In this document: piece by piece, positions 1-64,000 of the stretch
Layout: each line of letters begins with the position of its first letter
Position numbering within the stretch: position 1 is the stretch's first letter
Source of the DNA: Peptococcaceae bacterium BRH_c8a
GTDB lineage: Bacteria; Bacillota; Desulfotomaculia; Desulfotomaculales; Desulfallaceae
Length of the DNA: 64,000 nucleotides
NCBI GenBank assembly: GCA_000961575.1
Contig: LADP01000039.1
Location: forward strand, 62,001-126,000
Reading direction: 5' to 3'
Made by a program: the position numbers and the translations under genes
The notes under the pieces: model-generated
What the model saw: only the letters and a program-made list of their open reading frames with translations
Database searches by the model: none
Told to the model about the DNA's origin: nothing

Positions 1-422
1 ACCGGGTCATGCGCATGGTGCAGTTGGGATTACGGGAGACGGCGCTGAGCTGCAACAGCATTTGGCTGTGCGCCTATTGCTCTACCTGCAGCGTGCGCTG
101 TCCCAAAAACGTTAACTTGGCCCAGGTAATGGATGCCCTGCGCATTATTGCTGGTAAAGAAAAACGCGCCAAGACCGCCCGGGCCAGGCACGTCGAATTA
201 TTTAACCGTAATTTTCTCAATTCCATCAGGCGATACGGCCGGCTGCACGAGTTTGAAACAATGACCATGTACAATTTAAAAAGCGGCCAGCCGTTCAAAA
301 ACGCCGACACCGGCCTATATATGCTGTCCCGGGGTAAGTTAAAATTTTTAATTCAAAAAACCAGCCAAATGGACCAGGTGAAACAAATATTTGCCCGGGT
401 TAAAGAATTGGAGGAAAAATAA
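1..422 (+). CDS. hdrC: Heterodisulfide reductase subunit C (HdrC), 5' end outside window
   Basis: About 139 C-terminal residues are visible; the reading frame is open through the left edge, so the true start lies outside. The segment LCAYCSTCSVRCP is a CX2CX2CX3CP [4Fe-4S] site, followed by a helical tail typical of HdrC. HdrC passes electrons between HdrA and the catalytic HdrB in the cytoplasm. The stop is followed two bases later by hdrB, with its ribosome site (GGAGG) inside the hdrC tail, so the two are translationally close. The assignment rests on the ferredoxin motif plus the hdrB-hdrA neighbours. An N-terminal first cluster cannot be checked because it is cut off. Confidence 0.85.
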   Translation, partial: RVMRMVQLGLRETALSCNSIWLCAYCSTCSVRCPKNVNLAQVMDALRIIAGKEKRAKTARARHVELFNRNFLNSIRRYGRLHEFETMTMYNLKSGQPFKNADTGLYMLSRGKLKFLIQKTSQMDQVKQIFARVKELEEK

Positions 423-424
423 CG

Positions 425-1282
425 ATGAAATTTTCCTACTACCCGGGCTGCTGTTACGAAACCAGTGCCCGGGAATACGATATGTCCAGTCAAGCGGTAT
501 GTAAAAAGCTGGGCATTGAACTGGAGGAAATTGAAGACTGGAACTGCTGCGGTTCCACTGCCGCGCACAGCACCAACCACCTGTTGGCACTTTCCCTTTC
601 CGCCCGGAACCTGGCTCTGGCCGAACAAAAGGGATTAGATGTAGTGGCGGCTTGCGCCGCCTGTTACCAGCGCTTGGCCGTTGCCAGGCATGAACTAAAC
701 GGTGACCCCGATTTACTGGCCCGAGTGAACTCGGTAACCGGCCTGCCTTACACGGCCTCACAACGGGTATTGTCCATGCCCGAGGTAATCGCCTCCTATG
801 GGGTGGACAACCTGCGGGCCCGGGTAAACAAGCCGCTGACCGGATTAAAAATAGCCGCTTACTACGGGTGCCTGCTGGTACGGCCCCGTTCGATCCAAAT
901 TGACGATGAGGAAAACCCGCACATCTTGGAGCAGATTATGGAATGTTGTGGGGCCCAGCCGGTGGATTGGCATTATCAAACCGAATGCTGTGGCGCAGGA
1001 CTTGGTATATCCAATGAGGACATCGTGTTTAAACTGGTAGCCGATATTTTAGAGGACGCCGCCGCCAACGGGGCCGACTGTATTATATGTGCCTGCCCGC
1101 TATGTCACTTCAACCTGGACCTGCGGCAGGCCAAAATTAACAAAAAGTTAAAACAAAAGTTTAACCTGCCGGTGTTTTACTTTACCCAACTGGTGGGCCT
1201 GGCCACGGGAGTAAATCCCGCGGTCCTGAGCCTGCACACCCATTTCATAAACACCAAGACCATCAAAAGAAAATACGCTTGA
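425..1282 (+). CDS. hdrB: Heterodisulfide reductase subunit B (HdrB), CCG-domain protein
   Basis: This is a 285-residue protein of normal HdrB length. Two cysteine-rich CCG domains are visible. The first has YYPGCC near residue 5, WNCCGS near 39 and ACAACY near 78. The second has YYGCLL near 147, then TECCGAG and CACPLCHFN towards the C-terminus. In the family these CCG motifs bind the pair of noncubane [4Fe-4S] clusters that reduce a disulfide substrate. In a non-methanogen the physiological disulfide (for example DsrC trisulfide or another thiol carrier) cannot be read from sequence. The ATG is preceded by GGAGG with good spacing, and the gene lies between hdrC and hdrA. Confidence 0.92.
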   Translation: MKFSYYPGCCYETSAREYDMSSQAVCKKLGIELEEIEDWNCCGSTAAHSTNHLLALSLSARNLALAEQKGLDVVAACAACYQRLAVARHELNGDPDLLARVNSVTGLPYTASQRVLSMPEVIASYGVDNLRARVNKPLTGLKIAAYYGCLLVRPRSIQIDDEENPHILEQIMECCGAQPVDWHYQTECCGAGLGISNEDIVFKLVADILEDAAANGADCIICACPLCHFNLDLRQAKINKKLKQKFNLPVFYFTQLVGLATGVNPAVLSLHTHFINTKTIKRKYA

Positions 1283-1292
1283 TTTTAGTATT

Positions 1293-1344
1293 GTCATCCT
1301 GAGCGTAGCGAAGGATCTAGATTCTTCACTGCGTTCAGAATGAC
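1293..1344 (+). repeat. Dispersed palindromic element, GTCATCCTGAGCG family, complete copy
   Basis: The 52-nt element begins GTCATCCTGAGCG and ends CGTTCAGAATGAC, so the outer arms are imperfect inverted repeats. A second, inner hairpin is formed by AGCGAAGGATCT and AGATTCTTCACT. It lies in the hdrB-hdrA gap. Related copies are at 10681 (half), 35329 and 55881 in this window. It resembles REP or MITE-type repeats and could fold in the hdr transcript. Confidence 0.85.
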
Positions 1345-1414
1345 GGAAACTATGTTCGAGCGAAATGCTGGATAGTTAAGAACAACCTAACTTGCATACA
1401 GGGGAGTCGGAATA

Positions 1415-3397
1415 ATGAAAAGAATAGGAGTATTCGTTTGCTGGTGTGGTTCAAATATCGCCGGGGTGGTAGATGTACCCGGGGTGGCGCAGCTAGCCGC
1501 CAATTTTCCCAACGTGCGCTTCAGCACTGATTACAAATACATGTGCTCCGAACCGGGGCAAGAAACTATCGTGCAGGCAATTAAGGAACATAACCTGGAC
1601 GCCGTAGTAGTGGCCTCTTGCTCACCGCGCCTGCATGAGCCCACTTTCCGTAAAACTCTGGCCAGGGCGGGGCTCAACCCGTACATGCTGGAAATGGCCA
1701 ACATCAGGGAACATTGCTCCTGGGTGCACGCCAAAGAAAAAGCCAAGGCCACCCAAAAAGCAATTGAACTGGTGCGCCGGGCGGTGGCCAAAGCTGCCAA
1801 GCTGGTGCCGCTGTACGAATCCACTATCCCGGTAACCAAGCGGGCGCTGGTTATTGGCGGGGGTATTGCCGGCATCCAGGCCGCCCTGGATATAGCCGAC
1901 TCCGGCCGGGAGGTTTGGCTGGTCGAGCGGGAATCAACCATCGGCGGCCGGATGGCCATGCTGGATAAAACGTTTCCCACCCTGGATTGCTCGGCTTGAA
2001 TAAGCACGCCTAAAATGGTTGCTGCGGCGCAGCACCCGCAAATAAAACTAATTACCTATGCCGAAGTAGAACAGGTCAAGGGATATATCGGCAACTTCGA
2101 GATAACCATCCGCCAGAAGGCGCGTTCGGTAGACCACACCAAATGTACCGGTTGTGGCACCTGCTGGAATAAGTGCCCCACCGCGGTGCCCAGCGAATAT
2201 GACCTGGGTCTGGGTAAACGCAAGGCTATATACATCGACTTTCCCCAGGCTGTACCCAATAAACCGGTCATCGACCGCCAAAACTGCCGCAAATTTACCA
2301 GCGACAAATGCGGGGTATGCCAAAAGGTGTGCCCGGTGGGGGCGGTAGATTACAACCAGCAGGACGAACTGATTAGCGATCACTTCGGGGCCATTGTAGT
2401 GGCCACCGGATTTGACCTGTTTAACTGGGGGCAAAACTACGGTGAATATGGCTACGGGAAATATCCCGACGTCATTACCGGGCTGCACTTTGAACGCATG
2501 TCCAACGCCTCCGGCCCTACGGGCGGTAAGATTATTCGCCCTTCCGACGGCACCGAGCCTCAAAATGTAGTTTTTGTTAAGTGTGTGGGCTCCAGGGATG
2601 ATGCCAAGGGCAAGAGCTATTGCTCCCGGGCCTGCTGTATGTACACCGCTAAACACGCCCACCAAGTGATGGAGAAAATCCCGGGGGGCAGGGCCTTTGT
2701 GTTTTACATGGACGTACGTACCGCCGGGAAGGCTTATGAAGAGTTTTACCAGCGTTCCGTAATGGAAGGAGCCCAGTATATCCGAGGCCGGGTGTCCAAA
2801 ATCCTGCCCCGGGGGGACAAGCTGCTGGTCCGAGGGGCCGACACACTGCTGGGTGAACAGGTGGAAGTGGAAGCAGACCTGGTGGTGCTGGCCACCGCAA
2901 TGGTGCCCGCAGCCGGCTCGGACGGATTAGCGCAACTGGTTGGTTTCACCACCGATAAGGACGGCTTCTGCCAGGAAGCCCATCCCAAACTGCGGCCGGT
3001 AGAAACCAACACCGCCGGGGTTTTCCTGGCGGGAGCTTGCCAGGGGCCTAAGGATATACCGGATACGGTAGCCCAGGCTAGCGGGGCAGCGGTGAAAGTA
3101 ACAGCACTGTTAGCGCGCGAAGAATTAAGCGTTGAACCAATCGTTTCCGGGGTAAACGAAGCCAGTTGCTCGGGCTGCCTGGTCTGCCGGCCCATATGCC
3201 CGTACAGCGCCATCGAAGCCCGCACCATTAACGAGCGGCACGGGCGGGAAACGGTGTCCAGAGTGGTGGCCCACGTTAACACCGGCTTATGCCAGGGCTG
3301 CGGCAGCTGCACGGTGGCCTGCCGCAGCGGCGCCATTGATTTAAAAGGATTTACCAACGAACAACTGGTTGCGGAGGTTGATGCCGTATGTCTGTAG
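1415..3397 (+). CDS. hdrA: Selenocysteine-containing heterodisulfide reductase subunit A (HdrA), in-frame TGA at 1997-1999
   Basis: Read through the TGA, this is one 660-residue HdrA with Sec at position 195. The context LDCSA-U-ISTPKM matches the family's cysteine at that place. Upstream are the N-terminal Cys-rich start (VFVCWCGSN) and the FAD fold [14 protein letters not shown]. Downstream are ferredoxin sites [33 protein letters not shown] and [11 protein letters not shown]. HdrA is the flavin-bifurcating core that splits electrons between ferredoxin and HdrB. The frame is unbroken on both sides of the TGA, and a hairpin at 2017-2036 fits a bacterial SECIS. Start is the ATG after GGGGAG. 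It overlaps mvhD by 10 nt. Split two-gene annotation would be wrong. Confidence 0.94.
2017..2036 (+). promoter_or_regulatory. Putative bacterial SECIS hairpin of hdrA
   Basis: GGTTGCTGC pairs with GCAGCACC around a GGC loop, leaving one bulged U. The lower stem GGU-U-GC/GC-ACC has the same layout as the well-known E. coli fdhF SECIS. The hairpin starts 18 nt after the TGA, which is slightly further than in fdhF. It lies inside the coding frame. Binding by SelB is inferred. Confidence 0.75.
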
Positions 3398-3831
3398 ATC
3401 CAACTGCCCATAATGAAAAAGAAATTAAAATAGTCGGCTTTTGCTGCACTTGGTGCAGTTACGCCGGCGCCGACCTGGCCGGGGTCAGCCGCCTGCCGTA
3501 TCCTACCAATATAAGGATTTTGCGGGTGCCCTGCTCCAGCCGGGTTAACCCACAGCTGATTATCAGGGCGTTCCAGCGGGGTGCAGACGGGGTGCTGGTT
3601 TCCGGGTGACACCCCGGAGACTGCCACTATGGTAGTGGCAATTACCACACCCGTCGCCGGTTCATGATTATGAAACGGCTGCTGGAATTTGCCGGTCTGG
3701 AACCCGAGCGTTTCCAGGCCCGCTGGATTAGCGGCTCCGAAGGAGCCAAGTTTGCTGCCACCGTGCAAGAAATAACCGAGCAAATTAAAAAACTGGGCCC
3801 CAATACCAAAATGAGGGATACTGATGAGTGA
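3388..3831 (+). CDS. mvhD: Selenocysteine-containing MvhD/FlxD-type [2Fe-2S] subunit, in-frame TGA at 3607-3609
   Basis: Read through the TGA this gives a 147-residue MvhD-family protein with Sec74. The stretch [18 protein letters not shown] is the family signature GCHPGDCHY with Cys replaced by Sec. Other conserved sites are [14 protein letters not shown] at the N-terminus and VPCSSRV in the middle. The subunit carries the [2Fe-2S] cluster that links the electron-donating module to HdrA. Without read-through the product would be a 73-residue stump lacking half the fold, while the frame downstream stays open with full family similarity to 3831. It overlaps hdrA by 10 nt and the next gene by 8 nt. 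In Flx-type clusters the same protein is called FlxD. Confidence 0.93.
3622..3640 (+). promoter_or_regulatory. Putative bacterial SECIS hairpin of mvhD/flxD
   Basis: TGCCACTA and TAGTGGCA form a perfect 8-bp stem around TGG, giving a GGU at the apex if the top pair opens. The loop is 21-24 nt after the TGA, within the range for bacterial SECIS elements. It is a separate hairpin from the one in hdrA, so both Sec codons have their own structure. Confidence 0.78.
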
Positions 3832-4771
3832 AAAAAAAGCACACCAAGAGATAACCGCCAAACTGCGCGCGGAATGCAAGCGGCTACTGGAAACGGGGAC
3901 AGTGCATACCGTAATTGGTTTCGCCCCTGGCTCGATGCCGGGTCGCACCGTGCCGGTTTTTATTACCAACCCGCAAGAAGTGGCCCAACTCACCTGGAAC
4001 CCCTTCTGCGCCGCCAATTTGTCCAAGTACCTGCTTGACCACCACCAGCCCGGCGGCAAAGCAGCCATTGTAGTCAAAGGCTGCGATTCGCGGGGCATTG
4101 TACGACTGTTACAGGACAACCAGGTGCTAAGGGATGAGGTACACATACTGGGCATCCCCTGCCGGGGGCAGTACGACCACCGCAAAATACCAGGCGGCCT
4201 CGAAGTGGAAGAAACCGAACCACTGGAACAAGGGACCGCTGATGTGGCGCACCCGGAACTGCACCTGGAAAAGTGCGCCTATTGCGAAAACCCCACCCCG
4301 GTGATATACGATTTATTGCTGGACGACGCAGTGGCACCTAGTACCGATAGCAAAGGGAGATTTACCGAAATAACGGATTTGGAAGCCAAAACGGCCCAAG
4401 AAAAGTCGACGTACTGGGACGATCATTTCAGTCGTTGCCTACGCTGTTACGCCTGCCGCAACGCTTGCCCGGCCTGCACCTGCCGCGAGTGTGTGTTCGA
4501 CCAGTTCGACCCGGACTGGGTTTCCAAACGCAATAACCTGACCGAAAACACCGCTTTTCACCTAATCCGCGCTTTTCATGTCGCCGGGCGTTGTGTGGAC
4601 TGCGGCGAGTGCGACCGGGTTTGCCCGGTACAAATCCCCTTGCGTCTGTTAAACCGAAAAATTATCAAAGATCTGGACGAACTGTTCGAGGCACCCACTC
4701 CAGGCACCGACCTTAATGTTAAACCCGCCCTGGGAGACTTTACCCCCCAGGACCCAGATGAATTTCACTAA
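3824..4771 (+). CDS. Iron-sulfur electron-transfer protein of the Hdr-Flx module (FlxC-like by position)
   Basis: The product is 315 residues and cytoplasmic. The N-terminal half has a conserved VVKGCDSRGIVRLL segment and CAYCENPTP, resembling the beta-subunit type proteins that accompany hydrogenases and dehydrogenases. The C-terminal half has a Cys-dense stretch CLRCYACRNACPACTCREC and then CVDCGECDRVCPVQIP, giving at least two [4Fe-4S] sites. It starts inside the mvhD stop region (ATGAGTGA overlap). The order hdrC-hdrB-hdrA-flxD-this-next-flxA is the mirror of the flxABCD-hdrABC order known in sulfate reducers, which suggests FlxC. The B/C naming is inference. Confidence 0.8.
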   Translation: MSEKKAHQEITAKLRAECKRLLETGTVHTVIGFAPGSMPGRTVPVFITNPQEVAQLTWNPFCAANLSKYLLDHHQPGGKAAIVVKGCDSRGIVRLLQDNQVLRDEVHILGIPCRGQYDHRKIPGGLEVEETEPLEQGTADVAHPELHLEKCAYCENPTPVIYDLLLDDAVAPSTDSKGRFTEITDLEAKTAQEKSTYWDDHFSRCLRCYACRNACPACTCRECVFDQFDPDWVSKRNNLTENTAFHLIRAFHVAGRCVDCGECDRVCPVQIPLRLLNRKIIKDLDELFEAPTPGTDLNVKPALGDFTPQDPDEFH

Positions 4772-4813
4772 TACACTCAGGATTAAACCAGTCCGTCAAC
4801 CGAGGTGAGATAT

Positions 4814-5866
4814 TTGCCGGCCATACTAAAAAAAGATAACCTACAGCAATTACTGGCAAGCCTATCCCAGGCATACAAACTTGTGCTGCCGGTACGTGAA
4901 AACGGGATGACCTTTTTCAGACCATATCAAACGGGGCTTACCATAGACCCCGATTATATCAACACCGCCACATCCCCTAAAGAGTTCCTGTTTCCGCAAA
5001 CCGAAAAAATGCTGTCCTTCAAGTACCGGGAGAGCGCAGACATTTCTATAACTAATGAAGAACCGCATGCTGAAAAGCTGGCTGTCTTTGGTGCCAGATC
5101 CTGTGACCTGGCAGGCATTGCTGCCTTAGACCCGGTGTTCGGGGGCAGGTTCCCTGATCCGCAATACAGTACCCGCCGGGACAACGTACTGCTGGTGGGA
5201 TTGGGCTGCCGCCGGGCGTCTGCATCCTGCTTTTGCCAGGCTTTTAACATTGACCCGCTGGCCTGTGCCGGTGCTGATATTGCCATGATTGAGCTGGAAG
5301 ACTGTTTTGCGATAGAAGCCCGTACCGCTAGGGGTCACGCCCAGTTAGCTAATTTTAGCCAATTACTTGAGGAGGATCACTCCGGCGGCGTTAAAACCAG
5401 TCTTTCCAGCGCCAGAGAAGCACTAAACCGTTCGTTTGGCAGCCTGCCCGATCCAGCGGGAGTGAAAGATTTCCTGGACCGCCAATTTGAGCTGCCCTAC
5501 TGGGAACAAATTGCCTCCCGCTGCCTGGGGTGTGGTATATGTACCTATATTTGCCCCACCTGCCACTGTTTCGACATTTTCGATGTAACCAGGGGCAAGC
5601 CCGACGGCAACAGATACCGCTGCTGGGATTCCTGCATGTTTGCGGACTTTACCGGTATGGCCGGTGGCCATAATCCCCGCCCCACCCAAAAGGAACGGGT
5701 CAGGAATAGGTTTATGCATAAACTTAAATACCATTTGGATCGTTACGAGATTGGCGGGTGTGTGGGTTGCGGTCGCTGCGTCGAAAAGTGCCCGGTAAAC
5801 CTGGATATCAGGCAAATAATTAACGATATTAATAAACTACAGGGGGTGGAAGTGAATGGGCAATAA
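4814..5866 (+). CDS. 4Fe-4S dicluster protein of the Hdr-Flx module (AsrA/hydrogenase-beta-like; FlxB-like by position)
   Basis: The product is about 350 residues. The N-terminal domain holds FGARSCDLAGIAALD and VGLGCRRASASCFC. The C-terminal domain has CLGCGICTYICPTCHCFD, then a CWDSCMFADFTGMAGGHNPR box, and CVGCGRCVEKCPVN. This pattern is shared with anaerobic sulfite reductase subunit A and sulfhydrogenase beta subunits, which relay electrons to or from a flavoprotein. I chose the TTG at 4814 because GAGGTGA sits six bases before it; a GTG at 4805 in the same frame lies inside that ribosome site. The stop overlaps the next gene by 11 nt, so the two are likely coupled. Confidence 0.85.
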   Translation: MPAILKKDNLQQLLASLSQAYKLVLPVRENGMTFFRPYQTGLTIDPDYINTATSPKEFLFPQTEKMLSFKYRESADISITNEEPHAEKLAVFGARSCDLAGIAALDPVFGGRFPDPQYSTRRDNVLLVGLGCRRASASCFCQAFNIDPLACAGADIAMIELEDCFAIEARTARGHAQLANFSQLLEEDHSGGVKTSLSSAREALNRSFGSLPDPAGVKDFLDRQFELPYWEQIASRCLGCGICTYICPTCHCFDIFDVTRGKPDGNRYRCWDSCMFADFTGMAGGHNPRPTQKERVRNRFMHKLKYHLDRYEIGGCVGCGRCVEKCPVNLDIRQIINDINKLQGVEVNGQ

Positions 5867-6698
5867 CAGCCCGCTGATACCGCACCCGGCCACGATCACC
5901 AAAATAATAGACGAGACCAGTGACGTGCGGACTTTCCAGGTAATATTTGACGACCCCGCCATAATGGAAAACTTCAACAATAAACCCGGCCAGGTCGCCC
6001 AGTTATCAATATTCGGCCTGGGGGAAGCCACCATCAGCATAACCTCTTCACCCACCCGCCAGGGCTTGTTGGAATTCAGCGTTAAAAAGGTGGGACGGCT
6101 GACCACCGCCCTGCATCAACTTGAAGAAGGGTGCCGCATCGGCATCCGGGGGCCTTACGGGAACCACTTCCCCTATGAGCAGATGGTGGGCAAGGACATT
6201 TTGTTTATCGGCGGCGGCATCGGCCTGGCCCCACTGCGGTCACTAATCGACTTTATGCTGGCTGAAGAGAACCGTCAGCGGTTCGGCCTGGTGGATATAA
6301 TTTACGGCGCCCGCTCGGCGGATGACCTGTGCTTTAAAAGTGATATTATAGAAAGGTGGCCCACTGCACCCCGCACCGTTGTCCACACCACCGTAGACCG
6401 GGGTGATATGTCCTGGACCGGCCACGTGGGGTTTGTGCCCTCCTACCTGGAGGAAATTAACCCCTTACCCCAAAACAGAATTGCCATTACCTGCGGTCCG
6501 CCAATAATGATTAAATTTGTACTGCAGGCCCTGGAAAAAATGGGCTACACCGACCAGCAGATCATCACCACCCTGGAACTAAAGATGAAATGCGGCATTG
6601 GCAAGTGTGGACGTTGCAACATCGGCAGCAATTTCGTATGCCTGGACGGTCCAGTTTTTACCCTGGCCCAGCTTAAGGAAATGCCACCCGAGTTTTAA
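5856..6698 (+). CDS. flxA: FAD/NAD(P)-binding oxidoreductase subunit (FlxA-like)
   Basis: This 280-residue protein has the ferredoxin-NADP reductase fold. An FAD-binding barrel (residues 1-105) leads to RGPYGNHFP, followed by the nucleotide-binding segment ILFIGGGIGLAPLRSLIDF. The C-terminus has CGIGKCGRCNIG plus a further Cys, the usual [2Fe-2S] site of AsrB, HydG and PyrK-type proteins. It would exchange hydride with NAD(P)H and pass electrons via the iron-sulfur subunits and MvhD to HdrA. The cluster has no hydrogenase or formate dehydrogenase, so NADH is the likely partner; this is inferred. ATG 5856 follows AGGGGGTGG. A terminator lies directly after the gene. Confidence 0.86.
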   Translation: MGNNSPLIPHPATITKIIDETSDVRTFQVIFDDPAIMENFNNKPGQVAQLSIFGLGEATISITSSPTRQGLLEFSVKKVGRLTTALHQLEEGCRIGIRGPYGNHFPYEQMVGKDILFIGGGIGLAPLRSLIDFMLAEENRQRFGLVDIIYGARSADDLCFKSDIIERWPTAPRTVVHTTVDRGDMSWTGHVGFVPSYLEEINPLPQNRIAITCGPPIMIKFVLQALEKMGYTDQQIITTLELKMKCGIGKCGRCNIGSNFVCLDGPVFTLAQLKEMPPEF

Positions 6699-6710
6699 TA
6701 CGAGAAACAC

Positions 6711-6742
6711 AAAACACCGGAATTAATAACCGGTGTTTTTTT
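6711..6742 (+). terminator. Rho-independent terminator of the hdr-flx operon
   Basis: AACACCGG and CCGGTGTT form a stem around AATTAATAA, followed by a run of seven T. It lies 12 nt after the flxA-like stop and separates the operon from the convergent minus-strand genes. Confidence 0.9.
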
Positions 6743-6778
6743 GTGCTTGCAATTTAATTAGAAGGCCTAACGAGCACC

Positions 6779-7177
6779 CTACCTGGATAAACCCACCCCC
6801 AACACGCCGCCAACAGCACCGGCAATGCCGGACAAGCCGCCCCTAAGCAGCAAGTTCCCCGCGGCAGTTTTAAAATCGAAGAACAACCCAGCCAACAATA
6901 ACCCCAACAGCATAAACAAAATCGCTACCACAATACCGTGCAACAAACCCCGGGATCCCGCTTCACGAGCAGCTAAAAAACTTCCAATCAGTATACTCAC
7001 GTAAAACAGCGCCACAGACGTGGCTGGAAGCGTTTTTTCAGCCACGCCTGTCATCTGGTAAACTACACTCAGCAAAGCACTGCCGAGTACGGTAATGACA
7101 AGCGCTATTAATATGCCCTTGGTGATAGCAGAAAAACTCAGTGCGCCCAAGCCGGCCCTATCATCCTTCAGCGACAT
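6779..7177 (-). CDS. Small integral membrane protein, TIGR04086 (YrzE)-like
   Basis: The 132-residue product has four hydrophobic helices (about residues 17-40, 52-70, 78-100 and 110-130) and a glycine-rich last helix. The length and helix layout fit the TIGR04086 family of Firmicutes membrane proteins, whose function is not known. The ATG is preceded by GGGAGGTG at ideal spacing. The tiny gene 7256-7399 lies upstream on the same strand with a similar ribosome site, and the two may be cotranscribed. The family call is from memory of the general pattern, so only the membrane topology is firm. Confidence 0.72.
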   Translation of the reverse strand: MSLKDDRAGLGALSFSAITKGILIALVITVLGSALLSVVYQMTGVAEKTLPATSVALFYVSILIGSFLAAREAGSRGLLHGIVVAILFMLLGLLLAGLFFDFKTAAGNLLLRGGLSGIAGAVGGVLGVGLSR

Positions 7178-7255
7178 TTATACACCTCCCTTTTTTACCA
7201 TAAATTTATGTGCGTGAGAGATGAATATGCCTTGGAGAGCACTGATTCGCTTGAG

Positions 7256-7399
7256 TTATTTTTTTGTAATCTCGCTTACTTCCTCAGCCGATCGATGTTC
7301 AGTCTTGCCGTCCAGATTTATTTGCGACGCAGATCCGGTTGGTTCATTGATAAAAGCATCTCCCCGGCGCAATTTTTTTTCAATGCGTGGTACTTTCAT
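7256..7399 (-). CDS. Unrecognised 47-residue charged small protein
   Basis: A short minus-strand frame begins at ATG 7399, is preceded by GGAGGTG eight bases upstream and ends at a TAA at 7256. The product starts MKVPRIEKKLRRGDAF and ends EEVSEITKK. It is soluble, rich in Lys, Arg and Glu, and has no cysteine or membrane segment. It lies 78 nt upstream of the TIGR04086-like gene on the same strand. I do not recognise a family. The case for a real gene is the ribosome site, the good coding composition and the lack of any other gene in this gap. Confidence 0.6.
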   Translation of the reverse strand: MKVPRIEKKLRRGDAFINEPTGSASQINLDGKTEHRSAEEVSEITKK

Positions 7400-7560
7400 T
7401 TTAATTACACCTCCAACTTATTTGGGGTTATTATGCTCGCACTGCTTTAAAAGTAACACCCCATACTTATCCCACTAATATTGTCTTATAAAGAGGGTTA
7501 TTGTCTACTTAATTATGGGCCTTTTGGAAGGAAGTGGGTCACGGGTGGGCGAATAGAGTC

Positions 7561-7566
7561 TATAAT
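7561..7566 (+). promoter_or_regulatory. Possible -10 box of the TPR gene
   Basis: A perfect TATAAT stands 29 nt upstream of the chosen GTG start. No clear -35 box is seen 17 nt before it, so the call is tentative. If used, it excludes the upstream TTG start. Confidence 0.35.
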
Positions 7567-7594
7567 TAAACCAAGCAAAAAAGAGGTGGGATTT

Positions 7595-8686
7595 GTGTTC
7601 GGGATTGTCATGGGCCTCAAAAGCTTAGACGGCACTTCCGCAGTGTTATACAGCCTGGCACTGGTCTTGGAAACCTTGGGTTTACGCAACATAGCACTGG
7701 GAATGTTCAAAAACGCGATCAAGAAATATCCTCATAATCGGTGGCTGCACCTGCACGCCAGCCGCCTGTGCTTAAAGAAAGGACAGGTGGACATGGCGGT
7801 AACCCACTGGAAAAAGGCAGCTGGTCCGGAGGACATCGGTTGTTTCATTTATTGGCTAAACAAATCCAACCGTATACCAGCCATGTACCGAAAACCCGAA
7901 AGCAACCTCTGTTCCTTGCAAGACGAGGCCAGCCTCATAGCACCAGCCCGCAAAAAAGTCACGAAGTCTGCGCCGCAGGATCCAGGGTTGGAAATGCTTG
8001 AACAGGGTAACGTCGATGGCGCCCTTGAGTTTTTTTTCAAGGAACTGCAAACGGAAAAATCCGATCCCGGCTTGTTGTTCAACACCGGAGTGGCGCTAAG
8101 TAAGTTAAATCAGCACCAGGAAGCACTTGTCTATTACGAAAAGGCGCAGGAAGTGGGGCTTAACAACCTGGAACTATTAAACAACAAGGGTTACAGTTTG
8201 TTTAACCTGGCCCGTTACGATGAAGCCCAAACTTGCTACGAATTGGCGCGAGGCATGTCAGCCAACGATTATATAATCTATAACAACCTGGCGGCCTGCT
8301 ACACCAAGACCGGCCAGGCAGCCAAAGCCCAACAGAGCTTTAGCACCGCTGTTAAACAAAATCCCGGCGACCCCCTTTTAATTAACAACCTGGCCATGTG
8401 CCTGGAATTATGCGGCAAAGCAACGGAAGCTCTTAAATACTATGACCGCGCCCTAGTCATTGGTAATGACCAGAACATCAAAAACACAGTTTTAATCAAT
8501 AAAATAAACTGCCTGATTAGGTTAAAAAGGTATCAGGATGCTCTTGCATGCTGCGACCAGATGTTTCGTGACGGCAGCGGCAGCGAATTCGAAATTTGGA
8601 CTCTGCGGGCTGAACTGCTTAATACACTTGGGCGGGTCGGTGAGGCCGCCGACAGCTATCGCAAAGCATTAGGCTTAGCAGTGTAG
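7595..8686 (+). CDS. Tetratricopeptide repeat protein
   Basis: About 363 residues made mostly of TPR helices. Repeats with the usual G/Y/A spacing are visible, for example LLFNTGVALSKLNQHQEALV, LLNNKGYSLFNLARYDEAQT and IYNNLAACYTKTGQAAKAQQ. At least six repeats lie in the C-terminal two thirds, and a weaker TPR-like pair is near the N-terminus. No signal peptide or membrane anchor is seen, so it is probably a cytoplasmic scaffold. I chose GTG 7595 because AGAGGTG is six bases upstream and a TATAAT lies at 7561. The frame is open further upstream to a TTG at 7481 that lacks a ribosome site. The partner is unknown. Confidence 0.85.
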   Translation: MFGIVMGLKSLDGTSAVLYSLALVLETLGLRNIALGMFKNAIKKYPHNRWLHLHASRLCLKKGQVDMAVTHWKKAAGPEDIGCFIYWLNKSNRIPAMYRKPESNLCSLQDEASLIAPARKKVTKSAPQDPGLEMLEQGNVDGALEFFFKELQTEKSDPGLLFNTGVALSKLNQHQEALVYYEKAQEVGLNNLELLNNKGYSLFNLARYDEAQTCYELARGMSANDYIIYNNLAACYTKTGQAAKAQQSFSTAVKQNPGDPLLINNLAMCLELCGKATEALKYYDRALVIGNDQNIKNTVLINKINCLIRLKRYQDALACCDQMFRDGSGSEFEIWTLRAELLNTLGRVGEAADSYRKALGLAV

Positions 8687-8713
8687 TTTTTGCTTTTGCT
8701 CCTTCTTTCCCCT

Positions 8714-8745
8714 TAGGCTGGATTAATCACAATCCGGCCTTTTCT
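8714..8745 (+). terminator. Rho-independent terminator after the TPR gene
   Basis: AGGCTGGATT pairs with AATCCGGCCT (one G-U pair) around AATCAC, followed by TTTTCTTT. It lies 28 nt past the TPR gene stop. Confidence 0.8.
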
Positions 8746-8922
8746 TTATGTTTAGAGTAAAAACGCGCTTTTTTTAATACCTGGCAGGACGAATGCAGAA
8801 AAACGGCGAAATATTTAAAACCGGGTGCGGGAATTAATAAAAAAAATAGATGTCCGAATTATTTCACAGATTAGAGGTTATATACAATACTTGTTAATTT
8901 GGGGAGAGAGGGGGAGACGGCA

Positions 8923-9483
8923 ATGATTGATCTGGAAAAAATAGAAACTGCCGTTCGTATGATGCTGGAAGCCATTGGTGAAGATCCCGAACGAGAGGGG
9001 TTAAAAGAGACTCCTGCCCGGGTAGCCCGTATGTACAATGAAATATTTTGCGGACTTTGGGATGACCCGGAAAGACATTTAAAAAAGATGTTCTCAGAAG
9101 AACACGAGGAAATGGTACTGGTCAAGGATATACCCATTTATTCCATGTGCGAACACCATTTACTGCCGTTCTACGGTCATGCGCATGTGGCATATATTCC
9201 CCGCAAGGGGAATGTCACCGGTCTTTCTAAACTAGCCCGGGTGGTGGATGGTTTTGCCAAGCGGCCTCAACTGCAGGAAAGATTGACCACCCAAATTGCG
9301 GATTCGATTATGAAAAGATTGAACCCGCACGGAGTATTGGTGGTAATCCAGGCTGAACACATGTGCATGACCCTGCGCGGGGTACGTAAACCCGGTTCAA
9401 AAACTGTTACTTCGGCAGTACGTGGCCAGTTCCAGCGCAGTGAAGCCACAAGAGCTGAAGCCTTCGCCCTTATTAATCAATAA
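8923..9483 (+). CDS. folE: GTP cyclohydrolase I
   Basis: The 186-residue product has the standard FolE length. It converts GTP to 7,8-dihydroneopterin triphosphate, the first step of folate (tetrahydrofolate) synthesis. Zinc ligands are visible in [13 protein letters not shown] (Cys and His) and [16 protein letters not shown] (Cys). The start of the fold, [19 protein letters not shown], is typical. I chose ATG 8923 after the purine-rich GGGGGAG; a TTG at 8899 is in frame but has no ribosome site. The next gene begins 17 nt downstream and is probably cotranscribed. Confidence 0.96.
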
Positions 9484-9500
9484 CCGGGAGGAAAAAAGTT

Positions 9501-9686
9501 TTGGAAAACGGGGCAACAGAACGGGGGAAACTTGAGTTAATCGCTATTAAATCATTTACCTCCCATGATGAAATGTATAAAGTGGTTGATTTCCTGAATA
9601 AAAGTTTGAAACATAAAAATCTTATGTTTGGAATGACAAGAAACAGCGATGAGAACACTGTAACCATATCCATTTATGAAACGTAA
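9501..9686 (+). CDS. YpmA-like DUF4264 small protein
   Basis: This 61-residue soluble protein contains KSFTSHDEMYKVVDFLNKSL and NLMFGMTRNSDE, which matches the compact DUF4264 (B. subtilis YpmA) family found across spore-forming Firmicutes. The function is unknown. It starts with TTG at 9501 behind GGGAGG. It lies 17 nt after folE in the same direction. Its small size and conserved middle suggest a single alpha/beta fold. Confidence 0.8.
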   Translation: MENGATERGKLELIAIKSFTSHDEMYKVVDFLNKSLKHKNLMFGMTRNSDENTVTISIYET

Positions 9687-9697
9687 ACTTAGAATTA

Positions 9698-9725
9698 AGT
9701 AGTCAGGAGTCAGTAGTCAGAATGA
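9698..9725 (+). repeat. AGTCAGTAGTCAG dispersed repeat, copy 1
   Basis: AGTAGTCAGGAGTCAGTAGT is a run of near-identical 7-10 nt units built on (A/T)AGTCAG. Related runs are at 32421, 33156, 35281 and 55937, always in gaps between genes. There are no spacers of equal length, so it is not CRISPR. Confidence 0.7.
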
Positions 9726-9762
9726 AGGATAACTGAGAAACTTAACTTTTCGGAGGGCCCAT

Positions 9763-10545
9763 ATGCAAATCCTGATCAGCAACGACGACGGCATCGGTGC
9801 CGGCGGGCTGCTGGCCTTAAAAAAGGCGCTTGACCCCCTGGGGGAAGTCCATGTAGTAGCACCGGAGCAAGAACAGAGCGGCACGGGGCACGGCATTACA
9901 GCCCACAAGCCGCTAAGACCAAAGCAGGTGGAAATGGGAGACGGAACCATGGGGTGGTCGGTCAACGGCACCCCGGCCGATTGCGTTAAATTGGCCATTG
10001 AAGCCCTGCTGCCCAAAGCACCCGATATTGTGATATCCGGCATCAACCGGGGAGCCAATCTGGGTACCGATGTGCTTTACTCGGGCACCGTATCGGCAGC
10101 TATTGAGGGCATTATAAACGGCATTCCTTCTGTAGCCGTGTCACTGGCCACATATGAAAATGAAAATTTTCAATACGCCGCCGCATTCGTAGCCCGCATA
10201 GTACCCGTACTGGCCCCTGGCGGCAGCGCGGCGTCCGAGTTCACCCTGATTAACATTAACGTTCCATCCGGCCAGCCCCGGGGAGTAAAAATCACCCGTT
10301 TGGGCAGCAGACGCTACGTAAATGTATTTCATAAGCGCATAGATCCGCGCGGCGGTGTTTATTATTGGATGGCCGGTGAACCGGAAGATTCAGTGCCACA
10401 AAACCCGACGGTTAACGCCGACGTTGATGCAGTAGCGATAAAAAACAATTTCATTTCGGTGACACCACTCCATTTCGACCTAACCGAATACCGAACCATC
10501 CCCAAATTGATCAACCTGTTACCAGTGTTAAGTCATCCTAAGTAA
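9763..10545 (+). CDS. surE: 5'/3'-nucleotidase SurE
   Basis: The 260-residue product is a SurE-type metal-dependent phosphatase acting on nucleoside monophosphates, implicated in stationary-phase survival. The N-terminal metal site MQILISNDDGIGAGG and the conserved SGINRGANLGTD and YSGTVSAAIEG segments are all present. The ATG follows CGGAGGG. The gene ends exactly where a 65-nt palindromic repeat begins, so the hairpin could act on its 3' end. Length is normal. Confidence 0.96.
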   Translation: MQILISNDDGIGAGGLLALKKALDPLGEVHVVAPEQEQSGTGHGITAHKPLRPKQVEMGDGTMGWSVNGTPADCVKLAIEALLPKAPDIVISGINRGANLGTDVLYSGTVSAAIEGIINGIPSVAVSLATYENENFQYAAAFVARIVPVLAPGGSAASEFTLININVPSGQPRGVKITRLGSRRYVNVFHKRIDPRGGVYYWMAGEPEDSVPQNPTVNADVDAVAIKNNFISVTPLHFDLTEYRTIPKLINLLPVLSHPK

Positions 10546-10610
10546 GGTGCCAGGTGTTGCAAGTTGAAAGTTGCGTATTTTGCAGCTTTCAACTTGCAAC
10601 ACCTGGCACC
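10546..10610 (+). repeat. 65-nt near-perfect palindromic repeat, copy 1
   Basis: The element begins GGTGCCAGGTGTTGCAAGTT and ends with the reverse complement of that sequence, forming a stem of nearly 30 bp around a short centre. It starts at the base after the surE stop. The copy at 14743-14807 is identical over all 65 nt. A third copy at 59693-59749 keeps the outer arms but has a different centre. There is no T-run, so it is not a standard terminator. Confidence 0.9.
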
Positions 10611-10680
10611 AAAGCCTTACCAGAAAGTTATATTCGTTTATCGTAGTGCGGGTACGCGTGGTAATTTTGAACAAAGATAA

Positions 10681-10705
10681 GATCCTTCGCTACGCTCAGG
10701 ATGAC
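10681..10705 (-). repeat. GTCATCCTGAGCG-family element, half copy
   Basis: On the minus strand the sequence GTCATCCTGAGCGTAGCGAA and GGATC is one arm of the element seen whole at 1293-1344. The other arm is missing, so this is a truncated copy. It lies in the convergent gap between surE and the flippase gene. Confidence 0.8.
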
Positions 10706-10746
10706 AATCCCCAAAGTATATATCAGGCTAGCTTAGATTATTAGTT

Positions 10747-12312
10747 TCAACTGCGCCTAAATTTTAATATATGCCGAAATTTTTCCCTATCCTGATGATC
10801 AAAACCACCACTAATAATCATCAGCAGAATGTAGGCTGCTACCCCGACAGACAGTGATATCGCCAGCACCGGGGCATCACCAATACCATGCTGATACAGA
10901 AAAGATTTTAAACTCCATACCAGCATGGACATGCCGCCCGCTGAAAACAATGGCGCCATAATATGTTCCCGAAACCCGGGCCTATAACCGGTAAGCATTT
11001 TAATGTCCCTTAAGTTAAGGGCAGCCATAACCAGATAACTAACCGCTACAGCCAAGGCAGTACCCAAAATGCCAATTTGGGGCATCGCTGTCAGCCAGTA
11101 GATACCGCCCAGGCAAAATACTGATGAGATTACCAGGTTCTTAAACGGTAAATCAGCCCGGCCCATACCCTGGACAATCGCGGTGGTGGTCTGCTGCAGG
11201 TATAGAAAAAGACCCGCCGGCGCCATCAGGCGCAGTGCCTTGCCTGCTTCCGGGTAACCAAAAAGAACCCCGCACAGCTCGTCCCCTAGCACAATAAAAA
11301 TGAACCCGGCCGGTAGGCCAACTTGGATGGTTAACCGTACAGCGTCGTAAACCCTTGTCTGCACCAGGCGCAGGTTGTTTAACGCTACCGCATCAGAAAC
11401 GGCGGGTATTAAAGCCGTGGCCAGTGCCATAGTCACCACACCGGGAATAAACAGCAACGCCTCGGTAATCCCCACAAATTGCCCGTAAACACTGGTGGCC
11501 TGGGTAACCGACAGGCCTGCTGCCTGCAAGCGGTGCGGTATCATTACTGCCTGCAATGACATTAGCGCGGTAGCCGCAAACCTGGTTAAGGTAACCGGCA
11601 CAGCCATATTCAACACCCGCCGGATGATATCCCCCAAGCCCACACCTGGAAACGACAACAATTCACCACCGGGCAGCACCGGTTTGTCCCGCCTGTAAAT
11701 ATGCAGCATCAGCATAAAACCGGCCAATTCTCCCAACACCACACCCACCGAGAGCCCCGCCGAGGCATATTCGATACCCCGGGGCAGCATCATGTAAGCC
11801 GCCAGCAAACCGGCCACAACCCTTACTAATTGTTCCACTGTCTGGCTAACTGCAGTGGGGCTCATCTGCTGCAATCCCTGGAAGAATCCTCTAAAGGCTG
11901 AACAAATAGAGACAATCGAAATACCGGGCACCAGACAGATGAAACTGTAATAGGCAGCCGGGTTGGGAAATACATAATGCCTTAAATAAGGTGCCCCAAC
12001 AACCATCAGCAGGGTAAAAAACAAACTGGTGCCTAAAAGCATAAACAGGGCCAGCTTAAGTATGCGGTAGGCACCCGCCATGTTTTGCCGGGCCACCTCT
12101 TCGGCCACCAGTTTAGCCACGGCCAAAGGTATACCGGCGGTGGCCAGTACCAAAATCATAATATAAACCGGAAAAACGATACTAAATAACCCCACACCTT
12201 CGGGGCCAATGGTACGAATCAGAGCAATTTGGTAAAAAAAGCCCAGGCCGCGGTTAATTAACCCTGCTGCCAGCAGCACCAGCGCGCCTTGAAGAAAAGA
12301 GTTTGCAGCCAT
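10747..12312 (-). CDS. SpoVB/MOP-type lipid or polysaccharide flippase
   Basis: The 521-residue product has about 14 hydrophobic helices and the start of a polysaccharide flippase (MOP superfamily): GLINRGLGFFYQIALIRTIG and VFPVYIMILVLATAGIPLAV. The pattern best fits stage V sporulation protein B, which in B. subtilis is needed for spore cortex and translocates lipid-linked precursors. MurJ-like or other oligosaccharide flippases of the same fold are alternatives. The ATG is preceded by a weak GGGTGGT. It is convergent with surE, and divergent from the EF-G-like gene with a 361-nt gap. Confidence 0.82.
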   Translation of the reverse strand: MAANSFLQGALVLLAAGLINRGLGFFYQIALIRTIGPEGVGLFSIVFPVYIMILVLATAGIPLAVAKLVAEEVARQNMAGAYRILKLALFMLLGTSLFFTLLMVVGAPYLRHYVFPNPAAYYSFICLVPGISIVSICSAFRGFFQGLQQMSPTAVSQTVEQLVRVVAGLLAAYMMLPRGIEYASAGLSVGVVLGELAGFMLMLHIYRRDKPVLPGGELLSFPGVGLGDIIRRVLNMAVPVTLTRFAATALMSLQAVMIPHRLQAAGLSVTQATSVYGQFVGITEALLFIPGVVTMALATALIPAVSDAVALNNLRLVQTRVYDAVRLTIQVGLPAGFIFIVLGDELCGVLFGYPEAGKALRLMAPAGLFLYLQQTTTAIVQGMGRADLPFKNLVISSVFCLGGIYWLTAMPQIGILGTALAVAVSYLVMAALNLRDIKMLTGYRPGFREHIMAPLFSAGGMSMLVWSLKSFLYQHGIGDAPVLAISLSVGVAAYILLMIISGGFDHQDREKFRHILKFRRS

Positions 12313-12673
12313 ATATTACCACCCGTTTCAAGCCTTGCATATATTTATGTTCCAAAGACTGGGTGTATGAAAGAAAACTCACGTCCTTAACCCAATTCTC
12401 CGGCTTCCAGGATCTAACTGCTAACTTATAACTTCCAATGTATGGCCAGGGTTTGTATAAGTGTAAAAAAGTGCGAATAAAAACAAATGAAAACAAGGAT
12501 TTCATTATCATTCGTAGAAGATAAGACTGTCAGGATTAAAACTCGTTTACTAACAGCCAATAAATGACCGGGTTTATTTTTGTGTTTAATCCCAGTTATG
12601 GTCAGATATGGTTGCAGCAAGTATAGAAAAGGGTTTGAAAGGAAACCATTATTTACAAAAGGAGGCAAGAAGT
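12313..12673. other. Divergent gap between flippase and EF-G-like genes
   Basis: The 361 nt hold the 5' regions of both genes. It is AT-rich. Short frames exist but none has a ribosome site. I see no convincing -35/-10 pair on either strand. The EF-G-like ribosome site AAAGGAGG is at its right end. Confidence 0.5.
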
Positions 12674-14692
12674 TTGAAGAATTACAATACCGAGCAGATC
12701 CGCAACATTGGCATATTAGGTCATGGCGGAGTAGGAAAAACATCCCTGGTAGAAGCTATGCTTTTTAATACCGAAGTTATTAATAGGCTAGGCCGGGTTG
12801 AAGATGGAACCACGGTGGCCGATTACCATCCCGAAGAGGCCCAACGGCAATCCACTGTGCATACCAGCCTGGTTCCTGTAGAAGCAGCCGGTGTTAAGCT
12901 TAATATCCTTGACACGCCCGGTTTTTCAGACTTTTTCGGTGAAGTTAAAGGCGCCCTGCGGGTGATCGATTCTTGCATGTTTGTATTTTCGGCCGTGGAC
13001 GGGGTTCAAGTTCAGCATGAACTTTTCTGGAAGTATATCCAAAAAGCTGAGCTGCCCAAAGTGGCTTTCATAAACAAGATGGATCGTGAAAACGCCAGCT
13101 TCAGTAAACTGATGGACGGGCTGGGCACCAAGTTCAAAAGCAATTTCGTGCCTGTAAACTTCCCCATTGGGGAAGGTCTCGAATTTAAAGGCCTGGTAGA
13201 CGTACTAAACCAGAAAGCATACGAGTTCGACAACGGCAAAGCCAAGGAAATACCCATTCCTGAGGATTTGAGTGATCAACTGGAAGAATACCGTGAAAAA
13301 CTGGTGGAAGCCGCCGCGGAAGGCGACGATGACCTGACCATGAAGTACCTGGAAGGCGAAGAACTGACCCCGGAAGAAATTTTAACCGGGTTACAAAAAA
13401 GTATTGCTGCCGCCAAAGTGGTACCAATACTGTGCGGTTCAGCCACCAAGAACATGGGCGTAACCAACCTGACTGAATTTCTTTGCAATTACCTGCCCGC
13501 ACCGCAGTGCGAAGACGGCGCCATGTCTGCCCTGGTTTTCAAAACCCTGGCCGACCCCTACGTTGGCCGGATGAACTTCCTGCGTGTTTTCAAGGGCAAC
13601 CTGAAGTCCGACTCGGTTGTATATAACCCCAACCGTGAAAAAGCAGAAAGAATCGGCCAGGTACTATTTGTTAGGGGTAAACAAACAGAGACCACTACCC
13701 AGGTAAGTTGCGGCGACATGGCGGTAGTGGTAAAACTCACTGAAACCAGTTCGGGCGACACCCTCTGCGACAAAGATAACAAGACCCAGTTGGACAGTAT
13801 CGAATTCCCGGTGCCCAACTACACAGTGGCCATCGCTCCCAAAAGTAAAAACGACGAAGATAAACTGGGCGACGGTGTACAAAAGCTTCTGGAAGAAGAC
13901 CCCTCGCTACGGGTGGAAAAGAACGTCGAAACCAAACAAACTTTACTTACCGGCATGGGTGAAGCCCATGTTAATATTATGGTCAGCAACTTGAAGCGCC
14001 GTTTTGGCGTCGATGTAGTAGTTGAAGATCCCAAGGTTCCTTACCGCGAAAGTATCCGCGGTAAAACCGAGGTAGAAGGCAAACACAAGAAACAGTCCGG
14101 CGGTCGGGGTCAATACGGCCACGTATGGATACGTTTTGAGCCTTCACCGGAAGGGGATTTCGTATTTAGTGAAGAAGTATTCGGCGGCTCCGTGCCCAGA
14201 AACTACTACCCGGCAGTGGAAAAAGGCCTGCGCGAGGCGATGGTGGAAGGCGTACTGGCCGGTTTCCCCACGGTAGGTATTAAGGCTACCCTGTACGATG
14301 GCTCGTATCACAACGTGGACTCCTCGGAAATGGCCTTTAAAATTGCGGCCTCATTGGCCTTCAAGAAAGCGGTTCCGATGTCCAAGCCCGTGCTGTTGGA
14401 GCCCATCATGCACGTGGAAGTTTCCATACCCGACGAGTTTATGGGCGACATCATTGGTGACTTCAACACCAAACGAGGACGCGTGCTGGGTACCGACCAG
14501 GTGGAAGACGGCACTATTGTTAAGGCCCAGGTGCCGCTGGCGGAAATGTTCAAGTACGCCAACGACCTAAAATCTATGACCCAGGGTCGCGGACAGTTTA
14601 AGATGGAATATCAAAGTCATGAAGAAGTGCCCGCCAGCCTGGCCGAAAAAATCATTCAAAAAACCAAGGCGGATGCCGAAGCAGAGAAATAA
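12674..14692 (+). CDS. Elongation factor G-like GTPase (FusA2 type)
   Basis: The 672-residue product has EF-G architecture: a GTPase domain, then EF-G domains II-V. G motifs are GHGGVGKTSL (P-loop), LDTPGFSDF (G3), NKMDRE (G4) and CGSA (G5). The effector loop is EEAQRQSTVHTSL instead of the canonical RGITI motif of translocase EF-G. That places it in the EF-G-like/EF-G2 group rather than the main fusA, which is expected in a ribosomal operon elsewhere. I chose TTG 12674 because AAAGGAGG lies nine bases upstream. The frame extends to 12608 without a ribosome site. A strong terminator follows. The function of this group is uncertain. Confidence 0.88.
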   Translation: MKNYNTEQIRNIGILGHGGVGKTSLVEAMLFNTEVINRLGRVEDGTTVADYHPEEAQRQSTVHTSLVPVEAAGVKLNILDTPGFSDFFGEVKGALRVIDSCMFVFSAVDGVQVQHELFWKYIQKAELPKVAFINKMDRENASFSKLMDGLGTKFKSNFVPVNFPIGEGLEFKGLVDVLNQKAYEFDNGKAKEIPIPEDLSDQLEEYREKLVEAAAEGDDDLTMKYLEGEELTPEEILTGLQKSIAAAKVVPILCGSATKNMGVTNLTEFLCNYLPAPQCEDGAMSALVFKTLADPYVGRMNFLRVFKGNLKSDSVVYNPNREKAERIGQVLFVRGKQTETTTQVSCGDMAVVVKLTETSSGDTLCDKDNKTQLDSIEFPVPNYTVAIAPKSKNDEDKLGDGVQKLLEEDPSLRVEKNVETKQTLLTGMGEAHVNIMVSNLKRRFGVDVVVEDPKVPYRESIRGKTEVEGKHKKQSGGRGQYGHVWIRFEPSPEGDFVFSEEVFGGSVPRNYYPAVEKGLREAMVEGVLAGFPTVGIKATLYDGSYHNVDSSEMAFKIAASLAFKKAVPMSKPVLLEPIMHVEVSIPDEFMGDIIGDFNTKRGRVLGTDQVEDGTIVKAQVPLAEMFKYANDLKSMTQGRGQFKMEYQSHEEVPASLAEKIIQKTKADAEAEK

Positions 14693-14706
14693 TTCATTTG
14701 ATAGCA

Positions 14707-14735
14707 AGGACCGGAAAACAACCGGTCCTTTTTTA
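14707..14735 (+). terminator. Rho-independent terminator of the EF-G-like gene
   Basis: AGGACCGG and CCGGTCCT pair around AAAACAA, followed by six T and more T-rich sequence. It lies 14 nt after the stop. Confidence 0.92.
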
Positions 14736-14742
14736 TTTTTAA

Positions 14743-14807
14743 GGTGCCAGGTGTTGCAAGTTGAAAGTTGCGTATTTTGCAGCTTTCAACTTGCAACACC
14801 TGGCACC
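14743..14807 (+). repeat. 65-nt near-perfect palindromic repeat, copy 2
   Basis: Identical over 65 nt to the copy at 10546. It stands just after the EF-G-like gene's terminator. The end is followed by a short direct duplication of GGCACCAAAGCT, as if left by insertion or slippage. Confidence 0.9.
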
Positions 14808-14971
14808 AAAGCTTGGCACCAAAGCTAAAGTTGTTCTCAGCACTTCATTTCATGACCATTTTTTACCTGTTGCGAATCTTTTACAAGAAGAGGGAAAAAG
14901 AGGTGAAATGTCGAAATTTATACAACAAAGGATGCTGCAAAATTCATATATCTCGCCAGGAGGAAATACAT

Positions 14972-17020
14972 ATGCTTAAATCGCCAAGAGACTACATTAT
15001 TATCGCCGTTGTCATCATCATCGTTACTTCCGGTTTGGTAGCCTGGCGTAACCTGCCTGGAGTTCCCTTTGCCGCCAACCCACCGGGTGGGTCTTTAACC
15101 GGTGCCGAACCCGGTTCGGCCCAAGCCGAAGTTAGTAAGGAACAAGTACAAACCGAGGCCAGGGAAGTGGGGGCCAATGAGCTGGGTTTGGTGCCGGTGC
15201 TGGTATATCACCTAATCGGCGAGCAGGAAGGCCGCTGGACCAGAACCCCGGCAAACTTTCGTCGGGATTTACAGGAACTCCACGACCGCGATTTCGTACT
15301 TGTCCCCCTAACTGATTACCTGACTGGCAACATGGACGTACCGGCCGGCAAATCTCCGGCCATAATCACTTTTGACGACAGCACCGCAGGCCAGTTCCGC
15401 CTGGTAGAAAAGGCCGGCCAGCTAGAAGTTGACCCGAATTGTGCGGTGGGCATGCTGCGCCAGTTCGGTGAACAGCATCCCGGGTTCGGACACGCAGCCA
15501 CGTTTTATGTGAACGCCCAACCCTTCGGCCAATCCGACCTATGGCAAAAAAAGCTCCAAATGCTAAACGAATGGGGTTTTGAAATAGGCAATCACACCTA
15601 TGGTCATAAGAACCTGAAAGGTTTATCCGCGGCTCAGGTGGCAGACGAGATAGCCCGCCTGCAAGAACATGTTCAAGAAGCGGTGCCGGGCTACCAACCA
15701 ACCTCATTTGCCATTGTGCAAGATGGGCTGCCCGAGCCATACGATGCGGTTATGAATGGCCAGCAGGAAGATACAAAATACGAGCACCAGGGTGTTGTCT
15801 GGTGGGCCTGGAGCGCCTCCCGCTCACCGTTCCACAAGGAATTTGACCGGAGCCGGATTCAGCGGATTCAGGTATTTGATGACCAAGGGGCCAGCTCACT
15901 GGTTAACTGGTTGGAAAGGATAACCGCTACCAAATATGTAAGCGACGGCAGGCCGGATACTCTGGCCATCCCGGAGGGCTGGCAGGAAGAAGTAGTGGCC
16001 CAACATGACCGGGAGCTGGTTATCTATCAACCCGACGAACCGGTTCGCGACCCGGCCGTTGACCAACAAGCCTCCAAAGCCAAAGGAATGCACGTCACCT
16101 ATTCCTGGGCTTCGGGCCGGGACCGGTGGGAAGGAATACTGGCCCTGGCCGAAAAAACGCAGATGAATACAGTACAGCTAGATGTTAAAGACGAATCCGG
16201 CCGCATCGGTTACCTTTCGGAGGTGGCAATGGCCAAGGAAACGGGTGCCGGCCGGGATATGCTGCCCATCCGGGACATGCTTAAAGAATTAAGGGCCAGA
16301 GAAATATACTCGGTAGCCAGGATCGTGATTTTTCGCGATCCTTTTCTAGCCCAGCAAAAACCGCAACTCATGGTGCGGGACAAAAACGGTGCTCCATTGA
16401 TGGATGGAGTTTGGGTGGATATTTACAGCCAAGAAGTATGGGACTATAACATTGAACTGGCCCGGGAAGCTTACGAACTTGGTTTTGACGAGGTGCAGTT
16501 CGATTATATCCGCTTTCCCGAAGGCACCGCCGCCAAAACTGCTATTTACGGCGCCAAGAACGACGACCGGCACCGGGTTGACGTAATTGCTGATTTTTTA
16601 AGCTACGCCCGGGCCCAACTGGGTTGGCATAAAGTAATATCGGCAACAGTATTTGGTTTTGCCGGTTTCGCAGTGGACGACATGGGCATCGGCCAGCGCC
16701 CGGAACGGATGGCACCCTACGTCGACTACCTGTCGCCCATGGTTTACCCCTCCCACTACAGCCAGGGCAATTACGGAGTTGCCAACCCCAACGCTCATCC
16801 GCTGGTAGTAGTAGACGGTTCAATTAAAGACTTCCAGGAACTTACCGCAGCTACGGGCTGCCAACTACGCCCCTGGCTGCAATCATTCACAATGGGCTCA
16901 CCGGCGTACGGCCGCAATGAAATACGCGCCCAAATCAAAGCCACCGAACAAAACGGCATCGACACCTGGCTACTATGGAACGCCGGATGCCAGTATAAGG
17001 CAGAGAATATAACATCCTGA
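14972..17020 (+). CDS. Exported two-domain protein: NodB-like polysaccharide deacetylase fused to DUF4015 glycosidase-like domain
   Basis: The product has 682 residues. An N-terminal membrane anchor (about residues 7-26) precedes a low-complexity linker. Residues about 70-330 look like a polysaccharide deacetylase, with PAIITFDDS and the paired histidines in GNHTYGHKNL. The usual motif is TFDDG, so the serine is a deviation. Residues about 370-680 fit DUF4015, a TIM-barrel family related to glycoside hydrolases, with MNTVQLDVKDESGRIGYLS, EVQFDYIRFPEG and YLSPMVYPSHY. It would act on cell-wall or exopolysaccharide glycans outside the membrane. ATG 14972 follows AGGAGG. The substrate is not known. 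Confidence 0.85.
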   Translation: MLKSPRDYIIIAVVIIIVTSGLVAWRNLPGVPFAANPPGGSLTGAEPGSAQAEVSKEQVQTEAREVGANELGLVPVLVYHLIGEQEGRWTRTPANFRRDLQELHDRDFVLVPLTDYLTGNMDVPAGKSPAIITFDDSTAGQFRLVEKAGQLEVDPNCAVGMLRQFGEQHPGFGHAATFYVNAQPFGQSDLWQKKLQMLNEWGFEIGNHTYGHKNLKGLSAAQVADEIARLQEHVQEAVPGYQPTSFAIVQDGLPEPYDAVMNGQQEDTKYEHQGVVWWAWSASRSPFHKEFDRSRIQRIQVFDDQGASSLVNWLERITATKYVSDGRPDTLAIPEGWQEEVVAQHDRELVIYQPDEPVRDPAVDQQASKAKGMHVTYSWASGRDRWEGILALAEKTQMNTVQLDVKDESGRIGYLSEVAMAKETGAGRDMLPIRDMLKELRAREIYSVARIVIFRDPFLAQQKPQLMVRDKNGAPLMDGVWVDIYSQEVWDYNIELAREAYELGFDEVQFDYIRFPEGTAAKTAIYGAKNDDRHRVDVIADFLSYARAQLGWHKVISATVFGFAGFAVDDMGIGQRPERMAPYVDYLSPMVYPSHYSQGNYGVANPNAHPLVVVDGSIKDFQELTAATGCQLRPWLQSFTMGSPAYGRNEIRAQIKATEQNGIDTWLLWNAGCQYKAENITS

Positions 17021-17339
17021 AGTGACGCACTTTTGTAGACCACCATGCCGCAATGCGGCACCAATGTGAAAAACCAGCCTTCGCGGCGATCCGGTGATAT
17101 CCGGAGCGAACGGTGCACCTGGATGCGTTGATTAGCCCGTCATAGCCCCGAATTCATGGCTACTAAGGGCGTAGTCAAATTGTTAAGCAATTTGTACCAT
17201 GCGGTAACAATAACCCGTTCCGACCATAACAATAAGAATTGCAAGAGAGAGCGGAGCGATATCACCGGAGCGCCGCGCCCACTACAACCATCGATAGAAG
17301 TATTCTCTTTTGTTGCATTAACGACCATAATTATTGCTA
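17021..17339. other. Gap before tRNA-Val
   Basis: About 320 nt with no convincing gene. A short hairpin TGCCGCAATGCGGCA is near 17045. Open frames of about 65 codons exist on both strands, but they lack ribosome sites and recognisable content. Confidence 0.5.
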
Positions 17340-17368
17340 TTGCAACAGCCATTTAGATATGGTATACT
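17340..17368 (+). promoter_or_regulatory. Sigma-A promoter of tRNA-Val
   Basis: TTGCAA and TATACT are separated by exactly 17 nt. The predicted start is about 48 nt before the mature tRNA, leaving a leader for RNase P. Confidence 0.75.
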
Positions 17369-17423
17369 AAAAGACGTCCATAAAAGGGGATGTCTCAGTA
17401 TTCAGGCAATAATTGTGTATAAT

Positions 17424-17499
17424 GGGGGCTTAGCTCAGCGGTAAGAGCGCTCGGTTCACATCCGAGAGGTCATAGGTTCGAATCCCATAGCCCCCACCA
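17424..17499 (+). tRNA. tRNA-Val (anticodon CAC)
   Basis: A 76-nt cloverleaf with acceptor arms GGGGGCT and AGCCCCC, D-arm with AGCTCAGCGGTAAGAGC, anticodon stem CTCGG/CCGAG around TTCACAT, and T-arm GGTTCGAATCC. The anticodon is CAC, reading GTG valine. CCA is encoded. It is a single tRNA gene with its own promoter and terminator. Confidence 0.96.
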
Positions 17500-17500
17500 T

Positions 17501-17530
17501 AAAAAAGACTTCAAAATTGAAGTCTTTTTT
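17501..17530 (+). terminator. Terminator of tRNA-Val
   Basis: AAAAAAGACTTC and GAAGTCTTTTTT form a 12-bp stem around AAAATT, ending in a T-run. It lies two bases after the CCA. Confidence 0.92.
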
Positions 17531-17588
17531 ATTTTAAACTTAAATCCATTTAAATTTAAATTTAAACTTAATTTATTGTTACCGAATA

Positions 17589-17624
17589 TAAAAACCCTCC
17601 GGTGTGACGCCGGAGGGTTTTTTC
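17589..17624 (-). terminator. Terminator of the symporter operon (bidirectional)
   Basis: AACCCTCCGG and CCGGAGGGTT form a 10-bp stem with T-runs on both sides, so it can work on either strand. It lies 40 nt past the stop of the minus-strand symporter. Confidence 0.88.
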
Positions 17625-17663
17625 GCCGGGCTTGTGGGGTGCATTTACAGACCCGGATAAAGC

Positions 17664-19256
17664 CTAATGTAGATCATCGCAATATTTTTTAATCGTTTCA
17701 TCCTTCGGTGGCTTGGTCAGCAGCGACACAATGATAAAGAATATGAAAGATACCGGAACCCAGTAAACCTGATGTGCCGTAGCTATCAAGTTTTCTTCAC
17801 TGCTGAGGAAGAACCAGTGCGGGCTGCCCAAATGATATTTGGCGTACAGCCATGAACAAAGGGTTAACGGGAAAAAAGTTATAATCGTAGCATAAGTGGC
17901 GGCTTTGGTTGATCTGCGCCACCACAACCCCAATATCAGCGGTGCGCCCACCGTAGAGATAATAGTTACAAACGCCCAACCCGAAAGGTCAAGTACTAGG
18001 GCCAAGGGCTTGAAAGCCAACAGGGCGCCTGCCACTAAAATTACTATAGTCCATAAGCGCAGCGATTTGATGGGGTTTTCAATGGCCCATTTACTGCCGA
18101 AAACGTTGCCCATCCAGTCACGACCGATTAGTACATTGAGCACCATCACCCAACCGGCAGCGGTAGACATGGCAATGGCCAGCCCTCCGGCCACCAGCAC
18201 GCCCAGTAGGATTGGGCTGCGCAACGCTTCAATAGCGGCAATCATGGAATAATCCGTTACAGCCACACCACCAACAGCGTATATTTCCTTAATTTTAGCC
18301 AGCAGTGACACGGCATCGGTGACCCCGGCTTCTCGCATCAGGGGGTGCAGAGTTTCTATGACTACCCTGGCAGCCGCACCGATAATCATCAGCCCCCAGT
18401 ACATAATGCCGCCAAAAACAACCGCCCAAAATACTGAGCGCCGCGCTGATTTAACGTCCATGGATGTAAAAAAGCGCACCACAGTGTAAGGCATGGCTGC
18501 AAAGCCAAAGTGCCAGACAAAATAAAATCCAATCATACCCGTCCAAGTAGCCATTAACGGGTGCGAAAACCCTTCCGGGTTATGAGGTGCCAACCAAAAG
18601 TTGGGGTTGTTGGTATTGATGGCTTCGCCTAAACCGATAAATCCTCCATAGTGGGTCAGGATGGCTATGGCACAGACTACGGCGGCAACGGTCATCATCA
18701 GCCCCTGGAAAGCGTTGGACCAGGTGGTCGCCACCATACCGCCCAGGTAAACATAGAACATCACCGCCCCGGTTGCCAGCACCACCGCCCAGAAATAAGG
18801 GATGTGCAGAATGGCCATCATAAACAAGCCGGTTCCTACCAGGGCCAGCACCACGTAGGCCAGGCCGGCAAACAGGGTGGGCAGGCCCACCAGAATGCGC
18901 ATGGTCTTTTGGTCTTCGTAGCGATCGGCATAATAATCGGTAAATGAAATAGGGGCATACTTGCGCAGCGGCGCTGCGGTAAGCATTGAAGCCAGCGGCA
19001 TACCGGCGATAATGCCGCACATGGCCCACCAAAAAGGGTAACCCAGTAGAAACACGAACGCGGGCATACCCAAAAAAGTAGCCGGGCTAAGGTAAGAGGA
19101 AGCAAGAGCGGCACCGTTCACCACAGCACCAACCCTGCGGCCACCCACCATGTAATCGGAGGCGCTGATAGCGGCTTTACGAGTGCACAACCCAATACCA
19201 AACACAATTACAAAGTACAAGACAGCGGCCAATATCACTACCGGGCTAACTCCCAC
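17664..19256 (-). CDS. Sodium:solute symporter family permease (first copy)
   Basis: The 530-residue product has about 13 hydrophobic helices and the SSS-family start ASDYMVGGRRVGAVVNGAAL, where such transporters bind substrate and sodium. Conserved LASSYLSPATFLGMPA and YVYLGGMVATTWSNAFQGLM follow. It imports a small solute, likely a carboxylate such as acetate, with Na+ as in ActP and PanF relatives; the exact substrate cannot be read. The GTG start overlaps the stop of the small gene upstream (19246-19518) by 11 nt, which indicates coupled translation and a two-subunit permease. A strong terminator follows. Confidence 0.88.
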   Translation of the reverse strand: MGVSPVVILAAVLYFVIVFGIGLCTRKAAISASDYMVGGRRVGAVVNGAALASSYLSPATFLGMPAFVFLLGYPFWWAMCGIIAGMPLASMLTAAPLRKYAPISFTDYYADRYEDQKTMRILVGLPTLFAGLAYVVLALVGTGLFMMAILHIPYFWAVVLATGAVMFYVYLGGMVATTWSNAFQGLMMTVAAVVCAIAILTHYGGFIGLGEAINTNNPNFWLAPHNPEGFSHPLMATWTGMIGFYFVWHFGFAAMPYTVVRFFTSMDVKSARRSVFWAVVFGGIMYWGLMIIGAAARVVIETLHPLMREAGVTDAVSLLAKIKEIYAVGGVAVTDYSMIAAIEALRSPILLGVLVAGGLAIAMSTAAGWVMVLNVLIGRDWMGNVFGSKWAIENPIKSLRLWTIVILVAGALLAFKPLALVLDLSGWAFVTIISTVGAPLILGLWWRRSTKAATYATIITFFPLTLCSWLYAKYHLGSPHWFFLSSEENLIATAHQVYWVPVSFIFFIIVSLLTKPPKDETIKKYCDDLH

Positions 19257-19518
19257 CGCGGCTCACCCCGCTTTTAACGCCCTTTTCGGCCCGTCGCCTG
19301 TCTTCACGTTCGGGGAAGTAGAACCAGGCCCAGGCGATAGCGACATTCAAAAAAACGTTCATAAAGATACACAAATAAAAGAATACTGCCGGCGCGCCTC
19401 CAATTTTGGCATTGAAGGTAAACCCGGGGTTGGTCATTTCAATAATCATAAACATCAGGGTTAATCCATACATGATTGCCAAACCCACCCAAAAAACCGG
19501 GTGTATACCTTTAAACAC
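19246..19518 (-). CDS. Small membrane subunit paired with the first symporter
   Basis: The 90-residue product has two hydrophobic helices (about residues 8-27 and 42-66) and a basic C-terminal tail EREDRRRAEKG. Size, position and overlap with the symporter fit the DUF485/DUF4212-like small partners of SSS permeases. It is expected in the membrane, perhaps needed for assembly or activity. The start is preceded by GGGGGG (reading minus). It lies 28 nt downstream of the DUF294 regulator gene on the same strand. Confidence 0.72.
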   Translation of the reverse strand: MFKGIHPVFWVGLAIMYGLTLMFMIIEMTNPGFTFNAKIGGAPAVFFYLCIFMNVFLNVAIAWAWFYFPEREDRRRAEKGVKSGVSRGGS

Positions 19519-19546
19519 ACTTACCCCCCCTTTTCCCCAAGCATAA

Positions 19547-21475
19547 TTATTTAACTAGCCAAAAGAGGGTAAAACTGGAGCTGGTTAACTTTTGCAACCG
19601 GGCAACGGCTGTAAAAGCATTCTTTAAAATTTCTCGTTCCTGCCTGGTTAAATGGGACGGGTTAATGTAATTATCCGCTTTTTCACCCCGGTTAACTTTC
19701 TTCAGGTTTTCACGGATCCTAAACATTAGCAGTGTTTCATAAGCCGCTTCAACAAAATCGGCTTCGTCGGACTTCAAACCACCCTTTTTCCTAAGCTCGG
19801 CAATTCGCTTGAACGTATTGGTTTCGGTAATCCCGTTTTTCAGAGCAAATATCCTGGTGCAGTTAACAATGTGTACACAGGCCTGCGTCTTAAGACTAAG
19901 TTGGTCTTTATACGGCCCCGATTTTTCGGTTAAAAAACCGCCCCAAATACTCACCGGCACTCGGGAGCCGAGGTCATCCTGAGTTAAATAATGTGAGATG
20001 GCCGGCGACTGGCCGTAAAACTTAATTACTTTTTTCCACAGTGTATCAGCCAGTTTTTTCTCCCCGTATACCGGTTTAAAATCCATCATAATCGTAATCT
20101 GCCGCAGCGCATTGGGGTCGCCGGCCACTGTTTCAACCCAGTGTTCAACCACTTGTTCCCATTCCCCCAATGATTTGCACCACTGGGGATTGGAAGCCAT
20201 CACATTGCCCGGACACTTGACAAATCCGCAGCGATCCAGGCCCTCGTTAACCAGCAGGGCCAGTTTAAGAAAGTACTCCCGGATGCGATCCGCGCTTTCC
20301 GTTTCATGGTCCTTAAAGATAATGAAGTTGTCCTGGTCGGTTCTAATCGTCTGCTCTTGCCGACCGGCACTGCCTGTGTTCACCCAGCAGTATTCCACTG
20401 GCGGAACAGGGTAACCCCGGTTAACCATGTCCAGCTCACAAAGCTGGACTACCTTACGGGTCAGACGTTCGTGAAACTCATTAAGGATCATCAGTATTTC
20501 GGGCACCGGTGCCTTTTCAGCCACCAGGGCATTTAACAAGGTATCTATTTCGGTACCAATTTTAGCCAGCCCGTCAATATCCTGCTGAGTTTCGATGTCA
20601 TGAATGATCTTGAGATTACCGGCGGCCCTAGTCTTAATCAGGTCGGCCAGCGTAACCATGCCCACCAACCTGCCGCGACTGGTTACCACCAGGTGCTTAA
20701 CCCGGTTCCTTGATGCGGCCATCAGGGCATCGGCATAAAATGAATCGGCTGCAATACTGACCACTTGCGGGCTCATGATTTGGCCGGCGGTGATAGCCAG
20801 GTAATCAGTGACCGACCGCGCCAGAACCCCATGCACCAGATTGGCCAGTGTTATCAGCCCCACCGGGTTACTATCACCACTGGTGACCACCACGGCGCTG
20901 ATATTATTTTTTTCCATTAATCCCGCGACATCGGTAATCAGGTCTTCAGTGGTACAGGATATTACCGGGGAAGACATAATATCACTGATGCGTTTGCGAA
21001 AAAGCGGGGTCTCTAATTGTCCTGTTGAGTCAAATATTTGATCATGGATGACCTCGTCATACAGTGAGCGCATCCGCTCCACCAGCATTTCGGTGAGGTA
21101 ACCCGCAAAATTAATGTGTTTGCCAATTAGCTGTTCAATTATTTCACCGGGAATCAGGATGCAGGTTAGCTCCTCCTTGGCCCTGACCGATGCCGTGTAC
21201 TGCTCGCCGGTCAAACCCGTTTCACCAAAAAATTCTTCTACGCCCCGGTACCCGATAACCGCTTCGTCACCCTTGTCATTGGTAGCAACAACCTCCGCTG
21301 AACCCCTGACAATAAGAAATAACGTATTTAAGCTTTCTTGGGACTGTCTGAAAATGTATAACCCCGGGGCATAGGTTTCCATGTGCAGTTTAAATTCCAA
21401 AGCATCCAGCACATTGGACGGTAAAAATTTGAACGGGGGAATGCTGTCCAAAACCTCCCTGACATCTTTAGGCAT
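19547..21475 (-). CDS. cNMP-binding, CBS-pair and DUF294 nucleotidyltransferase-like signalling protein
   Basis: The 642-residue cytoplasmic product has three parts. Residues about 10-130 are a cyclic-nucleotide-binding fold with GVEEFFGETGLTG. Two CBS motifs follow (about 165-290) with ISDIMSSPVISC and AGQIMSPQVVSIAADS. The C-terminal part is the DUF294 nucleotidyltransferase-like domain with NTGSAGRQEQTIRTDQDN, whose GSxGR..Q and DQD residues match the metal and nucleotide-binding centre of GlnD-type enzymes. Such proteins sit beside acetate-type symporters in many bacteria and are presumed regulators. I chose ATG 21475 behind TTTGGAGGTG. It lies between the two symporter modules. Confidence 0.9.
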   Translation of the reverse strand: MPKDVREVLDSIPPFKFLPSNVLDALEFKLHMETYAPGLYIFRQSQESLNTLFLIVRGSAEVVATNDKGDEAVIGYRGVEEFFGETGLTGEQYTASVRAKEELTCILIPGEIIEQLIGKHINFAGYLTEMLVERMRSLYDEVIHDQIFDSTGQLETPLFRKRISDIMSSPVISCTTEDLITDVAGLMEKNNISAVVVTSGDSNPVGLITLANLVHGVLARSVTDYLAITAGQIMSPQVVSIAADSFYADALMAASRNRVKHLVVTSRGRLVGMVTLADLIKTRAAGNLKIIHDIETQQDIDGLAKIGTEIDTLLNALVAEKAPVPEILMILNEFHERLTRKVVQLCELDMVNRGYPVPPVEYCWVNTGSAGRQEQTIRTDQDNFIIFKDHETESADRIREYFLKLALLVNEGLDRCGFVKCPGNVMASNPQWCKSLGEWEQVVEHWVETVAGDPNALRQITIMMDFKPVYGEKKLADTLWKKVIKFYGQSPAISHYLTQDDLGSRVPVSIWGGFLTEKSGPYKDQLSLKTQACVHIVNCTRIFALKNGITETNTFKRIAELRKKGGLKSDEADFVEAAYETLLMFRIRENLKKVNRGEKADNYINPSHLTRQEREILKNAFTAVARLQKLTSSSFTLFWLVK

Positions 21476-21539
21476 GGTGACACCTCCAAACATTATTTGC
21501 CACCAGAATATCCTTTTTATAAGATATACGCAACAAAAT

Positions 21540-21570
21540 GTTTAGGGCTTGCACCGTGCAAGCCCTAAAC
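21540..21570 (-). terminator. Inverted repeat between second symporter and DUF294 gene
   Basis: GTTTAGGGCTTGCA and TGCAAGCCCTAAAC form a perfect 14-bp stem around CCG. On the minus strand it is followed by ATTTTGTT, a weak U-tract. It may be a partial terminator that lowers expression of the downstream DUF294 and first symporter genes. Confidence 0.6.
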
Positions 21571-21600
21571 TTAGTCAAGTTCGGACATCAACAATAAATG

Positions 21601-23154
21601 CTATTCTCCTTTAGAGTGAATCTTGGCCATAAATTCGTTCACATCAGCGGGAACCTTGCCGTCAATTTTAGATACCACATAGACAGCCAGGAAACCGAGC
21701 GGAACCGTCCATAATCCCGGCACCGGGAACCGCATGGCCTCAGGTACAAATTGTGGTAGGAAGATGAAATATAGTGATGAAATCAAGCCGACCAGCATCC
21801 CGGCAATGGCTCCTTTTTCAGTCATGCCCCGCCACCAGATGCCTAAGATAAATATGGGTGCGAAGGTAGAGGCGGCTACGTTGAAAGCCAGACCTACCAA
21901 GTGACCAATGGCAGCTGTTTCGACCATTAAACCGAGGATGCCATAGAAGACACCACAGATAACGGTAGACCAGCGGGCCGCCTTAACTTTCTGCTTTTCA
22001 TCGGCGTTGGTGTTAATAAAGTGCGTATAGATATCATGCCCAAGTGCACCGGTGCTGGCAATGAAAAGGCCAGAGAGGTTGGAGAACACCGCCGCAAAGG
22101 CGCCGGCCACTACAATACCCAGCAGCCATCTGCCGCCCAATGCCTCGGCCAAGGCAGGTATCACCATGTTGGTTCCACCTGTCGTGAAGTAAGCAGCTAC
22201 GTGTTCAGGCAGGCCGCCTGCGACGAACACTGCACGACCCACGGTGCCCAGGTACAGTGCCAGGAAGAAAAACACTGAAGCAATACCAATGGCAAACAGT
22301 CCGGAGAGACGGGCTTCTCTGGCTGAAGGGTTGGTATAGAAACGCAGTAAAATGTGCGGTAGACCAAGGGTACCAAAAACTAAACCAAAGAGAATGGATA
22401 TGGTTGACGGAAGAGTCTTAAACAGATACCCGCCAGTCCACTCCCAGGTAGTACCATCGTGCATGATGGCCGTACCCGCAATAGCGGCAGTGTCCGGTAT
22501 GGCCCCTTGAAAGCTGACCAGTAATTCCATGATTTTGCCATAGTTATAGCCTGCGGAAACGGCAATGGCAAACAGAATAATGAAAGCTCCGAAACGGATC
22601 CAGATTTCTAAGGCCTGGTTGATGGTGGTTCCTTTCATACCACCCACACCGACGTAAAATACCATAACAATAACAGTGAATAAAACACCGAACTGATAGG
22701 TGGCCCCGAAAAACATTTTTAGAATGGCAGCCGCACCCAGGATTTGCGGGGCAGCATAAAAACCGGAAATAGCCAGCACTACAATTACCGCCACCAGGCG
22801 GGCACTTTGACTGTGGAAGCGCTGAGCTAAAAAGTCCGGTACCGTGTAGGCGCCAAACTTTCTTAGCGGTCCGGCCACGAACACGGTTAAGAGGGTTAAG
22901 CCTGCTGAAAAGCAAAAGGTATAGAATATGCCGTCATAGCCAAATGCGAAAGTCAGTCCCGCCAGGCCTAAAAAGGTGGCGGCAGAAAGATAATCGCCGG
23001 CAATGGCGGAACCGTTCAACGCCCACCCGAAACTGCGCCCGCCAACGTAAAAGTTTACGGTGCTCTTGGTATAACGTTGGGTGGCAAAAGTGATACCTAC
23101 AATGGTTGCTAGTAATATGATGGTAAATATATATTTGGGCTCTAATAGAAACAT
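21601..23154 (-). CDS. Sodium:solute symporter, ActP-like (second copy)
   Basis: The 517-residue product has about 13 hydrophobic helices. The segments NFYVGGRSFGWALNGSAIAG and YLSAATFLGLAGLTFAFGYD are close to the cation/acetate symporter ActP group. It likely takes up acetate or a similar short-chain carboxylate with sodium. It begins directly at the stop of the DUF485-type gene, so the pair is coupled. It is clearly related to, but distinct from, the copy at 17664. A hairpin follows the stop. Confidence 0.88.
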   Translation of the reverse strand: MFLLEPKYIFTIILLATIVGITFATQRYTKSTVNFYVGGRSFGWALNGSAIAGDYLSAATFLGLAGLTFAFGYDGIFYTFCFSAGLTLLTVFVAGPLRKFGAYTVPDFLAQRFHSQSARLVAVIVVLAISGFYAAPQILGAAAILKMFFGATYQFGVLFTVIVMVFYVGVGGMKGTTINQALEIWIRFGAFIILFAIAVSAGYNYGKIMELLVSFQGAIPDTAAIAGTAIMHDGTTWEWTGGYLFKTLPSTISILFGLVFGTLGLPHILLRFYTNPSAREARLSGLFAIGIASVFFFLALYLGTVGRAVFVAGGLPEHVAAYFTTGGTNMVIPALAEALGGRWLLGIVVAGAFAAVFSNLSGLFIASTGALGHDIYTHFINTNADEKQKVKAARWSTVICGVFYGILGLMVETAAIGHLVGLAFNVAASTFAPIFILGIWWRGMTEKGAIAGMLVGLISSLYFIFLPQFVPEAMRFPVPGLWTVPLGFLAVYVVSKIDGKVPADVNEFMAKIHSKGE

Positions 23155-23478
23155 TTACATATCCGCCCCTTTCCCGGTCTTTTCTTCCATTTCAGCAGAG
23201 ATGAAAAAGTCCTTGGTGTAGAAGTAAACATGAATTGCAGCTATGGCAAAAGCCATGAACATTGCTCCTATGGCTGTGAGGAACCAGGTCAGGGACATGC
23301 CCCCCCAAACGCGGATTTTCATAAACTCCGGGGCGGTAAAGTTAAGCACCGGTACGATAAACATGTAAGCGAGGTAAACTACACCTAACCATAGACAAAG
23401 TTTAATTTCCTTGGACATGCGATATGAAATAGTGCGGTCTAGCGGGGCTAAATCTTTGTAATCAATCTTAGTAGACAT
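23155..23478 (-). CDS. DUF485-like small membrane partner of the ActP-like symporter
   Basis: The 107-residue product has two transmembrane helices (about residues 28-48 and 62-86) and charged ends. The layout fits the DUF485 proteins (such as YjcH) that accompany ActP. The ATG is preceded by AAAGGAGTG. The symporter begins one base after its stop. The gap upstream (23479-23685) is AT-rich and should hold the promoter, but I see no clear consensus boxes. Confidence 0.82.
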   Translation of the reverse strand: MSTKIDYKDLAPLDRTISYRMSKEIKLCLWLGVVYLAYMFIVPVLNFTAPEFMKIRVWGGMSLTWFLTAIGAMFMAFAIAAIHVYFYTKDFFISAEMEEKTGKGADM

Positions 23479-23685
23479 AAGTTCACTCCTTTAAGTTATT
23501 GTCATCCTTTTACAATTAGTTAATGAGCGTTACATCTTAAACACCCCCTAAAACGATTTTCTTTGTTAATTTATTTGCAAGTTCTACAAATCTTTTATAT
23601 TTTCTCTATTCTTTTTATATTCTGAATATTTAAATTACAACTTGTCATCCAATAGTAAGGTCATATGTATATAAATACTTAAAGC

Positions 23686-23997
23686 TTATGGCTTTCTGTA
23701 AAACAACCGGTAATGAAGTTCACTGAATAAAAACATTGTCACTAGCGGTACACCTACGCCGACCAGAAAGCCCAAACCAAGGTTGCGACTTAAGTCAACA
23801 CCAATGCCATATAAAATGAAGTTAATCCCCACACCCACCAAAAAATACGGTACTAACCATTTACTTTTGCGATAGGCTTTTTCCCAGTTGTGCATGTCCT
23901 CGTGGGATTGAAACTCCAGCCTGCGCTTTCCACCTTTTTTCCCCGGCATAGGTATTTCCAGCACATGGGTTTTCAATGGAGCCTTTTCCCTGCTCAT
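23686..23997 (-). CDS. Unrecognised small membrane protein, two helices
   Basis: The 103-residue product has a basic soluble head (GKKGGKRRLEFQSHEDMHNW), then two hydrophobic helices at about residues 47-66 and 72-92. The ATG is preceded by GAGGG. It lies upstream of the symporter block on the same strand, separated by 207 nt, and could be the first gene of that unit or independent. I do not recognise a family. Confidence 0.65.
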   Translation of the reverse strand: MSREKAPLKTHVLEIPMPGKKGGKRRLEFQSHEDMHNWEKAYRKSKWLVPYFLVGVGINFILYGIGVDLSRNLGLGFLVGVGVPLVTMFLFSELHYRLFYRKP

Positions 23998-24348
23998 GAT
24001 TTTACCCTCGGGATAAGTATTGATTGAGCAACCATAGAAAGATACTAATTGATATTAAGCCTATAACACTATAATACACAAAATATTTTGAAAGTAAATA
24101 CAATTCGACACGAAGCATTATGGCCTAAATGCAAATCTAATTACGCATATTTTAATTATGCAAGATTATTTCCACATTTTTAGCCACCCGTTCAATTGTC
24201 ATATTATTGGCTTCAAAGGTGGATAAATTCCGCCAACGGAACGGTTTACAGTTATTACCTCGTGGGCTTGTATACGTAGGTTAACAATTAAATTCGTTAA
24301 CTGTCATTGATTGTTAACAGTTAAACATGGCATGTAGATCTATATTTT
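23998..24348. other. AT-rich gap with clustered GTTAAC motifs
   Basis: The 351 nt contain no gene that I can support. Near 24279-24325 three GTTAAC palindromes occur within about 45 nt. This may be an operator or simply AT-rich sequence. The 3' end of comB lies to the right. Confidence 0.4.
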
Positions 24349-25062
24349 CTAATTTTCAATATAATTACCTTGGAAAATTGGGGCTGTATCATATAAGTTG
24401 AGCCTGGCGCACCAATACAGATCGTTTTTTAAACCTAGCCCCAACAGTTTCTTGCCGTGGTTGGAATCCATTAAACCGGCCAGCGGGTCTTGTTTATAAT
24501 AACGCGCCAAACACAGCGCCGCCAGTGCCTGGTCATCCATTGCCGGGGCGGTATCAGCTGCTGCAACAATTTCCATCAACACAAAACCGGCACCCAAAAT
24601 ATCATCCAGTGAATATAATCCACCCGAGCCGGCACAGACCAATACAATGTTCCGCCCTTCATATATGGCCGCCCGCGCGACGGCCCGGGCGTTGATAATC
24701 GACCCGGTCAACACTTTCTCAGCAGCAGCTGCACTGCGAATGGCGGCAGTTCCGTTGGATGTGGTAAGCACCAGGATATCTGCCCCGGCAACCGGCCCGG
24801 TAGAAAATTCGAGCGGTGAATTGCCCAGCGGGAAACCCGTAATTTTCTGTCCACCCCGTTCACCGGCCAGGCAAAATCCCCGTTCCCGGGCCATCTGCAT
24901 GGCTTCGTTTACGTTAACCACCGGATACACCCGCCGGTAACCGGACGATAGCGCCGTTACAATGGTACTGGTAGCCCTAAGAACGTCAAAAACAATAGCG
25001 GTGGCACCGCTCAGCGCGTCAGCACTCACTGCTGACGCCACCGGAAAAAGCTTGATGTTCAT
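24349..25062 (-). CDS. comB: 2-phosphosulfolactate phosphatase-like protein
   Basis: The 237-residue product fits the ComB family, which hydrolyses 2-phosphosulfolactate to sulfolactate in the coenzyme M route. Visible conserved parts are ATAIVFDVLRATSTIVTAL near residue 20, CLAGERGGQKITGFPLGNSP and LTTSNGTAAIRSA. In bacteria without coenzyme M the role is unclear, and sulfolactate formation is a possibility. I chose ATG 25062 after GGGGAGGTTGG; a start further upstream is possible but poorer. The DUF1540-like gene is divergent to the right. Confidence 0.88.
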   Translation of the reverse strand: MNIKLFPVASAVSADALSGATAIVFDVLRATSTIVTALSSGYRRVYPVVNVNEAMQMARERGFCLAGERGGQKITGFPLGNSPLEFSTGPVAGADILVLTTSNGTAAIRSAAAAEKVLTGSIINARAVARAAIYEGRNIVLVCAGSGGLYSLDDILGAGFVLMEIVAAADTAPAMDDQALAALCLARYYKQDPLAGLMDSNHGKKLLGLGLKNDLYWCARLNLYDTAPIFQGNYIEN

Positions 25063-25210
25063 GATCCAACCTCCCCACAAATGATAGCTAAAAAATGATA
25101 GATAAAATTTGTAATTATTAATTGGCAGGGTATTTTCCGTATAAGATAACAGCCCGGTGAAATATTAACGATTAACAATATATTTATATTGCCGAGGCGG
25201 GGTGTCCTTC

Positions 25211-25357
25211 ATGAAAAGAATTAATTGTTTCATAGAAGATTGCCGTTTTAATAGTAATATGAAATGCAACGCTTTAAAAATATCCACCAAACTTGGAGGC
25301 GGCCGCGCGAGAAACGCCGAGCGGGTATTTTGTGATCATTTCCGTCCCATTCCCTGA
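25211..25357 (+). CDS. DUF1540-like small cysteine protein
   Basis: This 48-residue protein starts MKRINCFIEDCRFNSNMKC and ends FCDHFRPIP. Four cysteines spaced as C-x4-C-x7-C-x21-C fit the DUF1540 pattern of small, possibly metal-binding Firmicutes proteins, often abundant in spore formers. ATG 25211 follows GGCGGGGTG. A terminator comes 37 nt after the stop, so it is a single-gene unit. Confidence 0.72.
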   Translation: MKRINCFIEDCRFNSNMKCNALKISTKLGGGRARNAERVFCDHFRPIP

Positions 25358-25393
25358 CCATAGAGGGATCAACTACAGAAACTCATTACATTT

Positions 25394-25426
25394 AATCCGG
25401 CCGTAGTAATGCAGGCCGGATTTTTT
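25394..25426 (+). terminator. Rho-independent terminator after the DUF1540-like gene
   Basis: AATCCGGCC and GGCCGGATT form a 9-bp stem around GTAGTAATGCA, followed by six T. It separates the small gene from the motility cluster. Confidence 0.92.
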
Positions 25427-25430
25427 CTGC

Positions 25431-25458
25431 TCAAGCCTGAACCCTGAAATGCCGATAC
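25431..25458 (+). promoter_or_regulatory. Weak sigma-D-like promoter before fapA
   Basis: GCCGATAC is a good -10 box, and TCAA lies 16 nt before it instead of TAAA at 15. It is poorer than the three sigma-D sites further on. It would give a leader of about 90 nt to the TTG start of fapA. Confidence 0.35.
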
Positions 25459-25557
25459 TTTAATCAATAGAACATCATTATTCGAGAGGATAATTAATTT
25501 AAATGTTGAAATATACGGTAATTTAGACTAAATTTATTTAATCAGCGGGGTGATTTT

Positions 25558-27036
25558 TTGGGCGATGTTAACACCAGTATGATACTGGCAGTTACCGATG
25601 ACAGGCTTAAAGCCTTTGTAACCATCAGAGACGAAGGAATGGTGGACGAAAACAGCCTCGCAAAATTAATCCAGGAAAAAGAAATCAAGTACGGCATGGA
25701 TACTCAGATGTTGACTAATTTAGTAAACACCCCCCGCAGCGGGACATTTATAATTGCCCAGGGCAAGCCGCCCAGGCAAGGTAAAGACGGTTGCATGCAA
25801 TACCTTTTTTCATCCCGCCCACCCCAGCGGGATGAAACAGAAGCAAACGTGGATTTTAGGGAAATTTTTGACGTGCCATCAGTAAATGCCAACACCGTTT
25901 TGGCCATTTACCACCCCGCTAAACAGGGCGAAGACGGCATTACGGTTACGGGATTACCCATCCCGGCCAACCCGGTGATCGAGCTTACCGTAAGGGCAGG
26001 CAAAGGGGCTTCTTTAGCACCCGACAAACTATCTGTTACCAGTACCATTAACGGGCGCCCCCGGGTAAAAAAACAGGGCCGTAATGTAACCGTAAGCGTG
26101 GACGCGCTTTACCAGCATGAAGGAGATGTGGACATAAAATCAGGTAACCTGCGTTTTAACGGAGACGTAGTGATTACGGGTAACATCACCGAAAATATGA
26201 TTGTCGACATAAACGGCAATCTGAAGGTTATGGGTTTTGTGTCACGTTCAACTGTTAAAGTCAGCGGTAATTTAGAAGTGATGAAAGTGATTACAGCCGG
26301 CAAAATCAATGCCGGCGGCACCACAGCATCGCTGACCAAAATTGAAAATAAATTACGGGAAATCGATGAAGATATCATAGGGCTGGATACCAAAGCTGTC
26401 CTACTGATGAAAAATCTTCGGGAGCGCCAGCAAAATATCCAGTTCGGTCAGGTTGTGATGGCCCTGTTGGACAAGCAGTATACTGGTATGGGTAAAAAGA
26501 TACATGATTTTAAAGAACTGGTTAGTCAGTATCCTGCAAAACCGCCGGATGAACTGGATAATGTTTTAGCTGAATTGTCGGCGCTGTCCGGCTTGAAGGC
26601 TCTAGCTTTAGCAGACCTTAACGGAATTAAAAAAACTCTGGCGGCAGCCATTACCATCCTTGACACACCGGATCAGCAACCCTCCAATGTGGTTGCGCAC
26701 AGTATCTGGAACTCAGAAGTAGACGCCACCGGTAATATAAAAATTACCGGTCAGGGTGCGTTTAATTCCCGGGTAACCGCCCTCGGCACAGTGGAAATTA
26801 AAGGGGTGTTCCGCGGCGGCGAGATGTTCGCGCAAAAAGGCATTAAAGCGAGCGAGATCGGCGGGCCGATGGGCATTAAAACAGTGGCCCGGACACAAGA
26901 AGGTAGAATTATTAAATCCAATCGGGTATATAACGGAGCCGTGCTGCAAATCGGTTCCCGGATTTATACCGTACAGCAGGATGAAAATATGGTTTTAGCC
27001 AGAATTGACGAACGTGGAGATATTATTCTGCACTGA
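25558..27036 (+). CDS. FapA family (DUF342) protein
   Basis: The 492-residue product has an N-terminal FapA domain and a right-handed parallel beta-helix-like middle with repeated glycine turns, as in GNLRFNGDVVITGNI and KVSGNLEVMKVITAGK. A coiled coil follows at about residues 255-340, and a second polymer-like beta segment lies near 395-440. The family is called flagellar assembly protein A, but its exact role is not settled. TTG start with GGGGTG ahead. It opens the motility cluster, 44 nt before motB. Confidence 0.85.
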   Translation: MGDVNTSMILAVTDDRLKAFVTIRDEGMVDENSLAKLIQEKEIKYGMDTQMLTNLVNTPRSGTFIIAQGKPPRQGKDGCMQYLFSSRPPQRDETEANVDFREIFDVPSVNANTVLAIYHPAKQGEDGITVTGLPIPANPVIELTVRAGKGASLAPDKLSVTSTINGRPRVKKQGRNVTVSVDALYQHEGDVDIKSGNLRFNGDVVITGNITENMIVDINGNLKVMGFVSRSTVKVSGNLEVMKVITAGKINAGGTTASLTKIENKLREIDEDIIGLDTKAVLLMKNLRERQQNIQFGQVVMALLDKQYTGMGKKIHDFKELVSQYPAKPPDELDNVLAELSALSGLKALALADLNGIKKTLAAAITILDTPDQQPSNVVAHSIWNSEVDATGNIKITGQGAFNSRVTALGTVEIKGVFRGGEMFAQKGIKASEIGGPMGIKTVARTQEGRIIKSNRVYNGAVLQIGSRIYTVQQDENMVLARIDERGDIILH

Positions 27037-27080
27037 CTCTATTCTACCAGTTATCTTAGCGCAGCACGGAGGCATGTTAT

Positions 27081-27890
27081 ATGCAGAGGCGCAGGCGGCC
27101 CAAAAAAGACAGCAGCGAACGATGGTTGATTACATACGCTGACCTGATTACCCTGTTAATGATTTTTTTTATCGTCATGTACGCTCTAAGCAAGGTTGAC
27201 GCAGCCAAATTTGAAACCCTGGCCAATTCATTAACTGCTGCTTTCGGCGCGGGGGCGATGATCCTGGACAGTCCCGGTCCGGCAGTGGTACCAGGCAACC
27301 CGCCGGAGCAGATTCGAGACCTGGTTGAAAAAAACCAGTTAGAAAAGTTAAAGCAAGAACTGGAGCAATATATAGAAGAAAGCGGTCTGGTCGCTAAAGT
27401 ATCGGTTACTACGGAAGAGCGGGGCATCGTGCTGAGTTTTCAGGACAATGTCCTGTTTGAATTGGGTTCCGATGTTCTCACCGCCCAGGCCAAGGAAATA
27501 CTGGACAAAATTGCCCCGATGCTGGCCCACACACCCAATTATATTCGCATTGAAGGCCACACCGACAACCTGCCCATCAGCACCGCCCGGTTTCCATCCA
27601 ACTGGGAACTGTCAGCGGGCCGGGCCACCAACGTAGTACGGGAATTAATTACTACGCACGGGATGGCGCCGGAAAAGTTATCCGCGATTGCTTATGGCGA
27701 ATACCGTCCCCGGGCGCCCAATAATAACCAGTACAACCGCCAGCTCAACCGCCGGGTAGACCTGATTATTTTACGGAATAAATTTTCCGAAGCAGAACCG
27801 CAGCCGGTAGACATTCTTAATCAGGTTATTTTAGAAAGCACAGGGAGCGCCACCTCGCCGGAGGTTGAACAAAGCACCGTGGAAAGCTGA
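27081..27890 (+). CDS. motB: Flagellar stator protein MotB
   Basis: The 269-residue product has a single transmembrane helix (residues about 17-37) with the proton- or sodium-binding aspartate in TYADLITLLMIFFIVMY (Asp21). The OmpA-like peptidoglycan-binding domain has IRIEGHTDNLPI and NRRVDLIIL. MotB anchors the stator to the wall and forms the ion channel with MotA. The ATG follows GGAGG. The order motB-motA is the reverse of the usual motA-motB. Ion specificity is not decided here. Confidence 0.95.
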   Translation: MQRRRRPKKDSSERWLITYADLITLLMIFFIVMYALSKVDAAKFETLANSLTAAFGAGAMILDSPGPAVVPGNPPEQIRDLVEKNQLEKLKQELEQYIEESGLVAKVSVTTEERGIVLSFQDNVLFELGSDVLTAQAKEILDKIAPMLAHTPNYIRIEGHTDNLPISTARFPSNWELSAGRATNVVRELITTHGMAPEKLSAIAYGEYRPRAPNNNQYNRQLNRRVDLIILRNKFSEAEPQPVDILNQVILESTGSATSPEVEQSTVES

Positions 27891-27925
27891 TTATATAACA
27901 GATTCTGCAAAGGACTGGTTACTTA

Positions 27926-28711
27926 ATGGATATTGCAACAGTAGTTGGTTTTATTTTGGGTATCGGTTCCCTGTTGGTGGGTTTTCTCTTAGAAGGCGGC
28001 CACGCTAGCGCGCTGGTTCAGCCAAGCGCCGCCCTAATCGTTTTCGGCGGTACCATCGGCGCCACCATGTTTAGTTTTTCCCCCCGGGATTTAATGGTAT
28101 CACCTCAATTGTTAAAACTAGTAGTGTTTAACAAGCCCTCCGACCCCGCCACAGCCATTGAAGACATCGTAGCGATGGCTGAAGAAGCCCGGCGTGAAGG
28201 TTTACTATACCTGGAAAACCGCCTGCCGGAAATGGACGACCCATTCTTAAAAAAGGGGCTGCAGCTAGTAATTGACGGTACGGATCCCGAACTGGTCAAA
28301 AACATCTTGGATGTGGAAATTTACACCATTGAGGAACGTCATCACGTAGGCAGCAGTATTTTTGAAGTGGCCGGGGGGTATGCCCCGACCATGGGCATTA
28401 TCGGCACTGTGATGGGCTTGGTGCACGTGCTGGGCAGTATCAGTTCTCCGGAAACCTTGGGCCCCGCCATTGCCGTCGCCTTCATGGCCACCCTTTACGG
28501 TGTTGGCAGCGCCAACGTTTTATGGTTACCTTTGGCCACCAAATTACAAAACATCAGCAAAAAGGAAATTCTAGTTAAGCAGCTAATGATGGAGGGTGTT
28601 GTTTCCCTGCAGGCAGGCTATAACCCCGTCTTAATCAGAGAGCGGCTGGTGGCTTACCTTAATCCGACGGCCCGCCGGGCCAGGGACGATGAAGCAGGGG
28701 AAGAGGAGTAG
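27926..28711 (+). CDS. motA: Flagellar stator protein MotA
   Basis: The 261-residue product has four transmembrane helices and a large cytoplasmic loop between helices 2 and 3. The loop carries charged residues that act on FliG (REGLLYLENRLPEMDD). Helices 3-4 hold the GGYAPTMGIIGTVMGLV and AFMATLYGVGSANV segments conserved in MotA. It forms the stator with MotB. The ATG at 27926 is 35 nt after motB. Length is normal. Confidence 0.95.
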   Translation: MDIATVVGFILGIGSLLVGFLLEGGHASALVQPSAALIVFGGTIGATMFSFSPRDLMVSPQLLKLVVFNKPSDPATAIEDIVAMAEEARREGLLYLENRLPEMDDPFLKKGLQLVIDGTDPELVKNILDVEIYTIEERHHVGSSIFEVAGGYAPTMGIIGTVMGLVHVLGSISSPETLGPAIAVAFMATLYGVGSANVLWLPLATKLQNISKKEILVKQLMMEGVVSLQAGYNPVLIRERLVAYLNPTARRARDDEAGEEE

Positions 28712-28738
28712 GGCACTTTCTAATTTGGAGGCGTTAAC

Positions 28739-29215
28739 ATGAATGACGGGCTAGACGGCCAAGATCTGCAGGTAGTAGTTTTTGTCATTGATCAGCAGTT
28801 TTTCGGGATCGACATTTCGATGGTGTCCGAAATTATCCGCTTGGAAAAAATAACCCCTGTTCCCCAGGTATCGGCTTATGTGCAAGGAATAATAAATCTA
28901 AGGGGTGCGGTGATACCGGTACTAAATTTGCATATGCTGTTCAACACGCGGGCAGACGAACAAAACGACAACAGTCGAGTTATTATCGCATCTTCCGGTG
29001 AGCAAAAATTTGGCTTGATGGTGGACGCTGTCCACGAGGTTAAAAAGTTTAGTTGTGACCAGGTTAAAAAAGCGCCGGGGTCAATCAATGTCAACCAGCA
29101 CTACTTAAAGGGCATCATTCTCGACGATGAGCGCATGATTATTTTGGTTGACCCCAATCAAATCCTGTCGCGGGGGGAAATGGAACAGATTTTAGCCATT
29201 GAGAACCCGTCCTAA
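28739..29215 (+). CDS. cheW: Chemotaxis coupling protein CheW
   Basis: The 158-residue protein is a single CheW domain that links chemoreceptors to CheA. It has VVFVIDQQFFGIDISMVSEI at the start and YVQGIINLRGAVIPVLNL and LMVDAVHEVKKF further on, which are typical CheW strands. GGAGG precedes the ATG. It lies directly before cheA. Confidence 0.95.
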   Translation: MNDGLDGQDLQVVVFVIDQQFFGIDISMVSEIIRLEKITPVPQVSAYVQGIINLRGAVIPVLNLHMLFNTRADEQNDNSRVIIASSGEQKFGLMVDAVHEVKKFSCDQVKKAPGSINVNQHYLKGIILDDERMIILVDPNQILSRGEMEQILAIENPS

Positions 29216-29239
29216 TTAGTATGCCGGGAGGTAAAGTGC

Positions 29240-31300
29240 GTGTTCAGCAACGAAGAAATTGCCATTTTCCAGGAAGAACTGGAGGAAAAACTGCAGATTA
29301 TTAACGACAATATTTTACTGCTGGAACAACAGCAAGCTACACCCGAGATAATCCAGGAGATTTTTCGCTCCGCCCACACCATTAAAGGTTCTTCCGCGGT
29401 GATGGGTTATGACAAAATGACTGGGTTAACCCATGAAATTGAAAGCCTCTTTGATGAAGTACGCCAAAACCGGCTGGAAATAACCCCCGGGTTGGTGGAT
29501 GTACTCTTTGAAGCGATGGACACCCTGACCGAATTAAAAGAGGAAATTGTTAGCGGTACCGAAAATAGCACCGATATCACCCTAATACTAAGCAAAATTA
29601 CCAAGGCCCGGGATAAAAATGTAGACCAACCCAAGCTACAAAAACCTGCCAGTGAGCCCGGCAGTGTTTCCGGCGCATCCCCGCCGCTGCCGGAAATTGA
29701 GCTGGACGAATCCCTGGAAGAGGTAATCCGGGCCGCTGAACTGCGTGGTTACTACGCCTACGCGATGCAGATAAGCATTGAAGACGACTGCCAGATGAAA
29801 GAAGTGCGGGCTTTTTTGCTCTTTGAAACCATGGAGCAGGCCGGCGAAATTATCAAGAGTAATCCACCGGTTGAAGATATCCAAAGCGGACACTTTGACA
29901 CCGATATTGCCCTGGTAATCATCACCCAGGCCGATATGGATCAGGTTAAAAACTTGGCCCTTTCGGTGGCTGAAATTCATTCGGCCCACATAAAACTTCT
30001 GGAATCGGCCGCCGCCGTACACCATCTTGATCCTAAACAGACCGCCACAGAGCCGGATAAAACCGCCAGGCAGGACCGGAAAACCATTAAAACCGTCCGG
30101 GTGGACGTGGAAAAACTGGACTCGCTGATGAATCTGGTGGGGGAATTGGTTATTGACCGCACCAGGTTGGAGCGGTTTGTGGATGTTTTTGAAAACAGCC
30201 ACGGGGCAGACGAACTGGTCGAAGATATTCTTGAAATTTCAAGCCACCTGGGCCAGGTAACCACCGATTTGCAGGAAGAAATAATGAAGGCCCGGATGCT
30301 GCCCGTAGCCCAGGTATTCAACCGCTTCCCACGCATGGTACGGGACATCACCCATAAACTGAATAAAGATATTGAGTTCCTGGTAGATGGCAAAGAGACT
30401 GAACTGGATCGCAACGTCATCGAAGTTATTGGCGATCCTTTAATCCACTTGCTCCGGAACTCCATTGATCATGGGATAGAAAAACCCCGGGAAAGGCAGC
30501 GCCTGGGCAAGCCACCCAAGGGCCTGCTGCAACTTAAAGCCGCCTATGTGGAAAGCCACATCGTAATTACTGTCGAGGACGATGGCCGGGGCATTGACGT
30601 GCAAAAGCTAAAAGACAAGGCGTTAAAGTGCAAGATAATCAGCGCCGAGCAGTATCGGCAGATGGGCGACCGGGAAGCCATGGACCTTATTTTCCAACCC
30701 GGATTCTCCACCATAGCGGAAGATAGTGTCAGTGATATCTCGGGGCGAGGCGTGGGTATGGACATCGTGCGCACCCAGATTGAAAGTATCAATGGCACTG
30801 TCGATTATGTAACCTGGCCCGGCAGGGGCACCCGTTTTTCCATTAAACTACCCCTGACCCTGGCCATCATCCGGTCCCTGATGGTGGAACATGCCGGCAG
30901 GACTTACGCCTTCCCCCTGACCTACGTGGTGGAAACCCTGCACTTGGGCCGTTCGGAGATTAAGAAAATCAGGCATGCCGAAGTAATTGTCGTCCGCGGG
31001 CAGGTTTATCCTTTAAAACGTCTGGAAGATACTTTCAACCTGGCCCCCGGCGAAACCGGAGACAAAATATACGTGGTTATTGTCGGCTCCGGCGAACGAA
31101 AGATTGGAGTTGTGGTGGACAGACTGCTGGGTGAACAAGAAATTGTGATCAAGTCCCTGGGCACCTACCTGGGCCAGGTGGAAGGTCTGGCCGGGGCGGC
31201 GATCCTGGGCGATGGCAAGGTATCTTTGATTATTGATGTCCGCGGACTTTTAAGAAACATGGGAGCCGAGGAGGCCCTGGCCCATGCTGCAGTCAATTAA
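29240..31300 (+). CDS. cheA: Chemotaxis histidine kinase CheA
   Basis: The 686-residue product has the full CheA layout. The HPt domain (1-105) has FRSAHTIKGSSAVMGYD with phospho-His46. A P2-like region follows. The dimerisation domain starts with KLDSLMNLVGELVIDR. The ATPase domain has IHLLRNSIDHGIEKP (N box) and VEDDGRGID plus GRGVGMDIV (G boxes). The C-terminal domain is CheW-like. GTG start after GGGAGG. The end overlaps cheB by 17 nt. No cheY gene was seen in this window, so the response regulator must lie elsewhere. Confidence 0.96.
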   Translation: MFSNEEIAIFQEELEEKLQIINDNILLLEQQQATPEIIQEIFRSAHTIKGSSAVMGYDKMTGLTHEIESLFDEVRQNRLEITPGLVDVLFEAMDTLTELKEEIVSGTENSTDITLILSKITKARDKNVDQPKLQKPASEPGSVSGASPPLPEIELDESLEEVIRAAELRGYYAYAMQISIEDDCQMKEVRAFLLFETMEQAGEIIKSNPPVEDIQSGHFDTDIALVIITQADMDQVKNLALSVAEIHSAHIKLLESAAAVHHLDPKQTATEPDKTARQDRKTIKTVRVDVEKLDSLMNLVGELVIDRTRLERFVDVFENSHGADELVEDILEISSHLGQVTTDLQEEIMKARMLPVAQVFNRFPRMVRDITHKLNKDIEFLVDGKETELDRNVIEVIGDPLIHLLRNSIDHGIEKPRERQRLGKPPKGLLQLKAAYVESHIVITVEDDGRGIDVQKLKDKALKCKIISAEQYRQMGDREAMDLIFQPGFSTIAEDSVSDISGRGVGMDIVRTQIESINGTVDYVTWPGRGTRFSIKLPLTLAIIRSLMVEHAGRTYAFPLTYVVETLHLGRSEIKKIRHAEVIVVRGQVYPLKRLEDTFNLAPGETGDKIYVVIVGSGERKIGVVVDRLLGEQEIVIKSLGTYLGQVEGLAGAAILGDGKVSLIIDVRGLLRNMGAEEALAHAAVN

Positions 31301-32375
31301 AGTCCTGGTAGTAGATGACTCGGCGCTGATGCGGCGGGTCATTACCCGACTTCTGGAGACGCACCCGGATATCCGGGTGGTTGATACCGCTGCCGATGGC
31401 GAAGAGGCCATTCGCAAGGTGGTTTTACTGCGCCCCGACGTAGTAACCATGGACGTGGAGATGCCCGGTATGGGTGGCGTGCAGGCGGTAAGCCGATTAA
31501 TGCGCGAGCACCCGCTGCCAATTATCATGCTCAGTTCCCATACCACCGAGGGAGCCCGGGTAACCATGGAAGCCCTGACCGCCGGAGCAATTGACTTCAT
31601 TGCTAAACCGCAGAAATCGGATGTTGAAAAAATGGCAGCGCAACTGGCGCGCAAAATCAGGGTCGTTTGCAACAGCGCCCGGCAAAAAACAGCGCCGCGT
31701 CCAACCGATCCGCAAGTAAACTATCCAAGCCCGAAAAAGTCGTTGCGCCCCGAAAAACAGACAACCCCTTTGCCCATGGAACTGGTAGTTATCGGTTCGT
31801 CGACCGGCGGCCCGGCAGCTTTGCAAGTACTGCTGCCCGCCCTGCCGGCCAATTTCCCCTGCGGCATAGTGGTAGTGCAGCACATACCGGTTGGTTTTTC
31901 GGGTCCGATGGCCGAACATTTAAACCGCAGGTGCAGCCTGGAAGTGCTTCACGCCGGACATGGTGATTTGGTAATACCAGGCCGCGTGCTGGTAGCGCCG
32001 GCCGGATATGACTTGTTTTTCCGCCGTTACGGAGGCAGGCTGAGCGTGGCCCTGGAAAAAGGCAACAAACCCGTACCGCCGGGCGGTTTTCGTCCCTCGG
32101 TGGACGTGGTGATGACTTCGGCAGCGGAAATAGCGGACAACCGGTTAATAGGTGTACTGCTAACCGGCATGGGCCGGGATGGGGCCCGGGGCATGCTGGC
32201 GATAAAAAAGCGTAGCGGTTACACCATTGCCCAGGACGAGAACACCAGCGTGGTTTACGGCATGCCCAAGGCTGCCGCCGATCTGGGGGCCGTAGAAAAA
32301 ATATTGCCTCTGCCACAAATAGCCGGCGAAGTACGGCGTTGGGTTACAAAAAATTTACGGCAGCCCTCAAGTTAA
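31284..32375 (+). CDS. cheB: Chemotaxis response regulator and methylesterase CheB
   Basis: The 363-residue product has an N-terminal receiver domain with Asp11/Asp12 and phospho-acceptor Asp57 in DVVTMDVEMPGMGG. The C-terminal methylesterase domain has the catalytic serine in VIGSSTGGPAALQ, histidine in VVQHIPVGFSG and aspartate in LLTGMGRDGARGM. It removes methyl groups from chemoreceptors. ATG 31284 lies inside the end of cheA, showing coupled translation. No cheR is present in the window. Confidence 0.96.
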   Translation: MLQSIKVLVVDDSALMRRVITRLLETHPDIRVVDTAADGEEAIRKVVLLRPDVVTMDVEMPGMGGVQAVSRLMREHPLPIIMLSSHTTEGARVTMEALTAGAIDFIAKPQKSDVEKMAAQLARKIRVVCNSARQKTAPRPTDPQVNYPSPKKSLRPEKQTTPLPMELVVIGSSTGGPAALQVLLPALPANFPCGIVVVQHIPVGFSGPMAEHLNRRCSLEVLHAGHGDLVIPGRVLVAPAGYDLFFRRYGGRLSVALEKGNKPVPPGGFRPSVDVVMTSAAEIADNRLIGVLLTGMGRDGARGMLAIKKRSGYTIAQDENTSVVYGMPKAAADLGAVEKILPLPQIAGEVRRWVTKNLRQPSS

Positions 32376-32420
32376 CCGTTAAATAACCGAAAATTATTTA
32401 AAGATTACCGTCTTGATTTA

Positions 32421-32460
32421 TTCTGAATTATAACTACTGAATACTGACTACTAAATTAAG
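32421..32460 (+). repeat. AGTCAGTAGTCAG dispersed repeat, copy 2 (inverted)
   Basis: CTACTGAATACTGACTACTA is the reverse orientation of the unit seen at 9698. It stands in the gap between cheB and flgM, just before the ribosome site of flgM. Confidence 0.6.
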
Positions 32461-32474
32461 GTAGGTGAAGCGCC

Positions 32475-32762
32475 GTGAAAATTACCAACATCGGGCCCGG
32501 CGCATTGGAGTTATACAAAGCCCGCAGTGAAAAAACCCAGGAACCGCCAAGCGAACGCGCCATGCAAGAAGACCGGGCGGAAATATCATCGCGGGGCCGG
32601 GAACTGCAAAAGTACCGGGATGTTTTAAAAGCCATGCCCAACACCCGGGCTGAGCGGGTGCTGGAACTAAAAAACAGCATTATCGAAGGAACGTATCAGC
32701 CTTCGGCAGAAAAAATAGCAGAAAACATAATTAGCGAAAGGCGCCTGGATACCAGACGCTAA
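32475..32762 (+). CDS. flgM: Anti-sigma-28 factor FlgM
   Basis: The 95-residue protein has a disordered first half with RAEISSRGRELQKY and a helical C-terminal half with RVLELKNSIIEGTYQPSAEK, as in FlgM. It binds sigma-28/sigma-D and holds back late flagellar genes until the hook is complete and FlgM is exported. GTG start at 32475 with GTAGGTG ahead. Three sigma-D type promoters lie downstream in this window. The sigma gene itself is not in the window. Confidence 0.92.
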   Translation: MKITNIGPGALELYKARSEKTQEPPSERAMQEDRAEISSRGRELQKYRDVLKAMPNTRAERVLELKNSIIEGTYQPSAEKIAENIISERRLDTRR

Positions 32763-32802
32763 TCGATGTCCCCAAATTGTATAAGGCCGGGGGTGAGCGG
32801 CT

Positions 32803-33153
32803 TTGAAAGTGGCTGCAGGCGGACTACAAGTCCAAACCGTCCACGACGAGGCGACCAACCGCCAAGCGCAGGAATCGCGACGGACCGACTACCAGCAAAA
32901 ACCCGTCAACGTCAGTGACAACACCGCAGCGCTCAACCGCAGCGCTTTGAACAAAACGGTGGAAAAGCCAAATGACGCCGGCGACTCATTTGATCTGCCT
33001 CTGCGCTTACGCGACAATGAAAAGGAGCGCAGCCGGGGCTTTGCCGGCAACAAAGACGACAAAGGAAACGCCAATAGCAATTCCGGCAGTAAAGAAACCG
33101 ATGAAGATGAACCCGGTAGGCCCAGGGGATTCAACCTGGACAAATACATATAA
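32803..33153 (+). CDS. Unrecognised hydrophilic protein of the flagellar cluster
   Basis: The 116-residue product is highly charged, with many Asn, Asp, Lys and Arg residues (NKDDKGNANSNSGSKETDED) and no helix-forming core, so it is probably disordered. TTG start at 32803 after GGGGGTGAG. It lies between flgM and flgN, where Firmicutes may carry an accessory flagellar gene. I do not recognise a family. Confidence 0.6.
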   Translation: MKVAAGGLQVQTVHDEATNRQAQESRRTDYQQKPVNVSDNTAALNRSALNKTVEKPNDAGDSFDLPLRLRDNEKERSRGFAGNKDDKGNANSNSGSKETDEDEPGRPRGFNLDKYI

Positions 33154-33155
33154 AA

Positions 33156-33190
33156 GATAGTACTCAGGAGTCAGTAGTCAGGAGTCAGAA
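33156..33190 (+). repeat. AGTCAGTAGTCAG dispersed repeat, copy 3
   Basis: TAGTACTCAGGAGTCAGTAG continues with GTCAGGAGTCAGAAT. These are the same degenerate units as at 9698, in the same orientation. The gap before flgN also holds CTAACTACTG near 33220, an inverted fragment. Confidence 0.7.
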
Positions 33191-33265
33191 TAAAATAAAC
33201 GACAAAAACAATCTAAATACTAACTACTGCATTTTTACATAATCAGTTCCTCAAGGAGCGAAGCT

Positions 33266-33760
33266 ATGGAGCCTCTTTTTATAGAACTGACCCGGATACT
33301 CACCGAACAGGGGCAAATTATAAAAGAACAGCTTAAGGCATCCCAGACTCAGAACCTGGCCCTGCGCCGCCTGGACACCGAATCTCTGGGGGCAGCCGTA
33401 ACCCGGCTGGATGAACTAACTGAGCAAATGTCCGAGCAGGATCGTCTGCGGGAACTAGTACAGCGCAAACTGGAAAGTGCCCTGAACTTGCGACAGGATG
33501 CCACTGTAATCGAAATGTTGCCCAAAGCATCGCTGGAGATTATTTTTAAACTAAAGGAATTGACCAGGATTATTAAAAAAGACATGCGTCAATTGGATGA
33601 ACTTAACGGGATCAACAACCTGTTAACCAAAAGGGCGCTGCAGGTAAACGAAGGTCTGCTGGAACTGCTAAAGTCCGGCGGCCGTAAGCAAACCTACCAA
33701 AACAGCGGCGAGTTGAAACAAAACGACCGGCCGAACGCCGTGCTGAATAAAACCGTTTAG
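33266..33760 (+). CDS. flgN: Flagellar chaperone FlgN
   Basis: The 164-residue product is almost entirely helical, with coiled-coil heptads from residue 1 to about 135 (FIELTRILTEQGQIIKEQLK near the start). FlgN proteins keep the hook-associated proteins FlgK and FlgL soluble before export. It lies 19 nt before flgK, which supports the call more than the sequence does, as the family is weakly conserved. The start follows AAGGAG. Confidence 0.8.
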   Translation: MEPLFIELTRILTEQGQIIKEQLKASQTQNLALRRLDTESLGAAVTRLDELTEQMSEQDRLRELVQRKLESALNLRQDATVIEMLPKASLEIIFKLKELTRIIKKDMRQLDELNGINNLLTKRALQVNEGLLELLKSGGRKQTYQNSGELKQNDRPNAVLNKTV

Positions 33761-33779
33761 GAAAGCGGGGACCAAAAAC

Positions 33780-35270
33780 ATGCCCGGAACCTTTTTCGGC
33801 ATTGAAATAGCCAGGCGGGGCATTAACGTACACCGCACTGCCCTGGACACCACAGGGCACAACATAGCCAACGCCAATACCCCCGGGTACACCCGGCAGG
33901 AAGCAGTGCTAAAAACCACTACCCCGTATGCCACCCCCGGTATGAACAGCAGCGTCACCCCGGGCCAACTGGGCAGCGGGGTAGAGGTCACCGAAATGCG
34001 CCGCATCAGGGACGATTACCTGGATTACCAGCTAAGGGGCAACATTTCTGGTGGTGGGTACTGGCAGTCCAACTACGATATCGCCATTCGAGTGGAAGCC
34101 ACCTACCCCGAACCAGACGGCCGGGGCATTAAAGACGTCATGGTGCAGTTTTTCAACGACTGGCAAAACCTGAACAACACTCCCCGAGATCCCGGCATCA
34201 AGGCGGCGGTGGTGGAGACCGGCAACGAGCTGGCGGCGCTATTCCGCCAGAGCTACGAGCAACTGGATTCCATCAACAAAAGCATCAAGTCCGACAACCT
34301 GGTTACCGGAGACGGCTTTTACCCCGGCAGCGACATTATCGCCACCGGTATGTTAAGGGACCAATTCAACCAGGTAAACAATATCCTTTCGCAAATAGCC
34401 AACCTGTCCGATTCCATCGTCCAAGTAAAAAAGGTCGACCAGCAGCCCAACGACCTGCTGGATAAAAGAGACCTGCTACTGGATCAACTGTCTGGTTTCG
34501 GCCCCCTGACCACCAGAGACGTAGGTAGCTCAGGCGCCATAGAAATTGACTTTTACGGCCAGGCAGTTTTAACCGTCGACTCAGCTACTGAGGAATCCAC
34601 CGCCACCAAGTTACTACCCACTTGGGATAGCATCAGTGAAAAAGTTATTGTTAAATATGATGACAGCGTGGGTACCACGGCATTTAACCTAACGGATATG
34701 GCAATCGACCCGGGCAATACCAAGGGCTCCATCCTGGGTTTGGAAGCGGCCAGGTTGAACACCCTGAGTATTTTGGACGACCTCAACTCCCTGGCCCACC
34801 GACTAGCCGAAGAAGTGAACGGCAAAGAGGTCTTGCAAGACTCCCTGGGTAATGTAATCGACTTCTTTATCATTGACCCCGCCGATACCGCCCGGACAAT
34901 TAAAGTCAACAGCACAGCTGTGGTAGATCCGGGCAAAGTGGTAGGCGAAAAAGCCCTTGACGTAGCCCGACTGCACTCCGCTGCAACAATAGACACCAAC
35001 GGTGACGGTATTACAGATACCACCTTTGACAGCTTTTTTGAAAGCATCGTAGCCAAGGTAGGTGGCGACACCAAGTCAGCCCAGGAACTGGTAGCCAACC
35101 AGAGGGCTATACGGGGCCAGATTGAAGCATTAAGGGAGTCAGTATCCGGCGTGTCTCTGGATGAGGAATTGACCAAACTGATTCAGTTCCAATATGGGTT
35201 TCAGGCTTCGTCCAGAGTGATTAACACGTTAGACGATATGCTGGACGTAATTATCAACCGGTTGTTTTAA
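33780..35270 (+). CDS. flgK: Flagellar hook-associated protein 1 (FlgK)
   Basis: The 496-residue product has the FlgK start FFGIEIARRGINVHRTALD followed by TTGHNIANANTPGYTRQEAV, the N-terminal rod/hook signature. The C-terminus has LTKLIQFQYGFQASSRVINT, which pairs with it in the axial structure. FlgK forms the junction between hook and filament. The ATG follows GGAAAGCGGG. It is downstream of its chaperone FlgN and upstream of flgL. Length is normal. Confidence 0.96.
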   Translation: MPGTFFGIEIARRGINVHRTALDTTGHNIANANTPGYTRQEAVLKTTTPYATPGMNSSVTPGQLGSGVEVTEMRRIRDDYLDYQLRGNISGGGYWQSNYDIAIRVEATYPEPDGRGIKDVMVQFFNDWQNLNNTPRDPGIKAAVVETGNELAALFRQSYEQLDSINKSIKSDNLVTGDGFYPGSDIIATGMLRDQFNQVNNILSQIANLSDSIVQVKKVDQQPNDLLDKRDLLLDQLSGFGPLTTRDVGSSGAIEIDFYGQAVLTVDSATEESTATKLLPTWDSISEKVIVKYDDSVGTTAFNLTDMAIDPGNTKGSILGLEAARLNTLSILDDLNSLAHRLAEEVNGKEVLQDSLGNVIDFFIIDPADTARTIKVNSTAVVDPGKVVGEKALDVARLHSAATIDTNGDGITDTTFDSFFESIVAKVGGDTKSAQELVANQRAIRGQIEALRESVSGVSLDEELTKLIQFQYGFQASSRVINTLDDMLDVIINRLF

Positions 35271-35280
35271 GGTTAGTTAG

Positions 35281-35306
35281 GAGTTCAGTACAGTAGTCAG
35301 TACTCA
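35281..35306 (+). repeat. AGTCAGTAGTCAG dispersed repeat, copy 4
   Basis: GTTCAGTACAGTAGTCAGTA is a degenerate run of the same unit as at 9698. It lies next to a GTCATCCTGAGCG element in the flgK-flgL gap. Confidence 0.6.
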
Positions 35307-35328
35307 AAATGGTAAACTTGTTTATATT

Positions 35329-35382
35329 GTCATCCTGAGCGTAGCGAAGGATCTTAAAGATCCTCACCGCGTTCAGCATTAC
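35329..35382 (+). repeat. GTCATCCTGAGCG-family palindromic element, complete copy
   Basis: The element begins GTCATCCTGAGCGTAGCGAA and ends GTTCAGCATTAC, with an inner hairpin AGGATCTTAAAGATCCT. It matches the copy at 1293. It lies about 20 nt before the flgL ribosome site. Confidence 0.85.
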
Positions 35383-35412
35383 ATAAACGGTACTAAAAAC
35401 GAGGTGGAGATT

Positions 35413-36459
35413 ATGCGCGTCACCAATAAAATGGTTTCCGACACCCTAATCAGCAACATCCAGAACAATATGCAGAAGTTGGCCCGCACCCAGGAGATGA
35501 TTTCCACCGGTAGTAGTATATTAAGGCCCAGTGACGATCCGTCCTCGGTCAGCCACCTGATGGCGGTGAAAGGCAACATCGAATATAACACTCAGTACAC
35601 GCGCAACATAGACGACGGACTGTCTTACCTTTATTCTACCGACGAAACCCTGGGCAGTATCCTGGAAGTAGTCACCAATGCCAAAACAACCGCCGTCCAG
35701 GGGGCCAATGGTACGCTTAGTGTAGAGGAAACCAAGGCTCTGGCTTACCAAATAGACCAAATGATTGACCACGTGGTGGACATGGCCAACACCCCCATCG
35801 GCGGTAATTACATCTTCGCCGGGCGGGAAAATAGCCAGCCGCCCTTCATCAGGCAAAATGACGAGATTTATTACCGCGGAGGAGATATCACCTTTGACAC
35901 CGATGTTAAACAGTACGACGGCCGGGTGGCCCGGGAGATTCTGGCCCAGTCCGAACACACCGTAGATGCCCCTTCGGTGGTAATTAACACCGGTACCGGC
36001 GACCAGGTTAAAGGCGTCTTCGGCACCACACAGACACCTAAAGAAACCATCACGCTAGATGAAAACCCGGTTGAGGTAAGAAAGGTAGCAGGGGGCATAC
36101 TGGATGTATTAAAGCAACTCAGAAACGCCCTTACCGGCGAAACAGTATGGCCACCCAGCGGAACTGCAACGGTAGCAGATACCGCAGGCATAAATACGGC
36201 AATTGGGGAGCTAAGCACTGAAATGGATAACCTTATTGAGCACCGGGTGGCCATCGGTGCCAGGGAAAGGCACTTCGAATCCGTTAAAGAGCAGCTGATG
36301 GATCAGGAAGTCAACCTGACCCAAGTGCAAATGAATATTGAAGGCGTTGATATTGCCAGGGCTTCACTATTCTTGAGCCAGCAGAAGCTTACCTACGATG
36401 CATCACTGGCCGCCGGTTCAACTGTTTTACAAACCAGCTTGCTCCATTTTCTCAAATAA
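35413..36459 (+). CDS. flgL: Flagellar hook-associated protein 3 (FlgL)
   Basis: The 348-residue product has the flagellin-like N-terminus MRVTNKMVSDTLISNIQNNM followed by LARTQEMISTGSSILRPSDD. The C-terminus LFLSQQKLTYDASLAAGSTV folds with it. FlgL joins FlgK to the filament. I chose ATG 35413, six bases after GAGGTG; a GTG at 35404 lies inside that ribosome site. It lies in the usual place after flgK. Confidence 0.95.
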   Translation: MRVTNKMVSDTLISNIQNNMQKLARTQEMISTGSSILRPSDDPSSVSHLMAVKGNIEYNTQYTRNIDDGLSYLYSTDETLGSILEVVTNAKTTAVQGANGTLSVEETKALAYQIDQMIDHVVDMANTPIGGNYIFAGRENSQPPFIRQNDEIYYRGGDITFDTDVKQYDGRVAREILAQSEHTVDAPSVVINTGTGDQVKGVFGTTQTPKETITLDENPVEVRKVAGGILDVLKQLRNALTGETVWPPSGTATVADTAGINTAIGELSTEMDNLIEHRVAIGARERHFESVKEQLMDQEVNLTQVQMNIEGVDIARASLFLSQQKLTYDASLAAGSTVLQTSLLHFLK

Positions 36460-36533
36460 TATTATCCTAACAATAAAAATTGGCCATAATAAGGTAACCC
36501 AACAATCGCCTGACTTAAAAAACAACAATGAAA

Positions 36534-36577
36534 AAACAGTGGACAGGCTGCTAAAAAAAGGTGCCTGTCCACTGTTT
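36534..36577 (+). repeat. Perfect 15-bp inverted repeat between flgL and fliW
   Basis: AAACAGTGGACAGGC and GCCTGTCCACTGTTT are perfect inverted repeats around a 14-nt A-rich loop. No T-run follows. It could be a REP-type element or mark an mRNA processing site between flgL and fliW. Confidence 0.75.
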
Positions 36578-36639
36578 GTAGCACCCAAAGCATTATTCCT
36601 TACTCAGACAAACCCAATCACAAAAAGAGGTGATACCCC

Positions 36640-37128
36640 ATGCAAGTGCAAACCACCCGCTTTGGCAACCTGGAAATAGAAGAGGACCTAATAATCCATT
36701 TCCCCAACGGTATCCCCGGTTTTGAGAGCCTACGCCGTTTCTTTTTCATCCCGGTAGAGGGAACTAAAAACCTGAACTGGTTGCAAGCCGCAGACGACCC
36801 GACTGTAGCCCTGCTAATTATCGATCCCTTCAAGTATTTCAAAGATTATGTCTGTGATGTGCCGGAAACCGATATCAGGGAACTGGAGATTGAAAACCAT
36901 AAGGAAACCCTTTTACTGGCCACCATAACCATCCCCCGGGCCAACCCTACCGAAGCCACCGCCAACCTAGTGGCGCCCATTGTAATCAACACCCGTCTAA
37001 AAAAAGCCCGGCAGGTTATCTTGGCTGATACACTTTATACCACCCGGCATAGATTATTTACCACAACAAAACTATTAGACTCAATCAAACAAGAAAACAC
37101 GCCAACCGCCAGAACGGGAGGGGTATAA
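36640..37128 (+). CDS. fliW: Flagellar assembly factor FliW
   Basis: The 162-residue product has the FliW fold with FPNGIPGFESLRRFFFIPVE near residue 23 and ATITIPRANPTEATANLVAP near 98. FliW binds flagellin and, when free, binds CsrA and stops it blocking flagellin translation. It lies directly before csrA, two bases apart, and one gene before flagellin. This matches the B. subtilis fliW-csrA-hag order. The ATG follows AGAGGTG. Confidence 0.96.
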   Translation: MQVQTTRFGNLEIEEDLIIHFPNGIPGFESLRRFFFIPVEGTKNLNWLQAADDPTVALLIIDPFKYFKDYVCDVPETDIRELEIENHKETLLLATITIPRANPTEATANLVAPIVINTRLKKARQVILADTLYTTRHRLFTTTKLLDSIKQENTPTARTGGV

Positions 37129-37130
37129 GA

Positions 37131-37358
37131 ATGCTCGTCCTCACCCGCAAAAAAAATCAGGCCATCATGCTTGGCGAAAAAATTAGGGTTGTTATCCTCG
37201 ACGTAACCGAGGACGCTGTTAAATTAGGCATCGAAGCGCCCAGGGAAATAACAATATTGCGCGACGAACTATACAGTGCGGTAGCGGAGGAAAACTTGTC
37301 GGCCACTACCACTGATAAAAAAGCGGAAGGTGAACTGAAAAAACTATTTTCCCAATAA
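37131..37358 (+). CDS. csrA: Carbon storage regulator CsrA
   Basis: The 75-residue RNA-binding protein starts MLVLTRKKNQAIMLGEKIRV, with the conserved strand KLGIEAPREITILRDELY. Dimers bind GGA motifs in mRNA leaders and block ribosome access. Its main target here is probably the flagellin leader 150 nt downstream, which has GGA sites at 37473-37484 and 37495-37506. It begins two bases after fliW. Confidence 0.96.
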   Translation: MLVLTRKKNQAIMLGEKIRVVILDVTEDAVKLGIEAPREITILRDELYSAVAEENLSATTTDKKAEGELKKLFSQ

Positions 37359-37383
37359 TTTATATTTATATCCAACATCAGCC

Positions 37384-37410
37384 TAAAGATAACTTTATAA
37401 CCGACGATAA
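37384..37410 (+). promoter_or_regulatory. Sigma-D (sigma-28) promoter of flagellin
   Basis: TAAA and GACGATAA are separated by exactly 15 nt, matching the consensus TAAA-N15-GCCGATAA in all but one base. The transcript would start near 37417 and give a leader of about 95 nt to the GTG start. Confidence 0.85.
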
Positions 37411-37472
37411 TTAACTTAGGAATTCCATTTATCCAAAAGGGTGGCCACCCTCTGGGTATAAATGAGGTACAT

Positions 37473-37484
37473 TGCAAGGATGCA
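37473..37484 (+). promoter_or_regulatory. Putative CsrA binding site 1 in the flagellin leader
   Basis: TGCAAGGATGCA places AGGA in the loop of a small hairpin (TGCA/TGCA). GGA in a loop is the preferred CsrA site. It lies 28 nt before the flagellin start. A GGGTGGCCACCC palindrome lies further upstream at 37439-37450. Confidence 0.7.
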
Positions 37485-37494
37485 TATTAAATTT

Positions 37495-37506
37495 CAAGGA
37501 GGAATG
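37495..37506 (+). promoter_or_regulatory. Putative CsrA binding site 2, overlapping the flagellin ribosome site
   Basis: CAAGGAGGAATG contains the Shine-Dalgarno AAGGAGG and the GGA motif together. With site 1 this gives the two-site arrangement known for B. subtilis hag, where one CsrA dimer bridges both and blocks the ribosome. Confidence 0.7.
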
Positions 37507-37511
37507 ACTAA

Positions 37512-38804
37512 GTGATTATTAATCACAATATCGCGGCACTTAACACGTATCGTCAGTTGAGTGCCAACGGTGCTAACACCCAAAAAGCTCTAGAGAAACT
37601 CTCTTCCGGTCTACGTATAAATAAAGCCGGGGATGATGCTGCTGGTTTGGCCATCTCGGAAAAAATGCGTGGTCAGATACGTGGTTTGGATCAAGCTAGT
37701 CGTAACGCTCAAGACGGCATCTCATTAATCCAAACTGCAGAAGGTGCTTTAAATGAAACCCACAGTATTCTGCAGCGTATGCGTGAACTGGCTGTTCAGT
37801 CTTCTAACGATACTAACACTACAGTAGATCGTTCAGAGATTCAAAAGGAAGTTGATCAACTGTCACAAGAGTTATCTCGTATTGGTAAAAACACTGAGTT
37901 TAACACACAAACATTGTTAGATGGTGGTTTCAAAGGTACATTCCATATTGGTGCTAATGAAAGCCAAAACCTATCTCTTAGTATTGATGATATGAGAGGC
38001 TTTGCTTTAAGTATTGCGGGTGATGCTGAAGTTGAAATAGCTGGGACATATACAATTGATGCTGCTGGTCTTACCGACCAAGATATTGCTGATGATACCT
38101 ATGTAGTTGCTAAAAACAAAATAACTGATAAATACGAAATATTAGATTCTGATGGTACTGCGTTAGCAAATAGTTCTGACGGTAAATCATGGACGATTAC
38201 TGCTGGCAGTGGTGACGATACTTTAAGTTTTGCTGACGCTGTTATTGATGGAGAGGTCACTATTAGTGGCACAGGTACAGCTATAACTGGTACTTCTAAG
38301 ATTATTAATAATGGGTTACAAGCAGGAGACTATACTGTTGATACAGACGGTTCTAGCTACTGGAATTTGACGGATGGTAACGGTGAAGTAATTGCTACTT
38401 CAACAGATGGAACATCCTTCACTAGTGCTCAAGACGGTACTACTACAGTATTGACTGTAACAACTACTGCTTTAGCAGATGATGCAACTGTTAAAGTAGG
38501 TGGTATTGATGTATCTAGTCAAAACTCTGCTGATAAAGCTATCACGACAATCCAAAGTGCTATCGAAACTGTAAGCGCTGAACGTTCCAAATTAGGTTCA
38601 TATCAGAACCGCTTAGAACACACTATTAACAACTTGGGCACCTCATCCGAAAACTTAACCGCTGCTGAATCTCGTGTCCGCGACGTAGATATGGCTAAAG
38701 AAATGATGGAGTTCACCAAAAACAATATCCTTTCTCAAGCGGCTCAGGCTATGCTGGCCCAAGCCAACCAACAACCCCAGGGCGTTCTACAATTACTCCG
38801 TTAA
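37512..38804 (+). CDS. hag: Flagellin
   Basis: The 430-residue product has the flagellin ends: MIINHNIAALNTYRQLSANG with GLRINKAGDDAAGLAISEKM at the N-terminus, and SRVRDVDMAKEMMEFTKNNI with NQQPQGVLQLLR at the C-terminus. Residues about 165-335 are a variable, exposed insert rich in Gly, Asp and Thr. It appears to hold two related halves (AGTYTIDAAGL and AGDYTVDTDGS, each followed by an ILDSDGTALA- or VIATSTDGT-like part). The GTG start follows AAGGAGG. The insert is AT-richer than neighbouring genes. A sigma-D promoter and CsrA sites precede it and a terminator follows. Confidence 0.97.
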   Translation: MIINHNIAALNTYRQLSANGANTQKALEKLSSGLRINKAGDDAAGLAISEKMRGQIRGLDQASRNAQDGISLIQTAEGALNETHSILQRMRELAVQSSNDTNTTVDRSEIQKEVDQLSQELSRIGKNTEFNTQTLLDGGFKGTFHIGANESQNLSLSIDDMRGFALSIAGDAEVEIAGTYTIDAAGLTDQDIADDTYVVAKNKITDKYEILDSDGTALANSSDGKSWTITAGSGDDTLSFADAVIDGEVTISGTGTAITGTSKIINNGLQAGDYTVDTDGSSYWNLTDGNGEVIATSTDGTSFTSAQDGTTTVLTVTTTALADDATVKVGGIDVSSQNSADKAITTIQSAIETVSAERSKLGSYQNRLEHTINNLGTSSENLTAAESRVRDVDMAKEMMEFTKNNILSQAAQAMLAQANQQPQGVLQLLR

Positions 38805-38818
38805 TCAATATCAACCTA

Positions 38819-38850
38819 GAGAGGCCTCAGGATTTCCTGGGGCCTCTTTT
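38819..38850 (+). terminator. Terminator of flagellin
   Basis: GAGGCCTCAGG and CCTGGGGCCTC pair (one G-U) around ATTT, followed by TTTTAT. It lies about 14 nt after the stop. Confidence 0.9.
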
Positions 38851-38897
38851 ATCTACGTAACCTTTTTGAAGGGAAGATAACATAAATAACTGCCCGA

Positions 38898-38933
38898 TAT
38901 AATCAGGAAGGCCGTTAGGCCTTCCTGATTATA
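38898..38933 (+). repeat. 36-nt perfect palindrome after flagellin
   Basis: TATAATCAGGAAGGCC and GGCCTTCCTGATTATA are perfect 16-bp arms around GTTA. No T-run follows. It may back up the terminator or stabilise the flagellin mRNA 3' end. Confidence 0.8.
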
Positions 38934-39294
38934 CCAAAAGAGGTCAGTCCCCCGACGCGTTAATATGCTAAAGTAATGCTACGGGCATAGAGTTGCACTG
39001 ATTCAGTCCAGGGCCATAAATAATCTTAAAAGCTAGGAACATAAATTGGCAAAGTATACTGACGTAATAAGAAAAAGCTTGGAATTTAGCGAACTCCTGC
39101 CTGCCTACCAATAAAGTATTTTGTTATGGTATTAGATTTTTCATATCTTTAAATATAATATGATCCATTTGCACCTTACACAAGATATATGTTAATCTCC
39201 TAAGCTGATTTTCCCTATGCCATGTGGGTTATGCAGTTGCAATTACCCCCGCATAGGATTGTTAATGGACAATGAGGTTTCTAAGCCAGGTCAA

Positions 39295-39321
39295 TTAAGT
39301 TCTTCTTGTAACTGCCGAGTA
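39295..39321 (+). promoter_or_regulatory. Sigma-D promoter of the chemoreceptor gene
   Basis: TTAA and GCCGAGTA are 15 nt apart. The block from here matches the fliD promoter at 40585 well (AAGTT then AACTGCCGA). It lies 75 nt before the chemoreceptor start. Confidence 0.68.
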
Positions 39322-39395
39322 TATAGGGCAAGATTGATACTTTCCAAATCCTACTACCGAATATTTAAATAATTTGAAACCGGGAGGAATTAACG

Positions 39396-40526
39396 ATGAG
39401 AACGTTCCGGGGCCAGATGACTTTATTAACCTTAACCTTGGGATTTACCACGCTGGTTATTGCCTGCGCCGGGTGGTGGTTGACCGGCGGAAAAGCCCTG
39501 GGTCTTTTCGGTGGCGGTATGGCAGGCTTAATGCTGGCCACAGCTGCGTGTTATATTCTGTTTACACCGTTACACCGCAATATGCTACATGTTCTATCAA
39601 ATACAGACAAGGCTATCAATGGAGATTTGACGGGACACATCGAAAACAGGGATTATGGGTGGAATGAATTTAATTTACTAATTAACAGTATTCGCAAAAT
39701 CCTCAAGGGAGTACATAAATGGTTTGCCCTGGTTAAAGACACCAGCGTAACCCTGAACCATGCGGCCGGGTTAATCACCGCGAGTACGGAACAAGTCAGT
39801 ACAGGTAGCCAGAACCAGGCTGAACAGGTAACCAAATTATTGGAGGTCATTTCCAATATGTCCGAGCAAGCCGAAGCTTGTGCCCGGCAGGCCGTTGAAG
39901 CTGACCATGTGGCCCATATGGCTATCAATACTACCGAACAAGGCAGCGCTGTCATTAAAAAAATACTGGATGACATGAACTTGCTGGAACAAAAATTTGC
40001 ACAATTAAATGCCAGTTCCAATCACATCGCCCAGTTTCTTGAAGTAATCCAGAACATCGCCACCCAGACCAACCTCCTAGCGCTCAATGCAGCCATCGAA
40101 GCCGCCCGGGCTGGAGAACACGGGCGCGGTTTTGCTGTTGTGGCCGAAGAGGTGCGTAGTTTAGCTGAAAATTCCGAAAAAGCCACTAAAGAAGTTGCCC
40201 AAATCGTCAATGAGATTGTGACCGGAGTAGCGGATACCGTCCAGGCAGTACAAACGGGGCTTTCCTGCTCACGCGAGGTTGAAACTTTCTTCGGCGACAT
40301 TAGAAACATTCTGAATAAGACCAGCGCTCTGGTGGAGGATATCACCAGGGTGGCTAGAGAACAAGCCGATTCCACCGCCGACATGTTAAGCGGCGCCCAA
40401 TCAATCGCCGCAGTTGCCCAACAGGCAGCCGCCAGTTCCCAAGAAACAGCCGCTGTGGCCCAGGAATTGACTAATACCGCAGACAACTTAAAGAAAGTGG
40501 CTGATATATGGAAATTTAGTAAATAA
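39396..40526 (+). CDS. Methyl-accepting chemotaxis protein with no extracellular sensor domain
   Basis: The 376-residue product has two transmembrane helices (about residues 9-28 and 36-56) joined by only a short loop, so there is no periplasmic or extracellular sensor domain. A short linker follows, then the coiled-coil signalling domain with the hairpin tip [20 protein letters not shown]. The signal may be sensed in the membrane or cytoplasm, or come from a partner. It lies between flagellin and fliD and has its own sigma-D promoter. The ATG follows CGGGAGG. Confidence 0.9.
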
Positions 40527-40584
40527 GTTGCCTAAGGTAAAAAAAGATTAAGGCGCCAAGCACCAAACTTAAAAGACTACGGGT

Positions 40585-40611
40585 TAAAGTTATTACAATA
40601 ACTGCCGATTA
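40585..40611 (+). promoter_or_regulatory. Sigma-D promoter of fliD
   Basis: TAAA and GCCGATTA are exactly 15 nt apart, one base from the consensus. The transcript would start about 25 nt before fliD. It would also cover fliS, the FliT-like gene and flaG. Confidence 0.85.
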
Positions 40612-40641
40612 TTATACAAGATATTATAGTTCCGAAAGGCA

Positions 40642-42189
40642 GTGATTACCGTGTTATCCACCCTGCGTATTGCTGGACTGGCCAGCGGCATGGATACCGA
40701 ATCCATAATCAAGGACTTAATGCGAGCCCACCGGATGCCGGTGGACAGGCTGCAGCAGAACAGGCAGATCCTTGAGTGGCAGCAAGAGGATAACCGGGCC
40801 ATCAACACCGCCCTGCGCTCGTTTCGGGATCAAGTCTTTAACATGAGGCTGCAGTCCACCTATCTGGCCAAAAGTGCTTCGGTATCCAATGAGAGCGTCT
40901 TAAAGGCAACAGCCGGCAGCAATGCAATCCCGGGAAGCTATGCGGTAGAAGTCACCCAATTAGCCAAAGGCGTTACAAAAGGTAGCGTGGAGCAGGTTTC
41001 CGATGAAGACGACGGCAATGGCAATATCCAAACGCTAAAAAACCAATTTGTTGGTATTGCCGATTCCATTACATTCAAACTTGAGGGTAGCAAAAACGAA
41101 CCACAAGCGTTCACATTTAATACTAATACGGATACCATCTACGATGTGGTCTCAAAGATTAATAATGCTGATATTGGCATTAAGGCTAGTTACGATGCCG
41201 ACCAAAACAGGATCTTCCTTACCTCCGAAACCACCGGGGATGGTCAAAAGATAAAGGTTTTAGAAGATGCCAGTAATTTTGTCTCATATGATCCAACCGC
41301 TAGTCAAACGTATAATGATTCATTTCTAAAGCTTGATCTAAAAATAAATAGTGATGAATACATAGGCTTAAATGCCAAAATTAATATCGGGGATGCCCAG
41401 GAACTAGAAAGCTCAACCAACAGCATAACGGTCAACGGTATTACCATGAACCTAAATGCCAAAGGCACCACTACTATAAATGTTTCCAACGATACAGATG
41501 CTGTTTTTAATTCTATTATTAGTTTAATAGACAACTACAACACCACCGTCGAAACCATTACCGATAAACTATATGAAAAACGCTATAGCGACTACCAACC
41601 ACTGACCAACGAGCAGCGGGAAGAACTTACTGACGACCAAATTGAAAAGTGGGAGGAAAAGGCCCGCAGCGGTTTGTTACGCAACGACCCCATCCTGTCC
41701 GGCGTGGTCAGCAGTATGCGCCAGACTATGTCTAGCGTGGTCTCCGGGCTCGGTGGCAATAATGACACCCTGGCGGATTTAGGCATTAAAACGTCTATCG
41801 ATTACATGAGCGCCAAGCTTGTCGTCGATGAAAATAAACTACGGGAAGCCCTGCAGCAAGACCCGGATGGGGTAATGAAACTGTTCACCAACACTTCAGA
41901 TATCGATGCCGAAAAGGGCATCGCCCGGCGGCTTTATGACAACGTAAATAATGCTATGACCCAAATTAGTCAAAAAGCGGGCAGTTACAATGAATTTTCT
42001 CAAGTGGACGATAGCCTGATCGGCGAAAAAATTAGTGACATCGACACCCGCATTAATAACTGGGAGCATCGCCTGGTGAATATGGAAGACCGCTACTGGC
42101 GCCAGTTTACCGCCATGGAAAAGGCCATCCAGCAGATGAATTCCCAAAGCATGTGGTTAATGCAACAATTCGGTGGCGGCCAGCAATAA
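40642..42189 (+). CDS. fliD: Flagellar filament cap protein FliD
   Basis: The 515-residue product has the FliD start STLRIAGLASGMDTESIIKD and the C-terminal helices that end NSQSMWLMQQFGGGQQ. FliD caps the growing filament and helps flagellin subunits fold into place. GTG 40642 is chosen; GTG 40651 in the same frame is possible and the ribosome site (AAAGG) is weak for both. The middle part is the usual variable domain. It precedes fliS. Confidence 0.93.
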   Translation: MITVLSTLRIAGLASGMDTESIIKDLMRAHRMPVDRLQQNRQILEWQQEDNRAINTALRSFRDQVFNMRLQSTYLAKSASVSNESVLKATAGSNAIPGSYAVEVTQLAKGVTKGSVEQVSDEDDGNGNIQTLKNQFVGIADSITFKLEGSKNEPQAFTFNTNTDTIYDVVSKINNADIGIKASYDADQNRIFLTSETTGDGQKIKVLEDASNFVSYDPTASQTYNDSFLKLDLKINSDEYIGLNAKINIGDAQELESSTNSITVNGITMNLNAKGTTTINVSNDTDAVFNSIISLIDNYNTTVETITDKLYEKRYSDYQPLTNEQREELTDDQIEKWEEKARSGLLRNDPILSGVVSSMRQTMSSVVSGLGGNNDTLADLGIKTSIDYMSAKLVVDENKLREALQQDPDGVMKLFTNTSDIDAEKGIARRLYDNVNNAMTQISQKAGSYNEFSQVDDSLIGEKISDIDTRINNWEHRLVNMEDRYWRQFTAMEKAIQQMNSQSMWLMQQFGGGQQ

Positions 42190-42206
42190 ACAGGGAGGTT
42201 TTATAA

Positions 42207-42596
42207 ATGGCTATACATAATCCATACCAAAAATATCAGCACAACTCGGTTATGAGCGCTTCGCCTGAAGAACTGACTCAAATGCTGTACAGTGGCGGGG
42301 TGCGCTTTATTCGCCAGGGCATCGAATGCATTGAAAACAAGGAAGTAGAAAACGCGCATAAGGCCATTGTTAAAGCCCAGGAGATCTATACCCACCTAGC
42401 TGATACCTTAAACAACGAAATTGAGCTCGCCAAGCAACTGAGCAGCCTGTATGATTTTATGCTTCGCCAGCTGATGCAGGCTAACAGCCAAAAAGACGCC
42501 GCCCTGCTAATGGAAGTACTGGCCCTGGCCGAAGAACTGCGGGACACCTGGCAGGAAGCCATGCAGCACGCCCGCAGGCAAGCCCAAGCCGGTTAA
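42207..42596 (+). CDS. fliS: Flagellar secretion chaperone FliS
   Basis: The 129-residue helical protein has NPYQKYQHNSVMSASPEELTQ near the start and LYDFMLRQLMQANSQKD near residue 84, as in FliS. It binds the C-terminus of flagellin and prevents early polymerisation. GGGAGG precedes the ATG. It lies between fliD and the FliT-like gene, the usual order. Confidence 0.95.
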   Translation: MAIHNPYQKYQHNSVMSASPEELTQMLYSGGVRFIRQGIECIENKEVENAHKAIVKAQEIYTHLADTLNNEIELAKQLSSLYDFMLRQLMQANSQKDAALLMEVLALAEELRDTWQEAMQHARRQAQAG

Positions 42597-42610
42597 CCCG
42601 GTATACGACC

Positions 42611-43039
42611 ATGGATACAAAAAATAAATTTGCCGGATTAATGAAAAAAAAGAATGCTTACTTAAAAGAATTTCTCAGGCTTACGGTACTCCAGAAAGAG
42701 GCTCTGGCTGCAAGCAATATGGAGCGGTTCAACGAGCTAATGGACGCCAAACAGGCGGTCATTGAACAGGTTGATCTTTTGGACATGGAATTAATTTTAC
42801 AAAAAAATAATTCCCATTTTGCCTCGGGAGCTAATCAAAAAGCCGAACTGGAACTGGACACCCAAAAATATCTGCAGCAAATTCGCGTACTGGATATAGA
42901 AGTCAATGAGTTAATGCAGCAAAACCTCAGTGATACTATTAAATCGATTAATGAACTGCAGGTGGCCAAACGTACCGAAACCGCTTACCGGAACAATGCC
43001 CGGGTGGCGCACAGTTATTTTGTCAATAAGCAAAGATAA
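42611..43039 (+). CDS. FliT-like flagellar chaperone, coiled coil
   Basis: The 142-residue product is predicted to be all helix with long heptads (LAASNMERFNELMDAKQAVI, LDTQKYLQQIRVLDIEVNEL). Its place after fliS fits FliT, the export chaperone for FliD, but the sequence is weakly conserved and FlgN-type proteins look similar. No clear ribosome site is seen, and it begins 15 nt after fliS, so translation may be coupled. Confidence 0.65.
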   Translation: MDTKNKFAGLMKKKNAYLKEFLRLTVLQKEALAASNMERFNELMDAKQAVIEQVDLLDMELILQKNNSHFASGANQKAELELDTQKYLQQIRVLDIEVNELMQQNLSDTIKSINELQVAKRTETAYRNNARVAHSYFVNKQR

Positions 43040-43064
43040 ACTCCAGCAGGAGGTGTAATAGTCC

Positions 43065-43433
43065 ATGCGCGTTGAAGGTATCAGACCGGGTGCCATGCCA
43101 GGCCAGGAAAACCAGAAGTTGCCGGAGCTGAAAACGGATTTGCCGGTTAAGAAGGCAGTAGGGGCCTCGTCAACAGCAGCCAACGGGCAACCAGTAGACC
43201 GGGAATTCTCCAAGGCTGAACTGGAACAGGCAGTCGAACAACTTAACAATACTATGCAGGCGTACTCCACTAAACTGCACTTTGAAATCCATGAAAAAAG
43301 CGGCGAAATAATGGTTAAGGTGCTCAATAGCGAAGACGGCAGCGTGGTCAGGGAAATCCCGCCGGAAAGAACTCTGGATATGGTGGCATATTTCAAGGAG
43401 ATGCTGGGGCTAATTATAGACAAAATGATATAA
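43065..43433 (+). CDS. flaG: FlaG family protein
   Basis: The 122-residue product has a disordered head and a FlaG domain with LEQAVEQLNNTMQAYSTKLH and VKVLNSEDGSVVREIPPER near the C-terminus. FlaG proteins lie beside fliD/fliS and affect filament length in some bacteria. GGAGGTG precedes the ATG. A terminator follows, so this closes the first motility block. Confidence 0.9.
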   Translation: MRVEGIRPGAMPGQENQKLPELKTDLPVKKAVGASSTAANGQPVDREFSKAELEQAVEQLNNTMQAYSTKLHFEIHEKSGEIMVKVLNSEDGSVVREIPPERTLDMVAYFKEMLGLIIDKMI

Positions 43434-43485
43434 ATTATGCTTTAGTTAATATAGCTTACTTAAAGAATTAAATACCTTCAGAAGT

Positions 43486-43516
43486 AACCGGGTCCTAACA
43501 ACAGCCCGGTTTTTTG
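43486..43516 (+). terminator. Terminator after flaG
   Basis: AACCGGG and CCCGGTT form a 7-bp stem around TCCTAACAACAG, followed by TTTTT. It is 53 nt past the flaG stop. Confidence 0.82.
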
Positions 43517-43602
43517 CTTGTTATGGTAGTAATAATGTAACCCCATATAGGACCAAGGTACTAAGTATTTTGTTAATTTTCATGTTTTTAACAAATATTT
43601 TG

Positions 43603-43631
43603 TTGAATTCTTACATTTTATACTATATAAT
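43603..43631 (+). promoter_or_regulatory. Sigma-A promoter of the flgB operon
   Basis: TTGAAT and TATAAT are separated by exactly 17 nt. The start would be near 43638, about 30 nt before the riboswitch. Early flagellar genes under sigma-A agree with basal-body genes being made before the sigma-D genes. Confidence 0.85.
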
Positions 43632-43667
43632 TTATTAAACATTCGTATATATAAAATTTAATATGCT

Positions 43668-43775
43668 TCATGGAGGGCAAACCCGGTGAAAACCGGGGGC
43701 GCAAAGCCGTGAGTCTAAGGCACCGCTATTAAGTAGGACTTAAACAGTCAGACAGGCGGGGCTATGATTGTCAGG
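43668..43775 (+). ncRNA. Cyclic-di-GMP-I (GEMM-I) riboswitch
   Basis: The conserved core is visible: GGAGGGCAAACC, then a stem CCCGGT/ACCGGG closed by GAAA, then GGGCGCAAAGCC, followed by GAGTCTAAGG and, on the other side, AGGCGGGGCTATGATTG. This is the GEMM-I pattern for c-di-GMP binding, where the GAAA loop docks in a receptor in the second stem. A terminator hairpin follows within a few bases, so the switch acts on transcription. It stands in the leader of flgB and should link c-di-GMP levels to flagellum building. An off-switch, as at flgB in C. difficile, is the likely sense, which is inferred. Confidence 0.87.
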
Positions 43776-43823
43776 TTGCAAGTGAGAAGTTTTACGGAAG
43801 GTCACTTGTGGCGTTCCTTTTTT
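43776..43823 (+). terminator. Riboswitch-controlled terminator
   Basis: CAAGTGA and TCACTTG form a 7-bp stem that extends with G-U pairs to about 11 bp, followed by GTTCC and a T-run (TTTTTT then TTTTT). It lies directly after the riboswitch core and about 150 nt before flgB. Confidence 0.75.
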
Positions 43824-43971
43824 GTTTTTATTGGAAAATATTTACTTAATAAATTAAAATACCTTAAGTTTTAAATAATTTTAAGAAATATGCGTTTTTA
43901 TGAAGGATTAGATAAAATTATGTTGAAATTTGCTTAAGGCAATGGATATATTTTCTTGCGGAGGGTTTTAA

Positions 43972-44382
43972 GTGAAAATTCTAAACGATGCCCTTAATAC
44001 TGTTCTGGTTAAACAAATGGATGCCTGCACCACGCAGCAACGGGTAATTGCTAATAATATCGCCAATGTCAATACCCCGGGCTTTAAAAAGTCCACGGTC
44101 AACTTTCAGCAGCAACTGCAAGCTGCTTTGGGGAATAGCTCCTTGGGCATGAAAGCGACAAACAAACGCCATATTGCCGGGGGCGGTCTGGACGGGCTTG
44201 GAGGGTTGGCACCCCAGATTGTAAAGGTTGATAATACTTCCATGAAAGCCGGCCAGAACAACGTGGACGTCGACGAGGAAATGGTCAACCTGGCCGCCAA
44301 CACCTTGCTGTACCAGTTTGCTACCAGGGTTAAAAGTGACCGGGCCAATTCCCTAAGCTATGTAATAAAGGGAGGCAGGTAA
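43972..44382 (+). CDS. flgB: Flagellar basal-body rod protein FlgB
   Basis: The 136-residue product has QRVIANNIANVNTPGFKKST, the N-terminal axial motif, and a C-terminal helix. FlgB forms the proximal rod. GTG start after CGGAGGG. It is the first gene of the long basal-body and export operon, and the riboswitch acts on it. Confidence 0.96.
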   Translation: MKILNDALNTVLVKQMDACTTQQRVIANNIANVNTPGFKKSTVNFQQQLQAALGNSSLGMKATNKRHIAGGGLDGLGGLAPQIVKVDNTSMKAGQNNVDVDEEMVNLAANTLLYQFATRVKSDRANSLSYVIKGGR

Positions 44383-44383
44383 T

Positions 44384-44824
44384 ATGGGCTTGTTTGACAG
44401 TTTTAACATCAGTGCTTCGGGCATGACCTCCAACCGTTACTGGGCAGATTTAATTGCCAATAACGTGGCTAATGTTAACAGTACCGGCAGGCCCGGGGAT
44501 CCCGCCAATAAACCATATCAGCGTCAGGTACCGGTCTTTGAGGCCATGCTGCGGCAAAAACTACTGGCCGGAACCGGCTCTGAAACACGTGGAAGCGGGG
44601 TGCGGGTCTCCCGACTGGCTACTGACAACAATGAACCCCGTCTGGTGTATGACCCCGAACATCCGCACGCCGACCCCGAGACAGGGTATGTAGCCTACCC
44701 CAACATCAACATCCTAAACGAGATGGTCAACTTAATTTCGGCTACCAGGGCCTACGAAGCAAACGTAACCACCCTGGAAGCAGCCAAAAGCATGTATCTT
44801 TCCGCCCTGGACATGGGCCGTTAA
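44384..44824 (+). CDS. flgC: Flagellar basal-body rod protein FlgC
   Basis: The 146-residue product starts FDSFNISASGMTSNRYWADL followed by IANNVANVN and ends with a helix containing ATRAYEANVTTLEAAKSMYL. FlgC is a rod subunit. It begins one base after flgB ends, so they are translated together. The ATG follows GGAGG. Confidence 0.96.
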   Translation: MGLFDSFNISASGMTSNRYWADLIANNVANVNSTGRPGDPANKPYQRQVPVFEAMLRQKLLAGTGSETRGSGVRVSRLATDNNEPRLVYDPEHPHADPETGYVAYPNINILNEMVNLISATRAYEANVTTLEAAKSMYLSALDMGR

Positions 44825-44852
44825 ATAAATCAGTACAAAGGAGATGCCCAGG

Positions 44853-45152
44853 ATGCAAATAATGCCTATAGCCCTACCAGTAACAAAAGGGACGCTGCCT
44901 AAAACAAACCCGGCCAACACCATCGCGGAAACAAATTCCTTTAAAGATGTTTTCGACAAGACCATTAATAACTTAAATGACAAACAATTAAATGCCAACG
45001 AAAATGTGCAAAAATTTCTTACCGGGGAAATTCAGGATATCCATACCGTTATGATTGCTATGGAAGAAGCCAAACTTTCCATGCAACTGGCCGTCGAAGT
45101 ACGCAATAAACTGGTTGAAGCTTACCAGGAACTTTCCCGGATGCAGGTTTAA
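44853..45152 (+). CDS. fliE: Flagellar hook-basal body protein FliE
   Basis: The 99-residue product is mostly helical, with FKDVFDKTINNLNDKQLNAN and the C-terminal MEEAKLSMQLAVEVRNKLVE. It links the MS-ring to the rod. I chose ATG 44853 behind AAAGGAG; an ATG at 44844 overlaps the ribosome site. It lies between flgC and fliF. Confidence 0.95.
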   Translation: MQIMPIALPVTKGTLPKTNPANTIAETNSFKDVFDKTINNLNDKQLNANENVQKFLTGEIQDIHTVMIAMEEAKLSMQLAVEVRNKLVEAYQELSRMQV

Positions 45153-45186
45153 AATAGTGCATATTGAAGGCGTGGTGAACAGCTGA

Positions 45187-46716
45187 ATGCTGGATAAGCT
45201 GCGTCAATGGTGGCAATCGCTTAGGCAGTCGCAAAGAATAACCCTTATCCTGGGCTGCACGCTGATCCTTGTTACCATTGCCGTATTAGCACAACTGATT
45301 TTACGCCCTGCTTATACCCCATTGTTTACCGAACTTGAACCATTGGATGCCGGCAAGATAATTGAAGAGTTGGAAAGCGCCAATACGCCTTACCAACTGG
45401 CCGATAACGGCAAAACCATCGAAGTACCCGAGGATATGGTATACAGGCTGCGCATCCAGATGGCCAGTACCGGGGTACTGCACAGCAGCGGAGTAGGGTT
45501 TGAGCTGTTTGACCAAAAAAAATTCGGTATTACTGAGTTTGAGCAGCATGTGGGTTACCAGCGGGCATTGCAGGAAGAACTCCGACGCACCATTGTGCAG
45601 CTTAGCGAAGTTGAACAGGCCCGCGTGCACCTGGTTTTACCCCGGGAAAGCGTATTTTTGGATGACCAGGTAACGCCATCGGCATCAATAGCCCTGAAAA
45701 TAAGACCCAACGTCAATCTGGGTTCAGACCAGGTGCGGGGCATTCAAAGCCTGGTCATGGGCAGCATCCAGGGCCTGACCCCGGAAAATGTACATATTAT
45801 TGACATGAATGGCAACATGCTGAACGACACCATGAAGACGAACGAAGAAGAAACCCTATCTGCTTCCTCAATGCAAAGGTATGAACTTAAGAAACAATAT
45901 GAAAGAGAGCTGGAAAACCGGGTCCAACAAATGTTGAACCGGATTTTGGGACCGGGCCGGGCGGTGGCCATGATCACCGCCGACCTGGACTTTGACCAGC
46001 AAGAAACAGTCCGCACCGAACATGGCCCCGGGGCGATACTCAGTGAGCAAAGCGTGATTGAAGAAGGCACTTCTGCTGCCACGGGGGGCGTTCCGGGCAT
46101 GGATTCGGAAATGCCCGGGGAAACCATGCCTTTTGAGGATAGCGGTACGGGCAACGGTTATTCCAGAGAGCAACAGGCCACAAACTATGAAGTTGACACC
46201 ACCCAGCAAGTTACGGTAAAAGCCCCGGGCAGCATTCGCAGCTTGTCGGTATCGGTGGTGGTGGACGGCACTTATTTGCCGGCCAACCTGGATAGCATTC
46301 AACAGGTGGTAGCCTCGGCAGTTGGCTATAGTGCTCAGCGGGGCGACCAGATGACCGTTTCCAGCATGAGTTTTAATGATGCATCCATACCTTCCTTCGA
46401 AGAACCGGCTTCTGAAGTGATACCGCCGGTGGCACTGCCGGTTAGTCCGCTGGTGACCGGCCTAGCGCTGGGAGCACTGTTACTACTAATCCTGGCGGTC
46501 GTGTTTTTCCGCCGGCGGGGCAACAAACGCCGGGAGATGCTGCTGGCGATACAGGCTGATGAAGAAGCCCTACTCCGGGCCAAGGAAGAGAAGGCTGAGA
46601 AAAAACAAATTGTCCTTGAGGAACCTCAATCCGGTTACCGTTCAGTAATCAAGCAAATAAGCCAAGAAAAACCGACCGAGGTAGTCGAGGTGTTAAAAGT
46701 CTGGCTCAGGGAGTAA
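45187..46716 (+). CDS. fliF: Flagellar MS-ring protein FliF
   Basis: The 509-residue product has two transmembrane helices (about residues 20-40 and 419-440) with a large domain between them that contains ARVHLVLPRESVFLDDQ and VVVDGTYLP. The C-terminal tail beyond the second helix binds FliG. It forms the MS-ring in the membrane, the base for the motor and export gate. The ATG has no strong ribosome site. Length is slightly short for the family. Confidence 0.96.
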   Translation: MLDKLRQWWQSLRQSQRITLILGCTLILVTIAVLAQLILRPAYTPLFTELEPLDAGKIIEELESANTPYQLADNGKTIEVPEDMVYRLRIQMASTGVLHSSGVGFELFDQKKFGITEFEQHVGYQRALQEELRRTIVQLSEVEQARVHLVLPRESVFLDDQVTPSASIALKIRPNVNLGSDQVRGIQSLVMGSIQGLTPENVHIIDMNGNMLNDTMKTNEEETLSASSMQRYELKKQYERELENRVQQMLNRILGPGRAVAMITADLDFDQQETVRTEHGPGAILSEQSVIEEGTSAATGGVPGMDSEMPGETMPFEDSGTGNGYSREQQATNYEVDTTQQVTVKAPGSIRSLSVSVVVDGTYLPANLDSIQQVVASAVGYSAQRGDQMTVSSMSFNDASIPSFEEPASEVIPPVALPVSPLVTGLALGALLLLILAVVFFRRRGNKRREMLLAIQADEEALLRAKEEKAEKKQIVLEEPQSGYRSVIKQISQEKPTEVVEVLKVWLRE

Positions 46717-46720
46717 TAAC

Positions 46721-47731
46721 ATGCCCAGTGCATCAAAATTAACCGGATTGCAAAAAACTGCCATACTGCTTATCTCACTGGGTGCCGACCTGTCGGCGGA
46801 ACTGCTTAAAAAGCACTTTCACCAGGAGGATATAGAAAAAATTTCACAGCAAATCACCATGATGGATACCATCCCCAGGGAAATCCAGGATGAAGTGCTG
46901 GAGGAATTCGCCCAACTAATCCAAGCCAGGGAATACCTGATGGTTGGTGGTATCGACTATGCCAAGGAAATGCTGCAAAAAGCTATGGGCGACCATAAAG
47001 CGTTAGAAATCCTGGATAAAGTTCAGCACTCCATCAAAAACCGTCCGTTTAGCTCACTGCGCAAAACGGACCCGAAGCACCTGTTATCATTTATTCGCGA
47101 CGAACACCCCCAGATAATTGCCTTAATCCTGAACCACCTGCATCCCGAACAGGCCTCCCTGGTGTTATCGGCCCTAAGCCCGGAACAGCAGAGCGATATC
47201 GCCCGCCGGGTGGCCATGACCGACCGCGTATCTCCTGAAATGATGCGGGAGGTGGAAAATATATTGGAGCGCAAACTGTCCGTGTTGGAAACCAGTGAAC
47301 CCAGTTCCGGGGGTATTAAATCACTGGTGGACATTTTAAACCGGGTTGACCGCGGCACCGAAAAAACCATTTTAGAGGAACTTGAGGTCTCCGACCCCGA
47401 TCTCACCGAGGAAATACGCAAACTATTATTTGTATTTGAAGATATTGTTAAGCTGCCTGACCCGTCCATACAGCGGGTTCTCCGTGAAGTGGATCCCAAA
47501 GACCTGGCCAAGGCGATGCGGGGCACCAACGATGATGTTCAGGAACGTATTTTTAAAAACATGTCCAAACGGGCTTCCGATATGCTGCGGGACGAAATCA
47601 AGTACATGGGTCCCATCCGCTTAAGAGATGTGGAAGATTCACAGCAGAAAATAGTGCAAATCATCCGGCGTTTGGATGAGGCTGGTGAAATCGTAATTGC
47701 CAGGGGAGGGGAAGATGCCATCATTGCATAG
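46721..47731 (+). CDS. fliG: Flagellar motor switch protein FliG
   Basis: The 336-residue product has the FliG domains: LTGLQKTAILLISLGADLSA at the N-terminus, the EHPQIIALILNHLHPEQASL middle motif, and a C-terminal domain with charged residues for MotA contact (VDPKDLAKAMRGTNDDVQER). It is the rotor part that meets the stator. It begins four bases after fliF. Confidence 0.97.
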   Translation: MPSASKLTGLQKTAILLISLGADLSAELLKKHFHQEDIEKISQQITMMDTIPREIQDEVLEEFAQLIQAREYLMVGGIDYAKEMLQKAMGDHKALEILDKVQHSIKNRPFSSLRKTDPKHLLSFIRDEHPQIIALILNHLHPEQASLVLSALSPEQQSDIARRVAMTDRVSPEMMREVENILERKLSVLETSEPSSGGIKSLVDILNRVDRGTEKTILEELEVSDPDLTEEIRKLLFVFEDIVKLPDPSIQRVLREVDPKDLAKAMRGTNDDVQERIFKNMSKRASDMLRDEIKYMGPIRLRDVEDSQQKIVQIIRRLDEAGEIVIARGGEDAIIA

Positions 47732-48482
47732 GATAATTCGCAGGAATGAAGGCGCCGGTGAACCGAAGGGACACTATAACCTGGCCCTAAAAACCGAATT
47801 CACCTTTGAAACATCCCGTCTAAATAAGCAGCGGGATGAAACATCCGGAAAATATAACGAATTGTCAGACGCCATGCTGCATCAAGCCAAAAAAGAAGCC
47901 GCTGCCATTATGGATCAGGCCGGCGTACAGGCCGCGGCCATGCTGGAAGAAGCCCGGCAGCATGCGGCTGCGGAAGTCGAAAAAGTAAAAACAGCTGCGG
48001 CCAGGGAAGGTTATGAACAGGGACACCAGTCGGCGCTGGAGACTGCCGGGGAAGAGGCTGCCAGTATCCGCAGCGAAGCCAGAAAAGTGCTGGCCCAAGC
48101 CGAAGATATGCGCCGGCAAAAGTTTGAACAACTGAAAGAAGAGCTTTTAAGCCTGGCTATTGAAATGGCCGAAAAAATTGTCACCAGAGAGCTTGAAACA
48201 AGGTCCGATGTGGTACTGAGCATCGCCGAAGAAGCTATTTTACTGGCCGGCAGCCGTGAGCATGTGGTTTTATGGATTAATCCTGCTGAATTAGAGGTTT
48301 GCCAGACCAGGCGGGAGAGTTTGCTGGCGCTGTTGCCGCCCCGGGCCGAATTGCAGATTATGACCGACCCGGCTATTGAACCGGGCGGTTGTGTATTGGA
48401 AAACGAGTACGGCAAAGTAGACGCCAGGCTGTCCAACAGGTGGCAAAACCTGCTGGCCTCCCTCAAGCAAGGGACAGAGTAA
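47715..48482 (+). CDS. fliH: Flagellar export apparatus protein FliH
   Basis: The 255-residue product has a disordered N-terminus and a long coiled coil with AAAxxxE repeats (LHQAKKEAAAIMDQAG). Its C-terminal domain has KIVTRELETRSDVVLSIAEE and NEYGKVDARLSNRWQNL. FliH binds and regulates the FliI ATPase. I chose ATG 47715 behind GGGGAGGGG. It overlaps the end of fliG by 17 nt. Confidence 0.93.
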   Translation: MPSLHRIIRRNEGAGEPKGHYNLALKTEFTFETSRLNKQRDETSGKYNELSDAMLHQAKKEAAAIMDQAGVQAAAMLEEARQHAAAEVEKVKTAAAREGYEQGHQSALETAGEEAASIRSEARKVLAQAEDMRRQKFEQLKEELLSLAIEMAEKIVTRELETRSDVVLSIAEEAILLAGSREHVVLWINPAELEVCQTRRESLLALLPPRAELQIMTDPAIEPGGCVLENEYGKVDARLSNRWQNLLASLKQGTE

Positions 48483-48485
48483 CTT

Positions 48486-49808
48486 ATGCCTACAGAACAC
48501 TTAAACCTGGAAATCAATAACTGGCGGGAGAAAGTTCGCCGTACCCGGTTAATTCGCTCCACCGGCAAGGTTAGTAAAGTAATTGGCCTGACCGTGGAGG
48601 TAAAGGGGATCTCTGCCGGGGTCAGTGAGGTATGTGATATTTACGTGCCGGGTGAAAAAGAACCCATCAAGGCCGAGGTGGTGGGTTTTCAGGATCACTC
48701 TTCGCTGCTGATGCCCCTGGGCGAATTAAGCGGCATCTGCCCGGGCTGCCAGGTGATACCAAGGGGCGAAGCACTTACCGTACGGGTGGGGGACGAACTG
48801 CTGGGTCGCGTTCTGGACGGGCTGGGTAGGCCCATTGACGGTCACAGCCTAAAAGTCACCGGTGAATACCCGGTCAACAATGCTCCCCCCGAGCCGCTGG
48901 CCAGAAAGCGCATTAAAGACGTATTAACCACCGGTATTAAAGCCATCGATGCCCTGTTAACCTGCGGCCAGGGCCAGCGCATCGGCATATTTGCAGGCAG
49001 CGGGGTGGGCAAGAGCACCCTTTTGGGCATGATTGCCCGGTACTGCAGCGCCGACCTGAATGTAATCGCCCTAATCGGCGAGCGAGGTCGCGAGGTGCTG
49101 GATTTTATCGAAAACGATTTGGGTCCCGAGGGTCTGTCTCGTTCAGTGGTGGTGGCCGCCACTTCGGACCAGCCGGCGCTAGTCAGGATCAAGGGAGCCC
49201 TGGTGGCCAGCGCCATAGCCGAATATTTTCGAGACCAGGGTAAGAATGTGTTGCTGTTTATGGACTCCGTCACCAGGTTCGCCATGTCCCAGCGCGAAAT
49301 CGGCCTGGCCATAGGGGAACCGCCCACCACCCGGGGTTACACACCTTCGGTTTTCAGCCTGCTGCCCCGGGTGCTGGAGCGCTCCGGCACCTCCCGTAAC
49401 GGTTCCATCACCGCCTTTTACACGGTGCTGGTGGAGGCCGACGACATGAACGAACCCGTGGCAGACACGGTACGGGGCATTTTGGACGGCCATATTGTCC
49501 TCTCCCGGGAACTGGCTTCTCGGGGCCATTATCCAGCCATAGATGTTATGCAAAGCGTTAGCCGGCTGATGCCGGATTTGGTATCCGAAGAGCACAGCCG
49601 GGCGGCGGCGCAACTGCGCCACCTGCTGGCCACGTACAAGCAAGCCGAAGACTTGATTAATGTGGGTGCCTACTCCAGGGGATCAAACCCCGAAATTGAT
49701 GCCGCCATTAAGTACCATGACCGCATTACCAGCTTTTTGCGCCAGGGAGTTAGCGAAAAATCCGCGTTTGATAGCACCGTTGGGCAAATCTCGATGATGC
49801 AGGAGTGA
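48486..49808 (+). CDS. fliI: Flagellum-specific ATPase FliI
   Basis: The 440-residue product has Walker A IGIFAGSGVGKSTLLGM, Walker B VLLFMDSVTRFA and ALIGERGREVLDF. The N-terminal part is a beta-barrel as in F1-ATPase. It forms a hexamer that powers flagellar protein export. The start is four bases after fliH. Length is typical. Confidence 0.97.
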   Translation: MPTEHLNLEINNWREKVRRTRLIRSTGKVSKVIGLTVEVKGISAGVSEVCDIYVPGEKEPIKAEVVGFQDHSSLLMPLGELSGICPGCQVIPRGEALTVRVGDELLGRVLDGLGRPIDGHSLKVTGEYPVNNAPPEPLARKRIKDVLTTGIKAIDALLTCGQGQRIGIFAGSGVGKSTLLGMIARYCSADLNVIALIGERGREVLDFIENDLGPEGLSRSVVVAATSDQPALVRIKGALVASAIAEYFRDQGKNVLLFMDSVTRFAMSQREIGLAIGEPPTTRGYTPSVFSLLPRVLERSGTSRNGSITAFYTVLVEADDMNEPVADTVRGILDGHIVLSRELASRGHYPAIDVMQSVSRLMPDLVSEEHSRAAAQLRHLLATYKQAEDLINVGAYSRGSNPEIDAAIKYHDRITSFLRQGVSEKSAFDSTVGQISMMQE

Positions 49809-49813
49809 TAACG

Positions 49814-50266
49814 ATGCGCAAGTTTGATTTCCGTCTTGAACCGGTTTTAAAGCACCGGGAAATTCTAGAGGAGCAGGCCGCCGCCCAAAAGGCCAGTGCG
49901 CAAAACGAATACCGACACCATCAGGACATCCTGAACGAGGCCCGGAATAAGCTGGCCGGCGCGACCCGGGACGACCAGGCGCTAAACCCCTTCGATATGT
50001 TTAATAAGCTGGCTTATTGTGATTACATGACAAGTGAAGTTAAAAGACGGGAAACCGCGCTAAATGTATCCCGCCATAAACTAGAGAAATGTCGCAAAAA
50101 CCTGGTAAAGACTATGCAAGACCGGTCGGTAATGGAAAAGCTGCGCGAAAAAAAGCTTAACATCTATAACCAGACCGTCGTGACCGCAGAACAAAAGGAA
50201 ACCGACGAGATGGCTGTACTGATGTACAATGTGGCTGTAAACAGTTCTGAACCCAGTCTTGACTAA
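49814..50266 (+). CDS. fliJ: Flagellar export protein FliJ
   Basis: The 150-residue product starts MRKFDFRLEPVLKHREILEE and is a long coiled coil through its length. FliJ is the stalk-like part of the export ATPase and assists chaperones. I chose ATG 49814 behind AGGAGTG; a GTG at 49805 is inside that site. It overlaps or adjoins fliI. Confidence 0.93.
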   Translation: MRKFDFRLEPVLKHREILEEQAAAQKASAQNEYRHHQDILNEARNKLAGATRDDQALNPFDMFNKLAYCDYMTSEVKRRETALNVSRHKLEKCRKNLVKTMQDRSVMEKLREKKLNIYNQTVVTAEQKETDEMAVLMYNVAVNSSEPSLD

Positions 50267-50316
50267 TTGCCGGCAGGGAACAGAATTGCACAGATAAATT
50301 TCCATGCTGAAAGGGG

Positions 50317-51903
50317 GTGAACAAAACGCAAGTGCAAAGTAATATTCAGGCCGCCCAAACAATGCAGCCCTGCGGAAGTCCTGCAAGTTCGATTGCAAGG
50401 AGTGACGGTTGGCCCAGCCTGGATTTCATGTCCATCCTGCAGGTGATATTTGCCCGCCATACTCTCGCCGCCGCTGGTAAAGAATGCTGCAACTTAGGCT
50501 ATGGAAAAGAGCAAGCCCAGTCTAGTACCAACCTGCAAACTAATCTGTCTGATCAGTTCTTCCCAGTCACCAGCGACGATACGGCAGACCGGGAAGATGC
50601 CGCTGTAGCTATGATAGCCTCAGAACCGGTGCTTATGGAGTTGCTCGCGATGTTACCGGGTAAGCTGCTGCAAAACTGGGAGGCCGGTATGCCGCAGGAA
50701 GAAGACGGTTTACCAAATAGCTTTTTACAGGCTGCCCAAGAAGTGCCGGCGTTCAACAATTATATGAATGCGGAAATTAAGGTTGACGAAACGGTTTTAG
50801 GGCCGGAAGGTGTCACGACAAAACCAATCATTAGTAACGGTCTGCCAGTGCTGCCAGGTTGGCTTAATCTTACGCAGGAACAAAAACAGCAGCCGCTCCA
50901 ATTTTTAAACCAGGATCACATCCAACAAACGCTAAAACATTTGGAGCAATACCTGCTGCTAGCTGAAAAACCAACCGCTCCTGCTAGCAATGCAGCCGGG
51001 GTAACCCAAAATACAATTGAGGGTGCCGCTACACTGAATAATTTAGCACCCATGGCAGAGCAGCTTTCCAGCATGCTGCGAGATTTGATAAAGAGTCCGT
51101 ATAACCAAACACCGGACAACAGGTTACAAACCCAGCCGGTATTAGAAAAGATAGCCACAAGCCCAGGCATTAACGTCAGCAACATTAACGTCAGCAACAT
51201 TAACGTCAGCAACATTAACGTCAGCAACATTAACGTAAGTAACATTAATGTAAAATCCTTAACGCATAATTTTAATTTAAACGAAGCAACAACAGCCACA
51301 ACCGGTAATGGTGCAGTTAACGGCCTACCCAATGTAAACACAGCATTAGAACCATCTAATAACACACCCCGGGCAGACCTGCCCCAGGTTGCACTAAACA
51401 ATTTCGATTCAATAGCTACAGTTACCAAATCCATGGGCGGAGAAACGGCACCGGCATCACGCAGTATCGAACAGCCGCTGTTAATGCAACTGGCCGAAGC
51501 CATCCGGGGGCAAATTGCCAAAGACGGTCTTGGAAGCACCCACGTCCGGCTGCAATTACAGCCCGAAAGTCTGGGCGAAGTGGTAATCAAATTGGTGTAC
51601 AAAGACGGTAACGTATCGACCCACTTCCATGCCGCCACCGAAAGCGTTCGCCAAATTATTGAAAGTTCCCTCGGCCAACTGAGGGAAACCCTGGCCACGC
51701 ACAACATTAACCTGCAGCAGTCCACGGTGACTACCGGAGGTGATCAGGGACGCTGGGCGCAGGAATCAAACCGCGACCAGCAATTTAATCGGCCTGGTCG
51801 GCAATCAAGCAACGGGCCCGGCGCCAGAGAAGAAATAGCCTCTGAACCGGTAATTGAAAAGCCAAAAATGATTTATCAGAACCGCGTGAACCATTTTGTA
51901 TAA
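50317..51903 (+). CDS. fliK: Flagellar hook-length control protein FliK
   Basis: The 528-residue product has a long, low-conservation N-terminal part and the FliK C-terminal domain with HVRLQLQPESLGEVVIKLVY followed by SSLGQLRETLATHNINLQQS. It measures the hook and switches export from hook to filament proteins. Residues 284-313 hold about six copies of a pentapeptide (NINVS), encoded by a 15-nt tandem repeat at 51168-51257, in the linker region. GTG 50317 is in the ribosome site AAAGGGGGTG, and GTG 50332 is an alternative start. Confidence 0.9.
   Translation: MNKTQVQSNIQAAQTMQPCGSPASSIARSDGWPSLDFMSILQVIFARHTLAAAGKECCNLGYGKEQAQSSTNLQTNLSDQFFPVTSDDTADREDAAVAMIASEPVLMELLAMLPGKLLQNWEAGMPQEEDGLPNSFLQAAQEVPAFNNYMNAEIKVDETVLGPEGVTTKPIISNGLPVLPGWLNLTQEQKQQPLQFLNQDHIQQTLKHLEQYLLLAEKPTAPASNAAGVTQNTIEGAATLNNLAPMAEQLSSMLRDLIKSPYNQTPDNRLQTQPVLEKIATSPGINVSNINVSNINVSNINVSNINVSNINVKSLTHNFNLNEATTATTGNGAVNGLPNVNTALEPSNNTPRADLPQVALNNFDSIATVTKSMGGETAPASRSIEQPLLMQLAEAIRGQIAKDGLGSTHVRLQLQPESLGEVVIKLVYKDGNVSTHFHAATESVRQIIESSLGQLRETLATHNINLQQSTVTTGGDQGRWAQESNRDQQFNRPGRQSSNGPGAREEIASEPVIEKPKMIYQNRVNHFV
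51168..51257 (+). repeat. 15-nt tandem repeat in fliK, about six units
   Basis: CATTAACGTCAGCAA occurs in four perfect copies from 51168, then in two degenerate copies with AAGTAA- and AAAATC-type ends. It encodes a NINVS-type pentapeptide. Gain or loss of units would keep the frame, so it changes only the length of the FliK linker. Confidence 0.92.
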
Positions 51904-51918
51904 CCAAGGAGGTGCGAC

Positions 51919-52593
51919 ATGACAGAAGCAATCAGTAGCAGCAGCAACGATTATTACCTACCGGATAAGAACAAAACCAAAGAACAACAGGGACTGGCTG
52001 ATCCCGCAGCTTTCCTGAAAATCCTGGTGGCCCAGATGAAGTACCAGAACCCTATGCAGCCCCAGGATAGCGAAACCTTCATTAGCCAGTTGACCCAGAT
52101 GGCCTCCATGGAGCAGATGTACAACATGGGTCAGAGTATGGACAAAATGGCTACACAGTACGAGATGGCCCGGTACTTCCAACTTATCGGCCAGCAGGTA
52201 TCTCTGGTTAACGAGGATGAAATAATAACCGGCCAAGTTGGTGGCGTAACCCTTTTAGATGATCAGCCAACTTTTTACCTGGATGGAGGTTTCAGCGGCG
52301 AACATTATACATTGGACCAAGTGATAAACATAACCGGCAACGCTAACGATAACTCACTTTTACCATATCTAGACTTGGTCGACCGTCAAGTTACAGTTAT
52401 AGACGACAATGTTGAAATTTCCGGGCTAGTAGAAAAGGTGCTCATGCAAAACGGGAACGTGCTCATTACAATAGACGGCTCGGAATACAGTGTGGGACAG
52501 ATTATTGAACTGCACAGCAGGCCCGAAGAAGAAACAACAACCGTTCCAGAAGTCGAAACCGAAACCACAGAGGAAATAATAACCGAGGTATAA
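51919..52593 (+). CDS. flgD: Flagellar hook assembly protein FlgD
   Basis: The 224-residue product has KYQNPMQPQDSETFISQLTQ followed by MASMEQM, the FlgD signature, and a C-terminal beta domain. The last residues are unusually acidic and rich in Thr and Glu (EEETTTVPEVETETTEE). FlgD is the hook scaffold. AAGGAGGTG precedes the ATG. Confidence 0.95.
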   Translation: MTEAISSSSNDYYLPDKNKTKEQQGLADPAAFLKILVAQMKYQNPMQPQDSETFISQLTQMASMEQMYNMGQSMDKMATQYEMARYFQLIGQQVSLVNEDEIITGQVGGVTLLDDQPTFYLDGGFSGEHYTLDQVINITGNANDNSLLPYLDLVDRQVTVIDDNVEISGLVEKVLMQNGNVLITIDGSEYSVGQIIELHSRPEEETTTVPEVETETTEEIITEV

Positions 52594-52638
52594 ACGAAAG
52601 TATGTATACCTCAATGGGCGAAGGGTAGGTGAAATACA

Positions 52639-53031
52639 TTGAACGTCAAGGGGGTGCAGTTCACTCCCGAACCGATTGTTCGGAAAACCGGTCCGGGCGC
52701 TACCAAACCCCAAGCCGGCAGTAACGCCACAGGCAGTTTCCAAGATGTTTTGTTTCGGGAACTGGCAAACATTGGGCAAATTAAAGTTTCCGCCCATGCC
52801 CAGAAAAGGATGCAGGAAAGGAACATCAATTTGGGCAGTGAGGACTGGCATAAAATAAACGATGCCATGAATAAGGCGGAGGCCAAGGGAGCCAAAAACT
52901 CCTTGTTTATTCACGGTGAACTGGCTCTTATTGTCAGCGTAAAAAATCGCACCGTAGTGTCCGCCATCGACGAAGAATCAATAAAGGAGCATGTCTTTAC
53001 CAATATAGACAGCGCCATATTCACCAAATAA
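52639..53031 (+). CDS. TIGR02530-type flagellar operon protein
   Basis: The 130-residue product has the conserved IKVSAHAQKRMQERNINLGS and ALIVSVKNRTVVSAID segments of the flagellar operon protein family found after flgD in many Firmicutes. Function is not known. TTG start behind GGTAGGTG. It has a disordered N-terminal 30 residues and a compact domain after it. Confidence 0.8.
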   Translation: MNVKGVQFTPEPIVRKTGPGATKPQAGSNATGSFQDVLFRELANIGQIKVSAHAQKRMQERNINLGSEDWHKINDAMNKAEAKGAKNSLFIHGELALIVSVKNRTVVSAIDEESIKEHVFTNIDSAIFTK

Positions 53032-53125
53032 GCAGCCGGACCTTCGGGAGGCTGTGGGCCGCCGAATGAATGAAGTGGCCCGGAAATTAACAGCTTTTAG
53101 CCATTTAGTTATCAAGGAGGTTACT

Positions 53126-53923
53126 ATGATCCGATTAATGTATTCCGGGGTGTCTGGAATGCGAAGCCACCAGGTGCGCATGGACATCATCGGCAATAAC
53201 ATATCCAATGAAAATACAACCGCCTACAAGTCTACCAGAGCCGACTTCAAAGACACTCTATACCAGGCCATCGGCGCATCCGGTAACGCCAAAGGAGCCT
53301 GCCAGGTCGGCACCGGGGTAGGTATTGCAGGTATAACAAGTAATTTTGACCAAGGGCCGCTTCAGCCCACCGGGCGGAAGCTAGACCTGGCCATCAAAGG
53401 TTCCGGTTTTTTTGGTGCGCTGGATACGTATGGTAATTTAAAGTTCACCAGGGATGGGGCATTTTTCTTTGACAAGGCCGGGTACCTATTGAATGCTTCA
53501 GGCCTCAATGTTGTCGATGCTGACGGGGAGGCAATTATAATAGAAGACCTGCACGACCGGAAGAAGGTTGAAATCTCAGAGAACGGTGAAATATTCAAGT
53601 CCGAGTTTGATTTGGGGACGGGAGAAACCGAATACACCACCCTGGGTCAGATAGGCCTGTTTAATTTTCAAAACGTGCCCGGCCTGTCCAAAACAGGGGA
53701 TAACCTGTTCCTGGAAAACGATAACACCGGGGAAAGGACATCCAACGCAGAAGGCCCCGATGGTTTCGGCACTATTTATTCCGGGTATCTGGAAGCAGCC
53801 AACCTGGACTTGATTGGTGAACTGTCCAACCTTATTGCCACTCAGCGCGGCTACCAGGCCAACGCTAAGGCTTTTATGACTGCGGATGAGGTGCTGCAGG
53901 AAACTATTCAGCTAAAACGCTAG
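53126..53923 (+). CDS. Flagellar hook/rod protein, FlgE/FlgG-type (short paralogue)
   Basis: The 265-residue product starts MIRLMYSGVSGMRSHQVRMD and has the axial motif IIGNNISNEN. The C-terminus ATQRGYQANAKAFMTADEVL pairs with the N-terminus. The length is like B. subtilis FlgE (about 264 residues). It is followed 37 nt later by a longer relative with a similar start. Its role could be rod or hook. I chose ATG 53126 after AAGGAGG; an in-frame start 72 nt earlier lacks a ribosome site. Confidence 0.85.
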   Translation: MIRLMYSGVSGMRSHQVRMDIIGNNISNENTTAYKSTRADFKDTLYQAIGASGNAKGACQVGTGVGIAGITSNFDQGPLQPTGRKLDLAIKGSGFFGALDTYGNLKFTRDGAFFFDKAGYLLNASGLNVVDADGEAIIIEDLHDRKKVEISENGEIFKSEFDLGTGETEYTTLGQIGLFNFQNVPGLSKTGDNLFLENDNTGERTSNAEGPDGFGTIYSGYLEAANLDLIGELSNLIATQRGYQANAKAFMTADEVLQETIQLKR

Positions 53924-53960
53924 GTTTAAATTATAAACATTAAACAAGGAGGGTAAATAG

Positions 53961-55151
53961 ATGATTCGTTCTCTCTTTTCAGGAGTTTCAGGCATGAAAA
54001 GCCATCAGATACGCATGGACGTAATCGGTAACAACATCGCTAATGTTAATACAGTCGGTTTTAAAAGAGGCCGAGCCAATTTTGAAGATACACTTTACCA
54101 AACCATTAAAAGTTCCAGTAAAACAACCAACCCCGCTCAGGCAGGTCTGGGTACTTCGATTGCTGGCATAACCTCAGATATGAATTCAGGGGGATTGCAG
54201 TCCACAGGCAGGGCCCTGGATCTGGCCATTAACGGTGACGGGTTTTTCAGGTTTTCTGATCCCAATAAAAATTATGACGATGTCAGCAACAAATTATACG
54301 GTAGAGAAGGTACACTTTATATCGGTAATAATGGCAGTATCATCAATTCTAATGGTTTGAAATTGGTTGCCTACCAGTGGGACAGGGCGCTCGAAACTGC
54401 AACGACTGCTCCAGCAGTGACGGCTGACGGACAAATTGAATTGCAGAGGATTAAAGTGGATCCCAATACTCTCCAACCAATAACAACACCTGCTTATCCA
54501 ATTATACCTGTTGACATTAGTACTGGTATGACAGTAGATGAAATTGTTGATGTAATTAACACTAAAACCAGCAATACCGGAGTCGTTGCCTCTAATACGA
54601 ATGGCTTTTTAACCTTGGCTTCTGAATTAAATTCACTGGACGGATTTAGAATCGGTGCTATTGGTGCAGGCATAGATTTGGGAACCGGACTAAATGCAAA
54701 TACAACATATAGCTACGACTCTGCGTCTTACGGTCAACGTCCACTTGAAATTGACCCCGATGATATTCCCGTTGGCAGCATCAAATTTTTAAACGACGGC
54801 AGCGTTATCGGATATGATAACCAAGGGAACAACCTGGAATGGACAGACATGGAAGGAAATAAATACGATTCTACAATGATTAAATTATTTACTTTCCCAA
54901 ACCAGGACGGTCTGGAAAGGGTTGATAAAAACATTTTCACCCTCAGTCCAAGCAGTGGTAAGGAACAAGAAGGCGTATCAGGCACCACTGGTTACGGAAC
55001 CATTGAATCAGGTTACCTGGAAATGTCCAATGTTGACCTGACGGATGAGTTTTCCACCATGATCACCACCCAGCGCGGTTATCAGGCCAGCGCCAGGATG
55101 ATTACCATTTCGGACACAATGCTGGAAGAGTTGCTGAACCTGAAACGCTAA
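53961..55151 (+). CDS. flgE: Flagellar hook protein FlgE
   Basis: The 396-residue product starts MIRSLFSGVSGMKSHQIRMD followed by VIGNNIANVNTVGFKRGRAN, the hook protein signature. It ends with TQRGYQASARMITISDTMLE. Residues about 140-300 form the exposed insert that is absent from the short paralogue upstream and more AT-rich. It forms the hook. The ATG follows AAGGAGG. A GC-rich hairpin lies after the stop. Confidence 0.93.
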   Translation: MIRSLFSGVSGMKSHQIRMDVIGNNIANVNTVGFKRGRANFEDTLYQTIKSSSKTTNPAQAGLGTSIAGITSDMNSGGLQSTGRALDLAINGDGFFRFSDPNKNYDDVSNKLYGREGTLYIGNNGSIINSNGLKLVAYQWDRALETATTAPAVTADGQIELQRIKVDPNTLQPITTPAYPIIPVDISTGMTVDEIVDVINTKTSNTGVVASNTNGFLTLASELNSLDGFRIGAIGAGIDLGTGLNANTTYSYDSASYGQRPLEIDPDDIPVGSIKFLNDGSVIGYDNQGNNLEWTDMEGNKYDSTMIKLFTFPNQDGLERVDKNIFTLSPSSGKEQEGVSGTTGYGTIESGYLEMSNVDLTDEFSTMITTQRGYQASARMITISDTMLEELLNLKR

Positions 55152-55160
55152 TAGCCTATT

Positions 55161-55183
55161 CCGCGCGCCGTGACGGCGCGCGG
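55161..55183 (+). repeat. GC-rich hairpin after flgE
   Basis: CCGCGCGCCG and CGGCGCGCGG are perfect 10-bp arms around TGA. No T-run follows, so it is not a simple terminator. It could block 3' exonucleases and shape the relative levels of flgE and fliL mRNA. Confidence 0.7.
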
Positions 55184-55298
55184 ACAAAACCTATTGCCAG
55201 ATAATTTAATTCAGAAACATTTGGCGCATACTTGGCCTGAATGAACAACACATATGAAGACTACCGTTAATAACGATTCTTAGGTAGGGTGAGGAAAA

Positions 55299-55814
55299 AT
55301 GGCATTCAGAAAACCGAACAAAAAGGAAGTAGGAACAAAAAACGCAAGTACCGCCGCAGAAAAAAAATCCGGCGTAGGTAACCTGGTAGTGTTGTTTGCC
55401 ATGATGATGGTGGTATTTCTGGTGGGCGCCGGTATGGTCATTGGTTATTTCAGATTCCTGGATCCGGACAAAAAGGAAGCCGAGGCGGAAACAAAAGAAC
55501 AAGAAGTGGTGATGCAGGCCATGGATTTGGGTGACATGGTGGTTAATCTGGCCGACCAGGACGGCAGCCATTATTTAAAACTTACCATTACCATCGAGCA
55601 CCCGGTTGATAAGGAAATTGAAGCAAAAATTAATGAAAAAAAACATCTGATTACCGAAACTATTTTACTTACTCTGCGCAGTAAGAACCTGAACCAGGTC
55701 CGTCCTCCGGAAGCTATCGACCAATTAAAGAATGAACTTGTGACGGCAGTTAATAATCGCCTGGGCGAGCCGGTCATCGCTAAGATTTATTTTACCGAGT
55801 ACATTGTGCAGTAA
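55299..55814 (+). CDS. fliL: Flagellar basal-body-associated protein FliL
   Basis: The 171-residue product has one transmembrane helix (about residues 26-50), then a domain with YLKLTITIEHPVDKEIEAKI and QLKNELVTAVNNRLGEPVIA. FliL surrounds the stator and is needed for full torque in some species. GTGAGG precedes the ATG. The last codons (GTGCAGTAA) are repeated three more times in the gap downstream. Confidence 0.93.
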   Translation: MAFRKPNKKEVGTKNASTAAEKKSGVGNLVVLFAMMMVVFLVGAGMVIGYFRFLDPDKKEAEAETKEQEVVMQAMDLGDMVVNLADQDGSHYLKLTITIEHPVDKEIEAKINEKKHLITETILLTLRSKNLNQVRPPEAIDQLKNELVTAVNNRLGEPVIAKIYFTEYIVQ

Positions 55815-55878
55815 ATATTACCGAAAATAGTCCATTAAACTGTGCAGTAAAAAATTGTGCAGTAAACAGTGCAGTAAA
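55806..55878 (+). repeat. GTGCAGTAAA repeated four times at the fliL end
   Basis: GTGCAGTAAA occurs at 55806, 55842, 55857 and 55869; the first one contains the fliL stop codon. The later copies look like short duplications of the fliL tail. They run directly into a GTCATCCTGAGCG element. The usual place of fliM is here. Confidence 0.8.
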
Positions 55879-55880
55879 AT

Positions 55881-55936
55881 GTCATCCTGAGCGTAGCGAA
55901 GGATCTGGGCTTTAAGATTCTTCGCTGCGCCAGCAA
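55881..55936 (+). repeat. GTCATCCTGAGCG-family element, copy 4
   Basis: Begins GTCATCCTGAGCGTAGCGAA and has a second arm AGATTCTTCGCTGCG, but the end is more diverged than at 1293. It lies in the fliL-fliN gap among other repeats. Confidence 0.8.
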
Positions 55937-55990
55937 ACTACTAACTATCGACTACTGACTACTGACTACTGAATTCTGAATTCTAACTAC
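55937..55990 (+). repeat. AGTCAGTAGTCAG dispersed repeat, copy 5 (inverted)
   Basis: CGACTACTGACTACTGACTA continues into CTGAATTCTGAATTC. Same units as at 9698 in the opposite direction. It is the longest run in the window and ends 17 nt before the fliN start. Confidence 0.75.
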
Positions 55991-56007
55991 ATAAGGGGTT
56001 TTAACGT

Positions 56008-56388
56008 ATGCTCTCTCAACGCGAACTGGACGAATTCCTGGGTGATTTCAGTGAAAACAAGACAACGGTTAAAAAGGTGCAGTTTCCTGCACTCAGTGCC
56101 AGTGCCGCACTGCCCCAGGCCCGCCTACCCATGGAGTTTGTTGGTGATGTGATTGTAGATATCTGTGCCGAACTGGGCAAGGCAACCCTAACCGTAAAAG
56201 AAATTCTTAATATCAAGGAAGATTATATTATTGAACTGGAAAAGGCGGCGGGAGACAATATTAACCTTAAGGTAAACGGCCAGGAATTCGCCAAGGGTGA
56301 AGTGATTATCATCGGCAATAACTTGGGCATCCGGGTGGACCGGATTCTTGAACTGGGTCATTCCAAAACCAACAAGGAAGCTAAATAA
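56008..56388 (+). CDS. fliN: Flagellar motor switch protein FliN, with FliM/FliY-like N-terminus
   Basis: The 126-residue product has a SpoA/FliN domain at its C-terminus (LGKATLTVKEILNIKEDYII, GNNLGIRVDRIL). The N-terminus MLSQRELDEFLGDF resembles the LSQxEIDxLL helix that begins FliM and FliY, where CheY or CheC-type partners bind. It is far shorter than FliY. It lies after fliL, where Firmicutes normally have fliM and then fliY or fliN. No fliM was found in this window. The ATG is preceded by AAGGGG. Confidence 0.88.
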   Translation: MLSQRELDEFLGDFSENKTTVKKVQFPALSASAALPQARLPMEFVGDVIVDICAELGKATLTVKEILNIKEDYIIELEKAAGDNINLKVNGQEFAKGEVIIIGNNLGIRVDRILELGHSKTNKEAK

Positions 56389-56736
56389 ATGGATAAAGAA
56401 TTACTGGCCGCACTAATTCGGATTATCATTTTACTGCCCTTGATTTGTGTGCTGGCTTACCTTACTGTACGTTTCGGCCTGGGTCGATCAAAACACTTGG
56501 CGGCTTACGGCGCCGGTAAAAGGATGCGGGTATTGGAACAGGTATCTATGGGGCCCAAATGCGGGTTAACTCTAACGCAGGTGGGTGATAGGTATATGCT
56601 TTTCGCCCACCAAGAAAACTGCATTATCCTGGTGCGTGAAATGGATCAACCGCCGGAGGAAATTAGTGCGGCCGCCCAGGCCGTGCCGGGCCTGGCCCAA
56701 GTAATTCAGGGCATTCGTACCAAGCGTAGAAAATAA
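56389..56736 (+). CDS. fliO: Flagellar biosynthesis protein FliO
   Basis: The 115-residue product has one transmembrane helix (about residues 8-30) and a basic cytoplasmic domain with RMRVLEQVSMGPKCGLTLTQ. FliO helps assemble the FliP part of the export gate. It starts at the base after the fliN stop. Usual length for Firmicutes FliO. Confidence 0.88.
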   Translation: MDKELLAALIRIIILLPLICVLAYLTVRFGLGRSKHLAAYGAGKRMRVLEQVSMGPKCGLTLTQVGDRYMLFAHQENCIILVREMDQPPEEISAAAQAVPGLAQVIQGIRTKRRK

Positions 56737-56789
56737 GACCGGCAGTAACTGATTAATGCTAAAAGAAATGCAACAAGGCGGGAGAAATA

Positions 56790-57557
56790 TTGACAACTAA
56801 CTGCTGGAAAAAGAATATGCTATTCCTGGCATTGCCGGTTCTATTAACCATCTTATTCCTGGAACCGCTTCCGGTGTCGGCCCAGCCGCTGCCGGGCATA
56901 GACCTAAATATTCAGCCCACCGATGAGCCGGGGCAAGTGGTAAACAGCATTAAGATACTGCTCATGTTCACCCTGCTTTCCCTGGTGCCGGCGATCCTGC
57001 TGATGATGACCAGTTTTACCCGCATCATCGTGGTTCTTTCATTACTACGTACCGCCATAGGCACCCAGCAGGCACCGCCCAACCAGGTAATCATCGGCCT
57101 GGCTCTGTTTTTAACCCTATTTGTGATGGCCCCGGTGTTTACGCAGGTTAATGAACAAGCTGTAGAACCGTACCTAAATGATGAAATTTCCCAGGAGCAG
57201 GCTTGGGATAACGCATACAGCCCGCTGCGCTCATTCATGCTCCGCCAGACCAGGGAAAAAGACCTGGCCTTGTTTGTAAACCTGGCTGAAATAGAAAGGC
57301 CCAACAGCCCCCAAGATCTTCCGGCCCGGGTGGTGATGCCGGCTTTTGTAATCAGTGAATTGAAAACAGCTTTTCAAATTGGTTTTATGATTTATATTCC
57401 TTTTTTGGTTATTGACATGGTGGTGGCCAGCACCCTGATGTCGATGGGGATGTTCATGCTGCCGCCGGTCATGATATCACTGCCTTTTAAGATCTTACTT
57501 TTCGTGATGGTAGACGGCTGGCACCTGGTGGTTAAAACCCTGGTGGAGAGTTTTTAG
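56790..57557 (+). CDS. fliP: Flagellar export gate protein FliP
   Basis: The 255-residue product has a signal peptide (residues about 9-32) and four later helices. TSFTRIIVVLSLLRTAIGTQ and PPNQVIIGLALFLTLFVMAP are the FliP signatures. FliP forms the core of the export gate with FliQ and FliR. TTG start behind GCGGGAG. Confidence 0.96.
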   Translation: MTTNCWKKNMLFLALPVLLTILFLEPLPVSAQPLPGIDLNIQPTDEPGQVVNSIKILLMFTLLSLVPAILLMMTSFTRIIVVLSLLRTAIGTQQAPPNQVIIGLALFLTLFVMAPVFTQVNEQAVEPYLNDEISQEQAWDNAYSPLRSFMLRQTREKDLALFVNLAEIERPNSPQDLPARVVMPAFVISELKTAFQIGFMIYIPFLVIDMVVASTLMSMGMFMLPPVMISLPFKILLFVMVDGWHLVVKTLVESF

Positions 57558-57569
57558 GGGGGTTACGAT

Positions 57570-57839
57570 TTGACCGAAAGTTTTATTATCGAACTAGTAC
57601 GGGAGGCCATCATGATGGTCTGTATTATCGCCCTGCCACCGCTGGTGGTTGCGCTGCTGGTAGGCCTGGTGATTAGCATCATGCAGGCCGCCACCCAAGT
57701 ACAGGAGCAGTCGCTTACTTTTGTGCCCAAAATAATTGCGGTTTTTTTAACCCTGGCCATTATGGCCCCCTGGTCAATTCGGATTATGATTAGCTTTACC
57801 AACCGAGTGTTTAACAGGATTCCCGATTTGCTCAGGTAA
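57570..57839 (+). CDS. fliQ: Flagellar export gate protein FliQ
   Basis: The 89-residue product has two transmembrane helices (about residues 17-38 and 52-74) with IIALPPLVVALLVGLVISIM and TQVQEQSLTFVPKI between them. It is part of the export gate. TTG start behind GGGGGG. It begins 12 nt after fliP. Confidence 0.95.
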   Translation: MTESFIIELVREAIMMVCIIALPPLVVALLVGLVISIMQAATQVQEQSLTFVPKIIAVFLTLAIMAPWSIRIMISFTNRVFNRIPDLLR

Positions 57840-57842
57840 GGA

Positions 57843-58619
57843 GTGCGGGTATTGCCGGATATTGAACAATTGGCCTTATTTTTTCTGGCATTGGCAAGAA
57901 TTACAGCCTTCTTCATTGCTGGACCGTTTTTTTCGTTACGCAACATCCCGGCAACAGTTAAGGTTGGCCTATCACTAATGGTTGCATTAACCGTTTTCCC
58001 GCTCATCGGCCCCGAATACGAGGCTGCCTCGCTGGACGGCTGGGCATACATTTTTGCCTTGGTACGAGAAACACTGGTGGGCCTGGCCATAGGTTACACA
58101 GCCAGTTTGCTGTTAGTGGCAGTGGTTTACGCGGGCAGCCTGATGGACATACATATTGGATTTTTTATGAGCCAGATTTTCGACCCTTTATCAGGCAGCA
58201 TGGCCGGGATCCTCTCCCGGTTCATGTACCTGTTGGGCATGGCGGCTTTGTTGGCCTTTAACGGTCACCACCTGATTATTGCCGCGCTGGTAAATAGTTT
58301 TCAACTGGTACCGCTGAACACCGCCCAGGTAACTGGCGCATCAGCTCTGTTTTTGATTAAAATTTTTGCCCAGATGCTCACCATCGGCGTGCAAATTGCA
58401 GCTCCACTGGTAGCGGTAATGCTGATTATCGATGTAACTATGGGCCTGATAGCCCGGACCGCACCGCAGATAAATGTTTTTATGCTGGGGTTTCCCGTAA
58501 AGATTACTGCCGGGCTAATCACCTTAAGCGTAATGGTGCCGGTACTGGCCCGCATTATCTATTCACTTTGCGACATTATTGAAAAAGACATCACCATCCT
58601 TTTGAAGGGATTGACCTGA
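57843..58619 (+). CDS. fliR: Flagellar export gate protein FliR
   Basis: The 258-residue product has about six transmembrane helices. AFFIAGPFFSLRNIPATVKV and the C-terminal helix GLITLSVMVPVLARIIYSL are typical. It overlaps flhB by one base (TGATG), so the two are coupled. GTG 57843 and TTG 57852 are possible starts. Confidence 0.94.
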   Translation: MRVLPDIEQLALFFLALARITAFFIAGPFFSLRNIPATVKVGLSLMVALTVFPLIGPEYEAASLDGWAYIFALVRETLVGLAIGYTASLLLVAVVYAGSLMDIHIGFFMSQIFDPLSGSMAGILSRFMYLLGMAALLAFNGHHLIIAALVNSFQLVPLNTAQVTGASALFLIKIFAQMLTIGVQIAAPLVAVMLIIDVTMGLIARTAPQINVFMLGFPVKITAGLITLSVMVPVLARIIYSLCDIIEKDITILLKGLT

Positions 58620-59689
58620 TGGCCGACAATAATTCAGCCCAGCAAAAGACCGAACCACCGTCACCAAAAAAACTTAGCGACGCGCGCAAAAAAGGTCAGG
58701 TACCCAAGAGCCGTGATCTTAGCGCCGCGCTGATATTACTGGCGGCCCTGGCCACCATCGCGCTAACCAGGGATAACATCGTGCTTTCCATGGAGCGATT
58801 GCTGCTGGATTATTTCCGTGCCGGCATGACGGTAGGCCTACCGGCGGAAAGCCTGCCTTACCAGGGGTTCTGGTTCCTGGCCCGCATGGGTACGGTGCTG
58901 CTGCCGCTTTTTGCGGTGATTATGGCTATGTCGGTAGCGGCTAACGTGGCGCAGGTTGGGGTGATGTTCTCACCCCAGGTGTTACAGCCTAAAATGGAAC
59001 GTCTTAACCCGGCTCAGGGTATTAAGCGGATTTTTAGCCTGCGCAGCCTGTTCGAACTGGCCAAAAATTTGATTAAGGTCATTATCGTGGCCGCTGCAGT
59101 TTATTTAGTGATTAAATCAAGGTTACCGGAAATGCTGCTGATTTATTTTAAAACGCCGGCCCAGTTAATTGAATTAATCGCCGAAGCCATGCTAATTGCC
59201 GCCTTTACCGGCGGGGGAGCCTTTTTGGTGGTTTCAGTGTTCGACCTAATGTTCCAACGCTATGAACATACGAAAAATTTGCGCATGACCAAACAGGAAG
59301 TTAAAGATGAAATGAAACAAACCGAGGGGGATCCACAGGTTAAATCATGGCTGCGGCGCCGCCAACGTGAGATTATTGTAAACGCCATCCGCCGGGAGGT
59401 ACCGCGGGCGACAGTGGTAATTACCAACCCCACCCACCTGGCCGTTGCGGTCAGGTACGACGAAAAGGAAATGCCTGCCCCAATGGTTACTGCCAAGGGC
59501 GCCGGCGACCTGGTTCAGGTCATGAAACGGCTGGCCCGGCAAAACAAAGTCGCCGTGGTGGAAAACCCGCCGGTGGCCCGAACGCTTTACAAGAACGTAG
59601 AAGTAGGTCAGGAGATTCCCATGGAACTTTACCAAGCTATTGCGGAAGTTATTGCTATGGTCTACAAGCTAAAAGGCAAAGCTGTGTAG
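58619..59689 (+). CDS. flhB: Flagellar export gate and specificity switch protein FlhB
   Basis: The 356-residue product starts with EPPSPKKLSDARKKGQVPKS, the cytoplasmic N-terminal motif. Four helices follow, then the cytoplasmic domain with the self-cleavage site VVITNPTHLAVAVRYDEKEM (NPTH). Cleavage between Asn and Pro allows the switch from hook to filament export together with FliK. Length is normal. A palindromic repeat follows the stop. Confidence 0.97.
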   Translation: MADNNSAQQKTEPPSPKKLSDARKKGQVPKSRDLSAALILLAALATIALTRDNIVLSMERLLLDYFRAGMTVGLPAESLPYQGFWFLARMGTVLLPLFAVIMAMSVAANVAQVGVMFSPQVLQPKMERLNPAQGIKRIFSLRSLFELAKNLIKVIIVAAAVYLVIKSRLPEMLLIYFKTPAQLIELIAEAMLIAAFTGGGAFLVVSVFDLMFQRYEHTKNLRMTKQEVKDEMKQTEGDPQVKSWLRRRQREIIVNAIRREVPRATVVITNPTHLAVAVRYDEKEMPAPMVTAKGAGDLVQVMKRLARQNKVAVVENPPVARTLYKNVEVGQEIPMELYQAIAEVIAMVYKLKGKAV

Positions 59690-59692
59690 TTT

Positions 59693-59749
59693 GGTGCCAG
59701 GTGTTGCAAGTTGTAAATCTTAGATTTGCAACTTGCAACACCTGGCACC
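59693..59749 (+). repeat. Palindromic repeat family, copy 3 (variant centre)
   Basis: The outer 21 nt on each side are identical to those of the copies at 10546 and 14743. The centre TAAATCTTAGATTT differs but is itself palindromic, so the stem is preserved. It begins three bases after the flhB stop and lies 54 nt before the flhA start. Confidence 0.88.
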
Positions 59750-59802
59750 AAGCAAGGCTTGGGCTTGGACTTGGACTTTGAATCGAGTTGGAGGAATCTG
59801 TT

Positions 59803-61884
59803 TTGCCCACTTTTACCAGGGCCGGTATCACTTCACAGCTGAAAAAAAACACTGATATTGCCATAGCATCGGCCATCCTGGGCATTGTACTGATGATTAT
59901 TATCCCGCTGCCGCCGCTGGCGCTGGATTTCTTTCTTACCATCAGCATTACCCTGGCGCTGGTAATTATAATGATTACCATGTTCACCGTCGAACCGCTG
60001 CAGTTTTCGGTTTTTCCGGCCCTGCTGCTGGTGACCACGCTGTACCGGTTGGCGCTGAACATCTCATCTACCCGGCTAATCCTGGGCGAAGCAGAAGCAG
60101 GCCGCATTATCGACGGTTTTGGCCAATTTGTGGTGGGCGGCAACTATATTGTAGGGGCCATCGTTTTTACCATTATCACTGTCATTCAATTTGTAGTTAT
60201 TACCAGCGGGGCGGGCCGGGTTTCCGAAGTGACAGCCCGGTTTACCCTGGACGCCATGCCGGGCAAGCAAATGAGCATTGACGCTGAATTCAACAGCGGT
60301 TTGATTAGCGAAACCGAAGCCCGGGACCGCAGGCGCAAGTTGCAGCGTGAAGCAGACTTTTTCGGCGCTATGGACGGTGCCAGCAAGTTTGTACGCGGCG
60401 ACGCCATCGCTGGTATTGTCATTATTGTCATTAACGTAATCGGTGGTATTACCATCGGGGTACTGCAAAAGGGCATGGCCATGATGGAGTCCGTTCAGGT
60501 ATACACCATCCTGACCATTGGCGACGGCCTGGTGTCACAGCTCCCGGCATTACTTATTTCCACCGCCTCGGGTATCTTAGTCACCCGGGCCACCACCGAC
60601 TCGAGTTTTGGCACCGACTTGGCTAACCAGTTTTTGAACTTTCCTAAAGTTTTATTTGTGGTAGCAGGATTTCTGCTGATTATCGGCCTGATTCCGGCCA
60701 TGCCCACTTTTGTATTTGCCATTCTTGCCGGGGCGTTAGGGTTTGTTGGCTACTCACTGCTTAACGAGCAGAAAAAAACCGAGCTGCAGGACAGGGAAGA
60801 AACAGCCCGGAAGAAGGTTCAGGAACACCGCGAACCGGAGAACGTCATGCAGTTTTTGGAAACTGACCCGCTGCAGATTGAAATTGGCTATAACTTAATA
60901 CCATTAACTGATGAAAGAAACAACGGTGATCTGCTGCAAAGGCTGACCTCGGTAAGGCGCCAATGCGCCACTGAAATGGGTATTTTTGTTAAACCAATTC
61001 GCATCCGGGATAATTTGCAGTTACCACCCAACCAATACGTTTTTAAACTTCGGGGTGAAGAAATTGAAAAGGGTGAACTGATGCCCGGCCAGTATCTGGC
61101 CCTTAACCCCACTAACCAGGAAATGAAAATTAGCGGCATCCTCACCACCGAGCCAACCTTTGGGTTACCGGCCTGGTGGATAACGGCAGATAAAAAAGAA
61201 CAGGCCGAAATAAACGGTTTTACAGTGGTCGACTGCTCCACCGTACTGGTTACTCACCTGACCGAATTTATTAAAAAATATGCCCACGAACTGCTTGGCC
61301 GCCAAGACGTTAAGGAACTGCTGGACGTAGTGCGGGAAAACAATCCGGCTGTGGTGGACGAGCTGGTGCCGGATCTGATGACCGTAGGCGAGGTGCAGAA
61401 AGTATTGCAGAACCTGCTGCGCGAGTTCGTACCGCTTAGGGACATCATCACTATCCTGGAATCTTTGGGAGATGGGGCGCGGCTAAATAAAGACATGGAC
61501 TTTTTAACCGACCACGTGCGCCAGTCCCTGTCCCGCGGCATCTGCCGGCGACTGTTGAACCAGGATAACAAACTGCAGGTAATTACGCTGCACCCCAAAC
61601 TGGAGCAACTACTGGCCGACTCGGTGCAGGCCACCCAGTTGGGCGCCTACCCGGTGCTGGAACCACGGCTGGCCAGGCAGGTACTGGATAACATTGCTGA
61701 TACTATCGAAAAAGCCGTCGCCAGGGGATTTGCGCCGGTATTGCTTAGTTCACCGCGCCTGCGGCTACCCCTGAGACGGTTTATGGTCAGGCAATTGCCG
61801 GCAACAGCGGTACTCTCCATGAACGAAATTATACCGGAAATTGATATTGAAGCGGTGGGGACGGTGGTTATGAGTGAAGATTAA
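59803..61884 (+). CDS. flhA: Flagellar export gate protein FlhA
   Basis: The 693-residue product has seven to eight transmembrane helices in the first 320 residues, with PLQFSVFPALLLVTTLYRLA and ARFTLDAMPGKQMSIDAEFN, the FHIPEP-family signature. The C-terminal cytoplasmic domain docks chaperone-substrate complexes. TTG start 59803 behind TTGGAGG; a TTG at 59788 overlaps that site. It ends 11 nt inside flhF. Confidence 0.97.
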   Translation: MPTFTRAGITSQLKKNTDIAIASAILGIVLMIIIPLPPLALDFFLTISITLALVIIMITMFTVEPLQFSVFPALLLVTTLYRLALNISSTRLILGEAEAGRIIDGFGQFVVGGNYIVGAIVFTIITVIQFVVITSGAGRVSEVTARFTLDAMPGKQMSIDAEFNSGLISETEARDRRRKLQREADFFGAMDGASKFVRGDAIAGIVIIVINVIGGITIGVLQKGMAMMESVQVYTILTIGDGLVSQLPALLISTASGILVTRATTDSSFGTDLANQFLNFPKVLFVVAGFLLIIGLIPAMPTFVFAILAGALGFVGYSLLNEQKKTELQDREETARKKVQEHREPENVMQFLETDPLQIEIGYNLIPLTDERNNGDLLQRLTSVRRQCATEMGIFVKPIRIRDNLQLPPNQYVFKLRGEEIEKGELMPGQYLALNPTNQEMKISGILTTEPTFGLPAWWITADKKEQAEINGFTVVDCSTVLVTHLTEFIKKYAHELLGRQDVKELLDVVRENNPAVVDELVPDLMTVGEVQKVLQNLLREFVPLRDIITILESLGDGARLNKDMDFLTDHVRQSLSRGICRRLLNQDNKLQVITLHPKLEQLLADSVQATQLGAYPVLEPRLARQVLDNIADTIEKAVARGFAPVLLSSPRLRLPLRRFMVRQLPATAVLSMNEIIPEIDIEAVGTVVMSED

Positions 61885-63100
61885 AAAAGTTGTGGCAGCC
61901 GATATGCAGCAAGCGATGCAGCAAATCCGCCTGGAACTGGGGGATGATGCCATCATTATTAATTCGGTACGGGAACCTTTAAAGAGCGTCAGGCAACTTT
62001 TGGGCCGGCGCAACATTGAGGTTACGGCAGCAGTAGACGATGCGCCGGTAAATACACCGGAACCCCAATTATTAGCCCCGGAGTCACCCGCACTATTGCC
62101 GGAGGAGGGAACAGTGCGCACCAGGCCCGCTCTTAAACCTGGCCCGCCTGAAGCTAGGCTGGAACGGGTTATTCCCGGTCGCATAGTACCGACCAGATTA
62201 CCGGAACCTATTCTGACGCTGACCAGCGAAACTGAAAACAGCTGGTTCAAGACGATCCTGCAACAGGAGTTGGATAAGGAGGAGGCCGGCTTGGATAACA
62301 ATATAACAACCAAGTGGAAAAAAATCTTACGGCAAATCGAAGTCAATGATTCAGTCACTGATATTCTTTTTAATGATTTCAACCTGGATATTGAACAGTT
62401 GGGCCTGCCCCCCGAAGATATTATCAGGGTATACCTCCGGGAGCAGCTCATCAAACTGCTGAGACCGGCCTACGAAAGAAAAAACGGGGCCCGCATAAAT
62501 ACCTTTATTGGGCCCACCGGGGTAGGTAAGACCATGTCCCTGGTGAAACTGGCCACTCGCAGCAAAGTGGTGGAGAAAAAGCAGATTGCCATGATCGCGG
62601 TTTACAACCACCGTTTCGGAGCAATGGAAAAGCTAAATTACTACGGCAATATTATTGGTTCCCCGGTAGACGTGGTCATGACGCCGGCCGAACTGGCCCA
62701 GGCCGTTGATGCCCACCGGGATAAGGATATTATTTATATTGACACCGAGGGCAGGCCATCCATGAACCGCAGCCAGGTGCTGGAACTGCACTCCTTTATC
62801 GGTGCGGTAAGTGAACCCCAGAACCTGCACCTGGTGCTGAGCACATCCACCAAAAACCTGGATCTGATTAGAATTGCCAATGATTTCAGGTCTGTGGGTT
62901 ATAACAAGATTGTGATGACCAAAATGGACGAGACAGATACCTATGGCGCCATGCTGAACCTGGTATGCAATACCGGGGTGCCGGTGACCCACGTGACCAA
63001 CGGGCAAAACGTGCCCGACGACATAGAACGTTTGTCTCCCAAACGATTTGCAGAAATATTACTCGGGAGCGTTGTGCTGGATGAGGATTATCAAACATAA
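61874..63100 (+). CDS. flhF: Flagellar biosynthesis GTPase FlhF, divergent
   Basis: The 408-residue product has the N-terminal MQQIRLELGDDAIIINSVRE and an SRP-type GTPase domain with TFIGPTGVGKTMSLVKLA (G1), YIDTEGRPS (G3) and VMTKMDETDTYGAML (G4). Several motifs deviate. The conserved DTYR(I/A)AAVEQL box is YNHRFGAMEKL, so Asp and Tyr are replaced. GKTTT is GKTMS. FlhF directs flagellum position. GTG start 61874 inside the end of flhA. GTP hydrolysis may be weak, which is inferred. Confidence 0.92.
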   Translation: MKIKKVVAADMQQAMQQIRLELGDDAIIINSVREPLKSVRQLLGRRNIEVTAAVDDAPVNTPEPQLLAPESPALLPEEGTVRTRPALKPGPPEARLERVIPGRIVPTRLPEPILTLTSETENSWFKTILQQELDKEEAGLDNNITTKWKKILRQIEVNDSVTDILFNDFNLDIEQLGLPPEDIIRVYLREQLIKLLRPAYERKNGARINTFIGPTGVGKTMSLVKLATRSKVVEKKQIAMIAVYNHRFGAMEKLNYYGNIIGSPVDVVMTPAELAQAVDAHRDKDIIYIDTEGRPSMNRSQVLELHSFIGAVSEPQNLHLVLSTSTKNLDLIRIANDFRSVGYNKIVMTKMDETDTYGAMLNLVCNTGVPVTHVTNGQNVPDDIERLSPKRFAEILLGSVVLDEDYQT

Positions 63101-63953
63101 CACCTTTAACGAACCGGTAGACCGGGACAGCGAAGCGGTACCGGCCTGGGGGCCCCGGGTTCTTACCATTACCAGCGGCAAAGGCGGCGTTGGTAAAACC
63201 AACCTGTCGGTTAATCTGGCCATTGCCTTAACCCAGCTGAAGCAACGGGTAATTATTTTCGACGCCGACCTGGGCCTGGCCAATGTGGATGTACTGCTGG
63301 GGGTAACTCCGCCCTTTAACCTTTACGATCACCTGTATAAGGGGATACCCATAGAGGATGTTTTAACACCCGGCCCCGGAGGGATTAGAATTATATCCGG
63401 CGGTTCCGGTTTTCTAGAACTGGCCTGCCTGACGTCCCAACAGCACTCTCGATTGCTGGAAGGCCTAAATAAGCTAAACGAGCTGGCCGATTTTATTATT
63501 ATTGATACCGGGGCCGGTATCTCCAAAGAAGTGCTGGCCTTTTGCGCCGCGGCAGACGAAGTGCTGGTCGTGGTAGCCCCGGAACCGACTTCCCTGGCCG
63601 ATGCCTATGGTTTAATCAAGGTCATCGACAGGTTTAAACTGCACCGCGATGCTTACTTAATAGTCAACCAGTCGCATAGCGAAGGGGAGTCTCTGGACAC
63701 CGTAAACCGGCTCAGGGTACTGGCCGGCAAGTACTTGTCCGTCAAGGTCAATTACTTGGGCGACATACGCTTTGACCCCTGCGTCAGCCAAGCGGTTAAA
63801 AAACAACAGCCGTTTTTACTTTACAACTGCGCTGCTGCGGCAGGGGTAAAAAAGATAGCCCATGCCATTTTACATAAAACAATGGCAACGGAACAGCAAA
63901 CAGAACAGGGGCTGCCGGGCTTCATTAGCAAATTAGGCAGGCTCTTTAGATAA
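63081..63953 (+). CDS. flhG: MinD/ParA-type ATPase FlhG (YlxH)
   Basis: The 290-residue product has the deviant Walker A SGKGGVGKTNLSVNLAIAL, switch I-type FDADLGLANVDVLLG and IIIDTGAGISKEVL. It regulates flagellum number with FlhF. The usual DQAxxLR activator helix is not seen; the N-terminus reads MRIIKHNTFNEPVDRDSE. I chose ATG 63081, with GGGAGCG ahead, inside the end of flhF. A start at 63048 is possible but has no ribosome site. Confidence 0.93.
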   Translation: MRIIKHNTFNEPVDRDSEAVPAWGPRVLTITSGKGGVGKTNLSVNLAIALTQLKQRVIIFDADLGLANVDVLLGVTPPFNLYDHLYKGIPIEDVLTPGPGGIRIISGGSGFLELACLTSQQHSRLLEGLNKLNELADFIIIDTGAGISKEVLAFCAAADEVLVVVAPEPTSLADAYGLIKVIDRFKLHRDAYLIVNQSHSEGESLDTVNRLRVLAGKYLSVKVNYLGDIRFDPCVSQAVKKQQPFLLYNCAAAAGVKKIAHAILHKTMATEQQTEQGLPGFISKLGRLFR

Positions 63954-63968
63954 CCGGAGGGTTTTACA

Positions 63969-64000
63969 TTGGCGGAACGGGGTTACCTGAGCATGACCCA
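63969..64000 (+). CDS. Start of a further gene, cut by the window end
   Basis: A TTG at 63969, nine bases after CGGAGGG, opens a frame reading MAERGYLSMT up to the edge. Ten residues are too few to assign a family. Position after flhG suggests another motility gene. Confidence 0.5.
   Translation, partial: MAERGYLSMT

Follow-up and report, generated by a model that had tools for sequence, protein, structure and literature searches.

The closest described system to the locus studied here is the Cd1 (Cdi-1-3) riboswitch at flgB of C. difficile, which the passages concerned present as an OFF switch operating by a choice between a terminator and an antiterminator (PMC6366702, PMC9262584). The flgB leader in the 64,000-nucleotide stretch of DNA analyzed here (the window) resembles Cd1 in that a class I aptamer and a terminator stand before an early flagellar operon including sigD, and the logic predicted for it is OFF; this likeness is drawn from the published description. 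The parallel with C. difficile flgB that the earlier note had drawn is thus supported by the Cd1 passages of PMC6366702. Set against Cd1, the window shows a P3 hairpin which is about 30 nt longer than in the window's own relatives, and a sigma-H-type promoter motif behind the terminator, which goes unmentioned in the Cd1 passages of PMC6366702 and PMC9262584. The explanation that we favor as a whole, with a probability of roughly 70%, is an OFF riboswitch with a sigma-H bypass.

The aptamer is located at 43666-43783 on the + strand. A cmscan search of the 64 kb gave a full-length match (1-87) to the c-di-GMP-I (GEMM-I) family RF01051 with 64.0 bits, compared with a gathering cut-off of 35, and an E value of 3.2e-10. 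The only other Rfam match above gathering in the window was a tRNA. The GEMM-I core, which had been proposed before the basal-body operon together with the Rfam model as a check, is therefore recovered above the cut-off. The core is intact and the approximately 30 extra nucleotides are in the P3 hairpin. When the RF01051 alignment is inspected by eye, the GNRA tetraloop (GAAA) of P2 and the UCUAAGG...CUAUGA of P3 match the consensus; we take the latter to be the tetraloop receptor. The sequence suggests a P1 helix, used in the folding model below, in which 43667-43671 pairs with 43782-43786 (both + strand), and this 3' strand overlaps the antiterminator. The c-di-GMP-I-GGC variant (RF03167) shares an Rfam clan with the window aptamer, which matches RF01051 instead. 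This variant occurs before flgB in four relatives (L044, L132, L145, L199) and behind flgC in two others (L041, L046). Very long P3 inserts were seen before flgB at L043, L044, L135, L141, L143 and L144 (matches of 138-165 nt versus about 87).

Folding also recovered the terminator that had been claimed behind the aptamer (43796-43823, + strand). The stem-loop GGAA-G-GUCA-CUUG-UGGC-G-UUCC at 43796-43817 is followed by a tract of six U (43818-43823), and its energy ranges from -8.6 to -10 kcal/mol, depending on the stretch that is folded. A simple terminator scan listed no terminator at 43796-43823, because the stem contains a 1x1 mismatch. In ligand-free folds the sequence GUUGCAAGUGA (43775-43785, + strand) pairs with UCACUUGUGGC (43802-43812, + strand), which is within the terminator stem-loop. 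The resulting antiterminator of 11 bp is built from aptamer and P1 nucleotides and destroys the terminator; its 5' strand covers the end of P3, the presumed C92-equivalent at 43779 and most of the P1 3' strand. Because of these shared nucleotides the folded aptamer and the antiterminator are mutually exclusive, and the same holds for the antiterminator and the terminator.

The minimum-energy folds of growing ligand-free transcripts contain the antiterminator for ends from 43814 to 43826; with ends at 43830 or beyond, the terminator is the minimum-energy fold even without ligand, and the predicted energy gap between the two is small. An ensemble model of 43639-43823 gives 70% antiterminator and 3% terminator without ligand, and about 65% terminator when P2 and P3 are stabilized by the ligand with at least 8 kcal/mol. 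If P1 is required too, the terminator fraction is 0.56 at 8 kcal/mol and 0.67-0.68 at 10-14 kcal/mol. Among the host family's 9 riboswitch leaders, L019 has a shorter helix; in the other 8, 82 of the 88 positions form pairs between the two antiterminator strands, and 3 of the 11 positions show double changes. When the strands were permuted among leaders, 203 of 2000 permutations paired as well as the observed ones, so the pattern reflects conservation more than covariation. Shuffling the downstream stretch gave an equally good helix in 0-2 of 300 cases for 6 of 7 leaders that were scored; the shorter helix of the seventh, L019, was reached by 106 of 300 shuffles.

A wider hairpin search, imperfect and run without a shuffle control, found hairpins in 54 of 63 riboswitch leaders, although 9 of them overlap the aptamer end and some are 70-96 nt off. 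This search missed the terminator of L020, which was taken from the antiterminator comparison of leaders instead. Automated ON/OFF calls from tail folding were dropped from the counts since antiterminator hairpins were mistaken for terminators in several leaders. In the window a terminator lies between the aptamer and the gene, and by folding the antiterminator excludes both aptamer and terminator, as in an OFF switch of the Cd1 type. This anatomy predicts a c-di-GMP OFF switch, in which c-di-GMP would drive termination.

The leader is preceded by a sigma-A-like promoter, TTGAAT-17-TATAAT (43603-43631, + strand), which matches the consensus at 10 of 12 positions. A single match of this kind is weak and not significant: 43420-44000 contains 6 sigma-A-like sites versus 2.5 +/- 1.9 in shuffles. 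The sigma-A promoter postulated ahead of the aptamer gains support from the relatives, in that the best match before the aptamer scores 9-12 of 12 in all 9 riboswitch flgB leaders of the host family, the window included; it scores 8-9 of 12 in 8 Pelotomaculum-like leaders (the same scan for both, no shuffle control). Upstream of this unit lies a row with flagellin, fliD, fliS and flaG genes. A terminator-like hairpin behind flaG (approximately 43486-43515) folds at -13.3 kcal/mol, so that flgB seems to begin a separate transcription unit, apart from the flaG row.

Behind the leader, flgB (43972-44382; TIGR01396, 101 bits versus a cut-off of 59) is the first gene of a basal-body row on the + strand. 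The remainder of the row, within 44384-63953, contains flgC, fliE, fliF, fliG, fliH, fliI, fliJ, fliK (a weak match) and flgD, followed by a small flagellar protein, an flgE/F/G-type and an flgE-type gene, fliL, an fliN-like gene, fliO, fliP, fliQ (open reading frame 57570-57839, by position only), fliR, flhB, flhA, flhF (SRP54 GTPase) and flhG (ParA/MinD). From flgB to flhG there are 23 genes inside the window, and the row continues beyond it with about 10 more (L283). These include genes for a PilZ/YcgR protein, two flgE/F/G-type genes, cheD, cheR, a cheC-like gene, a single-domain response regulator, fliM, an fliY-like gene and a sigma-70 factor, which is of the sigD type by position and domains. 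The row from flgB to its end may form one transcript. The PilZ/YcgR gene lies at L283 2070-2726 in this row. PilZ proteins elsewhere brake the flagellar motor together with c-di-GMP (PMC6366702); with a YcgR-like gene in the same row, c-di-GMP would lower the brake gene along with the flagellum.

Between the terminator and flgB there is a full sigma-H-type site, GAAGGATTAGATAAAATTATGTTGAAA, at 43902-43928 on the + strand, i.e., GAAGGATTA-N11-GTTGAAA. We scanned 171 flgB leaders of up to 450 nt with the pattern RNAGGRNWW-N11/12-RNNGAAW; one of the 172 flgB loci was left out since its leader is too short. The pattern occurs in 83 of the 171 leaders versus 3.4 expected from dinucleotide shuffles. 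This conservation is tied to the spacing: 61 leaders have the pattern at a spacing of 11 and 22 at 12, while any other spacing between 4 and 21 is seen in 0-6 leaders. On the reverse strand there are none at 11 and 12, and a 450-nt coding control gives 2 of 171. Positions that the pattern leaves free are conserved as well, with a T before the R in 79 of 88 instances and a T after it in 70 of 88.

Mapped sigma-H starts of Sporomusa have an AGGA -35 and a GAAT -10 which are 17-18 nt apart, and several classes, among them COG N (cell motility), are over-represented in the Sporomusa sigma-H set (PMC12456013). The same spacing is given there for Bacillota sigma-H promoters of Sporomusa and C. difficile, and in the flgB leaders AGGA and GAA are likewise 17-18 nt apart; the sigma-H promoter passages of that paper do not name the flagellar operon as a target. 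The window site contains AGGA at a spacing of 17, but its -10 is GAAA, a form shared by every one of the host family's 9 strict matches, in place of the GAAT of the Sporomusa and C. difficile promoters (PMC12456013, same passages), which is also the commoner form. Of the 9 riboswitch leaders in the host family, 2 fail the strict pattern (L018 reads GAAG by eye; L028 has no match).

The host genome encodes SigH (TIGR02859, 382.5 bits versus a cut-off of 294.8). It also contains a second sigma-H-like gene, L270 (C19:49875-50456), which with 199 bits is below this cut-off. A stricter form of the pattern occurs 19 times in the host genome compared with 4 in a backward control, and 5 of 12 genome sites that we looked at are inside an open reading frame; a single sigma-H match therefore proves little. 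A sigma-A-like match at 43923-43952 overlaps the -10 of the motif, so the sigma factor at 43902-43928 is not certain. Whichever factor it is, a promoter at this site would bypass the riboswitch because it lies after the terminator. The sequence makes a second, sigma-H-type promoter likely, which would let some transcription escape c-di-GMP control. The window has three sigma-H-type motifs, none of them on the - strand; one at 25485-25511 precedes a DUF342/FapA-like gene and then a MotB-like gene (both by eye). Among the best 80 flgB loci of the matches listed from many phyla, the pattern was found in 9 of 30 Bacillota and 1 of 6 Planctomycetota, and in none of 23 Actinomycetota, 11 Pseudomonadota and 10 others.

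Taken as a mechanism, these parts would work as follows. The sigma-A-type promoter at 43603 would start the leader RNA and the c-di-GMP-I aptamer would fold. Without ligand, 43775-43785 would pair with 43802-43812, the terminator would be broken and RNA polymerase would read on through flgB into the rest of the flagellar row. Once c-di-GMP is bound, 43775-43785 would be held by P1, P3 and the ligand-contacting C, the terminator at 43796-43817 would form and transcription would stop. RNA from the sigma-H-type promoter at 43902-43928 would start past the terminator and hence lack the riboswitch. The operon would be on either with sigma A and low c-di-GMP or with active sigma H; use of either promoter (43603 or 43902) is predicted from sequence. 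The earlier note had c-di-GMP stopping about 20 flagellar genes at once. The long flagellar row downstream and the OFF direction, by anatomy and folding, agree with this claim; it is kept for the sigma-A transcripts only, given the sigma-H-type motif behind the terminator, which would bypass the switch.

The main rival, which is the reading of the earlier note, is a pure Cd1-like OFF switch, in which the sigma-A promoter is the sole one, all transcription of the operon is controlled by c-di-GMP and the downstream motif is unused. The covariance match, the folds and the ensemble model all fit such a switch, and the C. difficile flgB operon works in this way according to the Cd1 passages of PMC6366702. 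We nevertheless consider it unlikely, since the motif is retained at -70 to -78 in 7 of the host family's 9 riboswitch leaders and is also present in 56 of the 108 leaders that lack a riboswitch. An ON switch, with c-di-GMP binding preventing termination as in the ON-type B. thuringiensis Bc2 (PMC6366702), was rejected as highly improbable: the terminator stem at 43796-43817 does not include the P1 3' strand, P1 competes with the antiterminator, and holding the aptamer shifts the folding model towards termination. Anatomy and folding model thus both favor the OFF direction. By eye, on the RF01051 alignment and in Vc2 numbering, the window aptamer reads G20, A47 and C92 at the ligand-contacting positions. 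These are the residues found in c-di-GMP sensors, and the window aptamer probably binds c-di-GMP. These positions and residues, as well as the Rfam match being to RF01051, leave very little room for an aptamer that senses another cyclic dinucleotide, 3',3'-cGAMP. Such sensing occurs in a closely similar riboswitch, that of Geobacter pilM (PMC9262584).

RF01051 has a match somewhere in the genome of 54 out of 60 relatives. The search for FlgB covered 113 genomes of the class (one order), 95 of which gave a match, and 199 genomes of the phylum, where 172 gave a match, 6 of these from the host order. Of the order loci 92 of 95 were examined, leaving out three with weak matches only. The other phylum loci, 80 of 166, were hand-picked from the best-scoring matches listed, with some near duplicates skipped, and this sample leans towards FlgB proteins like that of the window. 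Both sets of loci were searched with a covariance model from 23 aptamers, 11 of which are order flgB leaders and match by construction. In the 900 nt preceding flgB, a c-di-GMP-I aptamer on the strand of the gene was present at 34 of the 92 order loci, from 7 of 17 families, and at 29 of the 80 others, from 23 of 54 families; three loci have less than 350 nt of upstream DNA. Rfam gathering scores, which are independent of this model, gave 33 of 92 order loci, the difference being L133. Rfam found the same 7 positives as the model among 18 other phylum loci, and the remaining 62 were searched by the model alone. Six positive loci are weak by the model (33-45 bits), of which L141 reaches 61 bits in Rfam. 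The earlier note had read the arrangement as reuse in a different lineage. With these counts the placement is common in Bacillota.

A FastTree phylogeny was computed from FlgB and FlgC (171 rows, 167 with FlgC). On this tree, riboswitch presence switches 12 times across the 91 order leaders, compared with a shuffle mean of 27.7 (0 of 300 as low); this indicates that the riboswitch is inherited at short range within the order. The 80 other phylum leaders show 20 changes versus a shuffle mean of 23.6, a value reached by 18 of 300 shuffles, so that presence hardly follows the tree there; the wider distribution may reflect either deep ancestry or repeated gain. Four of the best 80 flgB loci listed from many phyla have an aptamer match. 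Two of these are from Pelotomaculum, one with the aptamer behind flgB. The Pelotomaculum scores equal those of two genomes of family f8 and one shares the promoter motif letter for letter, from which we infer that f8 is the Pelotomaculum family.

Other aptamers were encountered in these searches. Five genomes from four families have one inside the operon, between flgC-like and fliE-like genes by eye (L041 2411-2500, L046 921-1011, L138 564-649, L169 1797-1884, L180 550-632). Those of L041 and L046 are of the GGC variant, all five have a hairpin-like stretch before fliE, and at none of these loci did the stretch examined contain an aptamer match before flgB. The host genome (4.17 Mb) has 16 c-di-GMP-I matches (L001-L016), two of them marginal. 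They precede genes for three GGDEF proteins, an HD-domain protein, a Cache-HAMP protein, a PilB-like MshEN/T2SSE ATPase and, twice, ComFB (the second copy by near identity), as well as a transglutaminase gene behind a tandem pair; three genes gave no Pfam match. Tandem aptamers occur at L037, L244 and L196 and, in the host genome, at L002/L009; at L037 both are before flgB, each with a terminator-like hairpin behind it. The marginal L015 (36.1 bits) has a changed P2 and, by eye, a broken reading frame behind it, and is perhaps a decaying copy.

The motif and the riboswitch are not linked: of the 63 leaders with a riboswitch, 27 contain the sigma-H motif, which is no commoner there than in those without. 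Their order differs between lineages. In the host family the motif is behind the riboswitch in the 7 leaders that have it, and in the Pelotomaculum-like family it is in front in 6 of 8 riboswitch leaders. Among all order leaders with a riboswitch the motif is behind the aptamer in 7, all of the host family, and before it in 7, the seventh being from family f15. The other phylum riboswitch leaders contain 12 motif instances before the aptamer and 5 behind it. The c-di-GMP-I OFF switch itself is ordinary but well-built and of a known kind. We found the promoter arrangement undescribed; none of the matches listed from the open-access literature describes this leader, a sigma-H promoter at flgB or the promoter order.

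These data show that the placement of the riboswitch at C. difficile flgB is widespread, with C. difficile as one example. The odds are about even that the early flagellar operon of Bacillota has brought together a terminating c-di-GMP-I riboswitch and a sigma-H promoter, either since ancient times or repeatedly. Lineages would differ in the order of the two, with the promoter behind as a bypass or in front as a gated one (Pelotomaculum-like), or in having the riboswitch inside the operon after flgC, and an OR would be swapped to an AND with the same parts. As a rule, the order of promoter and riboswitch would decide whether c-di-GMP holds a veto over the flagellar genes. If the motif, which is present in about half of the sampled leaders, is used, flagellar synthesis in many Bacillota would be tied to the transition-state sigma factor.
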